IMG/VR virus record: IMGVR_UViG_3300049489_000312
Location: 1-51,404 of that record
Length of the DNA: 51,404 nucleotides
Source: a virus
Reading direction: 5' to 3' (one strand)
Shown in pieces: positions 1 to 51,404 of the stretch; positions within the stretch are counted from its first letter, which is position 1; every line of letters begins with the position of its first letter. Below the pieces are notes generated by a model that saw only the letters and a program-made list of their open reading frames with translations, searched no databases and was not told the origin of the DNA. The position numbers were made by a program, and so were the translations under genes.

Positions 1-196
1 CCATTGTGTTTAACGAGAAGGTCTACAGCCCCGCCATAGTGCCATGGGATAGTCTCGTATTCGCTGCCAATTTTCTCCAGTGATCCAAGCGTCAACTTGC
101 GCGACACCTGGGTTTCAACCGCGATAATCTCCCACGATTTGTCTCCTGTGAACTCCTGCAGATACCCAGCGACCATCCCCGTTGTCAGAGACGCAA
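1..196. repeat. Left copy of the 196-bp terminal direct repeat
   Basis: Bases 1-196 match 51209-51404 except at one position (T at 128, G at 51336). The repeat lies inside a nuclease gene that is in frame across the joined ends. This is the signature of a circular or circularly permuted phage genome whose assembly overlapped itself. A true short terminal redundancy is possible but less likely, because the repeat ends inside a gene. Confidence 0.95.
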
Positions 197-479
197 TCTC
201 GTCATCCTCGTCATGCGCCGCCTGCCGGGCACCGTCGGGCATGGATTGCTCGACCCATTGGTGCCGTTGCTCGCGCCACGGCTCAATCACGTCGCGCGCG
301 ATTGCGTCTGCATCCATTGCGCAGCGCGCTCTGTAATACGCCGCGAGGCATTGGTGCCAGAGCGAGCCAGCCCGCAGGGGGACAGGCGTCAGGGACTCGC
401 TCAGTCCGTGCAGGTAGCGGAATGCCCACCTGCGTTCGCAGGCAAAAGTGCCGCGCTCGCTATTCGTGAGGACGCGCAT
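1..479 (-). CDS. PD-(D/E)XK Fe-S nuclease, N-terminal part (gene crosses the window junction)
   Basis: Start ATG at 479-477 overlaps the stop of the upstream 62-aa gene (ATGA). The frame is open to base 1 and resumes at 51208 after circularisation, ending at 50551, for 378 aa in all. The N-terminus has the Cas4/RecB-type opening: Cys14 in FACERRW, then Tyr/Gly and the conserved GSLWHQ helix (about residues 39-43). Cys14 probably supplies the first ligand of a 4Fe-4S cluster completed by Cys316, Cys324 and Cys330. The catalytic core (D153, E166, K168) lies in the right-hand piece. This is an ssDNA/dsDNA exonuclease family often paired with phage annealases, and here it follows an AAA ATPase and an SSB-like gene in the same leftward unit. 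Confidence 0.88.
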   Translation of the reverse strand, partial: MRVLTNSERGTFACERRWAFRYLHGLSESLTPVPLRAGSLWHQCLAAYYRARCAMDADAIARDVIEPWREQRHQWVEQSMPDGARQAAHDEDDEIASLTTGMVAGYLQEFTGDKSWEIIAVETQVSRKLTLGSLEKIGSEYETIPWHYGGAVDLLVKHN

Positions 480-667
480 CATCGGTCGTTCCGTTCGTTC
501 CGAATTGACACCTGATCGATAATGCGCAGTGCATTGCGCAAGTGCGCGGACAGCAGCACCGCCACATCGAGGTTGGTGTCCTGCTGGCGTTGCGCGTCAA
601 GCGCCAGTTCGATGTGCTCGCGCAGCTGGATTATTTCATACTCGGTGATTTCGCCGATTGCTTTCAT
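479..667 (-). CDS. Small hypothetical protein (62 aa)
   Basis: ATG at 667 follows a good ribosome site (GGAGAG, about 8 nt upstream). The stop overlaps the nuclease start as ATGA, so the two are probably translationally coupled. The sequence is strongly helical and charged (TEYEIIQLREHIELALDAQR), rich in Glu, Arg and Leu, with no cysteine or membrane segment. No family recognised. Tight coupling suggests a role near the nuclease, but that is inference. Confidence 0.65.
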   Translation of the reverse strand: MKAIGEITEYEIIQLREHIELALDAQRQQDTNLDVAVLLSAHLRNALRIIDQVSIRNERNDR

Positions 668-743
668 GGTGCGCTCTCCGGGTGGCCTGGCTCATCAGTG
701 CGCAGAGGCCAGCTGCGCAGACGGGGCGGTGCCCCGTTTCGCC

Positions 744-1082
744 TCAATCCGACTGGTGGGGGATAACCCGGATTTCTCGCGGTCCCCACTCGACCATTAC
801 ATCGTCGCCGTCCCACAGAATCGGCAGGCAGATTGTTGCCCGCCCCGATGCCCGCTTGACGTGGTAGACCCTGGTGCCATCCACGACCGGGGCCGCACGC
901 CCTGGTTTGCGCGGCTCTAGCGCTTCTTCCAGCGCAGCCCATGGCGCGCCCTCATCGGCCAGCATGCGCGCGAATCGGCGCAGTGTCGGACGCGATGCGC
1001 CTGATGCCAGGACGCGGTCGAGGTCGCGTCCATGGATGATTACTTTTGCAGCTAAATCTAATGTGCTCACTGGTGTTTTCAT
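744..1082 (-). CDS. Hypothetical protein (112 aa)
   Basis: Start chosen at 1082 because AAGGAG sits 6 nt upstream; a longer reading to 1103 lacks this. The protein opens MKTPVSTLDLAAKVI, has a helical middle with a helix-turn-helix flavour (RPTLRRFARML) and ends in a beta-rich stretch with WDGDDVMVEWGPREI. No family recognised. A perfect 6-bp hairpin (1094-1109) separates the preceding gene's stop from this ribosome site. The gap to the next gene (668-743) holds only its leader. Confidence 0.7.
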   Translation of the reverse strand: MKTPVSTLDLAAKVIIHGRDLDRVLASGASRPTLRRFARMLADEGAPWAALEEALEPRKPGRAAPVVDGTRVYHVKRASGRATICLPILWDGDDVMVEWGPREIRVIPHQSD

Positions 1083-1093
1083 GTGGCTCCTTT

Positions 1094-1109
1094 GCAGGCC
1101 CAAGCCTGC
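1094..1109 (-). promoter_or_regulatory. Compact hairpin just upstream of a ribosome site
   Basis: GCAGGC-TTGG-GCCTGC on the minus strand: a perfect 6-bp stem with a 4-nt loop. It begins directly after a stop codon and is followed within three bases by the AAGGAG of the 112-aa gene. Position suggests an mRNA processing or translation element rather than a terminator, since no T tract follows. Similar hairpin-plus-ribosome-site units occur at 4324, 8437 and 50527. Confidence 0.45.
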
Positions 1110-1328
1110 TCAGTTGCAGCGCCACTTGCGTCTCGCGGCACGGGTGGCGTCCGCTGGGTTATCCCATAGCGATGGGACATGGCATGACGCTCCATCGCTG
1201 GCAAACCAGATTGCCCGGCCCTTGCTGTCGAGGTTGCCTTCTGTGAACACCAGCGTTGCTTTCGCAACTCCGGTGGGTGATCGGTCTGGGGCATAACCCC
1301 ACGTCGACGTTTTTTTGTTGAGTCTCAT
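1110..1328 (-). CDS. Hypothetical protein (72 aa)
   Basis: ATG at 1328 is preceded by a near-perfect AAAGGAGGT and overlaps the upstream stop (ATGA). Longer upstream starts were rejected for lack of a ribosome site. Basic and tryptophan-containing, with AIWFASDGASC in the middle and a very basic C-terminus (AARRKWRCN). No family recognised. It belongs to the chain of small early genes between helicase and nuclease. Confidence 0.65.
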   Translation of the reverse strand: MRLNKKTSTWGYAPDRSPTGVAKATLVFTEGNLDSKGRAIWFASDGASCHVPSLWDNPADATRAARRKWRCN

Positions 1329-1621
1329 CACGCACCTCCTTTGAGCGCATTGTGAATCAGCTGCACTGCGTTGACGATGGTGGCGTCCTCGGCTCGAGAA
1401 AACCAAACGTTTATATTAAGCTTATTGCCCACCGCACATGTCGCCACCTGCACCGCCGCCTGACGTGGCGTGCGGTCATGCCGGCGCAGCGGCTCGGAGG
1501 TGGACGCCCCGCGCCCGCCCTCGCCAAATCGCCACGATGCCGGGTAGTACAGCTCGTCCCCGACGACGCTAGTTTTGGAGATGGCGTGTCGCAGCATTTC
1601 GCGGATTTCTGTTTTCGTCAT
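1328..1621 (-). CDS. Hypothetical protein (97 aa)
   Basis: ATG at 1621 with GAGGTG 5 nt upstream; start and stop are each coupled to neighbours by ATGA overlaps. The N-terminus (MTKTEIREMLRHAI) is helical, the middle has WRFGEGGRGASTSEPLRRHDRTP, and the C-terminus (LNINVWFSRAEDATIVNAV) looks alpha/beta. No recognised motif. Probably a small early phage protein. Confidence 0.65.
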   Translation of the reverse strand: MTKTEIREMLRHAISKTSVVGDELYYPASWRFGEGGRGASTSEPLRRHDRTPRQAAVQVATCAVGNKLNINVWFSRAEDATIVNAVQLIHNALKGGA

Positions 1622-1836
1622 TTGACACCTCGCACCACAGTGTACACGTCCTGGCGCGCTCGCGGCATCCAGCGTTCCCATCTCAGGTCCAGACCAGCGT
1701 CGCGGATGACCCGCCGAAAATCATCCCACTCTCGTCCGTCCGGTGAGAGGCCAACTCGGACTGCGCTCCCGCAACGAGGAGCGCGTGGTGTGAGCGCCTG
1801 TTGCCATGAACCCGTGTAGGAATCGACAATGATCAT
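1618..1836 (-). CDS. Hypothetical protein (72 aa)
   Basis: ATG at 1836 has GAGGAGAG a few bases upstream, which decides against the in-frame start at 1974. Its stop overlaps the next ATG. Basic protein with paired Trp/Arg near the C-terminus (LRWERWMPRARQDVYTVV), consistent with nucleic-acid contact, but no family is recognisable. Confidence 0.65.
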   Translation of the reverse strand: MIIVDSYTGSWQQALTPRAPRCGSAVRVGLSPDGREWDDFRRVIRDAGLDLRWERWMPRARQDVYTVVRGVK

Positions 1837-1897
1837 AGTCTCTCCTCGCGCCCAGTGGGGCGCCTCTAGGCCGGGCGGTATGCCCAGCGGTTGTTGG

Positions 1898-2365
1898 TCA
1901 CAATGGCGTGGGCAGGGCGTACCTCGCCCTGTAGTCGTCGATAGCCAGCCGCTCGACCTTCCCGGCCTCGACAATCGTCACGGTCCATCCGCCCCGCGCC
2001 CGGTAGCGCGATGTAATAATCGCGACCGGATGGCCGGCAGGTGCGCGGAATACCGCCGCGCAGATGTCCGCGCCACCGGAGTAGGACTCCAATCTGACCA
2101 TCCTGTGCGGCTCTTCCTCGTCTTTGATTGGCGCGCAGTCCTTGCGCTTTTTTCCGCGCAACTCCACCTCGCGGAAAAACAAGTGGAATGTCTCCGACGA
2201 CCCGTCGTGCAAAAACACGACGTCGTCCTCACCCAGAGCGACCTTCCGCGCCCCGATGGTTGCGACCGCCCCGTCGTCAGACACCGCCAGAGACACCCTG
2301 GTACGGGTGGCCCCAGCGGCCCCGGCGAACTGACGTCCTTTTTCGATTCCGATGAGCGTAGCCAT
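1898..2365 (-). CDS. Hypothetical protein (155 aa)
   Basis: ATG at 2365 follows a clear GGAGG. Predominantly beta: short strands such as VSLAVSDDGAVATIGARKV, VVFLHDGSSETFHLFF and AIITSRYRARGGWTVTIV, with one basic-acidic loop (RGKKRKDCAPIKDEEEPH). No signal peptide or membrane segment. Follows the helicase after 28 bases in the same leftward unit. Function unknown; a small DNA-metabolism accessory protein would fit the context. Confidence 0.75.
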   Translation of the reverse strand: MATLIGIEKGRQFAGAAGATRTRVSLAVSDDGAVATIGARKVALGEDDVVFLHDGSSETFHLFFREVELRGKKRKDCAPIKDEEEPHRMVRLESYSGGADICAAVFRAPAGHPVAIITSRYRARGGWTVTIVEAGKVERLAIDDYRARYALPTPL

Positions 2366-2393
2366 GATTGCCTCCGTTTGTTTTTGGTAGTTG

Positions 2394-4310
2394 TTACTTC
2401 TTCGCCATCTGTTCCCATGCCGGTTCCAGGACGGCCACCACCTCCCGGGGAAGCTGCGTGTTCCTGTATGTCCGCAGCATCTTGACGGCTGCGCGCAGCT
2501 GGCGCGGGGTCAATTCCTCATAGCGCGCCAGGTCTTTGCCAAATTGCGAATCTCGCCCATTAAATCCACAGCCGTCTTCCGCGACCGCGCCATCGCAGCG
2601 AGATGACAATAGACGCAGCCCACGCAGCGCTGCGTCATGCACTTCCTGGGAGAACTGCGGCGCGACGGGATCGGGAGCGGCAACCTGGGCGGATGCGGCC
2701 TTGGCCGGCGCATCCGTGGCTTGGACCGTCTCATCCAGGCCCCTGGTGATCACCTCCTGTTTCGCGATGATGGTTTTGAGCAGGTGTTCGTCCAAACTCC
2801 CCTCAAACACCAGATGCTGCACCAGCACGTTGTCGCGCTGCCCGATGCGGTGGCACCGGTCCTCCGCCTGGGAGATGTTGCCCGGCACCCAATCAAGCTC
2901 CGCGAAAACGACGTGGTGGGCTGCAGTCAGGGTAATCCCCACGCCAGCCGCCATGATGCTCCCTACGAAAACCCGACACGTAGGGTCCGTCTGGAATCGC
3001 GTGACCGCCGCATCGCGGCTGACGGCGTCCATCGTGCCGTCCAACTTGACCGCGCCGAACTCAGCCAGCCCCGTCACCAAACCGGCAACCACTTCATGGT
3101 GGTGGGCCATGACGACAATTTTCCGGCTGTCGTCATCCGCCAGCGCCTGGGTTACGTGGTCAACCACGTAGGTGACTTTGGCCATGCCAATCTCCCGCCT
3201 GACGCGGGAAAACTCGGAGAAAGCCGGGAGCGCTCCCCGCTCCAGTTCCTCCTCCGCGCGGTCGGAATCCCCGCCGAAATAGCCCCACTGCTCCTCGATC
3301 AACGACGAACACCCATTGGCCGGCAGGCCAATGGTCTGCCGGGTCTTGGGAGGCAGATCCTTGAGCACGTCGGCCTTGAGCCTGCGAACCATCACGCCTG
3401 TGCGCAGGCGGGTCTGGAGTTCGTCCAAGTTGGACGCACCCGTGAATGTTGTGACGTGCCGACTCCCCGTCCAAACCTTCTGGGGGCTGCAGTACCTATA
3501 AGCAAACTTGAAGAAAGACTTGGCCTCTCCAAATGCGCCCCACTCGCTGGGCTCAATTTGCGTCAGCAGCGAGTGCAGTTCCAGCGGGCGGTTACAGATC
3601 GGAGTGCCCGTGAGGAAAACCCGGCGATCCGCCTTGATGGCAGCCAGGGCCTTGGTGCGCTGGGCCTTGCTGTTCTTGGCGTAATGGGCCTCGTCCACCA
3701 CCAGCACGTCCCACTCGGTCCCGTGGACGCAGGGCACCTTGGAGAGGATGTCGTAGTTGACGATTTCCAGAGAGTGTTTGCTGCCAGAGCGTGACGTTTG
3801 GACCTTGCCCGCCTTGATGTGTGCGGTCACGGTCCAGTCGCCGACGAGCCACCGCGCAGCTTCCCGCGCCCAATTCAGGCGCAAGCTGGCGGGGCACACC
3901 ACCAGCACCCTGAGGGGCTTCTCAGCGGCGGGGGCCAGCCCGCTGCACACTCCCAGGGCCTGGATGGTTTTTCCCAGGCCCATTTCGTCAGCGATGAGCA
4001 CTCCAACCCTGCCAGCGGAGAACCGGGCCAGGGCCAGTTGGATGCCAGCGGCCTGGAAGGGCAGGTAGGCCAGCCCTACAGGCGCCTGGGGGACCGGGAC
4101 GGCGGTGGCGGTGGTGGCAGGCGCCCCATGGATTGGGACAACCGGGGCCAGCGGGGCCGTAGCCCGGCTGGCCTCAAGGCGCGCGCGGACGACCGGGTTG
4201 CAGGCCGCGTGGACGGCTTTGGACCCCTTGGTCCATTCCACGCTGGCCCCTATTTGGATGCCCCTCCCGCAGGTGGGACAGGTTGACGCGAACCGGGCTG
4301 TGATGACCAT
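2394..4310 (-). CDS. SNF2/SMARCAL1-type DEAD-box helicase with N-terminal zinc finger
   Basis: 638 aa, ATG at 4310 with GAGGAG upstream. An N-terminal CPTC (11-14) with His34/Cys37 resembles a small zinc finger and is followed by an Ala/Pro linker. Helicase motif I is DEMGLGKT (108-115), motif II DEAH (206-209), motif III LTGTP (233-237), and motif VI QAEDRCHRIGQ (481-491), the diagnostic SNF2 signature. All motor motifs look intact. Family members are ATP-driven dsDNA translocases, and the SMARCAL1/ZRANB3-like subgroup anneals or remodels forks. First gene of the leftward unit, next to the origin-bearing initiator, so a role in early replication or recombination is likely. The C-terminal 130 residues are unassigned. 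Confidence 0.93.
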   Translation of the reverse strand: MVITARFASTCPTCGRGIQIGASVEWTKGSKAVHAACNPVVRARLEASRATAPLAPVVPIHGAPATTATAVPVPQAPVGLAYLPFQAAGIQLALARFSAGRVGVLIADEMGLGKTIQALGVCSGLAPAAEKPLRVLVVCPASLRLNWAREAARWLVGDWTVTAHIKAGKVQTSRSGSKHSLEIVNYDILSKVPCVHGTEWDVLVVDEAHYAKNSKAQRTKALAAIKADRRVFLTGTPICNRPLELHSLLTQIEPSEWGAFGEAKSFFKFAYRYCSPQKVWTGSRHVTTFTGASNLDELQTRLRTGVMVRRLKADVLKDLPPKTRQTIGLPANGCSSLIEEQWGYFGGDSDRAEEELERGALPAFSEFSRVRREIGMAKVTYVVDHVTQALADDDSRKIVVMAHHHEVVAGLVTGLAEFGAVKLDGTMDAVSRDAAVTRFQTDPTCRVFVGSIMAAGVGITLTAAHHVVFAELDWVPGNISQAEDRCHRIGQRDNVLVQHLVFEGSLDEHLLKTIIAKQEVITRGLDETVQATDAPAKAASAQVAAPDPVAPQFSQEVHDAALRGLRLLSSRCDGAVAEDGCGFNGRDSQFGKDLARYEELTPRQLRAAVKMLRTYRNTQLPREVVAVLEPAWEQMAKK

Positions 4311-4323
4311 GGTTTTCTCCTCT

Positions 4324-4338
4324 GCCGGGCCACCCGGC
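4324..4338 (-). promoter_or_regulatory. Leader hairpin of the helicase gene (copy A)
   Basis: Minus-strand GCCGGG-TGG-CCCGGC, a perfect 6-bp stem with a 3-nt loop, followed directly by AGAGGAG and the helicase ATG. The same unit with loop TGA precedes the Sak4-like gene at 50527-50541. Probably acts in the mRNA leader (stability or ribosome access). Confidence 0.55.
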
Positions 4339-4347
4339 GGTGTGATT

Positions 4348-4376
4348 TATCTATCAACCCATTTCGCGGCGTGCAA
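4348..4376 (-). promoter_or_regulatory. Candidate leftward promoter
   Basis: On the minus strand TTGCAC (4376-4371) is followed after 17 bases by TAGATA (4353-4348), with GATAAA overlapping as an alternative -10. The -35 matches consensus at 4 of 6, the -10 is weaker. Spacing and position upstream of the helicase leader are right, but the match is modest. Confidence 0.3.
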
Positions 4377-4397
4377 CGGGAAAAACACATGATCCGC

Positions 4398-4420
4398 AAG
4401 CGTATGAATCTGCTACGCTT
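4398..4420. promoter_or_regulatory. Inverted repeat, candidate operator
   Basis: AAGCGTA, 9-nt spacer, TACGCTT: perfect 7-bp arms in the divergent control region. Arm length and spacing suit a homodimeric winged-helix or helix-turn-helix regulator. It could instead be a weak rho-independent terminator, since a short T run follows, but nothing upstream needs terminating on the plus strand. Confidence 0.4.
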
Positions 4421-4513
4421 TTGGCTTTTACCGCAATCTGATCAGCCCGGCAGGTGGCCACTGCCGCGCCTGCGGTATAGGGATTGGCAGTTGGCCCACT
4501 CCCGGAGATCCCC

Positions 4514-5974
4514 GTGCCGCATACACAAGACTACATCCGCGTACCGTCCTGGCTCATTACCTATAATGGCCTGAGCGCAAGCGCCATCCGCGTGGCCCTG
4601 CTCCTGCTGGCCAGCCGCGACGAGTCTGGCTCTGCCCCAGCGCTGACGCATGCGGCGATTGCCGCGCACCTGGGCGTGAGGCGGGTGACCGTATCACGCG
4701 CAATAATTGAGTTAGTTAAATGTGGCGTCCTCGCCACTCAATACCAGGGTGCGATCAGGAAATGGGGCATCCGTGAACCCGGTGGCCGTGTATCAGAACT
4801 GATACAAAGTATCAGAACTGATACAACCTCACCTGCACGTGAGACTGTATCAGAAGTGATACAAAGTATCAAAACTGATACAACCTGCCGTGCGCGTGAG
4901 GTTGTATCAAAACTGATACAATGTATCAAAACTGATACATTCGACGATATAGAGAAAGAGAATAAAGATATTAGTAGAGAAGGAGAAGAGTACTCAGAAC
5001 TAAAAGTCAAAAACAAAAGACATGTCGAGTTGCAGGTGCAGGAATCAGAATCGCAACCTGACCCCACAGGCGCGAAAAAAGATTTCCGCCCCGAATCGCA
5101 AGAACCAGTGCCCCACGACCAGGCCCCCCCAGTTTCCGCTGCCCCCCCCAGCCAGGAACCGCCTAAAACGCACGAGGATGCCCCAGGATCGACGAACGCA
5201 TGTGAACCCATAGCGGCCATGCCATCCAAACCAAACGCGCAACCTGTGGCATCCCAGGCGCCTACAGAAGAAACGCAGGATTCTGGGTCAGCAGCGGACG
5301 TGCGGAAAGTTTTTGATGCATGGAGGAATATACTCAGCCACCCCAAGGCCAGATTGGACGACCGCAGGCGCAGAGCGATTAAGCGCGCACTATCAGATTA
5401 CGGGCTCGACGATTGTGTGCGGGCAATCCACGGCATTCGCGCGTCATCATTTCACATGGGTGATAATGCTGACGGTAAAGTGTACGATGATTTGTGCCTC
5501 ATCTTCCGCGATGCTGAACACATTGAGCGATTCATCGCGCTAAGTCCTGTACCAGAGAACCACCAGGGAGACGCTGGAAAGGCTCCTGATAATTGGGACG
5601 CAATCTGGAACGATGAGGTTGGATCATTCGAGGACGAGTTTAGCAGGTTAAGGAGTGAAAATTGCGTAAGTGCATATAGCGGAAAGTGGAAGTTTAGCAC
5701 TCCCGCTCCTGACCAGCAGGTGATTGTGCGGGGCATCCGGGTTCCGGTGTGGACAATTTCTGAGGGATGTGGTGAGGTGTTTTTCATGGCGCGAGCGGTT
5801 GCGTCGTACTCCTGGGCGTCCCAGGAACTCGACCGCCGATGGCGTGACCCAGCTGTGACGGCGGAACTCAAAGGCAGACTGGCAATGCGAGTGGATCGTC
5901 TCAATCAGGCGGTTGCAAATTACCAAGCGAGGGCGCAAGAGCGCGCTCAACAGGAGGCTGCGTATGCGGACTGA
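4514..5974 (+). CDS. Replication initiator / helicase-loader-like protein containing the origin
   Basis: 486 aa from a GTG at 4514 with GGAGA 5-6 nt upstream; an in-frame TTG at 4484 lacks a ribosome site. Residues about 20-85 form a winged helix-turn-helix (AIAAHLGVRRVTVSRAI). Residues 93-149 are three 19-aa repeats encoded by iteron DNA. A Pro/Gln/Glu-rich linker runs to about 265. The C-terminal domain (about 270-345; AWRNILSHPKARLDDRRR, then YDDLCLIFRDAEHIERFI) resembles the C-terminal module of phage replisome organisers. The layout recalls lambda O: the protein binds iterons inside its own gene and recruits the helicase encoded just downstream (overlap 11 bp). Binding to its own iterons is inference. 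Confidence 0.8.
   Translation: MPHTQDYIRVPSWLITYNGLSASAIRVALLLLASRDESGSAPALTHAAIAAHLGVRRVTVSRAIIELVKCGVLATQYQGAIRKWGIREPGGRVSELIQSIRTDTTSPARETVSEVIQSIKTDTTCRAREVVSKLIQCIKTDTFDDIEKENKDISREGEEYSELKVKNKRHVELQVQESESQPDPTGAKKDFRPESQEPVPHDQAPPVSAAPPSQEPPKTHEDAPGSTNACEPIAAMPSKPNAQPVASQAPTEETQDSGSAADVRKVFDAWRNILSHPKARLDDRRRRAIKRALSDYGLDDCVRAIHGIRASSFHMGDNADGKVYDDLCLIFRDAEHIERFIALSPVPENHQGDAGKAPDNWDAIWNDEVGSFEDEFSRLRSENCVSAYSGKWKFSTPAPDQQVIVRGIRVPVWTISEGCGEVFFMARAVASYSWASQELDRRWRDPAVTAELKGRLAMRVDRLNQAVANYQARAQERAQQEAAYAD
4790..4938 (+). repeat. Six dyad iterons in three 57-bp units (putative replication origin)
   Basis: Six copies of the 16-bp palindrome GTATCARAASTGATAC start at 4790, 4809, 4847, 4866, 4904 and 4923. 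Within a pair the spacing is 19 bp and pairs recur every 57 bp, so the period also preserves the reading frame (19 codons). The last two pairs drift from G to A in the centre. The array lies inside the initiator gene and is followed by an A/G-rich stretch. Confidence 0.85.
4939..5022 (+). other. A-rich region next to the iterons, candidate DNA unwinding element
   Basis: Directly downstream of the iteron array the plus strand becomes strongly A/G-rich and C-poor (runs such as AGAGAAAGAGAATAAAG), unlike the GC-rich surroundings. In lambda-type origins an AT-rich unwinding element sits beside the iterons in the same place. Assignment rests on position and composition only. Confidence 0.5.
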
Positions 5975-7922
5975 CGCCACACGGGATGAAATCGACAGGC
6001 TCGTCACAAACCTGCGTATCCGCAAAAAGGCGTCTGGCAACCATTTGGTTGCTGATTGCGTCTCGCCAGAGTGCCTGAAGCCGGGGCACCTGTACGTCAA
6101 CGCAGAGACAGGTCTGTGGGATTGCAAACGCTGCAACGCCAGCGGAAACGCTTTCCAATTGGCTACGCTCCTGGGCATCCGCCTGCGGGATCGTGCTCTG
6201 GTGGCGACGGCATCGGCTGTAGCAATGACCGGCGCGACCCCGCTCCCCCGCCTTCGCGAGGCCAAGGGGTTCAATCTGGCCACCGTCACCCATGCATGTG
6301 AGCGGTTGTTCATCGACGACAAGGGCAAGCCTGTTCTAGATTACCTGCATGAGCGCGGGTTTGACGACGAGACAATCTGTCGGTTCAAACTTTGTCTGAT
6401 GTTCCTCAAGGAAGGCGGGCAGACAGAGCCTGCCGTTGGCATCCCCTACGTGTCCGACGGGAAGGTCACGCTCATCAAGCAGCGGAATCTCGCCAGCACC
6501 AAAGCAGAGCGGAAGTTCCGCCGCATCCCTGTGGGTGCCCCTAGCTCGCTGTTCAACGGGGATGCGGTACGCGGCTGCACCCAGGCAGTTCTCGTTGAGG
6601 GTGAGCTTGATGCCGTTAGTTTGTATCAATTCGGCGTGACCAATGCGGCCAGCACAAGTCTGGGCGCACAGAAAAACATCCCCCAGGAGTGGGCAGAGAC
6701 TCTTGCGGCAGCTGATGACATTGTCCTCTGGTATGACGATGACGAAGTTGGCGACCAAGCCACTGCTTCGTTGATCCAACGGCTTGGATCGCACCGCTGC
6801 AGGATTGCGTCAATCCCGGTGGAAATCTCCGACCGGCTTCTGGAGAAGACAGGCAAGGCGCCCAAAGATGTGAACGACCTGCTGCGCTCCGGCCTTGTCA
6901 GCAGTGAGGAAGTGCGCGCAATCATCGCCTCTGCCAAGGGCATTGAGAACCAAGACGTTGTTCACGTCTCCAGTTTCAACGACGTCCTGGCCAATGAAAT
7001 AGACAATGCAGGAACGTCTCTCGGGATCCCTACCGGGTGGAGCAATCTGGACGCTTTCATCAAGGGCATTCGACGCCAGGAGTTGATTGTACTCACTGGA
7101 CACACCGCGCACGGCAAGACCAGTTTTGCCACTGCCCTGCTTGATCAGATTTCCAACATCCACAAAGAGCCAGTGCTCATCTCAAGCCTGGAAAACGGGC
7201 CGGTTTCAACTGCCCGGAAACTTCTCCAGCGCAAACTTGGGATGCCGTTGAGCCATATCAAGACTGAGCAGGACCGCATTGATGCCCATGAAACACTGTC
7301 AGAGACATCCGTTGCACTGACCTATGTGCTCAACCTGTACGGTCTGCAGAAGTATGATGCTATCCGTGACGCATTCGTCTACGCCAGGAAACGGCTTGGC
7401 GTTAAATACGCGGTGGTTGACCACCTGCACTTCCTGGCGAAAGACAATTCGCATCAGGATGAGCGGGAGTTTGTGGACTCTGCAGTGCTCAGGTTTGCGG
7501 CATTGACCCGCGAACTGGATATGGCAATCGTCCTGCTGGCCCACCCCAGAGGCAGTGTGGAATTGGACACGCTCCCCAATGGCGATTCGATCAAAGGGTC
7601 TTCCAGCGTGAAACAAGCAGCTGACCTTGGGCTTACGGTTTATCGGTCACTGGACCTGCATTCTGACCCGCGACCGCGCAAGGTGAACCTGAAGGACAGT
7701 AGCGGAAAAAAGATGTCCGTCATGCTTGCCCCGAATAATTCTCTCGTGTACTGCTGGAAAGCCAGGCATGACGAAGCGCGTGAAGGCGCGTGCATGTTCC
7801 GGTTTGAAGCCCGTGGACTGGACTTCAAAGAAGAGCGGATGCAAACCGACCAACCCCAAACAACCTACGGGTCACCGCGACCATTCGCAGACCCGTTTGC
7901 CTCTAGCGGAGAAGAGCAATGA
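5964..7922 (+). CDS. Primase-helicase (T7 gp4/Twinkle-like)
   Basis: 652 aa; ATG 5964 has AGGAGG 6 nt upstream and overlaps the initiator stop. An N-terminal zinc ribbon uses Cys32, Cys37, Cys54 and Cys57. The TOPRIM domain shows VEGELDA (Glu212) and WYDDDEVGD (Asp258/Asp260). A linker leads to a RecA-type hexameric helicase domain with Walker A GHTAHGKT (379-386) and Walker B-like YAVVDHLHFL. Predicted to unwind DNA at the fork while making primers. The zinc ribbon and TOPRIM glutamate are present, so primase activity is plausible. Its place after an iteron-binding initiator fits loading at the internal origin. Confidence 0.93.
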   Translation: MRTDATRDEIDRLVTNLRIRKKASGNHLVADCVSPECLKPGHLYVNAETGLWDCKRCNASGNAFQLATLLGIRLRDRALVATASAVAMTGATPLPRLREAKGFNLATVTHACERLFIDDKGKPVLDYLHERGFDDETICRFKLCLMFLKEGGQTEPAVGIPYVSDGKVTLIKQRNLASTKAERKFRRIPVGAPSSLFNGDAVRGCTQAVLVEGELDAVSLYQFGVTNAASTSLGAQKNIPQEWAETLAAADDIVLWYDDDEVGDQATASLIQRLGSHRCRIASIPVEISDRLLEKTGKAPKDVNDLLRSGLVSSEEVRAIIASAKGIENQDVVHVSSFNDVLANEIDNAGTSLGIPTGWSNLDAFIKGIRRQELIVLTGHTAHGKTSFATALLDQISNIHKEPVLISSLENGPVSTARKLLQRKLGMPLSHIKTEQDRIDAHETLSETSVALTYVLNLYGLQKYDAIRDAFVYARKRLGVKYAVVDHLHFLAKDNSHQDEREFVDSAVLRFAALTRELDMAIVLLAHPRGSVELDTLPNGDSIKGSSSVKQAADLGLTVYRSLDLHSDPRPRKVNLKDSSGKKMSVMLAPNNSLVYCWKARHDEAREGACMFRFEARGLDFKEERMQTDQPQTTYGSPRPFADPFASSGEEQ

Positions 7923-8419
7923 TGAAACTGACTGCACCAGCGTTCGTGAAAAGCGGTATCAAGATTCTAAAAACCACCATGCTCGCCAAGGGTCCGAAGG
8001 CTGACCCTGTGCATGTGTCTGAAGTTGAGCTTACGTTGATGATTAACGTCACAGAAAGCGTTGGCGGAATAGTCTGGTTGTTCCCAGGTATTGTGGAATA
8101 TCTGCGTGGCATTTCTGGTATTCCTGGCTACGCAGGTGAACAGAGAACGTCCAATGCTGTCCTCCCAGAAGGGCGGATGACGTTCAGTTTGGAGAATGGC
8201 GAAGTGGTTTTTTCTGGACTTGCATTCTGTAAGTCCAAAGCCAAGCTCAAGATTAACGACGGATACGAAGTTGAACTAACGCTCAAGCCGCGCATCAAGG
8301 TCACGTCTGACGAGCTTGTTGCGGTGTGCGGCCTGACGAGCAGTGATGTTTCCGTCGATATTGAGCCTGCTCAGTTGGAGATTGCGGGAACATCGCGTAT
8401 GGACAAACGCTCCGCTTAA
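7919..8419 (+). CDS. Hypothetical replication-cluster protein (166 aa)
   Basis: ATG at 7919 overlaps the primase-helicase stop (ATGA) and follows GGAGAAG; the adjacent second ATG (7922) is equally possible. Mostly beta, with alternating hydrophobic strands (VSEVELTLMINVTESV, GRMTFSLENGEVVFSGLAF). No cysteine cluster, signal or catalytic motif recognised. Its position suggests a replisome accessory factor. Confidence 0.75.
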   Translation: MMKLTAPAFVKSGIKILKTTMLAKGPKADPVHVSEVELTLMINVTESVGGIVWLFPGIVEYLRGISGIPGYAGEQRTSNAVLPEGRMTFSLENGEVVFSGLAFCKSKAKLKINDGYEVELTLKPRIKVTSDELVAVCGLTSSDVSVDIEPAQLEIAGTSRMDKRSA

Positions 8420-8436
8420 TGGTAGTTGAACAACCG

Positions 8437-8453
8437 CGCAGGGTGTCCCTGCG
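8437..8453 (+). promoter_or_regulatory. Hairpin abutting the ribosome site of the 135-aa gene (copy C)
   Basis: CGCAGGG-TGT-CCCTGCG: a perfect 7-bp stem with a 3-nt loop whose last G is the first base of the GGAGG at 8453-8457. It shares the GGG-TGN-CCC core with leader hairpins at 4324 and 50527. Folding could partly mask or position the ribosome site. Confidence 0.5.
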
Positions 8454-8462
8454 GAGGATTCG

Positions 8463-8870
8463 ATGGCATATCCCAGCGTAGCCAAAGCCCTGGAGACTGT
8501 TGTCGGCAAAGTCCTAGCCGGTGGAGCCGTTGCGACGGAGTCTGTCGTCGTTGATGGATACCGGGTTATCCTGGCTGCAAAGGGCAAAGGTGAGAATGAC
8601 TGGCGCCAGCACGACCGGGTGGCTGTAAGAATCTGCATTCGAATCGATGAGAACAAGGCATCGCTGGATGCGCTTGAGATTGGGTCGTTGACGGAAACGC
8701 TGATGGTCAGGCTAGAGATGGAGCTTGACTCATTATTCCATGCGGCATGTGTCGGGATGCGGCTCTACATCAACGACATTAAGGGCAACGTAGCTCGTCA
8801 CGTCACAAGGCGTGATGGGTTTCTCGATTCCATGTGGTTCGTCGTCAGGAGTCCCAATGCGCGAGTCTGA
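8463..8870 (+). CDS. Hypothetical protein (135 aa)
   Basis: ATG 8463 follows GGAGG that abuts a hairpin. Alpha/beta protein opening with a helix (AYPSVAKALETVVGKVL) and continuing with strands and a charged turn (KGKGENDWRQHDRVAVRICI). The C-terminus overlaps the next gene by 14 bp. No family recognised. Confidence 0.75.
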   Translation: MAYPSVAKALETVVGKVLAGGAVATESVVVDGYRVILAAKGKGENDWRQHDRVAVRICIRIDENKASLDALEIGSLTETLMVRLEMELDSLFHAACVGMRLYINDIKGNVARHVTRRDGFLDSMWFVVRSPNARV

Positions 8871-9366
8871 AATGTGGCGTGAGGATGTGCGGTTTTTGGC
8901 TGAAGGCGATGTCCTTGATTACATGGGACGCCCGCTCAGGCTACGGCACCTTATCCAGCGAAGGTGGGGTTGGCCACGGGCTGCCACTGAAATGGCAATC
9001 CCGGCTGTGCTGCGCCAGGAACAGCCTGGGATTTGGGTCAACGGGCCATTGATGCGCGCCCAACAGGCCGACCTCATAAAGGCAGAGCCAGAGATAATCC
9101 CAGCGCTACTGGATGGACTGGCTGGAAAGACTACCAGGGAGTCCAACGACTTTGGACGCCCCATCGAGGAGGTCACGGTTGAGTTTGATTCTGCGATTGC
9201 TGACGAGGGGTTGGTTACAACGATCATCCACGCCGTAGCTCGCAGGCTCGGCTGTGCATCAGACGATCTACGCAAGGCGATTGGATTCCATCCTGTCAAC
9301 GGTTTCTCTGGTGAGAAGATTACAATCCATGTGCCGGCGCACGGCACGTTCAAGGTGCAGCGATGA
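8857..9366 (+). CDS. Hypothetical protein (169 aa)
   Basis: Start at 8857 is chosen because AGGAG lies 5 nt upstream; the earlier in-frame ATG at 8812 has none. Features are an acidic N-terminus (MRESEMWREDVRFLAEGDV), a Trp-rich stretch RRWGWPRAATEMA resembling a small DNA-binding element, and an alpha/beta C-terminal half. Its stop overlaps the RuvC-like start by ATGA. Function unknown. Confidence 0.75.
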   Translation: MRESEMWREDVRFLAEGDVLDYMGRPLRLRHLIQRRWGWPRAATEMAIPAVLRQEQPGIWVNGPLMRAQQADLIKAEPEIIPALLDGLAGKTTRESNDFGRPIEEVTVEFDSAIADEGLVTTIIHAVARRLGCASDDLRKAIGFHPVNGFSGEKITIHVPAHGTFKVQR

Positions 9367-9836
9367 AGGTTCTAGGTATCGACCCAGGTTCTACGGTTGG
9401 CTATGCCGTGATGACAGACCAAGGCATATCTAAATGGGGCCAGGGTCCGATGCTGGATGTGATACCAGAGATAATCAGCACGGCAATGGCGCATGCCCAA
9501 CTGGATGTGATCGCAATAGAGCGGGCGTTCGTCGGGCGAGGCATCCACTCATCTCTGGTGGTTGCTGAGAATGAGTCATTCCTGCGAGGAGCACTTTGGC
9601 AGGCCGGCGTGCGTGCAAACAATTGGAGGCCACTGGCAATGGAATGGCGTGCGCTCCATGGGTTCCGGCGCGAGTCCAAGCTGGCCCACCAGCAGGCACT
9701 AGGGATGGCCGCTGCACGCACAGGCTCGCAATTCAGGCCCAAGAACATCCACGTTGCAGAGGCTATCTGCATTGCGATTGCAGCCTGGGAAAAAACCAGC
9801 AACGAACGCAACCAACTGACGCTAGGAGGAATGTGA
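9363..9836 (+). CDS. RuvC-like Holliday junction resolvase
   Basis: 157 aa, the usual size for RuvC. Motif 1 is VLGIDPG with Asp7; motif 2 is VIAIERAF with Glu53; the C-terminal motif is HVAEAICIA with His130 and Glu133. Cellular RuvC carries Asp at the last position (HxxD), so Glu133 is a natural variant and should still bind a metal. Cleaves four-way junctions symmetrically; in lytic phages this debranches replicated DNA before packaging. Coupled at both ends by ATGA/TGATG overlaps. Confidence 0.88.
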   Translation: MKVLGIDPGSTVGYAVMTDQGISKWGQGPMLDVIPEIISTAMAHAQLDVIAIERAFVGRGIHSSLVVAENESFLRGALWQAGVRANNWRPLAMEWRALHGFRRESKLAHQQALGMAAARTGSQFRPKNIHVAEAICIAIAAWEKTSNERNQLTLGGM

Positions 9837-10240
9837 TGGCGCCTAGTTATCTGAGAGACTGCGAAGACGCTGAGTTACTACTGGCCGGCAAATCATGTCC
9901 GTGCGGATGCACGATCCAAGACGCTGTTTCGCGTGTTGATGGAAACTACGTCGATGTGACATGCGCCTGCGGGAATGAGCATTGGATTGAGCGGATGCAT
10001 GCAGGCAAATGGGTTGCGCATGCATTGGCTCGGTATGAGTCACAGCCGTGGCGCTACATGCGTGTCTGGCGTTGGCATGATGCCCCGTGGCTGTTACGGA
10101 CTGCTATCCCAAAAGACCGCTCTGGATGGAACTTGGTGTTGATGCCGCATCCCAGGCACGGGTCAACCGACAGTTGGGCGATTACCCACGAACAAATTAT
10201 TGGCGATTGGAAACTGATCGCCGGGACGGTGATGCCATGA
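9836..10240 (+). CDS. Cysteine-rich hypothetical protein (134 aa)
   Basis: ATG 9836 shares a base with the RuvC-like stop and has AGGAGG 6 nt upstream. The N-terminal third has paired cysteines (SCPCGC and TCACGNEHW), a likely zinc ribbon. The middle is Trp-rich (QPWRYMRVWRWHDAPW). Not recognised. First member of the coupled small-gene island. Confidence 0.75.
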   Translation: MAPSYLRDCEDAELLLAGKSCPCGCTIQDAVSRVDGNYVDVTCACGNEHWIERMHAGKWVAHALARYESQPWRYMRVWRWHDAPWLLRTAIPKDRSGWNLVLMPHPRHGSTDSWAITHEQIIGDWKLIAGTVMP

Positions 10241-10611
10241 GGGACACGACGGTGGCGTGGCTTGACAACAACTGGCGCATCGAGCGCGGAGAGCACTCAT
10301 ACTGGTTAGTCAAATTTAGCACATGCGTTGAGTTGTACGAGCCGCAGTTGGGAGATGCGGAAGGCGAGGGCCAGCGGGTCGCGATCCTGTATGACGCGGC
10401 CAAGTGCGTGTTGGACGAGTTGGACGCTGACGGTGTCTGGTGGGAGATCGCACGTACCCCGTATCAACTGACCAAATTGTTCGATGCGGACGACCTGGCG
10501 TCTGCCGGCTATCTGTTCGCATTCGACCCGGTGGGTGGCGTTCCGTCGTGGATGCCCAAGAAGTGGCGCGAGGAAACCCACGTGGGTGACTGGAAGGTGG
10601 TGCTCGCATGA
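10237..10611 (+). CDS. Hypothetical protein (124 aa)
   Basis: ATG 10237 overlaps the preceding stop (ATGA); an earlier ATG at 10087 would lie deep inside the neighbour and has no ribosome site. Acidic, Trp-rich protein with VAWLDNNWRIERGEHSYW and WMPKKWREETHVGDWKVVL. No family recognised. The stop couples to the Imm-5-like gene. Confidence 0.75.
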   Translation: MRDTTVAWLDNNWRIERGEHSYWLVKFSTCVELYEPQLGDAEGEGQRVAILYDAAKCVLDELDADGVWWEIARTPYQLTKLFDADDLASAGYLFAFDPVGGVPSWMPKKWREETHVGDWKVVLA

Positions 10612-11126
10612 TAAGTTTCCACGCCGAATTGAAGCGCATGGCTGCATGCTCCAACGGCGCCGCCTGGGCGCGGGACTACCCGGCGGCGCAGGCAGCTTGG
10701 GATGCCTGCCCACGTGGGGACTGGATGTTGTGGTGGGCGGCCAAGAGAGGCGTCCGCCGGCAGGATCTGGTTCTCGCAGCGTGTGCGTGTGCAAGGCTGG
10801 CTCTGCCGTATGCTCAGGGCGACGAGGCAGAGATTGCGATTGCCACGGCGGAACGGTTTGTACATGGCGACAAGAGCGTGGCACTGAGTGACGTGCGTGT
10901 CGCCGCTGGGGACGACGACGCATCTGCTTGGGTCTCCGCTTTGGCTGCTAGGTCCATTGACGCCACCGCTTGGTCCGTCGATGACTCCGCTTGGCCCGCC
11001 CACACTGTCGCAAGGACCGCCCACGTCGCATCCGACGCCGCCTTCAACGCCGACAGCATCCCGCGCGAGGAAACGCTGCGCAAATGCGCCGACATTTGCC
11101 GGCGGTTCTGGAAAGAGGTGCCGTGA
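10608..11126 (+). CDS. Imm-5-like domain protein (172 aa)
   Basis: The pattern AAWDACPRGDWMLWWAAKRG, then LVLAACACARLALPY and an Ala/Asp-rich helical repeat region ending in LRKCADICRRFW resembles the Imm-5-like domain seen in polymorphic-toxin immunity proteins and in many phage small-gene clusters. That match is from pattern memory only. All-helical, alanine-rich, acidic. In phages the function is not established. Coupled on both sides by ATGA and TGATG. Confidence 0.7.
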   Translation: MISFHAELKRMAACSNGAAWARDYPAAQAAWDACPRGDWMLWWAAKRGVRRQDLVLAACACARLALPYAQGDEAEIAIATAERFVHGDKSVALSDVRVAAGDDDASAWVSALAARSIDATAWSVDDSAWPAHTVARTAHVASDAAFNADSIPREETLRKCADICRRFWKEVP

Positions 11127-11350
11127 TGGACGTTCTCACTATGGTCCGCAAGGCGCTGAAGGCCGGCGGCTACGACGGCCTGTGGAATGAGTGCGGCGAG
11201 TGCGCGTGCTCGCTAGACCACCTGTCCCCGTGTGGCGAGATGAGCCAGGACTGCGAGGCCGGCATCAAGGGGCCGTGCGACCCGGAAACGTGCGTGGCGG
11301 ACGGGACGTGTGAGTGGCACATTGTGCCAGCGAAGAAGAGGACGAAATGA
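11126..11350 (+). CDS. Cys-rich GYxGL-family small protein (74 aa), paralogue 1
   Basis: ATG 11126 shares its A with the previous stop (TGATG), and GAGGTG lies just upstream. Shared features with the 74-aa protein at 12919: a helical start with VR, then GYDGLW, a cysteine pair (CGECAC), SPCGEMSQDC, PC-x-PETC, VADGTCEWHI. Eight cysteines suggest two zinc sites or a disulphide-rich fold. I have seen such proteins in other phage small-gene clusters, but no function is known to me. Confidence 0.8.
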   Translation: MDVLTMVRKALKAGGYDGLWNECGECACSLDHLSPCGEMSQDCEAGIKGPCDPETCVADGTCEWHIVPAKKRTK

Positions 11351-11727
11351 CGCGCAAGTGCGAGGTCTGCCAGAAGAGAATCGAGGACGTGAGCGACACG
11401 GCATATGTAGAGTCCGACACCGTGGTGGCGCACAAGGAGTGCGTGTACGCCTACGGGATGGACCTGCTGCGTCATGCCCGTTGGATGCGCTGGATTAGGT
11501 GGGACGGGAGTGCCGCGAGCGAGTGGGTCGCGAACGCCGAGAGCGACACGGAGAAATTGCCAGAGCCGGCCCGCTGGGGGCATAAGCGCCTGGTGCGCGG
11601 ACTGCTGGTCATGCTGGAGCGAGCTGAAACACACTGTGCGTGCGGAGACACCACGAACACGTCCGATCACGCGGATGACTGCCCGCGTGGGTTGGCAATT
11701 CGCGTGAGAAAAGGGGAGTTCCTGTGA
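11347..11727 (+). CDS. Zinc-finger-like hypothetical protein (126 aa)
   Basis: ATG 11347 overlaps the previous stop. N-terminal CEVC (5-8) with a His/Cys pair at AHKEC forms a candidate treble-clef or zinc ribbon; a second cluster CACGDT...HADDC lies near the C-terminus. The Trp-rich middle (RWMRWIRWDG) is unusual. Its stop is used as GTGA overlap by the next gene. Confidence 0.75.
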   Translation: MTRKCEVCQKRIEDVSDTAYVESDTVVAHKECVYAYGMDLLRHARWMRWIRWDGSAASEWVANAESDTEKLPEPARWGHKRLVRGLLVMLERAETHCACGDTTNTSDHADDCPRGLAIRVRKGEFL

Positions 11728-11891
11728 CCGACGTTCCTGAAACTGCGTGCCCGAAGTGCGGTTACTGGCAGCCGGATTACGACGGGTTCGGCGTGCTGCT
11801 GTGCGTGAAATGCGCGTGGTGTTCGCACGCGTCGATTGTTGGCGACGAGTGCCAGCTATGCGGGCTGGCGGTGGAGGCAAAAAATGATTGA
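11724..11891 (+). CDS. Zinc ribbon protein (55 aa)
   Basis: A short GTG-start gene: GTG 11724 overlaps the preceding stop (GTGA), GGGGAG precedes it, and its stop overlaps the next ATG. Of 55 residues, seven are cysteines: CPKC, CVKCAWC and CQLC, the layout of a double zinc ribbon. No other motif. Probably binds nucleic acid or a protein partner. Confidence 0.7.
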   Translation: MTDVPETACPKCGYWQPDYDGFGVLLCVKCAWCSHASIVGDECQLCGLAVEAKND

Positions 11892-12249
11892 CGACGAAAA
11901 GCTGGCCGGCATGAAGGCCCTGCATGAGCGCGAGCTGCACAAAACCACAGAACTTGGCCGCTCGATAGGGTTTGGGAACCTGATGCACCTGGCGTCGCTT
12001 GCGTGGGAGCGTGAAGACGACCAGCGCGGGTCGCATTTCGTGGTAGGCCCGTGCGCGTCGAGCACCATGGCGTGCCCACACATCCTGATGGCCGACAAGG
12101 GACACAGATTTGTGTTCGACGGAAACGGGCACTGCAATTGGTGCTGCGGCACGGGATGGGTGACCAAAGCCGTGTGGGCGCACATGAATAGACATACGCG
12201 CGGTCCATCATGTGAGGTCGTCAAACTCCCCGGCGGAGGCGACAAATGA
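11884..12249 (+). CDS. Cys-rich hypothetical protein (121 aa)
   Basis: ATG 11884 with GGAGG upstream, which decides against the earlier in-frame ATG at 11836. The N-terminal half is helical; the middle carries ACPHILMADKGH and a HCNWCCGTGW knot resembling a DnaJ-type CxxC-G-x-G element. His-rich C-terminus (HMNRHTRGPSC). No family recognised. Confidence 0.75.
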   Translation: MIDDEKLAGMKALHERELHKTTELGRSIGFGNLMHLASLAWEREDDQRGSHFVVGPCASSTMACPHILMADKGHRFVFDGNGHCNWCCGTGWVTKAVWAHMNRHTRGPSCEVVKLPGGGDK

Positions 12250-12932
12250 TCCAGGCTCAGGTGTGTTTCTCGCGCGGGACATCGCCACTCGCAGGCGTCA
12301 TTTCGGCTGCGTCAATGATGCGTCACGCGCATCCGTACACGTTCCAGCATGGCCCGGCCACGCATGCGTACATTTCGTTGCGAACGCCGGATCTGTCCGT
12401 GCGCATCGACGGCCAGCCTCCCGTGTCCGCCATGAGCGTGGACCCTGGCGGCGGCGTGCGGTTCGACATCGACTGCCCCAATGGCGTGCCGATTGAGAAG
12501 ATCAACCAACTACTCAAGGTGCCATATGACCCGATTGAGTTGGCCACGCAGGTGCTCGCCGGGTTTGAGACGGTGGACGGGATCAAGTCGGCTGCAATTT
12601 GCACGGCCATCGTCCTGCGTGCTGGTGGGGATCGGCCGCGAGGCATGCACGGCGTTGGCAAACATGGAGAAGGGCGGCCACGGGCTGGCGTTTGGCCGGG
12701 AGGTGTCATGGTGAACAGGCGCGTTACGTGGTTGGCGGACTGCCCGTGTGGGCATCCAAGGTCGGCCCACTACTACCGATGGGACAGCATTTCTGGCCCG
12801 CCGACTCCTGGGTGCATCGATTGCTCGTGCAGGCATGACAGCATGCCGGCAGACGCGCGCATGCAGGACGCCATGATCTATCTCGGAGACGGGCTGAAAG
12901 AGGCGGCGGAGGTGGCAAGTGAGCGGCGTTGA
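12246..12932 (+). CDS. 228-aa open frame that is probably two genes joined by a frame change
   Basis: Read literally, ATG 12246 (overlapping the previous stop) runs to TGA 12930-12932. From 12246 to about 12617 third codon positions are GC-rich as in neighbours; from 12618 to 12707 this frame loses it (15 of 30 codons end in G/C) while the +1 frame gains it (27 of 31) and ends at TGA 12712-12714, overlapping a new ATG at 12708. The likely original gene is 155 aa (124 residues, shift, then 31 in +1). The first part is beta-rich (SLRTPDLSVRIDGQPPVSA), with no known family. The cause could be a sequencing indel, a real mutation or recoding. Confidence 0.7.
   Translation: MIQAQVCFSRGTSPLAGVISAASMMRHAHPYTFQHGPATHAYISLRTPDLSVRIDGQPPVSAMSVDPGGGVRFDIDCPNGVPIEKINQLLKVPYDPIELATQVLAGFETVDGIKSAAICTAIVLRAGGDRPRGMHGVGKHGEGRPRAGVWPGGVMVNRRVTWLADCPCGHPRSAHYYRWDSISGPPTPGCIDCSCRHDSMPADARMQDAMIYLGDGLKEAAEVASERR
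12708..12932 (+). CDS. CxCGH-motif zinc-binding protein (74 aa)
   Basis: ATG 12708 has GGAGG just upstream and overlaps a TGA in the +1 frame (ATGGTGA), the coupling style used throughout this island. The motif DCPCGHPRSAH, then GCIDCSC is a compact zinc site. A related C-x-CGH-x4-H...GC-x-C arrangement occurs in the 146-aa protein at 13140. It can be read as the C-terminal end of the 228-aa frame, but an independent start is better supported. Confidence 0.65.
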   Translation: MVNRRVTWLADCPCGHPRSAHYYRWDSISGPPTPGCIDCSCRHDSMPADARMQDAMIYLGDGLKEAAEVASERR

Positions 12933-13143
12933 CGACGTGTTGGGAATCGTGCGCGAGCACCTGCTGTACAACGGGTATGCCGGCCTGTACTCGGAGGACT
13001 GCTGCTGTTGTGAGGTGTCAGACCTGGCCCCGTGTGGCGAGATGCGCCAGGACTGCCGGCCTGGGCACAAGATCCCATGCCCCGGGCCAGAGAACTGCAC
13101 CGCCGACGGGAACTGCGCGTGGCACATTGGGGAGAAACCGTGA
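12919..13143 (+). CDS. Cys-rich GYxGL-family small protein (74 aa), paralogue 2
   Basis: GTG 12919 with GGAGGTG upstream, overlapping the previous gene by 14 bp. Same length and pattern as the protein at 11126: VREHLLYNGYAGLY, four cysteines in a row region (DCCCCE), LAPCGEMRQDC, PC-x2-PENC, ADGNCAWHI. The two copies have diverged well at DNA level, so the duplication is old or they were acquired separately. Confidence 0.8.
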   Translation: MSGVDDVLGIVREHLLYNGYAGLYSEDCCCCEVSDLAPCGEMRQDCRPGHKIPCPGPENCTADGNCAWHIGEKP

Positions 13144-13580
13144 CGACAAAAGACGAAGAGCCCAGACTGTCAATCGCCCGCGCCCTGCTTGCCTGCTCGT
13201 GTGGGCACGAAATCGAAACTCACCGCTGCCTGTTCGATGCGTATGACCCATACGGAGAGGACGAGAAGTGGCTGCACTGCGTGCATGGGTGCGCATGTGA
13301 TCAGAACCGCATGACTGCCGGTGAGTGCATCGCCGGAATCCGGTCAATTGGCGACGCTTTTGTCCAGGCGTCACGCTGGCATAGAGCCAAGGCGTCCGAA
13401 GACGAGTTTGACGCAGTCTTCATCATGTGCGTGGCCGACATGGTCAGGGCCGCGTGCGGCGAAGATGACGATCACAAAGTTAGCGCCTCGTGGGTCCGCA
13501 GCGTCGCCATCACGCTGCGTGAAGCGTGGGATAAAAAGAACATGCGGTACAGTCACAGGCACAGAAGGTCGCCTCCGTGA
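13140..13580 (+). CDS. CxCGH-motif hypothetical protein (146 aa)
   Basis: GTG 13140 overlaps the previous stop (GTGA) and follows GGGGAG. N-terminal LACSCGHEIETHRC and HCVHGCACD form a zinc-binding site like that at 12708. The helical C-terminal half (DEFDAVFIMCVADMVRAACG) is followed by a basic tail (RYSHRHRRSPP). Function unknown. Confidence 0.75.
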   Translation: MTTKDEEPRLSIARALLACSCGHEIETHRCLFDAYDPYGEDEKWLHCVHGCACDQNRMTAGECIAGIRSIGDAFVQASRWHRAKASEDEFDAVFIMCVADMVRAACGEDDDHKVSASWVRSVAITLREAWDKKNMRYSHRHRRSPP

Positions 13581-13900
13581 AACGCACACCACTCCGTCGT
13601 GTATCCCCCAAGCGACAATTGATCAATGCAGAACGCAGAGAGTTCGTCAGGGAACAGCTGCGTTTGCGTCCAAATTGCGAGGCAGGCATCATCCTATCCC
13701 CCACCCAGCGCTGTACCCGTACAGCCACAGAACTCCACGAACCAAGAACCAGAGCGCGCTACCCAGGCAAGGAGACAATCCTGTCCGCTGAGAACTCGGT
13801 GGCCATCTGCCGGTTCTGCCACACCTGGGTCCACTCCAACCCCGCAGCTGCCGAAGAACTCGGCCTGCTCGTCCCGTCAGGAGAACCATGCGGAACGTAG
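13577..13900 (+). CDS. HNH-like nuclease domain protein (107 aa)
   Basis: GTG 13577 overlaps the previous stop. Basic N-terminus MKRTPLRRVSPKRQ, Cys at CEAG and QRC, then LHEPRTRARYPG, ENSVAICRFCHTWVH and LGLLVP. The order C...C, HE, N, C-x2-CH-x2-VH matches a compact phage HNH/His-Me finger family. The His of LHE is a plausible general base. Could nick DNA for recombination, packaging or host takeover; the substrate is not deducible. Confidence 0.75.
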   Translation: MKRTPLRRVSPKRQLINAERREFVREQLRLRPNCEAGIILSPTQRCTRTATELHEPRTRARYPGKETILSAENSVAICRFCHTWVHSNPAAAEELGLLVPSGEPCGT

Positions 13901-13987
13901 ACTGGCTTTCTAACAATAAACCTTCGCTAACATACAGCCCATTCAATGACGAGTGGCGCGGGATACGCACCACAAAAGAGGAAACGC

Positions 13988-14251
13988 ATGATAGCAAACA
14001 AGAATCCTACTGTAACCGTCCCATGGATCGTGGGCAGACGCAGAGCGATAGCCAGGGCAATGGCAATCTACTCAGCCGCAACGGCGGGCAGGCTCTGGAG
14101 CAACATCCCGCAGACGATCAGGGACCAACTGGTCCAGAACGCCGATGAAACCATCGGACAGTGGGCGGAATCAGGGCTGCTAGCTACGTTTAACTATGAA
14201 TACCTAGAAGCCGATCAGCCATCATTCACTGATATTCCACCAGCTGATTGA
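13988..14251 (+). CDS. Hypothetical protein (87 aa)
   Basis: ATG 13988 with AGAGGA upstream; a longer in-frame start at 13946 lacks one. Helical and basic N-terminal half (VGRRRAIARAMAIYSAATAGRL), then an acidic C-terminus. No family recognised. The 87 bases before it (13901-13987) and the 33 after it hold no gene; an A/T-richer stretch there could carry a promoter for the packaging genes, but I see no good match. Confidence 0.65.
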   Translation: MIANKNPTVTVPWIVGRRRAIARAMAIYSAATAGRLWSNIPQTIRDQLVQNADETIGQWAESGLLATFNYEYLEADQPSFTDIPPAD

Positions 14252-14284
14252 CGCAAAAACATCACCTATGGTACCGCCAGGGCC

Positions 14285-14803
14285 ATGGGCCGCTCAAATA
14301 CCTATACCCCGCAGCGCGTTGAGTTGATTCTTTCGGGAGTCAAACTCGGCCTCCCGCTCACCAATATCGCAGCGTTCGCAGGCGTGAATGCAAAGAGCTT
14401 CTACGGGTGGCGGTCCCGGTGCCTGCAGCACTTTGAAGAAAACCGTACAACAAAACAGGCTGCCATTGGGGAGAGACTACATAAGGCAGAGGCCGACCGG
14501 ATTGCAGCTTCACTCCTGCGTATTGCCAGGGCAGGCGAGGGTGGGCAGGTCATTGAAAACGTGGTCAAGACCACGACGGCACCTGACGGAACGCAGACCA
14601 CGGAAACCAGGCAGAAGGTGACAGCCCCCGACTGGAAGGCGGATGCGTGGTTTCTAGAGCACGCTCCGTCCACCAAGCAAGCCTATTCCGCCCAGCAGCG
14701 GACAGAGCTAACCGGCGCAGCTGGTGGGCCGGTCAAGCTCAATTGGTTGGAGTTGATGTCCAGGGCGGAAGAGCAGGCTAAAAAGGACGACTCCAATGGA
14801 TGA
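14285..14803 (+). CDS. Terminase small subunit
   Basis: 172 aa. N-terminal helix-turn-helix (YTPQRVELILSGVKLGLPLT, then AAFAGVNAKSFYGW) is the form used by many phage small terminases to recognise DNA. The middle is helical (RLHKAEADRIAASLLRIA), and the C-terminus (WFLEHAPSTKQAYSAQQRTE) fits the oligomer/TerL-contact region. Position directly before the methyltransferase-TerL pair supports the call. Weak ribosome site (AGGG). Confidence 0.82.
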   Translation: MGRSNTYTPQRVELILSGVKLGLPLTNIAAFAGVNAKSFYGWRSRCLQHFEENRTTKQAAIGERLHKAEADRIAASLLRIARAGEGGQVIENVVKTTTAPDGTQTTETRQKVTAPDWKADAWFLEHAPSTKQAYSAQQRTELTGAAGGPVKLNWLELMSRAEEQAKKDDSNG

Positions 14804-16232
14804 CCTCAATCACATCAATGAATCGTTGCGGTCCTTGGCCAGGCCGGTTGAGTTTTTCAAACTCGATCCCAACAACGCCAGGCTTCACTCGCCAGCCAAC
14901 ATTTCAACGATTGCTGCGAGCCTAAAGAGGTTTGGCCAACAGAAGCCTATAGTTGCGCTTGAGGACGGGACTGTTGTGGCCGGCAACGGAACGCTCACGG
15001 CAGCCATGCACAACCTTGGATGGAAACACATCGCTGCAGTCACGTTCCAAGACCGTGCAGCGGCCAAGCAATTTGCTCTGGCAGATAATCGAAGCGCAGA
15101 ACTCGCAATATGGAATGAGGCAGAACTCGCCAAGCAACTTATCGGGTTTGCTGATGCCAAGATTGACATGGCAGACATTGGCTTTGACACCAAGTCCATC
15201 GCGTACCTAATACGCGACAAGGAGCACAAGTCTCTGCTTGGCGTGGAACAGAAACAGGCAACCGTTGACATCAAGAAGAACGAGAACATTGCTCCTGGCT
15301 CGTTCCGCGTTATTCACGGTGACTCTGCAGATGAGTTGCGCAAGATCGACCACAACAGCATTGACGCGATTGTATGTGACCCGCCGTATGAGATTGGATT
15401 TCATGGGTCCAAGTGGGACTCGTCTGGCATCGCGTTCAATGTCGATATGTGGAAGAGCGCACTGTGTGCGCTGAAGCCAGGAGGACATGTCCTCGCATTC
15501 GGTGCGACAAAAACTTATCACAGGCTTGCAACGGCTCTTGAGGATGCAGGATTTGTTATCGTTGATTGCATTGCGTGGATGTACTCGTCAGGTATGCCGC
15601 ACGGAAAAACAATATCCGGTGGGTTCGGCACGCAGTTAAAGCCGTGTTACGAGCCATGCGTTGTTGCGATAAAACCGCGAGATGGGACCGTTGAGTCAAA
15701 TATGCACGAGCACGGTGTCGGAGTGTTCTTTGTCGACAGGTCGCGCATCCAATACTCTCATGATGAGGCGGAATCAGTTCTTAACCGTGTCAGCAAACCA
15801 AGCAGGCCGACCATAGTTAAGACGTCGACTGGTCCAGCAAATCCACCACACCAACTAGGTCGATGGCCTGGCAATGTTTTGCTGGACGAGCACGCGGCTA
15901 TGGAGTTGGCCGCGTCAACGGGCGAAGCATCCTCGCGGTTCTTTTTTGTCTCTAAGCCAAGCCAGAATGAAAAAGATGCCGGCATGCCAGTTGGGGCAGA
16001 AAACACGCACCTCACTGTGAAGCCAGTTGACCTAATGCGCTATCTTGTAAGGCTGGTCTGCCCGGTCGGCGGGACAATCTTGGACCCGTTTGCTGGGTCT
16101 GGGTCTACTGGATGCGCAGCAATCTGTGAAGGCATGAACTTTGTAGGTATCGAGCTTGATCAGAAGCATGCATCCATTGCGGAAAAGCGCATTGAGTGGT
16201 GGCGCAACAAGGCTCTGCAGCAAGATGAATGA
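14796..16232 (+). CDS. ParB/Srx-like domain fused to a DNA methyltransferase
   Basis: 478 aa. Residues about 15-110 match the ParB/sulfiredoxin-like N-terminal domain (NARLHSPANISTIAASLKRF, VVAGNGTLTAA). The C-terminal part is an adenine-N6 or cytosine-N4 methyltransferase: catalytic DPPY about residue 193, then the cofactor motif DPFAGSGSTG near residue 430, i.e. motif IV before motif I. It overlaps TerS by 8 bp and TerL by 8 bp, so it is co-translated with packaging proteins. It could protect phage DNA from restriction; a packaging-linked mark is speculative. Catalytic motifs look intact. Confidence 0.92.
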   Translation: MDDLNHINESLRSLARPVEFFKLDPNNARLHSPANISTIAASLKRFGQQKPIVALEDGTVVAGNGTLTAAMHNLGWKHIAAVTFQDRAAAKQFALADNRSAELAIWNEAELAKQLIGFADAKIDMADIGFDTKSIAYLIRDKEHKSLLGVEQKQATVDIKKNENIAPGSFRVIHGDSADELRKIDHNSIDAIVCDPPYEIGFHGSKWDSSGIAFNVDMWKSALCALKPGGHVLAFGATKTYHRLATALEDAGFVIVDCIAWMYSSGMPHGKTISGGFGTQLKPCYEPCVVAIKPRDGTVESNMHEHGVGVFFVDRSRIQYSHDEAESVLNRVSKPSRPTIVKTSTGPANPPHQLGRWPGNVLLDEHAAMELAASTGEASSRFFFVSKPSQNEKDAGMPVGAENTHLTVKPVDLMRYLVRLVCPVGGTILDPFAGSGSTGCAAICEGMNFVGIELDQKHASIAEKRIEWWRNKALQQDE

Positions 16233-17682
16233 GCTTGCGTTCATCCGCAGGTATCAGCGCAAGCCTGCTCTGTTCGTGCGGGAGGTTCTTGGCCAGAACC
16301 TGACCGATATCCAAGAGCAGATTATCAACTCACTGGTTGACTACTCAGAGGTTGCGGTCAAATCCAGCCACGGGCAGGGCAAGTCATTCATCTCAGCCTG
16401 TGCGGCTCTCTGGTTCCTGTGCTGCCACAAACCATCCAAAGTGGTGACCACCGCCCCAGGTGGCCGGCAGGTGGAAGGCATTGTCTGGGCTGAGATTGCT
16501 CGGCTCCACCGGGATGCGCTGGTTGAACTCCCAGGGATTGTCCTGACCAAGCAGTTGAAGATTGACGCGGATTGGTACGCCTGGGGTTTCACTGCACCGG
16601 AATACAACCCGGACAAGTTCGTCGGGTTCCACTCCCCGCACATGCTGGTGATTGCGGACGAGGCTTCCGGCATTAGCGATCACATTTTTGACGCCATCCT
16701 GTCCGTGCTCACGGGCGAGCACACGCGGCTATTGATGATCGGCAACCCGACCAACCCAAGCGGGAGATTCGCAGGAGCATTCCGCAAGCCTTCTCAGTCT
16801 TCCAAGCGCTTCACAATATCGGCGTTCGAGAACCCCAACCTTGCGCAGTTCGGCATCACGCTAGAGGATATCCGCGAGGACCGATGGAAGGCCAAACTCA
16901 AAGGGCCGCTCCCATGGCCACAGGGCCTGGTGGATGCGTCCTGGGTTCGTAGAGCATGGGAGCGGTGGGGCGAGCAAAGCCCGCTGTTCCAGGCCCGCGT
17001 CATGGCGCAGTTCCCCAGCGTATCCGATGACGCGCTTGTTCCGATCAGTTGGGTTGAGTTGGCCAACCAGCGTTGGGACGCAGCTGTCTGGAGCGGGGTG
17101 GCGACGATGGGCCTGGACGTTGCGCGGCTAGGTCCAGATGCCACAGTTGGAGCCATCTCCTACCGGCAGGGCATCCGCGAGCTAATTCGATTCCGCAAGG
17201 CGTCCACCATGGAGACAGCGGGGATGGCTATCGAGGCTATCCGCTCACGTCCCCAGGTACGGGAAGTGCGGGTTGACGCGGATGGGCTAGGTGCCGGCGT
17301 CTACGACGCTCTTGTTGAGACGCTGGGAGACAAGGTTATCGAGATGCGCGGAGGATTCGCCTCCCGTGACTCAGACAGATTCTTTAACCGGAGGAGTGAA
17401 TGGATATGGACACTGAGGGAACAGTTGGACCCAGCGAGCGAGAACCCGATTGCACTTCCACGGGACGACCGGCTGACGGCGCAGCTGACAACGATCAAGT
17501 GGTCCACGACGCGCAAGGGCCAGATACAGGTGGAGCCAAAGGACGAGTTGAGAAAGCGGCTAGGGGAAAGCCCCGACGAACTGGACGCTTGCGCCTACGC
17601 GGTAGCAAAGCAGGAGGGCGAGGCAGCCACGATAGCCTTGGATCCCGACGTTGGAAGGAGCGACAATCAATGGGCATTGTGA
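16225..17682 (+). CDS. Terminase large subunit
   Basis: 485 aa from ATG 16225; the earlier in-frame start at 16156 lies inside the methyltransferase without a ribosome site. ATPase: Walker A SSHGQGKS (47-54), Walker B LVIADEA (141-147). RNase H-like nuclease: GLDVAR (Asp298), VDADGLG (Asp351/Asp353) and SPDELDA near the C-terminus (Asp451/Asp454). It pumps DNA into the prohead and cuts the concatemer. With circular permutation in the assembly, headful packaging is plausible but unproven. Confidence 0.95.
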   Translation: MNELAFIRRYQRKPALFVREVLGQNLTDIQEQIINSLVDYSEVAVKSSHGQGKSFISACAALWFLCCHKPSKVVTTAPGGRQVEGIVWAEIARLHRDALVELPGIVLTKQLKIDADWYAWGFTAPEYNPDKFVGFHSPHMLVIADEASGISDHIFDAILSVLTGEHTRLLMIGNPTNPSGRFAGAFRKPSQSSKRFTISAFENPNLAQFGITLEDIREDRWKAKLKGPLPWPQGLVDASWVRRAWERWGEQSPLFQARVMAQFPSVSDDALVPISWVELANQRWDAAVWSGVATMGLDVARLGPDATVGAISYRQGIRELIRFRKASTMETAGMAIEAIRSRPQVREVRVDADGLGAGVYDALVETLGDKVIEMRGGFASRDSDRFFNRRSEWIWTLREQLDPASENPIALPRDDRLTAQLTTIKWSTTRKGQIQVEPKDELRKRLGESPDELDACAYAVAKQEGEAATIALDPDVGRSDNQWAL

Positions 17683-18131
17683 ACCGCATCTCCTACAAGG
17701 ACGTGGCGCTCCGCTTGGTGAGTTCGCAGAACCTTGCGTTCCTTGACGACGAGAACAATTGGCCATCCCGGCACACGCTCTTGCGGGCGTGCATCGAGAT
17801 GCGGCGCGTCTCTGCTGATGCTCTTGCCCAGCGGCTCTGGCTGTGGATCCAAGAGCACATGACCCTTCCCCGTGGCCGTCGTCCACCGGCAGCTGGGGTT
17901 GAACGCAGGTATAGCGTGCAGCGCACCAAGGAAGGGTTGCCGTTCGTGCGTGTCCCGGTGCAGCCGCTTGGCCTGGAGTTTGGCGACGAGGTCATGGTCG
18001 AGTTTGAGAATGGGAAAGTGGTTGTGGTCCCCATGACCCGCAAGAAGCACAAGATTGCCCGTGAGGCCAAGCCAACCCTTGCACCAGAGTCAAGGCCCGC
18101 CACCGTCCGCAATAGCGATTCGCTGTTTTGA
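17670..18131 (+). CDS. Hypothetical protein with AbrB-like C-terminal strand motif (153 aa)
   Basis: ATG 17670 has AAGGAG 7 nt upstream and overlaps TerL by 13 bp. The N-terminal half is helical. At about residues 105-125 the stretch LGLEFGDEVMVEFENGKVVV matches the swapped-hairpin pattern of SpoVT/AbrB DNA-binding proteins, followed by a basic tail. A DNA-binding regulator inside the packaging operon is possible; the domain match is short. Confidence 0.6.
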   Translation: MGIVNRISYKDVALRLVSSQNLAFLDDENNWPSRHTLLRACIEMRRVSADALAQRLWLWIQEHMTLPRGRRPPAAGVERRYSVQRTKEGLPFVRVPVQPLGLEFGDEVMVEFENGKVVVVPMTRKKHKIAREAKPTLAPESRPATVRNSDSLF

Positions 18132-18137
18132 GGGATA

Positions 18138-18332
18138 TTGAGCGCCATGCCTAAACCCAAAGAGCAAAAGCCCAAGGTCCAGTTGACCCAGCTTCCACCG
18201 GGAAAGGTCAAGGTGGTGATTCGCAAGACGCCTAGGTGCCTGGTCTGTAGCGAGCCTGTGACGCACGGCGGTGCCCACGGACTGTGCGGTCACTGTATCG
18301 ACCGATACTCCTACGGTGGCGAAACGGTATGA
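18138..18332 (+). CDS. Zinc ribbon small protein (61-64 aa)
   Basis: Two starts are possible: TTG 18138 with GAGGG about 4 nt upstream, or ATG 18147. Lys/Pro-rich N-terminus, then CLVC and CGHC (C-x2-C twice) forming one zinc ribbon. The stop overlaps the deaminase start (ATGA). No family recognised. Confidence 0.65.
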   Translation: MSAMPKPKEQKPKVQLTQLPPGKVKVVIRKTPRCLVCSEPVTHGGAHGLCGHCIDRYSYGGETV

Positions 18333-18760
18333 GCCGCCCGACCTGGGACCAGACGTTCATGGGGCTGGCCCGCACCATTGCCCAGCGAGCCACCTGTCCA
18401 AGGGCGTCCGTCGGAGCGTGCCTGGTGCGGGATAATCTGGTCCTGGCCCTTGGGTACAACGGCGCACCAAGGGGCATGCCACACTGCTCGGACATCGGTT
18501 GTCGCATTGTTCCAGTAGGGGGCCGGGACAGCTGCCAACGGACCATCCACGCAGAGGTCAACGCAATCCTAAACGCGGCTTTCAATGGACGGGAAACCGC
18601 CCACGCAACGCTCTACGTCACGATGCATCCGTGTGACCGCTGCGCTGCACTCATTGTCCAGGCCGGGGTGGCTAGGGTTGTATGGTGCGATTCGTACCCA
18701 AGCACGGTTGCGGAGACGCTGCTAAAGGAAGCCGGCGTTGTCGTGGACCGTATGGAGTGA
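18329..18760 (+). CDS. dCMP deaminase
   Basis: 143 aa; ATG overlaps the previous stop. Zinc site: HAE (His74, with catalytic Glu76) and PCDRC (Cys102, Cys105). NGAPRGMPHC and the CQRTIHAEVNAI stretch are typical of ComEB/dCMP deaminases. Converts dCMP to dUMP to feed thymidylate synthesis. No thymidylate synthase is seen in the window, so it presumably boosts the host route. Its place in the head operon is odd. Confidence 0.9.
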   Translation: MSRPTWDQTFMGLARTIAQRATCPRASVGACLVRDNLVLALGYNGAPRGMPHCSDIGCRIVPVGGRDSCQRTIHAEVNAILNAAFNGRETAHATLYVTMHPCDRCAALIVQAGVARVVWCDSYPSTVAETLLKEAGVVVDRME

Positions 18761-18763
18761 GCA

Positions 18764-20068
18764 ATGGACGAGTTCAGCACAATCGGTAGGCCGGGCGCCA
18801 ATTACATGGGTGGGCGGGTCTACGAGGAGTGGCACCCTCGGCTCCAGGGACAATTGGCTGTCCGTGTTTACCGCGAGATGCGCGACAACGACGCCACAAT
18901 TGGTGCGGCTCTCAACCTGACCAACAACATCTTGCGTCAGGTTGCGTGGAAAGCCGTTCCCGCAGATGCGTCCGACGAGGCAAAGGCTGCAGCGGATTTC
19001 CTCGATGAAGTGCTGACCAAGATGGACGGGACGTGGGAAGACTTCATGTCTGAAGTTCTGTCCATGCTCTGGTTCGGTTGGTCATACTTTGAAAAGACCT
19101 ATCTGCAGCGTGATGACGGGAGGATTGGCGTCAAGGAGCTTTCAATCAGAGCGCAAGAGACATTCGACGATTGGGAGTTTGATGCGTCAGGCATGGTCAC
19201 GGGAATGTGGCAATGCGCTGCGCCGACCTTCCAGCGTGTGTTCATCCCTATCGAGAAAGCCATCCTGTTCCGCACAGAGTCCAACAAGGGTTCACCGGAA
19301 GGCCGGTCCCTCCTGCGGAATGCGTATCGCTCTTGGTATTTCCTCAAGAGGCTGCAGGAGATTGAGGCAGTAGGTATCGAGCGCGACCTCGTTGGCCTTC
19401 CTGTGATCGAGGTGCCCACGGCATATCTGGATGCCAATGCCGGGGCTGATAAGGCTTCTGCCCGGTCCAAGTTTGAGCGTCAGCTGCAGCAAATCCGGCG
19501 CAACGAACACGATGGAATCTTGTTCCCCGCAGAGTTGGACAGGGACGGAAAGCCCACCGGGTTCAAGTTACGCCTGCTGTCCTCCGGTGGGTCGCGGCAG
19601 ATTGACGTGAGCGTTCCCATCCAGCGGTATCAGCGGGACATTGCCATGTGCTTCTCCACTCAATTCCAGATGCTCGGGTCGCAAGGCTCCACAGGTTCAT
19701 GGGCATTGTCCTCAGACCAGACGGATATGTACGGGCTGGCCCTTGGCGCGATCCTCGACACGATTGAGGACACGCTCAACCACGGGCTGACTGCGGAGTT
19801 GATGGCTCTCAACGGAATCCCAGCGCACCTGTGGCCACGGTACGAGCACGGTGACGTGGAGCGCCAGGACGTTGAGCGGTTCTCCACCATGCTCACCAAG
19901 CTGATTGATTCTGGAGTGGTCACGCCTGACCGCACGCTGGAGGAGCACGTTCGTGAGGAGATGGGATTGCCTCCACCGGATGACGGTGGCGAAGAGGAGG
20001 CTCCAGACCAAACCAGTGCTGATTTGGCAAAACGCATCCTGAGCAAAGCCGACCCATGCTGTCGCTAG
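18764..20068 (+). CDS. Portal protein (DUF935-like)
   Basis: 434 aa, ATG 18764 with GGAG upstream. Features of Mu gp29-type portals: REMRDNDATIGAALNL near the N-terminus, FGWSYFEKTY, then GRSLLRNAYRSWYFLKRLQE in the core, and an acidic C-terminus. Forms the dodecameric ring at the head vertex through which TerL pumps DNA. Followed with a 13-bp overlap by the MuF protein, the usual order. Confidence 0.88.
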   Translation: MDEFSTIGRPGANYMGGRVYEEWHPRLQGQLAVRVYREMRDNDATIGAALNLTNNILRQVAWKAVPADASDEAKAAADFLDEVLTKMDGTWEDFMSEVLSMLWFGWSYFEKTYLQRDDGRIGVKELSIRAQETFDDWEFDASGMVTGMWQCAAPTFQRVFIPIEKAILFRTESNKGSPEGRSLLRNAYRSWYFLKRLQEIEAVGIERDLVGLPVIEVPTAYLDANAGADKASARSKFERQLQQIRRNEHDGILFPAELDRDGKPTGFKLRLLSSGGSRQIDVSVPIQRYQRDIAMCFSTQFQMLGSQGSTGSWALSSDQTDMYGLALGAILDTIEDTLNHGLTAELMALNGIPAHLWPRYEHGDVERQDVERFSTMLTKLIDSGVVTPDRTLEEHVREEMGLPPPDDGGEEEAPDQTSADLAKRILSKADPCCR

Positions 20069-20916
20069 AGCAGGCTTGGGCCAGGACACGCGCCAGGGAC
20101 CGTTCGCATTGGGTGTTTCTGGTCCGGGGATATAAGGCATGGGTTGCCCGGTGCCAGGAGGCTCTTGCCGCGCTGTCCGGTCCTGACCATGTGCAACTCC
20201 AGGCGATTCGTGACTTCGACATGGTCCCCCATGCGGAGGATTTCCTTGCCGGGTGGGCCACGATGGTCACCCGCCTGATGCGGGCTACCGTCAACGCCAA
20301 GCCAATCCGCGTCCGCAAGGAAGCACCGCTAGAGGACATCGACCCTGAGTCAATTGATTTCCCGCGCTCCCACAGGCTCGCCATGAATTGGCTGGAGGAG
20401 TCTGGCCTGCGTCTAGTGCGGAGCATCAGCCGTGAGAACAAGGACGTTATCTCCAGCATCCTGTCACGGGCCATTGAGGAAGGTTGGGACATCCGCAGAA
20501 TGAAGCGGGCTATCAAGCAGCACGTTGGCCTGCATGCCCGCTATTCCAGAGCCGTGACCAATTACGAACGGAAGCTAGACAGCCAGGGTCTTCCTGGGGA
20601 CCGCATCGACCGAATGGTGGAGCGCTACCGGGCCAAGCTCATCAGTGCTCGGGCAGAGGCTATTGCCAGAACGGAGACGATCACCGCACGCAACGTGGGG
20701 CATCTGGCCAACTGGCAAACCATGCAATCAGAAGGCGACCTCCCGACGATTGCCCAGAAAGTTTGGATCGCTGCGCCAAACACCGCGTGCCAGGTGTGCC
20801 TCAATCTGATGGGACAGCAACCACGGAGTTTGTCGGCCACCTGGGAGACGCCCATGGGTATCGTCAGGCATCCACCAGCCCATCCCAACTGTCGCTGCTC
20901 AATTGGATTGGTGTAG
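20056..20916 (+). CDS. MuF-like head morphogenesis protein
   Basis: 286 aa overlapping the portal gene. The C-terminal half carries the MuF/SPP1 gp7 signature: ARTETITARNVG, CQVCLNLMGQ and HPPAHPNCRCS. These proteins ride in the head in low copy and contact the portal; some are ejected with DNA. No toxin domain is appended here. Confidence 0.88.
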   Translation: MLSLEQAWARTRARDRSHWVFLVRGYKAWVARCQEALAALSGPDHVQLQAIRDFDMVPHAEDFLAGWATMVTRLMRATVNAKPIRVRKEAPLEDIDPESIDFPRSHRLAMNWLEESGLRLVRSISRENKDVISSILSRAIEEGWDIRRMKRAIKQHVGLHARYSRAVTNYERKLDSQGLPGDRIDRMVERYRAKLISARAEAIARTETITARNVGHLANWQTMQSEGDLPTIAQKVWIAAPNTACQVCLNLMGQQPRSLSATWETPMGIVRHPPAHPNCRCSIGLV

Positions 20917-20925
20917 TTTCGAGCT

Positions 20926-21561
20926 ATGCCATTCCCCAGCGAACACGCAGCCCGTCAGGTTGACCCGTCAAAGTTTGGACGGTTTTCCCGCAAGCCCGTC
21001 GAGGGCACCACGGGGATCGACTTCGTCTATGGCGTCTCCGACGACGGAAAGGCGGTTGTTCAGTCTGTGCGGTTTGATTCCAGCGGGTGGACACCGGCAG
21101 AGGCAAAGGAGTGGTTGAGTGACCACGGCTTTGCGGTTTCCGGGTTTGAGCCAGCGATTGAAAAAGCGTTCACGGTAGAGATTGCCAAGGTTGTGCCCGA
21201 TCAACATCTAGTATTCGGTTGGCTGTACGTAAGCAAGACGGCTAACGGTGAACAGGTGGTTGACCATTCGGGAGACACAATCGCAATCGATGAGTTGGAG
21301 CGTGCTGCTTATGGCTACATGCTCAACTCCAGAACTGCTGGGGACATGCACCAGCGTGTCGGCGTAGGCCGGGCTGTGTCGTCAATGGTTTTTACGCCGG
21401 AGGTAAAGGCTGCGTTGGGAATCCCTGAAGGCTTGGTTCCCGATGGCTGGTGGATTGGATTCAAGATTGATGACACCACCACTTGGGAACGAATCAAAAG
21501 CGGTGAGTTGAAGATGTTTTCAATTGGCGGGAAGGCCATCCGTTCTTCCCTTGGAGGTTGA
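20926..21561 (+). CDS. XkdF-like prohead protease
   Basis: 211 aa. From about residue 68 the sequence AFTVEIAKVVPDQHLVFGW, then HSGDTIAIDELERAAYGYML and MFSIGGKA matches the XkdF family of putative prohead proteases. The N-terminal 60 residues (DPSKFGRFSRKPVEGTTGID, EAKEWLSDHGF) form a small extra domain seen in related phages. Presumably matures the scaffold and capsid. Confidence 0.78.
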   Translation: MPFPSEHAARQVDPSKFGRFSRKPVEGTTGIDFVYGVSDDGKAVVQSVRFDSSGWTPAEAKEWLSDHGFAVSGFEPAIEKAFTVEIAKVVPDQHLVFGWLYVSKTANGEQVVDHSGDTIAIDELERAAYGYMLNSRTAGDMHQRVGVGRAVSSMVFTPEVKAALGIPEGLVPDGWWIGFKIDDTTTWERIKSGELKMFSIGGKAIRSSLGG

Positions 21562-21563
21562 GA

Positions 21564-22622
21564 ATGCCAGAGGCAACGCATAGTTTGACGCAACTCACGA
21601 TTGAGGAGGGCAGTTTGGTGGACAAGGGCGACAACCCAGGCGCGGAAATCAAGCTCGTCAAGCGTGACGATGCTGGCCCGTTCCTGCGTTTGTGGAAATG
21701 GGCACGCGGGCTGGTCGCCAAGAATGACTCCATGCCCCGCACCACCGGGCAGGTGCTTGCCCAGAACGACTTCGAGGCAGAGTTTGGAAAGCTCAAGTTC
21801 GCATTCATGGACGCGGTCTATTCCATCCTTGAGGCGCCACCTTCTGAAGCCACTGCCACCATGCTCCGTCAGTCAGTGGACGAGTTCGCAGCCAAGGCCA
21901 AAGCCTTGTTTGGCGGGATTCATCCTCAGCTGTCTGAGATTACCGATTCAATGCATTGTGCTCTTGAGGATGTTGCAGCCGTAGAAAAGCGAGTTGATTT
22001 TGTGCGCGCTGTTCATGCTCTTGATGCGCTGGCGTATCCGGGCCAAGTGCCCGTCACCACCGGCAAGGCGCCGGAAGAGGTAGCGATGTCAAAGTCTGTT
22101 GAGGATGTGCTCAAGTCTCTGCCGGAAGCAGACCGCGCGTTGGTGCAGGCTGCCATGGCTCCCAAGGCTGACGACGTGGAAAAGGCTGCAAAGGCCGCTC
22201 AGGAAGTTGCGGACCTGGCCAAGCGCTTGACTGATACCCAGGCGGAATTGGCCAAGATGCGCGATGAGCGCATGGCTGCTGAGTTCCAGAAGCGCGCGGA
22301 AGCCCTGAAGGTGCCTGGCCAGGACGTGGCGCATGTGGCGGAAGTTCTGAAGCGCGCCCACGCTGCTGACCCTGCTTTGTGCGACACCATCGAGCAAGTG
22401 CTCAAGGCTGCCGCTGCTCAGGCAGAGGCCAGTGGTAAGGTGCTGTTCAAGAGCATCGGCACTCGCGGGACCGATGGTGGAACCGCTGAGAGCAAGATTG
22501 CGTCTCTTGCCAGCGAACTGCAGAAGGCCAACCCCAAGTTGTCCAAGCAGCAGGCTGTGAGCGAAGTGCTCAAGGCCAACCCTGCTCTCTATCAACAGTC
22601 CCTCGCGGAAGCGGGGCAGTGA
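21564..22622 (+). CDS. Scaffold-like protein (352 aa)
   Basis: ATG 21564 with GGAGG 6 nt upstream. Follows the protease and precedes cement and capsid genes, the standard place of scaffolding. The N-terminus (VDKGDNPGAEIKLVKRDD) resembles proteins paired with XkdF. The C-terminal half is a long Ala/Lys/Glu coiled coil (AAKAAQEVADLAKRLTDTQA). Expected to template the shell and then be cleaved. Confidence 0.72.
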   Translation: MPEATHSLTQLTIEEGSLVDKGDNPGAEIKLVKRDDAGPFLRLWKWARGLVAKNDSMPRTTGQVLAQNDFEAEFGKLKFAFMDAVYSILEAPPSEATATMLRQSVDEFAAKAKALFGGIHPQLSEITDSMHCALEDVAAVEKRVDFVRAVHALDALAYPGQVPVTTGKAPEEVAMSKSVEDVLKSLPEADRALVQAAMAPKADDVEKAAKAAQEVADLAKRLTDTQAELAKMRDERMAAEFQKRAEALKVPGQDVAHVAEVLKRAHAADPALCDTIEQVLKAAAAQAEASGKVLFKSIGTRGTDGGTAESKIASLASELQKANPKLSKQQAVSEVLKANPALYQQSLAEAGQ

Positions 22623-22648
22623 ACCGGACTCCCCGGTCGAGGTGAATC

Positions 22649-23023
22649 ATGGCTGCTTTTGAGAACCCGATTGGCGTGACCAGCTTTGAGTCGAATGTTG
22701 ACGCGAGCGCCACGCCCTTCCGTTGTGTGAAGTTGTCCAGTGGCAAGGTCGTGTATGCCGGCGTTGCCGACGTGGCCATTGGCCTGCTGCAGAACAAGCC
22801 TGCGGTGGGCGCTACTGCTACTGTGCTGTTCTCTGGCATTTCCCGTGGCGTGGCGAGCGCTCCGATTCTGGAGAACGCCAAGGTGGCCCCGGCTGCCAAC
22901 GGCACCATCCGCACGGCGGTGAGCGGCGACACGCCCATCGGCATTGCGCTGGTTGCTGCTGCAGGCGCGAACGAAATCATCCCCGTTCTGGTTGGCCCGC
23001 TCGGGGGCACCCCGCTGCCGTGA
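22649..23023 (+). CDS. Capsid cement/decoration protein (DUF2190-like)
   Basis: 124 aa, ATG 22649 with GAGGTG upstream. Small all-beta protein with KVVYAGVADVAIGLLQNKPA, SGISRGVA and TPIGIALVAAAGANEIIPVL, typical of capsid-cement proteins encoded just before the major capsid. Related to the N-terminal domain of the 283-aa protein at 24406. Confidence 0.75.
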   Translation: MAAFENPIGVTSFESNVDASATPFRCVKLSSGKVVYAGVADVAIGLLQNKPAVGATATVLFSGISRGVASAPILENAKVAPAANGTIRTAVSGDTPIGIALVAAAGANEIIPVLVGPLGGTPLP

Positions 23024-23052
23024 TGCGCGGCAGTTCAACCCAAACGCGCATC
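23022..23052 (+). promoter_or_regulatory. Hairpin in the leader of the major capsid gene
   Basis: GATGCGCG (23022-23029), a 15-nt loop, CGCGCATC (23045-23052): a perfect 8-bp inverted repeat starting at the cement gene's stop and ending 4 nt before AGGAG of the capsid gene. No T tract follows, so mRNA stabilisation or translation control is likelier than termination. Confidence 0.45.
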
Positions 23053-23070
23053 GAGCGCAGGAGTTAATCA

Positions 23071-24039
23071 ATGCCCAGTCTTCCTACTTCTGGTGATGTT
23101 CACGTCAACCGACCGCTCACCAACATTGCCATCGCGTATATGCAGCAGGAGTCTGCGTTTATCGCTGGCAAGGTGTTTCCGGCGGTTCCGGTTGCCAAGC
23201 AGAGTGATTCCTATTTCATCTGGGACAAGGGTGACTTTGCCCGTGACGATGCCCGCGAGCGCGGTCCTGGCTCCCTGGCGCCGGTGGGTGCGGTCAAACT
23301 CTCGACCGACAGCTACAACGCCAAGGTCTTTGCTTACGCCAAACTGATCAGCGACCAAGAGCGCGCCAATCAGGATGACCCGCTCAACCTCGATAAGACC
23401 GCTGCCGAAGTGGTTGCTCAAAAGCTGCTTATCCGTCGGGAAAAGCAGTGGGTGAGCAAGTGCTTTGTCACTGGCGTGTGGGGCACCGATTTGGTTGGCG
23501 GTGTCGATTTCACCGTCTGGTCAAACTACGTCGCCTCTGACCCCGTCAACGACATCCGCCAGCGCATCTTCCAGCTGTGCAAGACCCCTGGCATCATGCC
23601 CAAGGATCTGAAGCTGGTGCTCGGGCCGGAAGTCTTCCAGAAGCTGCTTGACCATCCCAAGTTCTTGGAGCGGTACGAGCAGACCCAGGCTGCCATCCTC
23701 AACGAGCAGCTGATTGCCGCTGTGCTGGGTATCGGTGAAGTGCTGGTGCCGATGGCCACGAATAACACCGCCGCAGAGGGTGCGGCGGATTCGTTCGGTT
23801 ACATTCACGGCAAGAACGCTCTTCTGGTGCATGCGGCTCCGTCGCCTGCCATCAACGTGCCGTCGGGCGGGTATCACTTTACGTGGACCGGCCTCGTTGG
23901 TGCGGACGGAATGGGCATGCGCGTGAAGCGCTACCGCCGGGAAGAGTACGCGGCTGATCAGGTGGAGGGTGAGACTGCGTTTGATCCCAAGGTTGTGTCC
24001 CCCGCCCTGGGCGTGTTCTTCAGCGGCGCGGTTGCCTGA
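23071..24039 (+). CDS. Major capsid protein
   Basis: 322 aa, ATG 23071 with AGGAG upstream. Recognisable capsid family: RPLTNIAIAYMQQESAFIAG, KVFPAVPVAKQSDSYFIWDK, STDSYNAKVFAYAKLISDQE and REKQWVSKCFVTGVWGTD. Presumably HK97 fold, forming the icosahedral shell. Ends 18 bp before a strong terminator, consistent with high expression. Confidence 0.92.
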   Translation: MPSLPTSGDVHVNRPLTNIAIAYMQQESAFIAGKVFPAVPVAKQSDSYFIWDKGDFARDDARERGPGSLAPVGAVKLSTDSYNAKVFAYAKLISDQERANQDDPLNLDKTAAEVVAQKLLIRREKQWVSKCFVTGVWGTDLVGGVDFTVWSNYVASDPVNDIRQRIFQLCKTPGIMPKDLKLVLGPEVFQKLLDHPKFLERYEQTQAAILNEQLIAAVLGIGEVLVPMATNNTAAEGAADSFGYIHGKNALLVHAAPSPAINVPSGGYHFTWTGLVGADGMGMRVKRYRREEYAADQVEGETAFDPKVVSPALGVFFSGAVA

Positions 24040-24057
24040 GCAGTAGTTGTTGCGATG

Positions 24058-24104
24058 CGGGCTGGGTGTCGGCGTTCCCCTCCGATACCCAGCCCGTATT
24101 TTTT
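24058..24104 (+). terminator. Rho-independent terminator after the major capsid gene
   Basis: 15-bp stem (CGGGCTGGGTGTCGG pairs with CCGATACCCAGCCCG, one G-U), 9-nt loop, then TATTTTTT. The strongest terminator seen in the window. It probably trims read-through so capsid mRNA exceeds downstream messages. Confidence 0.92.
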
Positions 24105-24115
24105 AGGAGGAACGC

Positions 24116-24409
24116 ATGCACCGGAGAGCGACAATCAAAGAGCGTAGGCAGATGCCAGGAACTCTGGACGGCGTAACGCTCACCGCAGTTTACGCAATCC
24201 CGACTCCTGCTGGGACGATTGCCCCCGGCGAGGATGTCACGCGCATCGCAGCGACGTGGCCAAACCTCCCGATGTTTATCAAGCGTGGGTACATCAAGGC
24301 CAATCCTCCGGTGGATTGGGCCAGGCTCGCCGCGCATCTCAAGGATGGCCCCAAGCAGAAGCCTGCAGACAAGGCTCCTGAGAAGTCGGCCAAGAAGGTG
24401 AAGCCGTGA
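24116..24409 (+). CDS. Hypothetical head protein (97 aa)
   Basis: ATG 24116 with AGGAGG 5 nt upstream, directly after the terminator. Beta-like N-terminal half (LDGVTLTAVYAIPTPAGTIA), then a DWARLAAHL helix and a very Lys/Pro-rich tail (KQKPADKAPEKSAKKVK). No family recognised. The basic tail could contact DNA or an acidic partner in the head. Confidence 0.75.
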   Translation: MHRRATIKERRQMPGTLDGVTLTAVYAIPTPAGTIAPGEDVTRIAATWPNLPMFIKRGYIKANPPVDWARLAAHLKDGPKQKPADKAPEKSAKKVKP

Positions 24410-25257
24410 GCCGCGAGCAAGCAACGTCCATCGACGTCAATTCCGCAGCGACCCTGGAGGCATACCGGGCAGTCCGTCGGGATGGCTCCGGCAACCTCGT
24501 CTATGCCATTGCAGGGGAGGTTGCGATTGGCATCCTGCAGAACTCCCCCACGGTCGGGAAGTCTGGTCGTGTGCTGATTGACGGCATCTCGTCCGTGCAG
24601 TTGTCAGGGACCACCAAGGCGGGAGACTTCCTTTCCCCGGATGCTTTGGGAAAGCTCCGTGTTGCTCAGAACGGTGACGACATCGTCTGCCAAGCCCGCG
24701 AGGCAGGGGTTGCCAACGCGGTCATCCAGGCGGATGTCAATGTCGCTGGCACCTATGGGAACGTAGCCGGTGGGTCGGTTACGGGGTCTGGCGTTGCCAC
24801 GGAGCTTGCGGTTTGGAGCGGCCTGTCCTCGCTCACATCAATCCCCAACGGAACAGGAGCGCTCACCAATGACGGGTCAGGCAACTACACCTGGGAGTCT
24901 GCTGGTACGCCTACTGGCACGTATACTGTTCCTGGCACCGTTGCTGTTGGCGACGTTGTTGCGTCCACGGGGTCGGGCACGGCGGACAAAGCCGATGCGG
25001 ACAACCCAGCGGCGCGCCCGGCCATCGGAATTGTAGTCAGCAAGCCAACGGCTACGAGTGCGGTAGTCCAGTACGTTGGGGAGGTCAGTGGCCTGTCTGG
25101 CCTGAGCGCTGGTTCGGCGTACTTCCTTGACGTTACCGCAGGGGCCATGACGACGACGGCTCCCGCGTCACCGGCCATTTTCCAGAAGATTGGCTTTGCC
25201 AAGACCGCAACTGTGTTTGTTGCTCAATTCACCCCGGACTTTATCGTCCAGACGTGA
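24406..25257 (+). CDS. Decoration-like protein with DUF2190-type N-terminus (283 aa)
   Basis: GTG 24406 overlaps the previous stop (GTGA). The N-terminus (NLVYAIAGEVAIGILQNSPT, VLIDGISS) parallels the cement protein at 22649 (KVVYAGVADVAIGLLQNKPA). After a Gly/Thr/Ser linker a second beta domain of similar type follows (AVGDVVASTGSGTADKADAD, AAVQYVGEVSGLSGL-like). Probably decorates the head; two knob domains in one chain. Confidence 0.7.
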   Translation: MSREQATSIDVNSAATLEAYRAVRRDGSGNLVYAIAGEVAIGILQNSPTVGKSGRVLIDGISSVQLSGTTKAGDFLSPDALGKLRVAQNGDDIVCQAREAGVANAVIQADVNVAGTYGNVAGGSVTGSGVATELAVWSGLSSLTSIPNGTGALTNDGSGNYTWESAGTPTGTYTVPGTVAVGDVVASTGSGTADKADADNPAARPAIGIVVSKPTATSAVVQYVGEVSGLSGLSAGSAYFLDVTAGAMTTTAPASPAIFQKIGFAKTATVFVAQFTPDFIVQT

Positions 25258-25264
25258 GGAACCC

Positions 25265-25489
25265 ATGGCACGATTCCGTTACCTTGGAGAGCCTGAGCGG
25301 GCATCGGTTGTTGCGTATGGCCCGACGACGGTGATCCGTTATCGCAAGAAGGACGGCACCACTGTTTCGCTGAGTCCTGTTTCGCCTGCGACTGAGTTCG
25401 CGGTTGGGCAGGACATTGGCTACGACATCGACGACGACCGCGCGGTGAGGATGCTTTCTGCAGACTCTCGCTTTGCCCTCATCCCCTGA
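25265..25489 (+). CDS. Hypothetical structural protein (74 aa)
   Basis: ATG 25265 with GAGGA upstream. Small, beta-rich, acidic in the centre (GQDIGYDIDDDRAVRML). No motif recognised. Lies between two decoration-like genes with short spacers, so likely a minor head component. Confidence 0.7.
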   Translation: MARFRYLGEPERASVVAYGPTTVIRYRKKDGTTVSLSPVSPATEFAVGQDIGYDIDDDRAVRMLSADSRFALIP

Positions 25490-25501
25490 TAGGAGACTCC
25501 A

Positions 25502-27073
25502 ATGGCAGACCGTAAAGCTCTAGTCCTCAATGGCAACGCTCAGTCTCAGGTTCCCAACGCTGACAACCTTGTCGTCGGAGCAGGCATCACGACGGCAACG
25601 GGCAACCTGACGATCAACTCTAACGGCGGAACGGTGAACCTCGCCAGTTCTGCCAATCTGACTGCCGTTGGTGGCACCAGTGCGGTTGACCTGTCGGCTG
25701 CGTCTGGTCTGTTCAAGACCACGACCGGGGCTGTGACCATCGGCCCCGGCGCGGTGACGGTTAGCGGCGCGGCGACGTTCACGGCAGCTGGCTCTGCGGT
25801 CACGGTGAACAACGACGCGGTTGTCACCGGAGCCACCTACGCCAATGGCGGTGTGGATCGTTCCACTGCAGCTGCTCTGAGCATCGGCACCACGAATGCC
25901 AGTGCCGTCAATATTTCCAAGATTGGCGCCCTGACGACCATCAAGGGCAACCTGCAGGTGGACGGGACGGAGACGGTTGTTGGCACGTCCACGTTCCAAG
26001 ACAGCGCTACGTTTGAGGGCAACGTCACGTTCGGCAATGCCGCGACGGACACGGTTGCCTTCATCTCCCGCGTTGGCCCGTCGGGAAACCAAGACATCCA
26101 CTTTGTGAAGGAACTGGCTCACGTCATTGACGTGGATGCGTCCACCACGGCTGCAACCGCTGGTGGCGCTCTGACCATGCGTTCCGGCAACGGCAACGGC
26201 GCGGCTGGCGGTGCGTTGACCCTGGACACCGGGTCGGGTTCTGCCGGCGGTGCGTTGTCGATTGGTGCCACCAATGCGGCTTCCGTCGGGATCGGTCGCA
26301 GCGGCATCACCACGACGGTCACGGGCGGTCTGAGCCAGACCACGGGCGCACTGAACCTGACGGCGAATGCTGCGTCCGTCGTGAGCACGTCATCCGGCGC
26401 GTTGAATCTGGACGGCGCTGCTGGTGTGAACATCAAGGGCAGCGCTACCACGGCACTCGCCATCAACTCGGCGGGCACTGCCGTCACCGTCCAGGCCGGT
26501 GCGGTCCTCGGAACCATGGGCAGCGGCAACATCAACCTGCCCAACAACGGGTCCGCTCGGTTCCAAGTTGAGGGGTCTGCGGTTGGCTCAACGGTCACGG
26601 CTGCCAACCTTGACACCCTGACCAACGGGTCCAACGCGGATTCGCTGCACGTTCACGCAGCTGGTGCGGCAACTAATATCTCGCTCACTGGAACTTCTGG
26701 CGAGGCGATTGACGCTGGTGAGCTTGTTGCCATTGCCAACTCGGGTGGCAACCCCAGGCTCTTTCGCGCGGACGCAGCCAACGGGACTGCTGCGCGGGCC
26801 ACGGTTATCGGCGCGTCTGGGTCCACGGTGGGCGCATCGGGCAGCTCGGTCACCGTCTACGTGGCGGGTGAGCGGTCCATCCCTGACGCCCAATGGGACG
26901 CGGTCCCTGCAGCGGCGGATGTTGGGTCGCCTGCGTTTATGTCTGCCACGGTTGGCAACTGGACGCTGACGGCTCCGACCAGCGGCACCTACCAGCAGTG
27001 TGGCATTGTGACGCAGGGCGGGACCGGGGCTGTGAAGGTCGCACTTGGCGTGCAGTCTCGCATTGCGTTGTGA
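25502..27073 (+). CDS. Repetitive beta-rich head-fibre/decoration protein (523 aa)
   Basis: Very rich in Gly, Ala, Ser, Thr, Asn and Val, poor in Lys, no Cys until one near the C-terminus. Short repeating strands (LTINSNGGTVNLASSANLTA; GGALTMRSGNG, GGALTLDTGSG, GGALSIGATN) suggest a beta-solenoid or trimeric fibre. The C-terminal 130 residues (AGELVAIANSGGNPRLFRAD, VYVAGERSIPDAQW) form a compact knob of the decoration type. Function as a surface fibre is inferred from composition and position. Confidence 0.72.
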   Translation: MADRKALVLNGNAQSQVPNADNLVVGAGITTATGNLTINSNGGTVNLASSANLTAVGGTSAVDLSAASGLFKTTTGAVTIGPGAVTVSGAATFTAAGSAVTVNNDAVVTGATYANGGVDRSTAAALSIGTTNASAVNISKIGALTTIKGNLQVDGTETVVGTSTFQDSATFEGNVTFGNAATDTVAFISRVGPSGNQDIHFVKELAHVIDVDASTTAATAGGALTMRSGNGNGAAGGALTLDTGSGSAGGALSIGATNAASVGIGRSGITTTVTGGLSQTTGALNLTANAASVVSTSSGALNLDGAAGVNIKGSATTALAINSAGTAVTVQAGAVLGTMGSGNINLPNNGSARFQVEGSAVGSTVTAANLDTLTNGSNADSLHVHAAGAATNISLTGTSGEAIDAGELVAIANSGGNPRLFRADAANGTAARATVIGASGSTVGASGSSVTVYVAGERSIPDAQWDAVPAAADVGSPAFMSATVGNWTLTAPTSGTYQQCGIVTQGGTGAVKVALGVQSRIAL

Positions 27074-27109
27074 TAAGCCCTGCCGGCCATAACGGCCAAG
27101 GGGAAACCA

Positions 27110-27379
27110 ATGGAACCAATCAGCCTTACCGATGAGCAAAAGCAGAATGTAGCCACGTTGATGCGGGCACTCGTTGCAGCCAAGGAGCAGTTGGCGAATC
27201 TGACGGTTGAGATTCACATCGCGGAACAACGCAGGCTCCAGGCAGTCAGCGAGTGCATTGCAAAGACCAATGCGTACATCGATGAGTTGAAGCGCATCGC
27301 CACCGCTGGAGGAATCAATCTGGAAGGCGGCGAGCGGTTCACCTTCAACCCACAACTGATGCAAATCACCAAGGAGTAA
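27110..27379 (+). CDS. Coiled-coil hypothetical protein (89 aa)
   Basis: ATG 27110 with GGGGA upstream. Almost entirely a heptad-like helix (EQKQNVATLMRALVAAKEQL, VEIHIAEQRRLQAV), then a short C-terminal beta segment. Sits between two fibre-like genes; might trimerise or chaperone them. No family recognised. Confidence 0.72.
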   Translation: MEPISLTDEQKQNVATLMRALVAAKEQLANLTVEIHIAEQRRLQAVSECIAKTNAYIDELKRIATAGGINLEGGERFTFNPQLMQITKE

Positions 27380-27382
27380 CCC

Positions 27383-28774
27383 ATGGCAGAGGTCAAGCCG
27401 CTAAAGATTTCTGGGAATACCACAGCACAGGTTGACCCCAGTGCTGACTCCTATCGGATTCTTTCGTTGGGAGTTGGTGCGGCTGCGCCTCTGACCACCG
27501 GGTGGGTGACCTACGCTGGAGCGGCTACGCAAGTTGGGATGGCCGCTCCAGCGCTTTCTCCCGCTGGGCAGGGGAGAATCTACTTCGATTCAACATCAAA
27601 CAAGTTCCGCATCAGTGAGAATGGAGGTGCTTATACAGACCTCATTGGTGGAACGATTAGCGGGTCTGGTTCAGCCAACCAGATCCCATACTTCACCAGC
27701 GCTTCTGCGCTTTCGAGCAGCGCGAATCTGACCTGGGACACGTCTGCGCTTGTTGTCAAGAATGCCGGAAACTCGACCACTGCCTACCAGTTCCAAACCG
27801 CAGCGGGCGTTACGGTGTTGAATGTTGATACAACTAACCAGCGGATCAAGGTTGGCTCTACCGCCCCCGACACAAGCGCGCTGAATATTGGCGGCTCTGT
27901 TCATGCCTCGGGGTCCAGCGGAATAACATACATATTGGCTGAGGGGTCTGACACAGCAAACCAAGCGGCGTTGTCCGCGTATCAGAACGAGGGTGGAGGG
28001 AATACCGGCGAAAGCGTTATGCGCACCACGGGCAGTACACATGCCGGGACGACATTTGGCGTATCCGAAAACTATGCCTCCATGTGGACGTCGTACTTTG
28101 CCGGGACTTTCGCGGCGAACGGGAAACTGCTTTTTGGCACGCTGACCAACAATCCCGTGATATTCGGGTCCAACAATGCGGAGGCCATGCGGCTCCACAC
28201 CACGACATCGAACGTGTCCATTGGCACCACGTCGGACCTTGGCGCACTGGCGGTTAGCAACGGCGCCACGGCTGAGTCGATCCTTGTCCTGCGTGACAAC
28301 ACCACGACCGTTGTTGAGGTGGCCGACGGCGGCGACACCACAATCACAGAGCAACTTGGCGTGGGCGTGGCCCCGACGGAGAAACTGTCCGTCAAGGACC
28401 ACTCCGCGTTCACTGGGTCCGCCGCGCAACTGACCACGGGAGCCGTGCAGACCACGGACGCCACGCAGACGTCCTGCAAGGCACTCACGCTGGCGGATAA
28501 CACGCTCTACTGGCTTGAGGCCGACGTCATTGGGCGGGACACGGGCGGGACCGACCGTGCGTATTACAAGCTCGCCGGGCTGGTTTACCGCCAGGGTGGC
28601 GGGGCCACGCTGGGGACGGTCAATGTGATCGTTGAGGACGAAACCAACGCGGCCTGGGATGCCACCCTGACGGTGTCGTCCAACGACGTGCGGGTCAGCG
28701 TCACCGGGGCCGCAGCCACCACAATCAATTGGGTCTGCACCGTCCGCTATCAGGCTGTTTCCGGTAACAGCTAA
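27383..28774 (+). CDS. Fibre-like structural protein (463 aa)
   Basis: N-terminal region contains GQGRIYFDSTSNKFRISENG, a segment common in phage fibre and spike proteins, followed by tandem beta repeats (ALNIGGSVHASGSSGITYIL, SNVSIGTTSDLGALAVSNGA). The C-terminal 120 residues (TSCKALTLADNTLYWLEADV, YYKLAGLVYRQGG) look like a globular head-binding or receptor-binding domain found at fibre tips. Starts 4 bp after the coiled-coil gene. Confidence 0.72.
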   Translation: MAEVKPLKISGNTTAQVDPSADSYRILSLGVGAAAPLTTGWVTYAGAATQVGMAAPALSPAGQGRIYFDSTSNKFRISENGGAYTDLIGGTISGSGSANQIPYFTSASALSSSANLTWDTSALVVKNAGNSTTAYQFQTAAGVTVLNVDTTNQRIKVGSTAPDTSALNIGGSVHASGSSGITYILAEGSDTANQAALSAYQNEGGGNTGESVMRTTGSTHAGTTFGVSENYASMWTSYFAGTFAANGKLLFGTLTNNPVIFGSNNAEAMRLHTTTSNVSIGTTSDLGALAVSNGATAESILVLRDNTTTVVEVADGGDTTITEQLGVGVAPTEKLSVKDHSAFTGSAAQLTTGAVQTTDATQTSCKALTLADNTLYWLEADVIGRDTGGTDRAYYKLAGLVYRQGGGATLGTVNVIVEDETNAAWDATLTVSSNDVRVSVTGAAATTINWVCTVRYQAVSGNS

Positions 28775-28783
28775 GGAGTAACC

Positions 28784-30595
28784 ATGCGAAAGATTCTCCT
28801 TCTTACGTTCCTGGCGTGTGCTGGGCAGGCATCAGCCGCCACCGTGCGACCGTTGGTCAACCAAGGATCCCAAGCTTCCGACCCAGGCGGGGCATGCCAG
28901 ACTGGTCGCTGGTATTACAACACGACGGACAACATCTACAAGTGCTGTATCAACAGTGCGTGGGCACCTTGTGCGACGGGCGGGGCGCAGGGCGGTTTTG
29001 TTCCCAACGTGGACGCATCATTCTCCGCGAGTGTTGTGGAGACTTCGGACCTTTATTCTGGGAGCGTGATAGGCACAAACAGCGACGTCGTTTTGCCCTC
29101 AGACGGCAAGCCAATCTTCTTTTCTGTCTATGGGGGGACGATTTACTCAGACAAATGCGACGACACGGCTTGTTCCACTGTGACCACGTCCACCGTCAAG
29201 ACCGACAGATACGTGACCTCATCTAACTTCGATGCCTTCCTGTCCCCGGCAGGAAACGTGGCGTTTGTGTATGGGCAGGTGGCCAACCCCAACATCGTTT
29301 ATTGCAAATGCACAGACACGACGTGCAGCACAACCACATGCAATACGACGGCAGACACGTATGCAGGGGCAATTTACCCTATTGCCGCAAATACCATTGC
29401 GGGCGGTAAGGTAGCTATCTTTTTCCAAGACGCCAACCTGAAATACATTACCTGCGACGACCCGGACGCTGCGACACCATGCGGGACAATGGGAACGGTG
29501 AGGGATTTGTCGGCCTATGGAACTAGCGATCCCCTTGACGTCGTCCAGAACACGGACGGGTTTGCACTGATGTTGAGTGTGGAGCCACGGGTGTTCAAAT
29601 GCCAGGATGCAGGTTGCACAACCGTGTCTACTCAGCAAATAACGGGGCTTTCTGCGAACGTCTACGACGGGGCGCACCTCGTCGTCGGGGGATCGACGGG
29701 AAACATCGGGTACATCCTCCTTAGTCTTGGCCAAGAGACAAGACTTTGGTCCCTGACCCTGCCAAGCGGAACGGCATCTGGCACGCAGACAATCGCGGCG
29801 CCGTCTGGGGCGTATGTCGGTGGGTTCTTGACCCAGGCATTGGCCAAGACGGCTGGCGGGTATCCGGTCATATTCCGCCGCCCAGCGGTCTACACGCCTG
29901 CTGCGCCGGCATTGACGATCTACACCTGCGAAGACGACACTTGTACAAATTATTCTACGTACAACTCGGCGGGCACAACGTCCAACGGGGATCGCGGCTT
30001 GCTGTCCGCCGTGCTCAATACCGTCACCTCAGACATTGATTTTCAGCGTGGGTTGCCTAATTCCAACACGCGCTACGTGGGTGTTTACCAGATAGGGACC
30101 ATGTCCGCGTCTGGGGTCGACATTGGACTCACGGGAACGCGCTTCGCCAGCGGGTATTTTGGTGGCAAAGTGGAGGCGGGTTCCATGGTCGTCAACGGCC
30201 CTGCCCCCGCCTTCGGCAAAGTGGTCATCGGAGCGGCATCTACAGACCTGCGGCTCGACGTCACCGGAGACTTTGGCGTGCGTGCGGCTGCGCCAACTCC
30301 AACGACGTTCACCGGGACGCAGAATGACCTGGCACTGGGCAGGAACACCTTCGTCCGGTTGAGCGGGTCCAGCACTCCGATTGTGACGGGTATCTCCGCG
30401 AATAATCAGAACGGGAAAGTTATCATCCTAGCCAACGTCGGTGGCACTGCCATTCAAATCAACAACCAGTCCATAGGCTCCATTTCGGCCAACCGCATTA
30501 TCACTGGGACCGGGGCCGATATTTCTCTGGCGGCTGACGCTGCCTTGATGCTCATCTATGACGCGACCACGGCAAAGTGGCGCAAACTAAACTGA
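28784..30595 (+). CDS. Fibre-like protein with a Sec signal peptide (603 aa)
   Basis: The N-terminus MRKILLLTFLACAGQASA is a textbook signal peptide (basic n-region, hydrophobic core, ASA cleavage site). The mature part is Cys-rich with repeated C-x5-C motifs (KCDDTACST, KCTDTTCST, CEDDTCTN), suited to disulphides made in the periplasm. The C-terminal 150 residues (GTRFASGYFGGKVEAGSMVV, NDLALGRNTFVRLSG) look like fibre repeats. Secreted phage proteins in a structural operon are uncommon; it may be displayed or released from the infected cell. Lipoprotein processing is less likely (FLAC is a poor lipobox). Confidence 0.72.
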   Translation: MRKILLLTFLACAGQASAATVRPLVNQGSQASDPGGACQTGRWYYNTTDNIYKCCINSAWAPCATGGAQGGFVPNVDASFSASVVETSDLYSGSVIGTNSDVVLPSDGKPIFFSVYGGTIYSDKCDDTACSTVTTSTVKTDRYVTSSNFDAFLSPAGNVAFVYGQVANPNIVYCKCTDTTCSTTTCNTTADTYAGAIYPIAANTIAGGKVAIFFQDANLKYITCDDPDAATPCGTMGTVRDLSAYGTSDPLDVVQNTDGFALMLSVEPRVFKCQDAGCTTVSTQQITGLSANVYDGAHLVVGGSTGNIGYILLSLGQETRLWSLTLPSGTASGTQTIAAPSGAYVGGFLTQALAKTAGGYPVIFRRPAVYTPAAPALTIYTCEDDTCTNYSTYNSAGTTSNGDRGLLSAVLNTVTSDIDFQRGLPNSNTRYVGVYQIGTMSASGVDIGLTGTRFASGYFGGKVEAGSMVVNGPAPAFGKVVIGAASTDLRLDVTGDFGVRAAAPTPTTFTGTQNDLALGRNTFVRLSGSSTPIVTGISANNQNGKVIILANVGGTAIQINNQSIGSISANRIITGTGADISLAADAALMLIYDATTAKWRKLN

Positions 30596-30604
30596 GGTTA
30601 TGAC

Positions 30605-30832
30605 GTGGCTACCAATAAGATGACGTTCGTTGCAGGGATTGTTCTTGGGTCTGCTCTGACTATGGCTGCTCAAGGCGTAGGCGTTCCTCTGGCAAACATT
30701 GCCCAGGCAATGCTTGTGCTGGACAAGGTGTCGGTCATGGACATGGATGACGATGCCGGCGCACAACCGGCCTCAACGGTATCCATGCCGCCACTGGTTA
30801 TTGACGCAGGGGCCGGTGATGGTCCTCGCTAA
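30605..30832 (+). CDS. Small membrane-anchored or exported protein (75 aa)
   Basis: GTG 30605 with GAGG upstream, 9 bp after the fibre-like gene. N-terminal hydrophobic segment (MTFVAGIVLGSALTMAAQGV) fits a single TM helix or uncleaved signal; the rest is acidic (MDMDDDAGAQ). Function unknown. Pairs with the exported protein upstream. Confidence 0.6.
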   Translation: MATNKMTFVAGIVLGSALTMAAQGVGVPLANIAQAMLVLDKVSVMDMDDDAGAQPASTVSMPPLVIDAGAGDGPR

Positions 30833-31037
30833 CGGTGACCAACTTCCGTGTGGATGCACCTCGGGCGACTCAATTCTGGATGAGGCATTCCTTACCGCAC
30901 AATCTGGTGAGGTGTTGTCTGGATGGATTGCATGGGATTCTGTTGACGGTTCTGTGGTCATGGCCGACCAGCAAACTGACCCAGGCCCGTTTCACATGCG
31001 GACAGGTTGCGGTGCGGTGTATGGTCCTGGCCTATGA
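30819..31037 (+). CDS. Hypothetical protein (72 aa)
   Basis: ATG 30819 overlaps the previous gene by 14 bp. Short protein with LPCGCTSGDS and HMRTGCGAVY, possibly a small zinc or iron site, and WIAWDSVDGSVVM in between. Its stop couples to the next ATG (ATGA). No family recognised. Confidence 0.55.
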   Translation: MVLANGDQLPCGCTSGDSILDEAFLTAQSGEVLSGWIAWDSVDGSVVMADQQTDPGPFHMRTGCGAVYGPGL

Positions 31038-31249
31038 GCGATGTGCTTGTGGACGTTAACCCAGAGCTTGTTGTTTACCGCGTCAATGGCGTCTGGGCTT
31101 GGCGTTCCGGCAAGCCGATGGACCGCACGCACGTCGTAGGGGTCTTGATTGACCTGGCTGCACGGATGGACGTGCGCCGGAATATGCTGCTTGAGGCAGC
31201 CTACCAACTCCGACAGGGGCCAACGAATGCGAACAACAGTGATGGTTGA
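31034..31249 (+). CDS. Hypothetical protein (71 aa)
   Basis: ATG 31034 overlaps the previous stop. Alpha/beta: LVVYRVNGVWAWRSG, then a helix DRTHVVGVLIDLAARMDVRR. Three short genes here (30819-31418) separate the fibre-like block from the connector genes. Unknown function. Confidence 0.6.
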   Translation: MSDVLVDVNPELVVYRVNGVWAWRSGKPMDRTHVVGVLIDLAARMDVRRNMLLEAAYQLRQGPTNANNSDG

Positions 31250-31418
31250 CGACCGCGTGCTTGTCTCAGAGCCGTGCGAGTTCCCTGTCGTCTATTTCCT
31301 GCATGACGGGCGGTGGTACGATGAGGCCGGTCAACGGGTAGGGGTGAGCGATGACTTGGAGCTACAGCGGAAATCCGGCATCCAGCAGCAAGGATATGGT
31401 CAGGTTCCTGATCGGTGA
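31227..31418 (+). CDS. Hypothetical protein (63 aa)
   Basis: ATG 31227 with AGGGG about 7 nt upstream. Begins inside the previous gene and its last 68 bp overlap the connector gene, which is long for this genome. Contains YFLHDGRWYDEAGQRVGVSD. Could be genuine or a by-product of the connector start; moderate support only. Confidence 0.45.
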   Translation: MRTTVMVDDRVLVSEPCEFPVVYFLHDGRWYDEAGQRVGVSDDLELQRKSGIQQQGYGQVPDR

Positions 31419-31809
31419 CACCGTATCGACTGCCCAACTTATGCAGGATGAGGAAATCAACGCCATCCTGACCTATCAGTCCAACCCAATCTACGCTGCT
31501 GCATATTGTGCGGATGCCATGTGCGCCAAGTTTGCGCGCGAGGCTGACCTGTCAATTGGCGCAACCAGCATCAGTGCTAGCCAGAAATCCAAGGCATACT
31601 GTGCGCTAGCTGACAGGCTCCGCGCTTCTGGCGGGTCTACCGACGGGACGGGCATCCCATCCGTTTCCATGTTTGTTGGTGGCATCAGCGTGAGCGGTAA
31701 CTCTGCCTTGGCAGAGGACGACGACCTTGTGCAGCCTCCGTTTGGGGTTGGCCAGGACGACAACCCCAGCACTCCCAATGGTGCGGTTGACCCCAAGCCC
31801 TGGAGTTGA
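31351..31809 (+). CDS. Head-tail connector protein (gp6-like)
   Basis: 152 aa, ATG 31351 with GGGG upstream. The opening (YSGNPASSSKDMVRFLIGDT, then LMQDEEINAIL) and the helical core (AAYCADAMCAKFAREADLSI) match connector proteins that bind under the portal. The C-terminus is acidic and flexible. Confidence 0.78.
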   Translation: MTWSYSGNPASSSKDMVRFLIGDTVSTAQLMQDEEINAILTYQSNPIYAAAYCADAMCAKFAREADLSIGATSISASQKSKAYCALADRLRASGGSTDGTGIPSVSMFVGGISVSGNSALAEDDDLVQPPFGVGQDDNPSTPNGAVDPKPWS

Positions 31810-31812
31810 GCC

Positions 31813-32142
31813 ATGGACGCATGTCTGAAAGCCATGCTCAACAAGACCATCACCGTCCGCACGGTGACGGCATACACAGCTACTGGGAACGAAACGCTCT
31901 CTGCGCCCACCAGCGTCCCGGCTTACGTCGAGGTCAAGCGCTCATATTGGCAAATGGGCAATCAAGGCACCTCAAACGAGGTCAAGCATCTGGTGATCAC
32001 GGAATACCAAGTTGGGCTTGAGGACCGCATTTGGCTCCCAGGCGACGACACACTGGATGCCTCGAAGGGTAAGCGCCCTGAGTCTGTAGACGTGTTCAAC
32101 GACGTCTATGGGGCTGTGGACCATTACGAGGTCACGCTGTGA
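31813..32142 (+). CDS. Head closure protein (109 aa)
   Basis: Beta-rich with ITVRTVTAYTATGNETLSA, TSVPAYVEVK and a C-terminal VYGAVDHYEVTL; the order after the connector fits a head-completion/stopper protein (SPP1 gp16-like). Its stop overlaps the next GTG. Family by position and size more than by motif. Confidence 0.68.
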   Translation: MDACLKAMLNKTITVRTVTAYTATGNETLSAPTSVPAYVEVKRSYWQMGNQGTSNEVKHLVITEYQVGLEDRIWLPGDDTLDASKGKRPESVDVFNDVYGAVDHYEVTL

Positions 32143-32549
32143 AAATGGCCGGCATGGTGCTCAAGGGCATCGAGAACGCCATCAGCAACCTGCACAGGAT
32201 CGAGGAGCGTCAGGTGCGTGGGTTCCTGGCCGCATGCCGGCTTGAGGCAGAACGGGTGATGACCGCATCCCAGCTTGAGGTGCCGGTTGAGTTTGGCAAT
32301 CTGAAAAACTCCAAGTTCCTGCTGGTTGAGGCCACCCCAGATGCAAGCCGATTTATTGCTGGGTATGCCACGGACTATGCAGTGTACGTCCACGAAATTC
32401 CGCCGCCTCCCATGCAGTCTGAGGGTGGCCGCTCCGCAACTCACGTGGATGGCAAGTGGAAGTATTTGGAAGACCCGTTTAAGCGTGAAGCCCCGCACAT
32501 GATCAAGCGCATCAACGACGCCATTGAGGCTGTTACCAAGAAGGGGTGA
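32139..32549 (+). CDS. Tail completion protein (HK97 gp10-like)
   Basis: 136 aa. GTG 32139 overlaps the preceding stop (GTGA); ATG 32145 is an alternative. Motif pattern: helical N-terminus (IEERQVRGFLAACRLEAERV), VPVEFGNLKNS, then ATDYAVYVHEIPP, as in HK97 gp10 family members that join tail to head. Confidence 0.8.
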   Translation: MKMAGMVLKGIENAISNLHRIEERQVRGFLAACRLEAERVMTASQLEVPVEFGNLKNSKFLLVEATPDASRFIAGYATDYAVYVHEIPPPPMQSEGGRSATHVDGKWKYLEDPFKREAPHMIKRINDAIEAVTKKG

Positions 32550-32552
32550 TGC

Positions 32553-32972
32553 ATGTCTGTCGAGACTGACATTGCCCAACATCTGGCCTCTGAGATGGGG
32601 CTGACCTACGGGTTCAACATCTTTGCTGGACCAATGCGCAAGCCAGCTGGCAATCTGGCTCTGCCCAACGCCGTCCAACACCAGGCTGTGTTCTGCCTGC
32701 AGACCAGTGGGATGGATTCCATCCCATATTGTGATGGTGGTTTGGGCACGAAAGAAGCACGATATACGGTACAGGTTATCGTGCGTTCTCCTGTCAACGA
32801 CTACACAACCGGCAGTAAACTGGCTGACGACGTTTTTGCCGCGTTGGACATGAACCCACCTGCCGGATACTTTGAATGTCGCGCGCTTGCGTCACAACCG
32901 GCGTATCTGATGCGCGATGACCTCGACCACTATCTGTGGTCAATCAACTGCCTCGTCAAAGAGGCAATCTGA
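32553..32972 (+). CDS. Tail terminator / minor capsid-like protein (139 aa)
   Basis: Pattern AQHLASEMGL at the N-terminus, KEARYTVQVIVRSP strand, then a helix and a C-terminal strand, the usual layout of tail terminator and related minor capsid proteins. The order gp10-like, terminator, tube supports it. Confidence 0.72.
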   Translation: MSVETDIAQHLASEMGLTYGFNIFAGPMRKPAGNLALPNAVQHQAVFCLQTSGMDSIPYCDGGLGTKEARYTVQVIVRSPVNDYTTGSKLADDVFAALDMNPPAGYFECRALASQPAYLMRDDLDHYLWSINCLVKEAI

Positions 32973-32986
32973 AGGGAGCAGAACCA

Positions 32987-33352
32987 ATGACCGCTTACGC
33001 TACCACCGCTGAATATCTGGACCGTGGGGCTGGAATCCAAGACTTGGAAGCCTCTTTGGTGGCTGCCGCTACCTCGATGGAGTTCAAGAACGACGGCAAC
33101 ATTGTCGTGGTCATCAACAACGGCAGTGCAGGCTCAGTGACTGCCACGCTCAAGAGCCAGCCCGACCCGTATGGTCGCGGTGGCGCCAGCGATACTGACA
33201 ACGACGAGGTTTACACCATCGCCGCTGGCAAGCTGGCGTTCATTCCGCTGATGAACCCCGCGATGTTCAACTTGTCTGGTGTTGCCCAGATTACCCTGTC
33301 CGCAGCGGCGAGCGTTACGGTTGGGTTCTTCCGCCTCACCAAGGCTCGTTGA
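32987..33352 (+). CDS. Hypothetical tail-associated protein (121 aa)
   Basis: ATG 32987 with GGGAGC upstream. All-beta, Gly/Ala/Ser-rich (NIVVVINNGSAGSVTATLKS, QITLSAAASVTVGFFRL). Looks like a small immunoglobulin or decoration fold. Placed directly before the tube protein; possibly a tail or head-tail joint decoration. Confidence 0.7.
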   Translation: MTAYATTAEYLDRGAGIQDLEASLVAAATSMEFKNDGNIVVVINNGSAGSVTATLKSQPDPYGRGGASDTDNDEVYTIAAGKLAFIPLMNPAMFNLSGVAQITLSAAASVTVGFFRLTKAR

Positions 33353-33361
33353 GGAGGCACT

Positions 33362-33778
33362 ATGACGGCAATTCCTGGCCGGCTCTCGAAACTTCAGGTC
33401 AGTGATGACGGTGGGGTCACCTACGTTCCGTATGGTGGCATCGTTGACATCACCATGAACCTGAACATCGACGAGCTTGAAACCACCACGCATGATTCTG
33501 CTGGTGCTCGCGAGTACATCCCCAACCACCACGATGCCACGCTGGATATTTCCGGGCGCTGGCTTGACGGTGACCCAGGGCAAGAGGTTGTCCTGCAAGC
33601 CGTGTTTGCCAAGACGGTTTTCAACTTCAAGTTCACGATGGAAACCTTGTCTGGCAAGAAGATTTACACCGGGCGCGCTTTTGCGACGTCGGCGTCTCCG
33701 TCTGGCCCGCTGGATGACACGGGCTCGATGGACATCACGCTGCGTACCTCCGGTCTGCTGCAGGGCAGTCAGGTCTGA
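33362..33778 (+). CDS. Major tail tube protein
   Basis: 138 aa: GRLSKLQVSDDGGVTYVPYG, then LETTTHDSAGAREYIP, DATLDISGRWLDGD and a C-terminal SMDITLRTSGLLQG. This is the TP901-1-type tube protein pattern (WLDGD loop, beta barrel). Forms hexameric rings around the tape measure. Followed at once by a terminator. Confidence 0.85.
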   Translation: MTAIPGRLSKLQVSDDGGVTYVPYGGIVDITMNLNIDELETTTHDSAGAREYIPNHHDATLDISGRWLDGDPGQEVVLQAVFAKTVFNFKFTMETLSGKKIYTGRAFATSASPSGPLDDTGSMDITLRTSGLLQGSQV

Positions 33779-33804
33779 CCAATCTGACTGAACGAGGGAC
33801 GGCG

Positions 33805-33841
33805 AGGCGGGACATCTTCTCCGGGGTGTCCCGCCTTTCTG
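33805..33841 (+). terminator. Rho-independent terminator after the tail tube gene
   Basis: 10-bp perfect stem AGGCGGGACA / TGTCCCGCCT with a 12-nt loop, followed by TTCTGTTT, a weak T tract. Sits 26 bp after the tube stop, so tube message would exceed that of the chaperone and tape measure. Bases 33779-33924 hold no gene otherwise. Confidence 0.8.
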
Positions 33842-33924
33842 TTTACTGTGGATTGCATCAATGCCCAATCACAATTGATTGACTTTTGCAGCAATGTGCT
33901 AGAAGCCTTTGCGCGGAGGCAATC

Positions 33925-34302
33925 ATGGCAAACAGTGACCGTGGGGAAGTGGACATCACCTTGGGCGGGCAGGTTCGCACATTGCGTTTCCGCTCTGCAG
34001 AAATGCTGATGCTTGAGGAAGCCCTGGGAATGGACCCGCTTGCGTTCCTGGCAAAGCAGGGTGGGGTCACCAAGTTCTTGGCCTGTGCCATTCACGCTGG
34101 GCTTTCCAAGGTTGACCGCAAGGCGTCCATTCCCAAGGTTTTGTCCTGGCTTGACGAATACGAAGGGGACGTTGGCGACCTTCAGAAGCAGGTTCTGTAC
34201 GCCATCGCCAGGGGCAAGCCTGGAAAACAGGCACAGGAAATGGTGGCTGCCCTGGATGAGGCGTTCAAGTCAGACGGCCCTTTGGTTTCAGCGAGCGGCT
34301 GA
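33925..34302 (+). CDS. Tail assembly chaperone, short form (G-like)
   Basis: 125 aa; ATG 33925 with GGAGG 5 nt upstream (an earlier start at 33886 lacks one). Pattern DITLGGQVRTLRFRSAEMLM, LEEALGMDP, then FLACAIHAGL matches GTA gp10-like tail chaperones. Wraps the tape measure before tube assembly. Zero-frame stop at 34300-34302. Confidence 0.82.
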   Translation: MANSDRGEVDITLGGQVRTLRFRSAEMLMLEEALGMDPLAFLAKQGGVTKFLACAIHAGLSKVDRKASIPKVLSWLDEYEGDVGDLQKQVLYAIARGKPGKQAQEMVAALDEAFKSDGPLVSASG

Positions 34303-34706
34303 AGCTCGGTCACGCTCGCGACGACATGGTCAGACAAGGGGCAGCCATGGGGTTGTTGCCTGACCACGTCTGGGGAATGACCCTGCGAGAGTTTGAGCTT
34401 TACGCAGAGGGATATGCCATCCGCTGGGATGCGTTCTTAGAGGCCCTTGCCTGGGTGCAGGCGAACCTCCTCAACGCGCAGATTCCAAAAGGCAAGGCCA
34501 AGCTCACGGTGGAAAAGCTCCTGCCAAGGGGTGTACGTACTCGCCGCAAGCAGGACTCCGCGCCGGCTACTACGCTTGGCGAGGCAAAGGCGAAGGCCAG
34601 GGCAGCACAGGAACGACGGGATAACAGTGAGTTCGACGCTACAGAAACAGGCCAGCGAATAGAGCGCATCAAGCGCATGTTGGGAGACGACGATGGCGGT
34701 CCTTGA
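33925..34706 (+). CDS. Tail assembly chaperone, frameshifted long form (GT-like, 260 aa)
   Basis: The heptamer CCCTTTG at 34278-34284 fits X-XXY-YYZ in the G frame (GGC CCT TTG). A -1 shift there continues GFSERLKLGHARDDMVRQGA and then GLLPDHVWGMTLREFELYAE to TGA 34704-34706. The T part reads like the second tail-chaperone domain and begins upstream of the ATG at 34326, which lacks a good ribosome site. Open -1 frame starts at 34260, leaving just the overlap needed. Predicted fusion: 120 G codons plus 140. Confidence 0.8.
34278..34284 (+). promoter_or_regulatory. Programmed -1 ribosomal frameshift site (CCCTTTG)
   Basis: Slippery heptamer in the correct register between the G-like and T-like frames, 16 bases before the G stop. 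Downstream, GCGAGC (34291-34296) can pair with GCTCGC (34314-34319), a possible stimulatory stem. Such sites are conserved in tail chaperone pairs of long-tailed phages. Confidence 0.78.
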
Positions 34707-37700
34707 GGCAGGGAAAGTCCAAGTCGTCATCGAGGCAGCTGGAGCAGGGAAGTTTTCCGCCGTCATTGACACGGTCAATAAACGGCTTGAGTCGTTCCAG
34801 GGTGCGGCGAATGGTGCGCGTGTTGCGCTGGGAAATGCCGCAACCAGCGGTTCCGCATTCCAAACATCCCTATCGTCACTCAGTGGTGTGGCCACCAAAG
34901 TTGCCGCACTCCTTGGGGCAGGGTGGGCGTCGTCTGCTGCGATGGGGCTTGCCGAATCTGCGGAGAGTGCGTCCCTTGCGGCAAAGGCATTCTCTGCAGC
35001 TGGCGGGTCTATGGAGGAGTTTCGCCAGCAGACGCAGGGGATGCTCTCCGATGCCCGCCTGACCCAGAAGGCCAACCTGGCGCGCACGATGGGGATCGGG
35101 CTTGGCGACGTTCCCAAGTTGGCAAAAATCGCACAGGCAGCTGCTGCAACAACGGGCCAGTCGTTCGATTACCTGTTTGACAGCATCATCACAGGCACGG
35201 CTCGTCAGTCGAAGATGATCCTCGACAACCTTGGGTTGATGATCAATATCGATAAGGCCAACGAGCAATATGCAGAGTCTCTTGGCAAAACGGCATCGCA
35301 GTTGTCTGACGCAGAGAAGAAGCAAGCGTTTTTGAATGCCGTGCTGGTGGAGGGCGAGCGCATCACTCAGGACTTGAGCGATGCCGGCCTATCCTCAGAG
35401 AGCGTGTTTTCCAAGTTCTCCGCAGCCAGTGAGAACACGTCTAGGGTAATCGGCTCGGTCTTGGTTCCGGTATTCCAGTCACTATTCCGCCTCCTGGCGC
35501 CTGGGTTTGAAGGCGTCCGCAAGTTCGGGCAGGCATGGGATGAACTCAACCCAAAAGTGAAGGATGCCATTGGGAACATCTCAGCAGTCGGGATCATGGT
35601 GTCTGGTTCGCTTGGGGCAGTCGTTGCCTTGACTAATGCTGTGTCAGGTCTTGGTGGTGCGTTCTCTAATGCATTCTCTGTGGCAGCTACGTCTGTCAAG
35701 ACTGCGGTTGGCCCACTGATTGCGTTTGCTGTCATCGCTGCAGGGTTGGCCTCGATAGCCGCGACTATTGCAGTTGCCTGGGAGGAAAACTGGGGAGGCA
35801 TTGTCCAAGTTACCAAGTCGGCCTTTGATTCCATCAAGACATTCTTTGTTGACCTGGCTACGGACATCGTCGTCAAGACGATGCGCATCTATGACAACCT
35901 CAAGTGGCTTGCCGGGCAGGCTAAAGCCTTGTTCACAGGGGCAACCGTAGAACTTGAGGCTCCCAAGTCAGACGCCCAATTGCGTGAGCAGGCCAAGGCT
36001 CTCATTGGGGACGTGAGCACCACCGCAGCTGGGACGTGGGACTCCATCAAGGGTGGGGCAAAAACCACGTTCGATTTCCTTGAACGAGGGTTCACGATCA
36101 TTGGTGACAAGGTCAAAGGTCTACTCGGTGAAGACCTATTCCAGAAGTTCACCGGCAAGGTAAGCCAGCGGCCAGCCGTACAAGATGCAGCGGCAAAAGC
36201 AGGTGGTGACTCCAAGTCTCTTGCCCAGGCCATGGAGCGGTGGGAATCGCTCATGGCAAGCCTTGCTGGTGACATTGCCGTCGCACAGGCCAGGATTGCT
36301 GGTGGTGACATTGCGGCAAAGTACGTTGAGCTTGGTCAGTCCATCAGCAAGCAGATTTCAGACGTAGGCGCAGCAGCAGCAGCTGCAGGTCAACCTGTGG
36401 TTGCGTCAGAGCGGGTAGCCCAGCAGGCAGGGGCTTTGCGGATTGCCAATGAGTTGAATGCATCATCCTCACTGCGGGAGTTTGGCGAGGCTATCACCTA
36501 TGCCCAAGAGGAAGCGCTCAAGGCCGGAGTTGCCTGGAAGGACGTAGAGTCAAAGCTCTCGTTTGAGCCTAAAGACCTATCCGACCTTCTCAGCGTCCGT
36601 GTGTCGGAAGGGCTTGGCGCAAGCCTGTCTGCCATGGAGTTGGACATTCCGGCATCAGACCGCAAGGCCCTGGTCGCCACTATCTCTGACGGATTGCGGG
36701 ACATGCTCCAGGGTGGCCGGCTTGACCTTGGCTTCTTGGGCCAGGCATTCGGGCGCATCCTGGGTGCGGCGAATCTCGGTGGCATCGGGGACATGATCAC
36801 CAAGGCAGTTGGGATTGGTGGCAACGCAGGAGCGCTTGCCGGCCCTATCGGAGCCATCTTTGGGCAAGTGGCATCCAACATTGGTCCGATGGTCATGGAC
36901 GGAATCAAGCAGGTGTTCCAAACCATCATCTCTGCCCTGGCTGCAATTCCACAGGTCATTTCCCAGGCTGCCCAAGGGCTTGCTGCGATCATACCGTCAA
37001 GCGCTCTTGGAGACGCCATCCAAAAAGCAGTCAACCCAACCGTGGCTGTGTTTGGCCTCCTGGCTTCCGTGGCTACGGTCCTTGGGCCTGCGTTGGCAGT
37101 CGTCGCGGGACTGATGAGCACAGTGCTTCTCCCGGTAACGCTTGCTCTAGGGTTGGCCATGGCAACGCTGGCTGCTGGTATGGTGGCGGTATCCGTGGTC
37201 GCTGGATACGTGGCAGCTGCCATGGCCACGCTGGGAGTGGGTACGGCGGTGGCCCTAGTGCTTTTGGTCGGGGCAATCGGCATCACCATCAGCGCGGTTG
37301 GCGTCCTCGTTTCAGCGGCGTTTGTGCCACTCACCATTGCGGTGGCGTCACTCCTGCTCCCGGCCATCGTTGCTGCAGGTGCAGGGTTGGCCACACTGGC
37401 TCTGGCCTTTGTTGGGTTCACTGCCACGTTTGCGCTGATGGCTGGTCTATTCCGCCTTGCGCTTGACACAGAATCATTCAAGCAATTCCGCGCTGCGTTT
37501 GAGGCAAGCATCGGCAGGGTGGTGAAAGCCCTTGAGCCATTCTTCTCCGGGCTGCTCCCGCTGGTTGGGTTGTTTGATGCGCTTGTGTCAGTCGTTATCC
37601 CTCTGGCTTCTGCGTTTGCGAGCACTGAGGCAGTTGCCCGTGTGATGTTCACCGTGCTCAAGAACATCGCGATTGGTATCGGGTACGCCATCCTTGGAAT

Positions 37701-38292
37701 TGGGTATTTCGTGAGTGCAGTCCTTGCCGGGGTTTATGCTCTTGCCCAGATTCCCAGGGTCGTTGCTGCGCTGCTTGAGGGCATCGGTGCAGTGATCGAC
37801 CGAATCAACACAGAGTTGCATATCGACGCACTCAACAGAGTTTACGACGGGCTTATGCGTGCGGCGCATCAGTCCAATGTTGCAGCGTCGTCAATGGAGA
37901 ACATTGCAGCCAGCCTTAGCCCCAATATTGATGGGATGCAGGACGCGCTCTCCGACCTGACCAATCTGACCTATGACGAGGCTGCCCAGCGCGCCCGCAT
38001 TCTGGCCATGGAACGGGATGCGGCAGAGGAACTGACCAACATTCCGCAAGGGTTCAAGGTCGTCGCTGCTCGGTTCCGCGCCATCGCGGCAGAGGACTAC
38101 AACTCCGGGGTTCTCGGGCCAGACGCAAATCGCACGGGCGGGTCAAACTTCTTTATCGACCAACTGCAGGTGGTGACCGACGACCCCGCATCTCTTGCCC
38201 AGGAGATTGCAGAGGCAGCAGAGACTCAGGTCATGCAGACGACCGGAACCACCCAAACCAAGGACTCCCAAGGCGCGCCTTGGCGACGGTGA
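34693..38292 (+). CDS. Tail tape measure protein (1199 aa)
   Basis: The longest gene, directly after the chaperones and overlapping them by 14 bp; GGGAG precedes ATG. The N-terminal third is Ala/Ser-rich and helical (ESAESASLAAKAFSAAGGSM). Hydrophobic membrane-like stretches occur near residues 295-370 and densely from about 785 to 925, then again near 1000. Sets tail length and may form part of the DNA channel. At about 0.15 nm per residue the tail would be near 180 nm (inference). No lytic enzyme domain seen. Confidence 0.92.
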   Translation: MAVLEAGKVQVVIEAAGAGKFSAVIDTVNKRLESFQGAANGARVALGNAATSGSAFQTSLSSLSGVATKVAALLGAGWASSAAMGLAESAESASLAAKAFSAAGGSMEEFRQQTQGMLSDARLTQKANLARTMGIGLGDVPKLAKIAQAAAATTGQSFDYLFDSIITGTARQSKMILDNLGLMINIDKANEQYAESLGKTASQLSDAEKKQAFLNAVLVEGERITQDLSDAGLSSESVFSKFSAASENTSRVIGSVLVPVFQSLFRLLAPGFEGVRKFGQAWDELNPKVKDAIGNISAVGIMVSGSLGAVVALTNAVSGLGGAFSNAFSVAATSVKTAVGPLIAFAVIAAGLASIAATIAVAWEENWGGIVQVTKSAFDSIKTFFVDLATDIVVKTMRIYDNLKWLAGQAKALFTGATVELEAPKSDAQLREQAKALIGDVSTTAAGTWDSIKGGAKTTFDFLERGFTIIGDKVKGLLGEDLFQKFTGKVSQRPAVQDAAAKAGGDSKSLAQAMERWESLMASLAGDIAVAQARIAGGDIAAKYVELGQSISKQISDVGAAAAAAGQPVVASERVAQQAGALRIANELNASSSLREFGEAITYAQEEALKAGVAWKDVESKLSFEPKDLSDLLSVRVSEGLGASLSAMELDIPASDRKALVATISDGLRDMLQGGRLDLGFLGQAFGRILGAANLGGIGDMITKAVGIGGNAGALAGPIGAIFGQVASNIGPMVMDGIKQVFQTIISALAAIPQVISQAAQGLAAIIPSSALGDAIQKAVNPTVAVFGLLASVATVLGPALAVVAGLMSTVLLPVTLALGLAMATLAAGMVAVSVVAGYVAAAMATLGVGTAVALVLLVGAIGITISAVGVLVSAAFVPLTIAVASLLLPAIVAAGAGLATLALAFVGFTATFALMAGLFRLALDTESFKQFRAAFEASIGRVVKALEPFFSGLLPLVGLFDALVSVVIPLASAFASTEAVARVMFTVLKNIAIGIGYAILGIGYFVSAVLAGVYALAQIPRVVAALLEGIGAVIDRINTELHIDALNRVYDGLMRAAHQSNVAASSMENIAASLSPNIDGMQDALSDLTNLTYDEAAQRARILAMERDAAEELTNIPQGFKVVAARFRAIAAEDYNSGVLGPDANRTGGSNFFIDQLQVVTDDPASLAQEIAEAAETQVMQTTGTTQTKDSQGAPWRR

Positions 38293-38295
38293 CCT

Positions 38296-39852
38296 ATGCC
38301 ATTCTTGAGCCTCAATGGGTTCCAACTTCCCGTTGCCAACGCATCACCAAGACGGAGGATTGCGCGGGTGGGAAGGCGGGACCGCGCTTTCCGTCGGGCC
38401 ATCCGCGACCAGCGTAGGGGAATGCGCCGGCAATGGGACGTCGAGCTTGTGGTGCTTGATCCGGCCATTGCTGACGCGGTGATTGCAGCCATCCAGGGGC
38501 AAGGGCACTTCTTTGATCTTCGTGACGGACTGCAGGCGTCCACTGGGTTGATGCCGCTTCCAGGGGTTGGATCGTCTGTGCAGCTTCACCCGCAATCCTG
38601 GGGCTATGCAGGGCGTGGTGTCGCGCGCATCCAGTCTGTGTCAGAGCCGCTGGCCATCCGGTACGACGCCCAACTGGGAGCACAGTGGACCGTCCTATGG
38701 CGTTCTTGGTCTGGTATGGCGTGGCATGGCTACGCCAAGGTGAGCAGTGGGGTTGGGTACGCAGACGGAGTGCGTGACGACACCATCGGAGAAGCCGCTA
38801 GCTCGTCGTTTCAGGTTTCCGTGGCAGCTGGGATTGTTTCGCTGGGTACGTCCACCGCAGGGCCGGGGATTCTGGACGACCTCGTTGTGCTCCCCTATGC
38901 CGCGCCCGATGCCTTGCTTGCAGCCTGGACAGCTATTGGTGCGCCAAAGTTTGGCCCGTGCCCGACCGTTCACCTGACGGGGGACATGCTCCCAGGTGGT
39001 GATGCGTGGTGCGTTGGAGAAATCACGGACGTTCGGTTCATCCAGAAGCCAAACCTCCTGCAAGGGTTTGGATGGGTGTCCAACGCCAAAGTTATCTCAG
39101 CGACGTTTACAGAGGAGGAGCCTGCGTTTGGGTTCAGTCAGTTCGCGGTTGAGTATTCAACTCCCGCTCCTCCTGGCAACCCAGCATTCTGGTTTGACGG
39201 GCAGAACGTAGAGGGTTCTCTCAATACGACATTGGCAGACGGGACGCAGGTTCAGACCTGGGTTGATCGTGGTTCCCGCGCCCAGAACGCAAACGCACCA
39301 GCGGCTGGCAACCGGCCTATCTTCCGCCGGATCGGTGAAGTTGGGTTGTTGCAATCCAGCGGAGCTGTGAGGTTTGACGGTGTTGACGACTACATCCAGA
39401 CGGGAGTTGGAGCCGTCATCGCAACGCCAATCACAGTAGCAGTGGTGTTCCGGCATGAGGCTACCGGCGCATACCGCTGGGTGAACGACGGTGTCACAGC
39501 TGGTGGCAGACTCGGGCTTGACCAGTTCACCGTGGGCAACGTCCATGAGCTTTACCAGGGTGTTTTCCAGGCCCATCCATCCGTCACTGTTTCTGCTGGG
39601 ATGTGGAACGCATCCGTTGCGACGTACCAGGCCGCTGGTAGCCCGTGGAGACTCAACGGGGTTGATGCGACCGTCAGCCCTGGCGGACTGAACAGCGTTG
39701 CAGGCATAACCCTTGGCGCACAGTACACAGGTGCAAATCCGCTTAACGGATACGTTGTCGAGTTCATTGCATGGGCAGACCAATCGTTTGGGTCGTTCAC
39801 TGCTATTGCTGACTATCTGGCCAAGAAGTACGGCATCCTTCCACAAACGTGA
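38296..39852 (+). CDS. Distal tail protein with lectin-like domain (518 aa), paralogue 1
   Basis: N-terminal MPFLSLNGFQLPVANASPRR is a distal-tail start shared with the next gene (MAFLRLDGWKLPVLNESAR). The middle ends in LLQGFGWVSNAKVISATFTE. From about residue 295 a concanavalin-A-like/LamG jelly roll follows (FWFDGQNVEGSLNT, AVRFDGVDDYIQTG, NGYVVEFIAWADQS). Likely a ring below the tube carrying a carbohydrate-binding module. Confidence 0.75.
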   Translation: MPFLSLNGFQLPVANASPRRRIARVGRRDRAFRRAIRDQRRGMRRQWDVELVVLDPAIADAVIAAIQGQGHFFDLRDGLQASTGLMPLPGVGSSVQLHPQSWGYAGRGVARIQSVSEPLAIRYDAQLGAQWTVLWRSWSGMAWHGYAKVSSGVGYADGVRDDTIGEAASSSFQVSVAAGIVSLGTSTAGPGILDDLVVLPYAAPDALLAAWTAIGAPKFGPCPTVHLTGDMLPGGDAWCVGEITDVRFIQKPNLLQGFGWVSNAKVISATFTEEEPAFGFSQFAVEYSTPAPPGNPAFWFDGQNVEGSLNTTLADGTQVQTWVDRGSRAQNANAPAAGNRPIFRRIGEVGLLQSSGAVRFDGVDDYIQTGVGAVIATPITVAVVFRHEATGAYRWVNDGVTAGGRLGLDQFTVGNVHELYQGVFQAHPSVTVSAGMWNASVATYQAAGSPWRLNGVDATVSPGGLNSVAGITLGAQYTGANPLNGYVVEFIAWADQSFGSFTAIADYLAKKYGILPQT

Positions 39853-39861
39853 GGCTGAGCC

Positions 39862-41979
39862 ATGGCGTTCCTGCGTCTTGATGGATGGAAGCTGCCGGTG
39901 CTCAACGAATCTGCGCGGGCTGCGTACACATCCCACGGTGCGCCTGGGGTCAGTTGGACGGGAAGGCCAGACAAGTCCAGGCGCCAGCTGGTGCGACGTT
40001 GGCAGCATGACGTTGGCTACCTATCTGCAGCAGATGCAGACACACTAGAGGCGCTGCTTGAACGCAGGTGTCACAAGTGGGGATTCGCCACAGATGCGTT
40101 CTCTGATTCTGGTATTGGTCCAGAGGACGGTGGCTCGTGGAGCATCGTCCAAAGGCTTTCCGCTGACGGTGGATTGGGGTGGGCATACCTCAACGTAGCC
40201 ACATCCGTTGTCTTTGACTGCCGGCTTCCTGCTGCCTGGACCGTGGCTTGGTGGCGTGTTGGGGTTGGCACCAGGGCAGAGACGCACGTCGTTGTCAGGT
40301 CGGATGGGGCCAAATGGTTTAACGGTGTACGCAATGATTCGACGCCGACCACAGAATTGACCGTCAGCAACGGAGCCGTGGCGTTCACAGCAGGGAACTA
40401 TGACAACCTGTTGGTGATTCCGCATGCTATTTCTGATGCGTTTGCTGCTGTCATTGGGCGGTGGCAGAGCGGGCGGTGGCTTAACTTTGAGCTACGCCTA
40501 GAAGACACGCCAGTTGATTCCCGGCGCCACAACGCAGCCTCTGATGCCACAGTCACCTATGTGCGAGGGATAGTCTCGCGGGCTGCATCCTTTGTCGGAA
40601 TTAGCGACAGGGTTAGGTTTCTTGCCGGCAATGGAGAGCATGCGATTGTTGGGAAGACTGCGTTTAGCGTTGACTTCTGGGTTCGTCGGGATGCCACGGC
40701 TGTTAGCCGCGCGGTCATCTCCCACCGCAATGCTGGGGCAGGATGGCAGGTTGACGTTGATGCGAACGGTGCGCTCACGTTCTCCGTAGAGACTGCAGCA
40801 GGGCTTGCCACAGCAGTAGGCGCAACTCCGCTCCCTCTTTCAACCTGGGTCCACGTCGTGTGTACCTGGGAACAGGTGTCTGGTTCCTGTTCTGTTTGGC
40901 TCAACGGAAAAGACGACACAACATCCAGAGTGACCCGTCCAGGCAGTGCCCCGGTAAGTGATGCGGCGGTGTCCCTGATCGTTGGCAATGGTGTGGCGTT
41001 GGCCACACGCTGGCCTGGAGCCATCGACGAGGTCAGGCTTCACGGGACGGTGCTGGATGCGGACGAAATTGTTGAACACTACCAGTGCGGTCTTTCCGGC
41101 CTCAGACCTCCTGGCGTGCAGGTCTTTGCGAGTGGCCACCCAGGATTGATGGCATTTGGCGGGTCCACTAATTACCGGCAAGTCGCTGTCTGCCCAGAGG
41201 CTGCGTCCCAGGACTACCAGCAGCACGGTGGAACGACGTGGGTGAACAATGCTCGGATGGTCACGGCGTCGATTGACGAGCAGTTTGCGCCAGACGCACT
41301 GTCCCCCGCTCCATATTGGCAATGGCTACTTGAGTCATCCTTGGATGCAGCGGGAACTGTGCGAGCCGTCAAGGGCAATCACTCTGGTGTGCGCACGGGA
41401 GGCATCTATTCTCTTGGTCCGGTTGGAATCCCAGGGCAGCAGGCGTGGGGAACTATTGCTGCACCAGACAACGTAGCGCTCACGTCGTCGCTGGTGGCTA
41501 ATCTCGCGGAACTCAAAGCCATCACCTTGCTTGCCTGGGTGCGGCGCGGAGCCACAGGGGCTGTCCACACGCTCTGCCATCTCCGGTATCCAGGCCCAAA
41601 CACCAAGCTATTGTTAACCGTTACTGCTGCGAATGTCCTCGCAGTCAGCGCAAGGGGAAGCAGTCTTGACGCCCTGCAGACATTCACGTCTGCCGTGGCT
41701 GTGAGCAGCACAACTCAATGGTCATTGATTGGATGCATTGTTAATCTTGAAACAGACACGTTGTCGGTCATCAAGGACGGGACGGTTGCCTCGCTTGGCG
41801 TTGCGTTCGCCTCAACAGTGTTCTCAGCAGAAGGCGAGACGTCATACCTTGGCAACGACGGTGCTGGCGCCAATCGATGGGTTGGGGAAATTGGGTCCGT
41901 GGCAATCTGGCCATATGCGCTGCGTCCTAATCAGATTGGTGCAATCTACGCACAGGGAAAGCGTGGGGTCTGGCGATGA
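39862..41979 (+). CDS. Distal tail protein with two lectin-like domains (705 aa), paralogue 2
   Basis: Same N-terminal module as the gene before it. LamG-like domain 1 (about 225-415) shows FSVDFWVRRDATAVSRAVIS, STWVHVVCTWEQVSGSCSVW and GAIDEVRLHGTVLDADEI. Domain 2 (about 530-705) shows AITLLAWVRRGATGAVHTLC and GEIGSVAIWPYALRPNQIG. Between them the distal-tail core resumes (TTWVNNARMVTASIDEQFAP). Probably adsorption to surface glycans. Confidence 0.78.
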   Translation: MAFLRLDGWKLPVLNESARAAYTSHGAPGVSWTGRPDKSRRQLVRRWQHDVGYLSAADADTLEALLERRCHKWGFATDAFSDSGIGPEDGGSWSIVQRLSADGGLGWAYLNVATSVVFDCRLPAAWTVAWWRVGVGTRAETHVVVRSDGAKWFNGVRNDSTPTTELTVSNGAVAFTAGNYDNLLVIPHAISDAFAAVIGRWQSGRWLNFELRLEDTPVDSRRHNAASDATVTYVRGIVSRAASFVGISDRVRFLAGNGEHAIVGKTAFSVDFWVRRDATAVSRAVISHRNAGAGWQVDVDANGALTFSVETAAGLATAVGATPLPLSTWVHVVCTWEQVSGSCSVWLNGKDDTTSRVTRPGSAPVSDAAVSLIVGNGVALATRWPGAIDEVRLHGTVLDADEIVEHYQCGLSGLRPPGVQVFASGHPGLMAFGGSTNYRQVAVCPEAASQDYQQHGGTTWVNNARMVTASIDEQFAPDALSPAPYWQWLLESSLDAAGTVRAVKGNHSGVRTGGIYSLGPVGIPGQQAWGTIAAPDNVALTSSLVANLAELKAITLLAWVRRGATGAVHTLCHLRYPGPNTKLLLTVTAANVLAVSARGSSLDALQTFTSAVAVSSTTQWSLIGCIVNLETDTLSVIKDGTVASLGVAFASTVFSAEGETSYLGNDGAGANRWVGEIGSVAIWPYALRPNQIGAIYAQGKRGVWR

Positions 41980-44900
41980 GGCTTGCTGACAACCTCCGTG
42001 CGGCGCATCCGCTTTGCCGTCCGTCGTCGCTGCGGAACTGGACGTTCTCCGACAATGGGACGACGTCAACCGACCGTGCGCGCGGTCAGACGCTCAATCA
42101 AATCGGAGCAGGCGTAACGCCAAACATCCCTGGACCGACCGGGCAGTCCAGACGGTTTAGAACCGCTCTTTCCAGTGCGATGGCAGAGGCAATCCCCGAC
42201 CCAGAGAGCACAGCTGCGCTACTCGGACAGTGGACCATTGGTGCTCTGGTAAGGCTTATGGCAGTCCCAGGTGGGCAACAACCCATTTTCGGGTGCATTG
42301 GCAACGTAGGCGATGCTCCTGCAGACCCGCAAAACTACCTAGCGTGGCTTGCCATTGAGGCCAACCAGCGGGTCACTATGTTCTGGGAAACCGGGGCAGG
42401 CGTTAACGTCTCGTTCACTCCTGCGACGTATCAACTCCCGCTCTACGCCTGGACGTACATCACATGGCGAAAGCGAGATGTGTCTGGAGGAACTTGCACG
42501 CTTGACCTGTTTATCAACGGGGCGTTAATTGCCACCCAGACAGGTGTCACCAACGCCACCAACGGGACATCTGCAATCTGGCGTTTTGGGCATGAGTTTT
42601 CTGGTGGCCTTCCGACGAACATGTCCACGCTCGACATTGCAGGGGCCTATGTCTGGGCGGAAGCACTGACGGAAGATTCAATCCGCCAAGATACCCGCAG
42701 GTTCCTCCTGCAGGACTTCGCCACGCACATTGACATGCGGGCTTACGTCAATGACGTGAATGGAAACCCAGTAGACCTGACAGACGTTGGTGGAGTTGAC
42801 TTTGTTGATTCGGTTGACGTGACGGACGAGATCGACCAGCCGTGCGTTACGGCCAGGGTATCCCTAGCCAGGGAAGTTGAGAACCTATCTCTCGCATCAC
42901 TCAAGACGGATACGAAGGCCAACCTCACTGATCCCAACGTGGTGACAAGCTATGCCCCGCTTATTGAGGCCGGCAGGGTCATCGAGGTAACCGCAGCGCG
43001 TGTGCCGCTCGGCATCCAGGCGGTTGACCAAGACCTGCAGAGCGTGTTCCGGGGAACCATCGACACGGTGAATGACGGTAGCGACGGGGTTTCTCTTGAT
43101 TGCCGCGACCTTGGCGGAATCCTCATCGACACGTTTATTGAGGAAACTGTCACCTACGGGGATGAACCTCCCGTTGCCGTCGAAGGCGAGATGCAGTGGA
43201 TCCTCAATGACAACGACAACAACGCGGGGAACAACTCCGTCGGTGGCCTGGTTGCCCGCACAGGTTCATATGCCCCGATCACGCTCTACACCCCAGTATC
43301 CCCGTCGTGGGTTGTGCGCCGCTGGAAGCAGCGTAGGGAGAACGTCCTTGGGTCATTGCGCACGCTAGCAGGACAGATCGGCTGGGAATGCCGGTATCGC
43401 TGGGACCAGAACCCGGCACAGAAGCAGTGGCGCCTTACGTTCTTTGAACCAGACCGTGCAAAGCTGAGTGCGGATGCGGTGGTCGCTCCTAACGACCTGC
43501 TCGCAATTGAACAACTGTCTCGCAATATCCTTGGCGTCAGGAACGTCGTCAGGGTGCTTTACCCGTCGTCAGAGACGTCACTGCCTGCCATTCCTCCACT
43601 TCCGGTTGGATATACTGCCCGTCAGGGATTCAACAACGTGGATGGAGAAGGGGCGCGCAATACTGCCTTCATCGAGGTGCAGAGTGACACGTCGATTGCT
43701 GCCTACGGTCGTCGTCTGTTCATGGAAGTGGCAGAGGGGTCATCGTCTCAAATTGATACAATCGGTGAAGCATTCGATATGTCCTATGGTTCGCTACGCG
43801 ATCTTGAGGAAGCCCAACTTGACAAGTCGGTTCGCCTCCCGCTCATGCCAGAACTCGAACTCAACGATGCTGTTCTATTCCTCCCCAACGAACGACTGTT
43901 CACAGTCGCCCAACGCCTAGCTGTCAGGTCCATCACCCACAGTTACTCTGAGCAGGCCACCACCACGGTACAGTTGCGTGGCAAGCCGTCCGTCGGGTTC
44001 AAGCGCTGGCTGCGCCTGGAGGCCCGTGGGGATCGCGTGCCTGGGGTCATCAGCCCGGTGGATGCCCTGGGGGATTTGACGCAGGGGACGCTGCTCACCG
44101 TGATGCGGAACGTGCTCGACCGCACCGCGTACCTGTCTGGTGGAAAGTTCGTGAACTTGCGGAACGGTAATTTTCAGGCGTTCTCAAACGGACTCCAGTG
44201 GCCACCTGATGCGTGGTCTATGCGGGCAGGTACGTGGAAGACAGACATTGACGTCGAAACAACCTCAATGCTGTCTGGCAATAAAGCCATTCGGTTCCTG
44301 ACCGTAACAGGACAATTGGCATCTGACATTGTGCCAACCCAGGGTGATTTCAATACGCCGTATTCATTCCAGATGCTGTGGGCCAGGACGTCAGTCAGTT
44401 CGTACTATCCACGGGTTGACGTTGAGTTCTACGCATCAGACAAGACCACGTTGTTGTCGACATACACGCTTGAGCCTCTTGGGACGAATCTCCCAGGATT
44501 CGGCACTGTGACGACGGCTGCCAATACTTGGTTCCTGTCCAGGGCCGACGGGATACGCCCGCCGACAGGCGACCTTGCGCGCTACATGCGGGTTGTCATC
44601 CGTGGGTCATTGACGGGAGCGTTTGTCCAGTTCCTTGTGGACGATGCCGGGTTGTACCGGACTGCTCGCGAGCTTTCCACGTTCACTATCAATCCGTACA
44701 CCCTCCCAGGTGCAACGCTCGGTTGGTATCCGGTGCGGACTACAAGCCCTGGCTATCCGTCAACGTATGCGCTTGGTAGGTTCGATTACGGTAACAACCA
44801 TTTCTCATCTGGTGCCAATCCATCCAACCCAACAACCGTTACGTTGACGGGTGAGTCAATTGGAACGTCTCGCGGTGATGGGTTCTACTGTCGTGAGGAT

Positions 44901-45251
44901 GGCGTTTATCAGGTCAATGCAATCGTATGTGTCAACAGTAGTAGCAACGCAACACAGTATTCCTGTGCCCGACTTGTGCGCAATGCGACGTACAACGCGA
45001 ACTATACCAACGCGACTGGGGTCGTGCTGTATCAATCTGGCGTTGACGAGTTGTTGCCTGTTGCAAACTTTGGAAACGCGAACGTGATAGGCCAGCGGGC
45101 CATGATCCAAGTCATCTCGACCCGTGTTGCACTACAGCGTGGCGACACGTTGTCCCTTGAGTGGAACAGGACGCTTTCTAACCAGAACGCGCTTGGCAGT
45201 GCTGCCGGTAACTTGCTCAGGTTCAACGTCAAACAGGAGTTTGCCCAATGA
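41976..45251 (+). CDS. Tail hub / baseplate protein with LamG insertion and C1q-like tip (1091 aa)
   Basis: Starts by ATGA overlap. A LamG-like domain occupies about residues 45-245 (GQWTIGALVRLMAV, YAWTYITWRKRDVSGGTCTL). Next comes a hub core with strands (ITDAC-type DEIDQPCVTARVSLAREVEN, DGVSLDCRDLGGILI, REGRRLFM-like AAYGRRLFMEVAEG) resembling gp27/tail hub proteins. The C-terminal 130 residues (GDGFYCREDGVYQVNAIVCV, RVALQRGDTLSLEWNR) look like a C1q/TNF jelly roll, a trimer-forming receptor-binding fold. Confidence 0.75.
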   Translation: MRLADNLRAAHPLCRPSSLRNWTFSDNGTTSTDRARGQTLNQIGAGVTPNIPGPTGQSRRFRTALSSAMAEAIPDPESTAALLGQWTIGALVRLMAVPGGQQPIFGCIGNVGDAPADPQNYLAWLAIEANQRVTMFWETGAGVNVSFTPATYQLPLYAWTYITWRKRDVSGGTCTLDLFINGALIATQTGVTNATNGTSAIWRFGHEFSGGLPTNMSTLDIAGAYVWAEALTEDSIRQDTRRFLLQDFATHIDMRAYVNDVNGNPVDLTDVGGVDFVDSVDVTDEIDQPCVTARVSLAREVENLSLASLKTDTKANLTDPNVVTSYAPLIEAGRVIEVTAARVPLGIQAVDQDLQSVFRGTIDTVNDGSDGVSLDCRDLGGILIDTFIEETVTYGDEPPVAVEGEMQWILNDNDNNAGNNSVGGLVARTGSYAPITLYTPVSPSWVVRRWKQRRENVLGSLRTLAGQIGWECRYRWDQNPAQKQWRLTFFEPDRAKLSADAVVAPNDLLAIEQLSRNILGVRNVVRVLYPSSETSLPAIPPLPVGYTARQGFNNVDGEGARNTAFIEVQSDTSIAAYGRRLFMEVAEGSSSQIDTIGEAFDMSYGSLRDLEEAQLDKSVRLPLMPELELNDAVLFLPNERLFTVAQRLAVRSITHSYSEQATTTVQLRGKPSVGFKRWLRLEARGDRVPGVISPVDALGDLTQGTLLTVMRNVLDRTAYLSGGKFVNLRNGNFQAFSNGLQWPPDAWSMRAGTWKTDIDVETTSMLSGNKAIRFLTVTGQLASDIVPTQGDFNTPYSFQMLWARTSVSSYYPRVDVEFYASDKTTLLSTYTLEPLGTNLPGFGTVTTAANTWFLSRADGIRPPTGDLARYMRVVIRGSLTGAFVQFLVDDAGLYRTARELSTFTINPYTLPGATLGWYPVRTTSPGYPSTYALGRFDYGNNHFSSGANPSNPTTVTLTGESIGTSRGDGFYCREDGVYQVNAIVCVNSSSNATQYSCARLVRNATYNANYTNATGVVLYQSGVDELLPVANFGNANVIGQRAMIQVISTRVALQRGDTLSLEWNRTLSNQNALGSAAGNLLRFNVKQEFAQ

Positions 45252-46291
45252 GCTTTACAGCAGATTACGCAGCAGACGGAAGCCTTGATGCTGGCAAGGT
45301 CGGGCGGTTTGTCCGCTTTACAGGAGATGGCCAGGTTGGGCTTGCCGTTGTGCCAGGAGCGGAAATCGGTGTGCTTAATACATGGTACGGTGACGGGCAG
45401 TGCTGCGTGACGCACGAAGGCGCTGCAGTCGTTGTGGCAGGTGAGGCTCTGTCGGCTGGTGCGCAACTGACATGCAATGGCGAAGGCAAAGCCGTGGCGG
45501 GTGGTTCATTTGCGCTTGCCACAGCCTCTGCGTCATCAGGCCAACAAGTTACGTGCCTCGTTCAGACGCTCCCCAAGCAGTCACAGATTACGCTCAACAC
45601 GCCAAAGGCTGCCGATGGCAAGATGTTCGTAATACCCAACATCTTTCCGCAAGGGCTGACGCTCTACATCGCTGGTGCAGGCGACCACGTTTCCAACGGT
45701 CGTGGTGCGGGAAGCCAGTTCCAGATTCAATCAGAGCAGGAAGAGGATGCTTCAGTTGAATGGAGTTTCAACGATGTCGTTTACATGGCTGGCGGAACAG
45801 TGTTTTGGAAAGGAGGTCAGGCAGGTGATTACGCAAACATGGAGTGCATCGCTCCTGCTACTCCTGTCACGCCTAACGGCTCTGGCACAGGGAATTGCAA
45901 CGTCGTCAGTGGGTTGATCATCCCAGCAGCAGGCAACGGTGCATTTGACGTCAACCTTGCCAACGGGGTTCCCCTGCCTGCGGTGAGTGATGCTGGCGTG
46001 GCTTCCGGCCAATGGGACTTCTCAGACCCGTGGACAGGTTCTGGGACCATCACGCCGGCTGCAGTCCCTGGACAGGGGTCCATCAATCTTGTTGCCGCGC
46101 AACTATTGCTTGCACGGTTCGTAAACAAAATGCCGTTGCTTGGTGACGACTCAATCAACCTTGTTATTCCGGCAATCAAGCCAAAGTTCACATGGCCGCA
46201 TTGGAAATTGAAAGTCACGCTTCACAACTCTGGTCACGCTGGGTTACGGTTGGCATGGCTTCTGACCACAGCCAGAATGGCGACGGTGTGA
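45248..46291 (+). CDS. Tail-associated protein with DUF2190-like N-terminus (347 aa)
   Basis: ATGA-coupled to the hub. N-terminal 100 residues (GKVGRFVRFTGDGQVGLAVV, GEALSAGAQLTCNGEGKAVA) resemble capsid cement folds. A middle beta domain with EEDASVEWSFNDVVYMAGG and a C-terminal segment (AAQLLLARFVNKMPLLGDDS) follow. Possibly a minor tail protein; the cement-like domain may be a generic beta knob. Confidence 0.65.
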   Translation: MSFTADYAADGSLDAGKVGRFVRFTGDGQVGLAVVPGAEIGVLNTWYGDGQCCVTHEGAAVVVAGEALSAGAQLTCNGEGKAVAGGSFALATASASSGQQVTCLVQTLPKQSQITLNTPKAADGKMFVIPNIFPQGLTLYIAGAGDHVSNGRGAGSQFQIQSEQEEDASVEWSFNDVVYMAGGTVFWKGGQAGDYANMECIAPATPVTPNGSGTGNCNVVSGLIIPAAGNGAFDVNLANGVPLPAVSDAGVASGQWDFSDPWTGSGTITPAAVPGQGSINLVAAQLLLARFVNKMPLLGDDSINLVIPAIKPKFTWPHWKLKVTLHNSGHAGLRLAWLLTTARMATV

Positions 46292-46292
46292 G

Positions 46293-46790
46293 ATGAGCAT
46301 GGCATCCATGCAGCTGCGGGTGGGGTTCTCAACGACTGAGCACTGGCTCTCGCGAGTGATTCGGTTCTTCACAAAGTCATCGGTGAGTCATTGCTGGTTG
46401 GCCTACTATGACGACGAGCTTGACGTTGATTTTGTGCTGGAAGCCAGTGAGTTTGGCTTCCGCATGATTCCGATGGACGTCTTCCGCAAGCACAACTTGG
46501 TCAAAGAGATTGTGAACACCGGCAGGTTTCTTGGGCCTGCTGGTAAGGTTCTATTTTCCTGGCTTGGACACAGGTATGACTTCACCGGCCTAGCCGGGAT
46601 GTCGTGGACCATGGTGTGGCGACGGCTTGGGTTCCGTGCGCGCAATCCCGGCAACTCAAAAGCCACGCTGTTTTGCTCTGAGGCGGTTGCCGCAATCCTC
46701 CGGTTGAGCGCATACCCAGGGGCAGAGACTCTGGTGCCTGACCAGACTTCTCCACAAGACGTGTATGATTTCCTCAAGGGCAGGCCATGA
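46293..46790 (+). CDS. Permuted papain-like (NlpC/P60, YiiX-type) protein (165 aa)
   Basis: Order of candidate catalytic residues is His33 (SSVSHCWLAYY), Glu50 (FVLEASEFG) and Cys128 (ATLFCSEAV), i.e. histidine before cysteine, as in permuted NlpC/P60 amidases. In YiiX/YaeF-like families the substrate is an amide bond; some phage versions sit at tail tips or in lysis. ATG 46293 has a weak ribosome site, and Met4 or Met6 may be used. Its stop overlaps the TM protein (ATGA). Confidence 0.75.
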   Translation: MSMASMQLRVGFSTTEHWLSRVIRFFTKSSVSHCWLAYYDDELDVDFVLEASEFGFRMIPMDVFRKHNLVKEIVNTGRFLGPAGKVLFSWLGHRYDFTGLAGMSWTMVWRRLGFRARNPGNSKATLFCSEAVAAILRLSAYPGAETLVPDQTSPQDVYDFLKGRP

Positions 46791-47014
46791 CCGATCAGTT
46801 CAACACGCTTGTTGACGCGCTCCAACGCGGTGGTGGTTGGGGAGTGGCGGTCATCTTTGGCGCTGCCGTAATCCATCTGTGGCGGGAACTGCGCGCCAAG
46901 GACAAGCGCGTATTCGACCTTCTCGACAAACAGAACGTCATCCTCGCCGCAATCGAGCGGCTGGCGACCAAGCGCCAGGAACTTCCCGCGCTTGAGGATA
47001 AGGACAAACAATGA
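46787..47014 (+). CDS. One-TM small protein, holin candidate (75 aa)
   Basis: A single membrane helix (GGGWGVAVIFGAAVIHLWREL region) follows a short N-terminal part; the C-terminal half is charged and helical (AKDKRVFDLLDKQNVILAAI). Size and shape fit small phage holins or spanin-like helpers, and it is coupled to its neighbours. The endolysin lies nearby but on the opposite strand, so the pairing is inferred. Confidence 0.55.
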   Translation: MTDQFNTLVDALQRGGGWGVAVIFGAAVIHLWRELRAKDKRVFDLLDKQNVILAAIERLATKRQELPALEDKDKQ

Positions 47015-47319
47015 TCGGCTTCCCAGGACGAAACACGCTCCGCATGAAGGCAGTCTCCGACATCGGAAGCATGCTGCTCAGGCTCGGCGTGGTCAGCGAG
47101 GACCAGCTGCGCAAAGCCGTTGAGGCGCAGCTGAAAAACCACCACGATACCAGACTGGGAGAGATGCTTGTCAAACTCGGATACGTCACTGAAGAGCAGG
47201 TGACGCGCGCACTCAAGATGCAAAAACTTATGAGGAGTCATCGCGCCTCTGAGGTCATGTCTGATATCGTCTCAGAGCGCCTAGACCGCCTGGAACTCCT
47301 CCTGGCAGAGGCGCGTTGA
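47011..47319 (+). CDS. GspE-N / MshEN-like domain protein (102 aa)
   Basis: Two adjacent repeats, LLRLGVVSEDQLRKAVEAQ and LGEMLVKLGYVTEEQVTRAL, match the helical N-terminal repeats of type II secretion/type IV pilus ATPases (GspE-N, MshEN). Some MshEN domains bind cyclic-di-GMP. The ATPase part is absent. ATGA-coupled to the TM protein. A role in sensing or in the tail/lysis end of the operon is open. Confidence 0.68.
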   Translation: MIGFPGRNTLRMKAVSDIGSMLLRLGVVSEDQLRKAVEAQLKNHHDTRLGEMLVKLGYVTEEQVTRALKMQKLMRSHRASEVMSDIVSERLDRLELLLAEAR

Positions 47320-47326
47320 GGCTTCC

Positions 47327-47587
47327 ATGGCCGATGACTTTAAGCCCGGTGACAGGGCGCAGCTGCGCGTCACCCTTGGTGACCGGACACCAGATTCAAA
47401 GGTCGATGTGACTTTTGAGCTTTACGCCAAACTCCCGCTCATCCACGCAGCGAACTCAACCCCTGTTCGCGTGGCCTCATTCGGTCCAATCACGCCACCG
47501 ATTGAGCAGGTCGAGAAGATCGTGGCGAGCCTTGCGCTTGGCAAGATGGGGCCAATCCTCGTCGGAATCTTCAAGGCTGTTATTTAA
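47327..47587 (+). CDS. Hypothetical protein (86 aa), last gene of the rightward unit
   Basis: ATG 47327. Beta-rich N-terminal half (DRAQLRVTLGDRTPDSKVDV) and a hydrophobic C-terminus (KMGPILVGIFKAVI). No family recognised. Its stop overlaps that of the convergent endolysin by 8 bp, so no terminator separates the two units. Confidence 0.65.
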   Translation: MADDFKPGDRAQLRVTLGDRTPDSKVDVTFELYAKLPLIHAANSTPVRVASFGPITPPIEQVEKIVASLALGKMGPILVGIFKAVI

Positions 47588-48038
47588 GACGGACGTACCT
47601 GACCCGTCCATTGTCCTGCATCTCAGCGAGCAGGAGCATCCTCCTAGGTGGATGACGGTCTGTCATCGAGACATGGACCCACCCAGAGTCTGGAATCCCT
47701 GGGACAAAAAACTCTAGGATGACCTGATCAGTCTCTGGGATGCTGTCGAATACCCATTGGGCCAGCTGGTCATTCGGGATGCCGGGCACCTCTAGGTCGA
47801 GTGCTTCCCCTAGGCAGTGCTGGGAGACGTTCGCGCCTTTGACTGCGCGGTTGAGTTGGGTTGACCGGAACCCGGATGTGACAACGACATCGATACCATA
47901 GTGCTGCTGGATAGGACTGATGACCTTGTCGATCAGTTTTTGTAGGGATGCTGAATATGCCGGTGGGGCTTTGTTGTTAATCTCCAGCCGTTCAGCGGTT
48001 GCAGACTTTTCCAAGTCTCGGATTGTCCAGGCTCGCAT
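47580..48038 (-). CDS. Endolysin: M15 family (VanY-like) L-Ala-D-Glu/D-Ala-D-Ala peptidase
   Basis: 152 aa; ATG 48038 with GGGAGG upstream. Zinc ligands fit His74 (VSQHCLG), Asp81 (EALDLE) and His122 (WVHVS); Arg58 (SGFRS) and Glu109 complete the active-site pattern. Single domain without signal peptide or cell-wall-binding module, as in T5-type lysins, so it needs a holin. Placed at the far end of the leftward unit, opposite the rightward lysis-like genes. Confidence 0.92.
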   Translation of the reverse strand: MRAWTIRDLEKSATAERLEINNKAPPAYSASLQKLIDKVISPIQQHYGIDVVVTSGFRSTQLNRAVKGANVSQHCLGEALDLEVPGIPNDQLAQWVFDSIPETDQVILEFFVPGIPDSGWVHVSMTDRHPPRRMLLLAEMQDNGRVRYVRLK

Positions 48039-48267
48039 GGGCCTCCCTTATGCAGCGCTTGCACCAGCGCTCGCCGTGTTTGTAATAGCAGAGCACAGAC
48101 TCGCTAGCGCACTGTTCGCAGTCTGCAAATCCAGCGTTGCCTGTGCGGTTGGCAGCCTTGGTCCTATTGGCCAACATCCTGGCCATGGTCATCAGGATGC
48201 GCCGCTGGCCACCGTCCAGTTGCTCCCAATAGCCAACCAATTCACCGACCGTCAGTCCACGCGCCAT
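47992..48267 (-). CDS. Zinc-ribbon hypothetical protein (91 aa)
   Basis: ATG 48267 with GGGGTGG upstream is preferred over 48312. It has a helical start (LTVGELVGYWEQLDGGQRRI), a basic middle, and CEQC with CYYKH and CKRC forming a zinc ribbon. Overlaps the endolysin start by 47 bp. No family recognised. Confidence 0.68.
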   Translation of the reverse strand: MARGLTVGELVGYWEQLDGGQRRILMTMARMLANRTKAANRTGNAGFADCEQCASESVLCYYKHGERWCKRCIREAHASLDNPRLGKVCNR

Positions 48268-48581
48268 GGGACCACCCCGCTGATGCGCCAGATTCGGCGT
48301 TTGCCGTTCCACGCTGGATCAGGGACTGCCTCCAGCGGCATGCCGGCCTCGCGCATAGCCTGGACATGGCGCCACACCAGATTGCGTGTTGCCCCAAGAG
48401 CCTTTGCTATTTCCGTCTCCGTGCGCGGGGCAGACGCGATGAGTGCGAGGATTTTCCACGACGTGCGGATTTGCCATGCAGTCGTGGACCGTCGGCCATG
48501 GCGATGGCTGCGATCAGTAGTCCCTCCCGCAGGTGGTTCAGAGCCGTCACCATCGCTATTAGATTCCTCAACTCTCGACAT
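48252..48581 (-). CDS. Winged-helix regulator candidate (109 aa)
   Basis: After a Ser/Asp/Gly-rich N-terminus, residues about 38-80 form a helix-turn-helix (KILALIASAPRTETEIAKAL, then TRNLVWRHVQAM) with a likely wing (GKRRIWRI). Similar to small ArsR/MarR-type DNA-binding domains. It is the only clear regulator outside the replication initiator and could act late in the leftward unit or at 4398-4420. Confidence 0.7.
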   Translation of the reverse strand: MSRVEESNSDGDGSEPPAGGTTDRSHRHGRRSTTAWQIRTSWKILALIASAPRTETEIAKALGATRNLVWRHVQAMREAGMPLEAVPDPAWNGKRRIWRISGVVPWRVD

Positions 48582-48585
48582 AGCA

Positions 48586-48858
48586 TCACCAACTCCTCGT
48601 CAGGACGCGCCAGAGGATTGCCAGGAATGGGATGGCCATCCCGGCCACCAGCGCAAGGCTGGCCGCATAAAGTGCATCGCTATGCAGTTTGCGGGACCGT
48701 GTCTTGTGCTGTCGGTATTGCAGGAGAACGACGGGTTCTCTAGCTGCCATCCGTTCCGCGTGGATGTTTGCCCATGCCCGCTTGACGGGGTCAGGCATGT
48801 CGGCCTTGGCAAGGTGCGCCATGGCGTCGGAGCGCCATCGGTCTTTATGGTCAATCAT
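48586..48858 (-). CDS. Small membrane protein (90 aa)
   Basis: ATG 48858 with GGAGGG upstream, overlapping the previous stop (ATGA). Charged N-terminal two thirds, then a C-terminal membrane helix (LYAASLALVAGMAIPFLAIL) and a short basic end. Tail-anchored orientation is likely. Could be an early inner-membrane effector or a lysis factor. Confidence 0.68.
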   Translation of the reverse strand: MIDHKDRWRSDAMAHLAKADMPDPVKRAWANIHAERMAAREPVVLLQYRQHKTRSRKLHSDALYAASLALVAGMAIPFLAILWRVLTRSW

Positions 48859-49079
48859 CGGTCACCCTCCATCTGCCCTTCTGGGCATTTAGCAGCGTAT
48901 TCCAGCAATGCTCCGCATCCTGTAGGCCGGTGGACACGCACCAGCGCAACCAGCCCGCTGACGTAGGCCCGTGCGCGTTTGTATTCCGCAACCAATTGAG
49001 CGACTTGTGTGTCGTCGTCGTAGCGGTCTTGGATTGTCTTGGCATCAAAAAACGACATAAACGGTTTTTCGCGTTCCAT
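48855..49079 (-). CDS. Hypothetical protein (74 aa)
   Basis: ATG 49079 after AGAGGTGACC. Helical, acidic-basic mix (FFDAKTIQDRYDDDTQVAQL, then RARAYVSGLVALVR) with two cysteines. Its stop overlaps the membrane protein start. No family recognised. Both genes share the ribosome region GGTGACCRATG. Confidence 0.65.
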   Translation of the reverse strand: MEREKPFMSFFDAKTIQDRYDDDTQVAQLVAEYKRARAYVSGLVALVRVHRPTGCGALLEYAAKCPEGQMEGDR

Positions 49080-49126
49080 TGGTCACCTCTTGTGGAGCTT
49101 TTTGCGCTGACCCCAAGCGTTGTTCC

Positions 49127-49726
49127 TCAAAACGGGATGTCGTTTGACTCTGTCCCGTCGGAGAACGGGTCTGCGGCTGATTCCTGTTTCTTCGGCTTCC
49201 CGCCACCCTTGCCGATTGTCTCAGGCTCCCCCATCCGTTTGGCGGGGTCGCCGACAGTGGACTTCCAATCGGGCTGGTCCGCGTAGGTTTTGCGCACGTC
49301 AACCGGCAGCCTATCAACGCGGATCACGTTGAGATTGACCCGTTCTTTTCCTTCGTACTCTTCCTTTCTGTGGCTCAACTGGATTAGGTACGCCTTACCA
49401 GTGAGCGCCTTAATGAGATCGGCTGCCATGTTCTCATTGAACGCCTCTGTCTGCCCGCACGCAATCGCCATGAACATCAGGCGATTTTGATTGGCTTCCT
49501 TGTTGAGATTCCACCAGAGTTCCTGGGAGAACTTCTTACCAACGAAAGACTCTCCGTCCCCATGGATGCACTTGAGAATCTTGCTTGTGATCCTCAGTGC
49601 TTTCGTTCCACTGCCGAACGTTACAAACTTCAGCCCCACGTTGACGACGTGGTACGTGCCTGGTGGAGGCAACTCAAACCCGGAGCCTTGTTCTTTGAAC
49701 TTGTCTGAATACTGTTTGGGATCCAT
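49127..49726 (-). CDS. DUF669/SSB-like single-strand binding protein (199 aa)
   Basis: Start at 49726 leaves 7 nt after AGGAGG; the ATG at 49732 is too close to it. Opens MDPKQYSDKFKEQGSGFELP, has an OB-like beta core (GTYHVVNVGLKFVTFGSGTK), and ends in a flexible tail with an acidic SNDIPF tip, the hallmark of SSB-type proteins that recruit partners. Coupled behind the Sak4-like ATPase (stop 49729). Likely coats ssDNA for recombination. Confidence 0.82.
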   Translation of the reverse strand: MDPKQYSDKFKEQGSGFELPPPGTYHVVNVGLKFVTFGSGTKALRITSKILKCIHGDGESFVGKKFSQELWWNLNKEANQNRLMFMAIACGQTEAFNENMAADLIKALTGKAYLIQLSHRKEEYEGKERVNLNVIRVDRLPVDVRKTYADQPDWKSTVGDPAKRMGEPETIGKGGGKPKKQESAADPFSDGTESNDIPF

Positions 49727-49728
49727 CG

Positions 49729-50514
49729 TCATTCCTCCTCGGTTTTGGAATCGCGGGCGGTGGCCTGACGCTCCCACTCCGCGACCCGTTGTTGGACGTC
49801 GTCGTCAGCCTCGTGGCCAAATCGTTTCGCAATCCAGTGTTGCGGCTCTGGCGCTTCCACTGGATTAAGGGCGCTCATACCCTTGACCAGATACCTGTCA
49901 GAGCCTGCAAACATGACCTCATAACGCAGGCCACGCTCGTACTCCCTCTTGTGAACGTAGCCCACCAGATTGAAATACTGCGCGAGGTCGTTTGGCAATT
50001 TCTTTCCGTTGACGCTTGGGCGGTGCGTCACAATCTCCCCGTCCTCCCGCTCTTCGTCCAGGGTGATGACGAGAACATGGGTCTGCAAATCCCTAACCTC
50101 ACGGGCCAGACGCGCGGTTGCGTCGATAATCAGGCCCCAGGTATCCATGTCCGTCGTGGTCCGCCCAGACTTCTGCGCGTCTGTGTACGCCTGCCGGATG
50201 ATTCTCTGGGCGTCCGTAAGTGAATCGAGGACAACGGCATCAACGCGATCCGGCAATTCTGGTGACCTGATGAGGTCGCGGAACTCTTTGAGTTCCTGGG
50301 CGTTGCGGATTAGCTTGATCATCGCATCCGGGTTCGCCTCTTGGATTGTTGGGATAGCCTGATGTTCAGTCAGCCCGATGAGCGGGCGCCGGAATAGGGC
50401 ACCCAACCGGCTTTTTCCAGATCCGCTAGGCCCATAGACGAGCATCTTGAGTTTGGCCAGTGACTCAAGGTCACCAGCTTTTTTTACAGAACCCCACTGG
50501 TCTTTGATGGACAC
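49729..50514 (-). CDS. Sak4-like RecA-fold ATPase (AAA_24)
   Basis: 261 aa from GTG 50514 with GAGGAGG upstream. Walker A GPSGSGKS (28-35), Walker B VDAVVLDSLTD (91-101), then LARE-VRDLQTHVLVITLDEE. This is the phage AAA_24/Sak4 group of RecA-core single-strand annealing proteins, which work with an SSB partner. Here it sits directly between the nuclease and the SSB-like gene, completing a recombination module. Leader hairpin at 50527-50541. Confidence 0.85.
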   Translation of the reverse strand: MSIKDQWGSVKKAGDLESLAKLKMLVYGPSGSGKSRLGALFRRPLIGLTEHQAIPTIQEANPDAMIKLIRNAQELKEFRDLIRSPELPDRVDAVVLDSLTDAQRIIRQAYTDAQKSGRTTTDMDTWGLIIDATARLAREVRDLQTHVLVITLDEEREDGEIVTHRPSVNGKKLPNDLAQYFNLVGYVHKREYERGLRYEVMFAGSDRYLVKGMSALNPVEAPEPQHWIAKRFGHEADDDVQQRVAEWERQATARDSKTEEE

Positions 50515-50526
50515 GCTGCCTCCTCT

Positions 50527-50541
50527 GCCGGGTCACCCGGC
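50527..50541 (-). promoter_or_regulatory. Leader hairpin of the Sak4-like gene (copy B)
   Basis: Minus-strand GCCGGG-TGA-CCCGGC, then AGAGGAG and the GTG start. Over 22 bases it differs from the helicase leader (4324-4338) at one loop base only, so the two leaders are related by duplication or shared function. Confidence 0.6.
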
Positions 50542-50560
50542 CGCTGACGGTTAGTCAGCG
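50542..50560 (-). promoter_or_regulatory. Inverted repeat overlapping the nuclease stop codon
   Basis: CGCTGAC-GGTTA-GTCAGCG on the plus strand: perfect 7-bp arms with a 5-nt loop that includes the nuclease TAA (50551-50553). Directly adjacent to the copy B hairpin, giving two stacked hairpins between the two genes. Possibly an mRNA processing or attenuation site; no T tract. Confidence 0.5.
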
Positions 50561-51404
50561 AATGGGTCATTAATCTCGTCTTCCTTCTTTTGCAACCGCT
50601 GGCTGCGCACCCACGGCTCTGCCAACTCTCCAGTCAGCTCCGCATGTCGGATTTCCATCGTCGTGAATGACCGCCTTGCGATGGGTCCGTCCTCGATACA
50701 AATGTTGCTATACGGACAGTGCTGCGCCGGAAAGCCCATGCAGATTGAAACCTGCCTGGGGTGGAAATCCTGGCGCGATGCCGCGCGAACACGCTCCGCA
50801 AAAGCTGTAACATCTGCCTGGAAGTCAACCAATTCTGCCTCTGTAAACCTATACTCAGCCCGCGCAAAGAACTGCTTATTGCGCAACGTCTCCAGTTGGT
50901 CAGCATAGTCGTCGGGGTTGAGGCCGGCTTTGAGTATTGTTTGGAGATATGCTTCCCGCGTTGTGTCCATGTCGGCGCGGCGCTCTAGTCCGCCTGACTT
51001 CAGGACGCGCGGTTCTTTGGGGAGCTTCTTTCGTGCCACGTTGTAAATGACCCCAGCGACTTTAACGGGTTCCTTCCACCCGTCGATTCCGTCAGGGTTA
51101 GCCAACGCCCAGGCGTATCCCCTGATTTGAGGATCCCAATGCAATTTGCGTAGGTATTGGTTCAAATCAGTGTGGCTTGTCGTTTTATGTTCCACCAGCC
51201 AGACTTCTCCATTGTGTTTAACGAGAAGGTCTACAGCCCCGCCATAGTGCCATGGGATAGTCTCGTATTCGCTGCCAATTTTCTCCAGTGATCCAAGCGT
51301 CAACTTGCGCGACACCTGGGTTTCAACCGCGATAAGCTCCCACGATTTGTCTCCTGTGAACTCCTGCAGATACCCAGCGACCATCCCCGTTGTCAGAGAC
51401 GCAA
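50551..51404 (-). CDS. PD-(D/E)XK Fe-S nuclease, catalytic and C-terminal part
   Basis: The frame is open to the window edge; the ATG at 51384 is internal (codon 102 of the joined gene). Core motif: VDLL (D153), then VWLVEHK (E166-x-K168), the D...ExK active site of RecB/Cas4-like nucleases. Near the C-terminus come Cys316, Cys324 and Cys330 (C-x7-C-x5-C), which with Cys14 fit the four-cysteine iron-sulphur pattern of Cas4, AddB and many phage exonucleases. Predicted role: 5'-3' resection producing ssDNA for the neighbouring Sak4-like ATPase and DUF669 protein. The downstream gene follows after 36 bases containing two hairpins. Family is confident; polarity and substrate are inference. Confidence 0.9.
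   Translation of the reverse strand, partial: ASLTTGMVAGYLQEFTGDKSWELIAVETQVSRKLTLGSLEKIGSEYETIPWHYGGAVDLLVKHNGEVWLVEHKTTSHTDLNQYLRKLHWDPQIRGYAWALANPDGIDGWKEPVKVAGVIYNVARKKLPKEPRVLKSGGLERRADMDTTREAYLQTILKAGLNPDDYADQLETLRNKQFFARAEYRFTEAELVDFQADVTAFAERVRAASRQDFHPRQVSICMGFPAQHCPYSNICIEDGPIARRSFTTMEIRHAELTGELAEPWVRSQRLQKKEDEINDPFAD
51209..51404. repeat. Right copy of the 196-bp terminal direct repeat
   Basis: Second copy of the sequence at 1-196. The one difference (51336 G against 128 T) changes a leucine codon to isoleucine in the leftward nuclease. A conservative change is more like natural strain variation in the sequenced population than random error. Confidence 0.95.

Follow-up and report, generated by a model that had tools for sequence, protein, structure and literature searches.

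The region from position 4790 to about 5024 of the window very probably serves as the virus's own replication origin, placed inside the gene of its replication initiator. To judge from the sequence, winged-helix dimers of the initiator would bind six dyads in this region, once assembled, the complex would put strain on the A-rich duplex (4924-5024), and the initiator's C-terminal domain would recruit the helicase, whose gene comes next. A lambda-like origin is of a known kind; the new parts are a word shared by many initiator genes, a layout of 19 and 57 bp, and a limit that stop codons place on such layouts.

The window is the full IMG/VR virus record IMGVR_UViG_3300049489_000312, 51,404 bp in length. 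In an end-to-end comparison its positions 1-196 and 51209-51404 are identical at 195 of 196 places, which suggests a circularly assembled, near-complete genome. PHROG matches in the window include terminase, portal, major head, tape-measure, endolysin, SSB, a Sak4-like annealing protein and an exonuclease. A DNA methyltransferase fused to a ParB-like domain is encoded at 14796-16229, adjoining the terminase genes. The features that concern the origin are as follows.

2394-4310, minus strand: SNF2-type helicase, divergent from the initiator gene (phrog_62, E 1.3e-91)
4514..5974, plus strand: replication initiator gene, 486 aa (GTG start picked by eye after GGAG; reading frame open from 4484)
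4568..4771, plus strand: N-terminal winged helix (Pfam HTH_Crp_2, E 1.5e-8, residues 26-76; AF2 model)
4790..4805, plus strand: iteron 1, GTATCAGAACTGATAC, read GTA TCA GAA CTG ATA C
4809..4824, plus strand: iteron 2, GTATCAGAACTGATAC, read aGT ATC AGA ACT GAT AC
4828..4843, plus strand: third lattice slot of unit 1, CTCACCTGCACGTGAG, a different dyad, 7 of 8 pairs
4847..4862, plus strand: iteron 3, GTATCAGAAGTGATAC, exact match
4866..4881, plus strand: iteron 4, GTATCAAAACTGATAC, exact match
4885..4900, plus strand: third lattice slot of unit 2, CTGCCGTGCGCGTGAG, a weaker dyad in register, 5 of 8 pairs
4904..4919, plus strand: iteron 5, GTATCAAAACTGATAC, exact match
4923..4938, plus strand: iteron 6, GTATCAAAACTGATAC, exact match
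4924..5024, plus strand: candidate DNA unwinding element, A-rich on this strand, overlapping iteron 6 (duplex stability)
5015..5617, plus strand: C-terminal replication-initiation domain (phrog_16167, E 6.8e-15, residues 168-368)
5964..7922, plus strand: primase-helicase with Toprim and DnaB C-terminal domains (PF03796, E 2.4e-22; PF13155, E 5e-10; phrog_239, E 1.4e-67)
14285-17679: terminase genes

The dyad array and its A-rich flank

Six exact matches to GTATCANNNNTGATAC (GTATCA-N4-TGATAC) lie between 4790 and 4938, with starts at 4790, 4809, 4847, 4866, 4904 and 4923. The steps between them are 19, 38, 19, 38 and 19 bp, that is, three pairs at 19 bp with a period of 57 bp. A sequence-only reading had described six near-identical 16-bp palindromes of this spacing within the coding frame, and the exact matches and their coordinates confirm it. 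Each 16-mer is an imperfect palindrome in which the 6-bp arms are fully complementary and the 4-bp centre varies, giving 6 or 7 of 8 pairs. No further copy with up to two mismatches is found elsewhere in the 51,404-bp record; the chance expectation for such dyads is 0.81, and six are reached in none of 100 shuffles.

The 57-bp units occupy 4789-4845, 4846-4902 and 4903-4959, the second and third being 86% and 67% identical to the first. All six dyads are in frame within the initiator reading frame, where the units encode the repeats VSELIQSIRTDTT, VSEVIQSIKTDTT and VSKLIQCIKTDTF, each of 19 residues. The array starts 276 bp into the gene, between the winged helix and the O-like C-terminal domain.

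Every unit has a third slot on the 19-bp lattice. In unit 1 this slot holds a dyad that sits exactly on the pitch, bears no resemblance to TATCA by eye and has no in-frame stop; in unit 3 (4942-4957) only 3 of 8 pairs form and there is no dyad. Among the 51,223 16-mers outside the array, 0.06% score as high as the slot of unit 1 and 2.9% as high as that of unit 2. Since units 1 and 2 are duplicates, their third-slot dyads are not independent.

The duplex next to the array is the weakest in the genome. Of the 51,354 possible starts of a 50-bp window, the one at 4924, inside iteron 6, gives the lowest stability (4924-4973, rank 0), and 4975-5024 comes next among non-overlapping windows; the least stable 80- and 100-bp windows also fall at this flank. 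The composition of 4939-5025 is 45 A, 15 T, 19 G and 8 C, so that the A-rich stretch noticed earlier after the array is borne out by base counts as well as by stability.

The initiator protein

In addition to the matches given above, the initiator matches phrog_345, 'replication initiation O-like', over residues 83-319 (E 4.3e-13), a span that takes in the array-coded linker. For the N-terminal domain Pfam lists HTH_Crp_2, HTH_36 and others. PF04492 (Phage_rep_O) gives no Pfam match up to E 1, a range in which HMMER filters drop many weak matches, and PF06970 (RepA_N) is not among the Pfam matches up to the same value. The AF2 model of residues 1-145, built from a 16-sequence alignment, has a modest mean pLDDT of 69.7, with ten-residue blocks at 68-96 over residues 11-80. 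It consists of helices at 22-33, 46-53 and 57-69 and strands at 73-78 and 81-86. AF2 gives low confidence for the array-coded linker, as expected if it is flexible; such a linker would leave the DNA free to be selected as binding sites while it stays open to translation.

A Foldseek comparison of the model with the PDB gives no match at E 0.001 or better, the best being E 0.014. The first eight matches (E 0.014-0.044) include 4pql, 4pt7, 4pta and 5kbj, which we take to be N-terminal domains of pSK41-type (RepA_N) plasmid initiators, beside MarR, NsrR and TubR structures. Among predicted viral structures, 21 match at E 0.001, several of them named as helix-turn-helix or phage replication initiator proteins. 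A sequence search of solved structures with the N-terminal domain gives six weak matches (best E 0.0041).

Phage records hold no close relative of the whole protein at E 1e-5 and no relative of its N-terminal domain even at E 10, and none was confirmed in IMG/VR. With an E cutoff of 10 the C-terminal part finds matches in 25 phage records, the best at 4e-4, and the whole protein matches three plasmids, one of them from Legionella. The primase-helicase gene starts (5964) before the initiator gene ends (5974), so the two overlap. Peptide patterns find no kin of the primase-helicase in IMG/VR, while distant matches to it occur in 1,242 phage records.

Comparison with known intragenic origins

As in origins of the lambda type, tandem dyads lie in the coding sequence of the initiator and an AT-rich element adjoins them. 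The lambda gene after O is P, a helicase loader rather than a helicase. In lambda the dyads are likewise in the middle of the gene, after the DNA-binding domain; the annotated iterons occupy nt 349-433 of O. Unlike the window, however, lambda uses the word TCCCT-N7-AGGGA (as given by a de novo dyad finder) at steps of 20, 24 and 23, its four iterons are spread over all three frames without a stop, and the N-terminal domain of O is PF04492. Excerpts of two papers describe the lambda iterons as dyads bound by O dimers (PMC7466680, PMC6022878). In one of them the mid-gene iterons of lambda and Stx phage O are imperfect inverted repeats with an AT-rich flank, and their number varies, some Stx phage variants having six, and two extra iterons make O longer by 13 residues (excerpted text of PMC7466680).

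P22 is similar to the window. Its gene 18 encodes an O-like initiator with four dyads in the annotated origin interval, and its gene 12, annotated as a DnaB-like helicase, overlaps the end of gene 18 as the helicase gene does here. The word, TTTAC-N7-GTAAA, the steps of 20, 24 and 23 and the PF04492 domain of gp18 differ. pSK41, a RepA_N plasmid, also has its origin in the initiator gene, and initiators of such plasmids make up half of the top eight PDB fold matches, all weak; the RepA_N domain (PF06970) is unmatched in the window initiator. PMC5703833 states that the origin of pSK41 lies inside rep, that the winged-helix N-terminal domain binds central Rep boxes, and that the linker encoded there is dispensable. 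An origin inside repA, on the lambda pattern, is deemed likely for mycobacteriophage RepA in PMC7157519.

Phage replication modules are reportedly reviewed by Weigel and Seitz. The de novo dyad finder was applied to 21 initiator genes with 20 shuffles per gene; 17 of these, all except those of the window, L054, L117 and L148, had not been chosen for having an array. It recovers three of lambda's four iterons and, in P22, four dyads from the first base of the origin interval. A clear dyad cluster is present in seven of the 17 genes, those of lambda, P22, 234P9, Edmundo, CBP1, Jimmer1 and ST11phi8.2; in the last five its place in the gene is roughly the same, and every phage has a word of its own. 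The other ten have no clear cluster by this finder; among them PBR31 and Prairie have two close dyads, and D478 and 24E30.2 have direct repeats. The array score of L117 is reached by one of 20 shuffles.

Relatives that keep the protein and lack the repeats, named in the sequence-only reading as a check on the origin, give a mixed answer: four of the six phage relatives of the C-terminal domain have mid-gene repeats, though of other kinds, and two (VvAW1 and Carin1) have no array. Two Vibrio phage relatives (L013:2430-2500 and L011:2419-2488) carry mid-gene direct repeats in place of dyads, at steps of 21 bp (24E30.2) and 10 bp (D478). Of two plasmid-borne relatives of this domain, one has mid-gene inverted repeats and the other short direct repeats, and TATCA is the best word of the finder in neither.

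The proposal of a lambda-like origin is supported by the place of the array between the winged helix and the O-like domain, by its absence elsewhere in the record, by the constraint on its DNA, by the genome's weakest duplex, by the neighbouring helicase gene, by the corresponding positions in lambda O and P22 gene 18, and by the association of the word with initiators described below. Against it stand the N-terminal domain without a Phage_rep_O match, the modest AF2 model and its weak PDB matches, the two relatives without an array, and the ten genes without a clear cluster.

The TATCA-N4-TGATA word in other sequences

The window belongs to what we define here as the TATCA-N4-TGATA intragenic iteron group, in which the array follows the winged helix of an initiator. 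IMG/VR was scanned for two such dyads whose starts are no more than 42 bp from each other. At least 120 stretches have them, and together with L151 they make up the 121 loci analysed. A reading frame of at least 150 aa runs over the array in at least 69 loci, and at least 40 initiator-like frames, in at least 20 clusters, contain one; initiator calls are our own judgement, and clustering is by shared 4-residue words. Among the matches listed, 81 of the 121 loci were set aside as not initiators, having no long reading frame over the array or having it in structural, collagen-like or other genes. L052/L088 was also not counted, its array being at the very start of a replisome-organizer-like protein. 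The earlier view that palindromic, paired iterons are distinctive does not hold, since the lambda iterons are dyads too and the word occurs in at least 20 clusters of initiator-like frames.

In these clusters the arrays sit after the winged helix and write IKxDT and VSxLI in the linker. Among the matches listed, 18 of 20 clusters have PHROG matches (E 0.01 or better) to families for helicase loading or replication initiation, weak ones in the case of L039, L063 and L125, and the profiles may partly reflect the repeat-coded linker. L071 and L075 are the two of the 20 representatives with no such match. The N-terminal domain is PF04492 in five of the clusters listed (L053, L082, L117, L139 and L144) and HTH_36 in L044, L054 and L058; the word is therefore common across N-domain families. 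The window shares the word and the place after the winged helix with these initiators, but N-domains and steps differ: the 20 representatives have steps of 18, 21-24, 27, 33-35, 39, 41, 44 and 47 and, among the matches listed, none of 19 or 38. One 19-bp step, with another word, is found in Klebsiella phage ST11phi8.2.

Three dyads in a row occur in 25 IMG/VR stretches, 16 of them in initiator-like frames, one in a collagen-like gene and eight in no reading frame of at least 100 aa. The 16 include L109, whose 5' end is cut so that the winged helix is out of view, and which resembles L039. When the word is scrambled so as to keep its base composition but not its dinucleotides, seven stretches match, none in an initiator.

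The collagen-like gene of L066:1-1500, with GVSIKGDT repeats, has many TATCA-N4-TGATA dyads in its coding repeats and is a false friend when one searches with this word. In L075:3617-4150, minus strand, a short winged-helix-like frame with a TATCA array has phrog_15768, of unknown function, as its sole match. This family is likewise matched by the C-terminal half of the L144 protein with PF04492 (L144:751-2034, minus strand), and the L075 frame is perhaps part of an initiator that has gone unrecognised.

The strict paired pattern has no match in IMG/VR. A looser 19-bp pair has one, L007, and two stretches of that record (9,907 bases; 20400-30391) show no evident initiator among the reading frames listed. 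In genome_contigs there are 17 matches from archaea and bacteria, each with one exact 19-bp TATCA-N4-TGATA pair. By eye, the pair lies beside or over the start of an ATPase-like gene (MLFDPRPK...) in 12 of the 17 contigs (L015-L021, L026-L028, L030 and L031), reading frames being listed for L016 and L020 only. Such pairs have the look of operators by which an unrelated protein would regulate its own gene. As single pairs, 12 of 17 at these gene starts, the contig matches were not counted as kin of the window initiator.

Coding frame and the 19-bp lattice

The word TATCA-N4-TGATA can be read as xTA TCA NNN NTG ATA (VSxLI) or as xxT ATC ANN NNT GAT A (IKxDT), while the third frame, TAT CAN NNN TGA, is closed by a stop. 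A pitch of 19 bp advances the frame by one base per step, so with TGA in one frame a full site is barred from every third slot. The shortest period that returns to frame is 57 bp, or 3 x 19, and the sites of the window sit exactly so. The sequence-only reading had pointed out that the period is a multiple of three and that the array, in writing three 19-residue repeats, couples two constraints; this was right, and the closed frame makes it sharper.

Among the matches listed for the 20 cluster representatives, 54 of 65 exact sites are in the IKxDT frame, 11 in the VSxLI frame and none in the closed one. The zero is forced because the reading frames are open, and only sites that are otherwise good are informative there. 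Three such sites are altered at the would-be stop: the fourth P22 dyad has GTCAA for GTAAA, the Jimmer1 site at nt 455 has GAAAC for GTAAC, and the L053 site at nt 438 has CGATA for TGATA. Dyads in open frames have mismatches as well, two in P22 with one each and two in Jimmer1, so decay of dyads is not confined to the closed frame.

From these observations the array would have started as an unbroken 19-bp lattice, in which the pitch and the closed frame would allow only two consensus sites in a row and hence pairs every 57 bp. Stated more widely, the code would set the layout of intragenic origins: a word bearing a stop is limited to two frames for its consensus sites, sites in the closed frame are left empty, replaced or point-altered, and TATCA-N4-TGATA moreover serves several kinds of winged helix. 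We put this forward tentatively, with confidence somewhat short of even.

A different account keeps the origin and gives stop codons no role, the pairs being either an intrinsic binding unit, in which two dimers cooperate across 19 bp, or the outcome of simply duplicating a 57-bp unit; we see the chances of its being right or wrong as balanced. The dyads of L007, which have the same word and steps of 19, 26, 19, 24 and 21, lie in no recognised initiator frame, and close pairs therefore need not stem from coding. In L148 a two-dyad unit is repeated (steps 34, 44 and 34), so that simple in-frame duplication is enough to make pairs. The empty third slot of unit 3 and the mismatched open-frame dyads of P22 and Jimmer1 are also in its favour. 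This account leaves aside, however, that 57 is exactly 3 x 19, that unit 1 has a lattice-centred dyad in its third slot and unit 2 a weak dyad in the same slot, and that near-consensus sites of the closed frame are changed at the stop triplet in three other phages, P22, Jimmer1 and L053. Because unit 3 has no third-slot dyad and open-frame dyads are mismatched, a stop-codon origin of the pairs is rated somewhat below even odds. The open-access papers searched in PMC yielded no account of stop-codon limits on iteron spacing, of the 19/57 layout or of the TATCA-N4-TGATA word.

Selection on the DNA and other possible functions for the array

If the dyads were operators, the initiator or another winged-helix protein would repress or pause transcription within the gene and replication would start elsewhere. 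The pairs at ATPase-like gene starts in 12 of the 17 contigs, by eye, suggest that the word can serve other proteins. However, the array is 276 bp inside the gene, has no further copy (up to two mismatches) in the window and adjoins the weakest duplex, and we regard operators as improbable.

It is very unlikely that selection acted on a 19-residue linker repeat and the DNA repeats merely came with it, even though three in-frame repeats are present and the collagen-like gene of L066 writes the same word. In 20,000 random synonymous recodings of the array, no more than three sites ever have 11 of 12 arm bases right, whereas six are observed; since none of the recodings exceeds three, the DNA of the array is itself under selection. 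Codon choice was scored, for the given peptide, against the usage of 27 other reading frames. The 54 codons of the array give z = -7.84; none of the 9,748 overlapping windows of that length used for comparison is as low (minimum -7.33). The low value alone is not specific to the dyads, for the adjoining A-rich segments of 18 codons, at -5.38 and -5.37, are similarly low to the 18-codon segments inside the array, which range from -2.98 to -5.21. The low confidence with which the linker is modelled, and the dispensable linker of pSK41 in the excerpt of PMC5703833, also argue against selection for the protein repeat.

Even though arrayed dyads can serve as partition sites and a ParB-like domain is fused to the methyltransferase encoded at 14796-16229, a centromere-like or packaging-recognition array in place of an origin is hardly credible, since no ParA or integrase is matched among the 26 distinct window proteins profile-scanned, a subset of the genes, and the terminase genes are a long way from the initiator gene that holds the array.

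Implications

Reading the array as the origin, the TATCA-N4-TGATA word is easily searched for and would mark the likely origin in many uncultured phages. Where an origin doubles as coding sequence, the stop-bearing frame may explain, in a simple and checkable way, how its binding sites are spaced. Should the third-slot dyad prove to be a functional alternative site free of stops, one initiator would read two DNA words, translation forbidding the first.

Follow-up and report, generated by a model that had tools for sequence, protein, structure and literature searches.

Does a run of about twelve small, tightly coupled genes in a viral genome encode one system, or is it an assemblage of genes with separate histories? 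The run was found in the window analysed here, the 51,404-base virus record IMGVR_UViG_3300049489_000312. It occupies positions 9836-13900 of the + strand (hereafter the block) and contains eleven called genes, or twelve if the ORF at 12246-12932 is split. In the codon-scored gene model, the + strand is ordered from replication genes through a RuvC-like resolvase, the block with its terminal HNH gene, the terminase small subunit (TerS) and a DNA methyltransferase to the terminase large subunit (TerL) (Table 1). Three genes without an assigned function lie between the primase-helicase and the resolvase, which directly adjoins the 5' end of the block. The block as a whole stands between the replication genes upstream and the terminase and portal genes downstream, all on the + strand. 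By eye, the methyltransferase between TerS and TerL carries an apparently ParB-like N-terminal half. At the two ends of the record, the SNF2-type helicase and the AAA_24 and PD-(D/E)XK genes are all on the - strand, as if the record ends split one module. No close relative of the window phage was found, so gain or loss within its own lineage was not seen. Searches of phage records revealed no DNA similarity to the whole block, and when c3, c9 and the RuvC-like protein were each searched against viral contigs, no relatives were returned.

Table 1. Features of the window around the block of small genes (c1-c11).
Feature	Position	Strand	Evidence or remark
SNF2-type helicase, left end	2394-4310	-	
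O-like replication initiator	4514-5974	+	upstream of primase-helicase
Toprim-DnaB primase-helicase	5964-7922	+	Pfam DnaB_C 2.5e-22, Toprim_2 5e-10
RuvC-like Holliday junction resolvase	9363-9836	+	Pfam RuvC 3.3e-6, over cut-off; phrog_159, phrog_1770
c1, 6 Cys (CPCGC...CACG)	9836-10240	+	first of six frames in codon scoring
c2, not Cys-rich	10237-10611	+	codon score 0.22, best frame
c3, 'C..R..DWMLW' phage family related to Pfam Imm5_like	10608-11126	+	leave-one-out profile
c4, 'GYDGL' four-cysteine family, copy 1	11126-11350	+	54% identical to c9
c5, two Cys/His clusters	11347-11727	+	best of six frames
c6, 55 aa, zinc-ribbon-like, GTG start	11724-11891	+	zf_C2H2_10 6e-5, just below cut-off
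c7, C..H..HC..CC cluster	11884-12249	+	best of six frames, small margin
c8	12246-12714	+	windowed codon score; frame 0 ORF continues to 12932
c8b, possible separate gene, CPCGH...CxDCSC	12708-12932	+	phrog_2078 4e-4
c9, 'GYDGL' four-cysteine family, copy 2	12919-13143	+	AlphaFold2 model; four Cys
c10, CSCGH...C.HGCAC motif	13140-13580	+	codon score best of six, small margin
c11, HNH endonuclease	13577-13900	+	phrog_15522 E 1.1e-12, phrog_740 1.4e-9
Gene, 101 aa, between c11 and TerS	13946-14251	+	
Terminase small subunit (TerS)	14285-14803	+	phrog_4102 2.7e-8; downstream boundary of block
DNA methyltransferase	14796-16232	+	N6_N4_Mtase 3e-30
Terminase large subunit (TerL)	16225-17682	+	38.7% identical to annotated terminase of virus vir525, its best match among annotated phages
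Mu-type portal	18764-20068	+	
AAA_24 ATPase and PD-(D/E)XK nuclease, right end	49729-50514, 50551-51384	-	

The original prediction had described the run as tightly coupled, and the coordinates and overlaps that it gave were recovered here. Between the RuvC-like gene and the HNH gene, each of the 11 junctions is an overlap, in most cases of 1 or 4 bases; for the remaining + strand junctions the figure is 19 of 45 (Fisher p = 4e-4). Because overlap is frequent across this phage, the coupling of the block is a stronger form of a genome-wide habit. By eye, most block starts are preceded by a purine-rich stretch near the 3' end of the gene before them. Promoter-like and terminator-like sites in the region showed no excess over shuffles, a result compatible with a single transcript without establishing it; the suggested co-regulation of the genes is plausible.

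Codon scores were trained on large genes of the same phage and compared across six frames. The stated frame ranked first for all block genes except the HNH gene and the 3' part of 12246-12932, with small margins for c7, c9 and c10. The frame of the HNH gene was accepted because PHROG homology, not codon score, supports it. A 341-aa minus-strand ORF at 11170-12195 was ruled out by the same scoring as a shadow ORF. The ORF at 12246-12932 does not behave as a single simple gene: the coding signal follows frame 0 as far as ~12600-12620 and then switches to the +1 frame, whose stop at 12714 is overlapped by the ATG of 12708-12932. The ATGGTGA junction reported at this place accordingly requires the upstream gene to stop at 12714, in the +1 frame, and is lost in frame 0, where the ORF runs to 12932. 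Since c8b is in the same frame as 12246, it could be the C-terminal part of that ORF. Three causes could account for the frame change near 12600-12620 (an error in the sequence, a broken gene, programmed frameshifting), and no relatives of the ORF that could decide among them were found.

Cysteine accounts for 72 of the 1361 residues encoded by the block, or 5.3%, about five times the 1.06% of the other genes of the phage (rank test p = 8e-7), which bears out the description of the products as cysteine-rich. This excess persists against small genes alone, and no 11-gene run clear of the neighbourhood contains more than 1.9% cysteine. Clustered Cys/His pairs were recognized by eye in about nine products (c1, c4-c7, c8b and c9-c11), compared with the at least eight for which zinc sites had been predicted earlier; spacing and conservation suggest that zinc may be bound. 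Library searches gave no family match for c1, c2, c5, c7 and c10. The last gene, c11, matches HNH families in PHROGs and has no Pfam HNH match; its earlier reading as HNH-like was correct, and the accompanying statement that none of the genes has an assignable function stands for all of them except this one.

The first of two identifiable families within the block is that of c3. Its motif, C..R..DWMLW...K, was found in 115 IMG/VR stretches, a few of which are chance matches by inspection. A profile of the family from which c3 and its archaeal-virus relative had been left out matched c3 with an E-value of 8.2e-25 (Z = 100000). In 6 of 14 records sampled outside the window, relatives of c3 exceeded the cut-off of Pfam PF21805 (Imm5_like), whereas c3 itself gave no match to this model; the earlier label 'Imm-5-like' is thus correct by relationship, although not by direct match. 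Compared with Imm5_like, c3 is without most of the Ala-rich repeat present in its relatives, and no toxin partner was identified among the block genes. The relationship does not demonstrate an immunity function. The AlphaFold2 model of c3 is helical (pLDDT 78). A Foldseek search with this model gave E-values above 5, and the best re-aligned row, 7jtu chain B from a type VI toxin structure (Z 4.6), was too weak to rely on. Members of the family often carry long AAYAAADAA Ala-rich repeats of varying length, and several can share a locus, as in L185 with three and L153 with two. A literature search on Imm-5 in phages found nothing usable.

The second family is represented twice in the window, by c4 and c9. 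A DNA motif derived from the two copies retrieved 71 IMG/VR stretches, of which, with candidates screened for GL, about 40 contain true members by inspection, spread over unrelated phage contigs; a stricter motif retrieved 8 stretches from 84,980 species genomes. By tblastn the family is present in at least 3 of 50,697 annotated phage records; the true number may be higher, since tblastn copes poorly with short queries rich in Cys. Four cysteines are kept in all 29 aligned rows in the arrangement C-x-C-x7-C-x6-C, with GL upstream (spacing in c9 numbering; the last gap is variable). Three of the four were included in the search motif, and C46 was in neither motif nor screen. Searches with 31 members against Pfam, PHROGs and PDB sequences gave no match, nor did a search of NCBIfam with c4, the one window copy that was run.

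The AlphaFold2 model of c9 (pLDDT 86, pTM 0.72) consists of a helix followed by short strands. Its sole significant fold match is A0A6J5PD24, an uncharacterised phage protein in BFVD (E 5.5e-4, TM-score 0.68, 29% identity); a fold search of solved structures in the PDB gave no usable match. Besides the two copies in the window, three are present in each of two other records, G026 (at about 4575-6807 of its locus L046) and G034. A family tree did not resolve whether c4 and c9 arose by duplication or by separate acquisition; c9 groups weakly with a member from L062 and not with c4. In vir525 (BK063673.1, assigned to Methanosarcinales), the relative at L075 8001-8237 is located within a run of 4-base overlaps. 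Nothing usable was found in the literature on small zinc phage proteins. The family recurs in very different phages, including the one assigned to Methanosarcinales. We tentatively raise the possibility, doubtful as it is, that c4 and c9 represent a phage protein so far undescribed but shared widely, whose role is conserved, such as blocking a common host defence or enzyme.

The neighbours of the c4/c9 relatives include terminases, integrases, methyltransferases, helicases, recombinases (RecT among them) and HNH genes, each accounting for a few of 136 proteins. General cysteine enrichment around these relatives was considered and rejected (2.1% vs 1.9%, p = 0.24). In L008, which has the portal and other structural genes in common with the window, HNH and c4/c9 genes are located upstream of TerS and TerL, and the genes in between differ from the window block. 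In L043, a c4/c9 gene is followed by a relative of the window methyltransferase and then by an apparent terminase. Together, these two arrangements indicate that the slot is recurrent and that its contents change; among these distant relatives, the small neighbouring genes differ in L008, L043, L050 and others.

The recombinases, HNH genes and terminases among these neighbours, the position of the family upstream of TerL in L008 and L043, and the flanking of the block itself by RuvC and HNH-TerS are consistent with a DNA-processing module, in which the cysteine-rich products would bind nucleic acids and partner RuvC, HNH and terminase during branch removal or packaging. However, relatives of c4 and c9 are also located near many unrelated modules and are not consistently paired with RuvC, HNH or any one terminase type, and the failure of the c9 model to match a solved fold neither supports nor excludes a DNA-binding fold; we consider such a module unlikely. 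Less likely still is a true anti-defence island of unrelated genes, nearly all directed at counter-defence and each at a different host system. Small accessory genes of early regions often serve in counter-defence, and the Imm5_like relationship of c3 would fit such an island, but searches of Pfam, PHROGs and NCBIfam linked none of the block genes to a described anti-defence family.

Whether the block genes travel together could be examined for two families, c3 and c4/c9, and the argument for independence concerns these two. A c3-like gene is present in 1 of 42 records carrying the c4/c9 family, and a weak c4/c9 match in 1 of 115 c3-family loci. The one clear co-occurrence outside the window is at 7475-8327 of L050, where a c4/c9-family gene is directly followed by a c3-like gene with a weak match to Imm5_like. 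An independent profile recognized this c3-like gene with an E-value of 1.7e-7; the other profile used had included it. In view of L050, some link between the two families may exist. For c1, c2, c5-c8 and c10, no convincing relative was found in about 200 loci by single-sequence searches, which could miss diverged kin, and no convincing relative of c8b or c10 was found in 42 whole records; two matches to c10, one at E 7e-4 that contains a stop and one at 6e-3, were dismissed as spurious.

The families of c3 and c4/c9 occur independently, in different and mixed neighbourhoods, and conservation of the block as a unit was rejected. The original prediction had named scattered relatives as the finding that would count against it; scattering is largely what we observe for c3 and c4/c9, whereas for the other block genes no relatives were found. 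Its central proposal, a single accessory system in which cysteine-rich products act jointly, and perhaps co-assemble, in anti-defence or host takeover, fits the overlap at every junction, the concentration of cysteine in one run and the adjacency in L050, but is very unlikely given that the two families are apart in nearly all records, that neither was found together with any other block gene and that overlap is frequent throughout the phage. Overall, the earlier interpretation is partly supported.

We therefore propose a mosaic origin: the block probably brings together genes acquired independently of one another and forms a nin-like accessory part of an operon of the early or middle class. 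Small genes would have accumulated in this slot one by one, through transfer and possibly duplication. Overlapping starts would pack them so that one transcript serves all, and they would be co-transcribed with the replication genes. Each product would act alone as a small binding protein, either metal-stabilised (c1, c4-c10) or helical (c3). The likeliest roles of the individual products would be to adjust host processes or counter defences. These activities would matter in some hosts only, so most block genes would be individually dispensable. One feature counts against a mosaic: the extreme cysteine bias extends across nearly the whole block and is unexplained by random acquisition. Phages tend to place their host-specific and counter-defence genes in accessory slots like this one, and c4/c9 and c3 are good candidates for single-gene screens. 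With no family model for c4/c9 and a weakly fitting one for c3, both would be useful additions to annotation libraries. These observations also illustrate that tight gene overlap should be taken with caution as evidence of one molecular system.

Two known arrangements offer a comparison. HNH genes have been described as adjoining terminase (Kala 2014, as cited in PMC5304195). Like the phage HNH endonucleases of that description, c11 matches HNH families and is located just upstream of TerS, although here the 101-aa gene separates the two. Most likely, c11 belongs to the packaging module, as its first gene, and encodes a putative nuclease. The rest of the block is best compared with the nin region of lambda (ren, ninB-ninI), which lies between the replication genes and Q, includes recombination functions (NinB, NinG) and can be deleted as a whole, nin-deleted phages keeping full plaque formation (PMC10695390). 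Unlike the nin region, the block is cysteine-rich, and no Q-type antiterminator was identified beside it. The likeness is in position and make-up only, an analogy rather than homology: in both phages, a run of small genes is placed between the replication genes and late functions.
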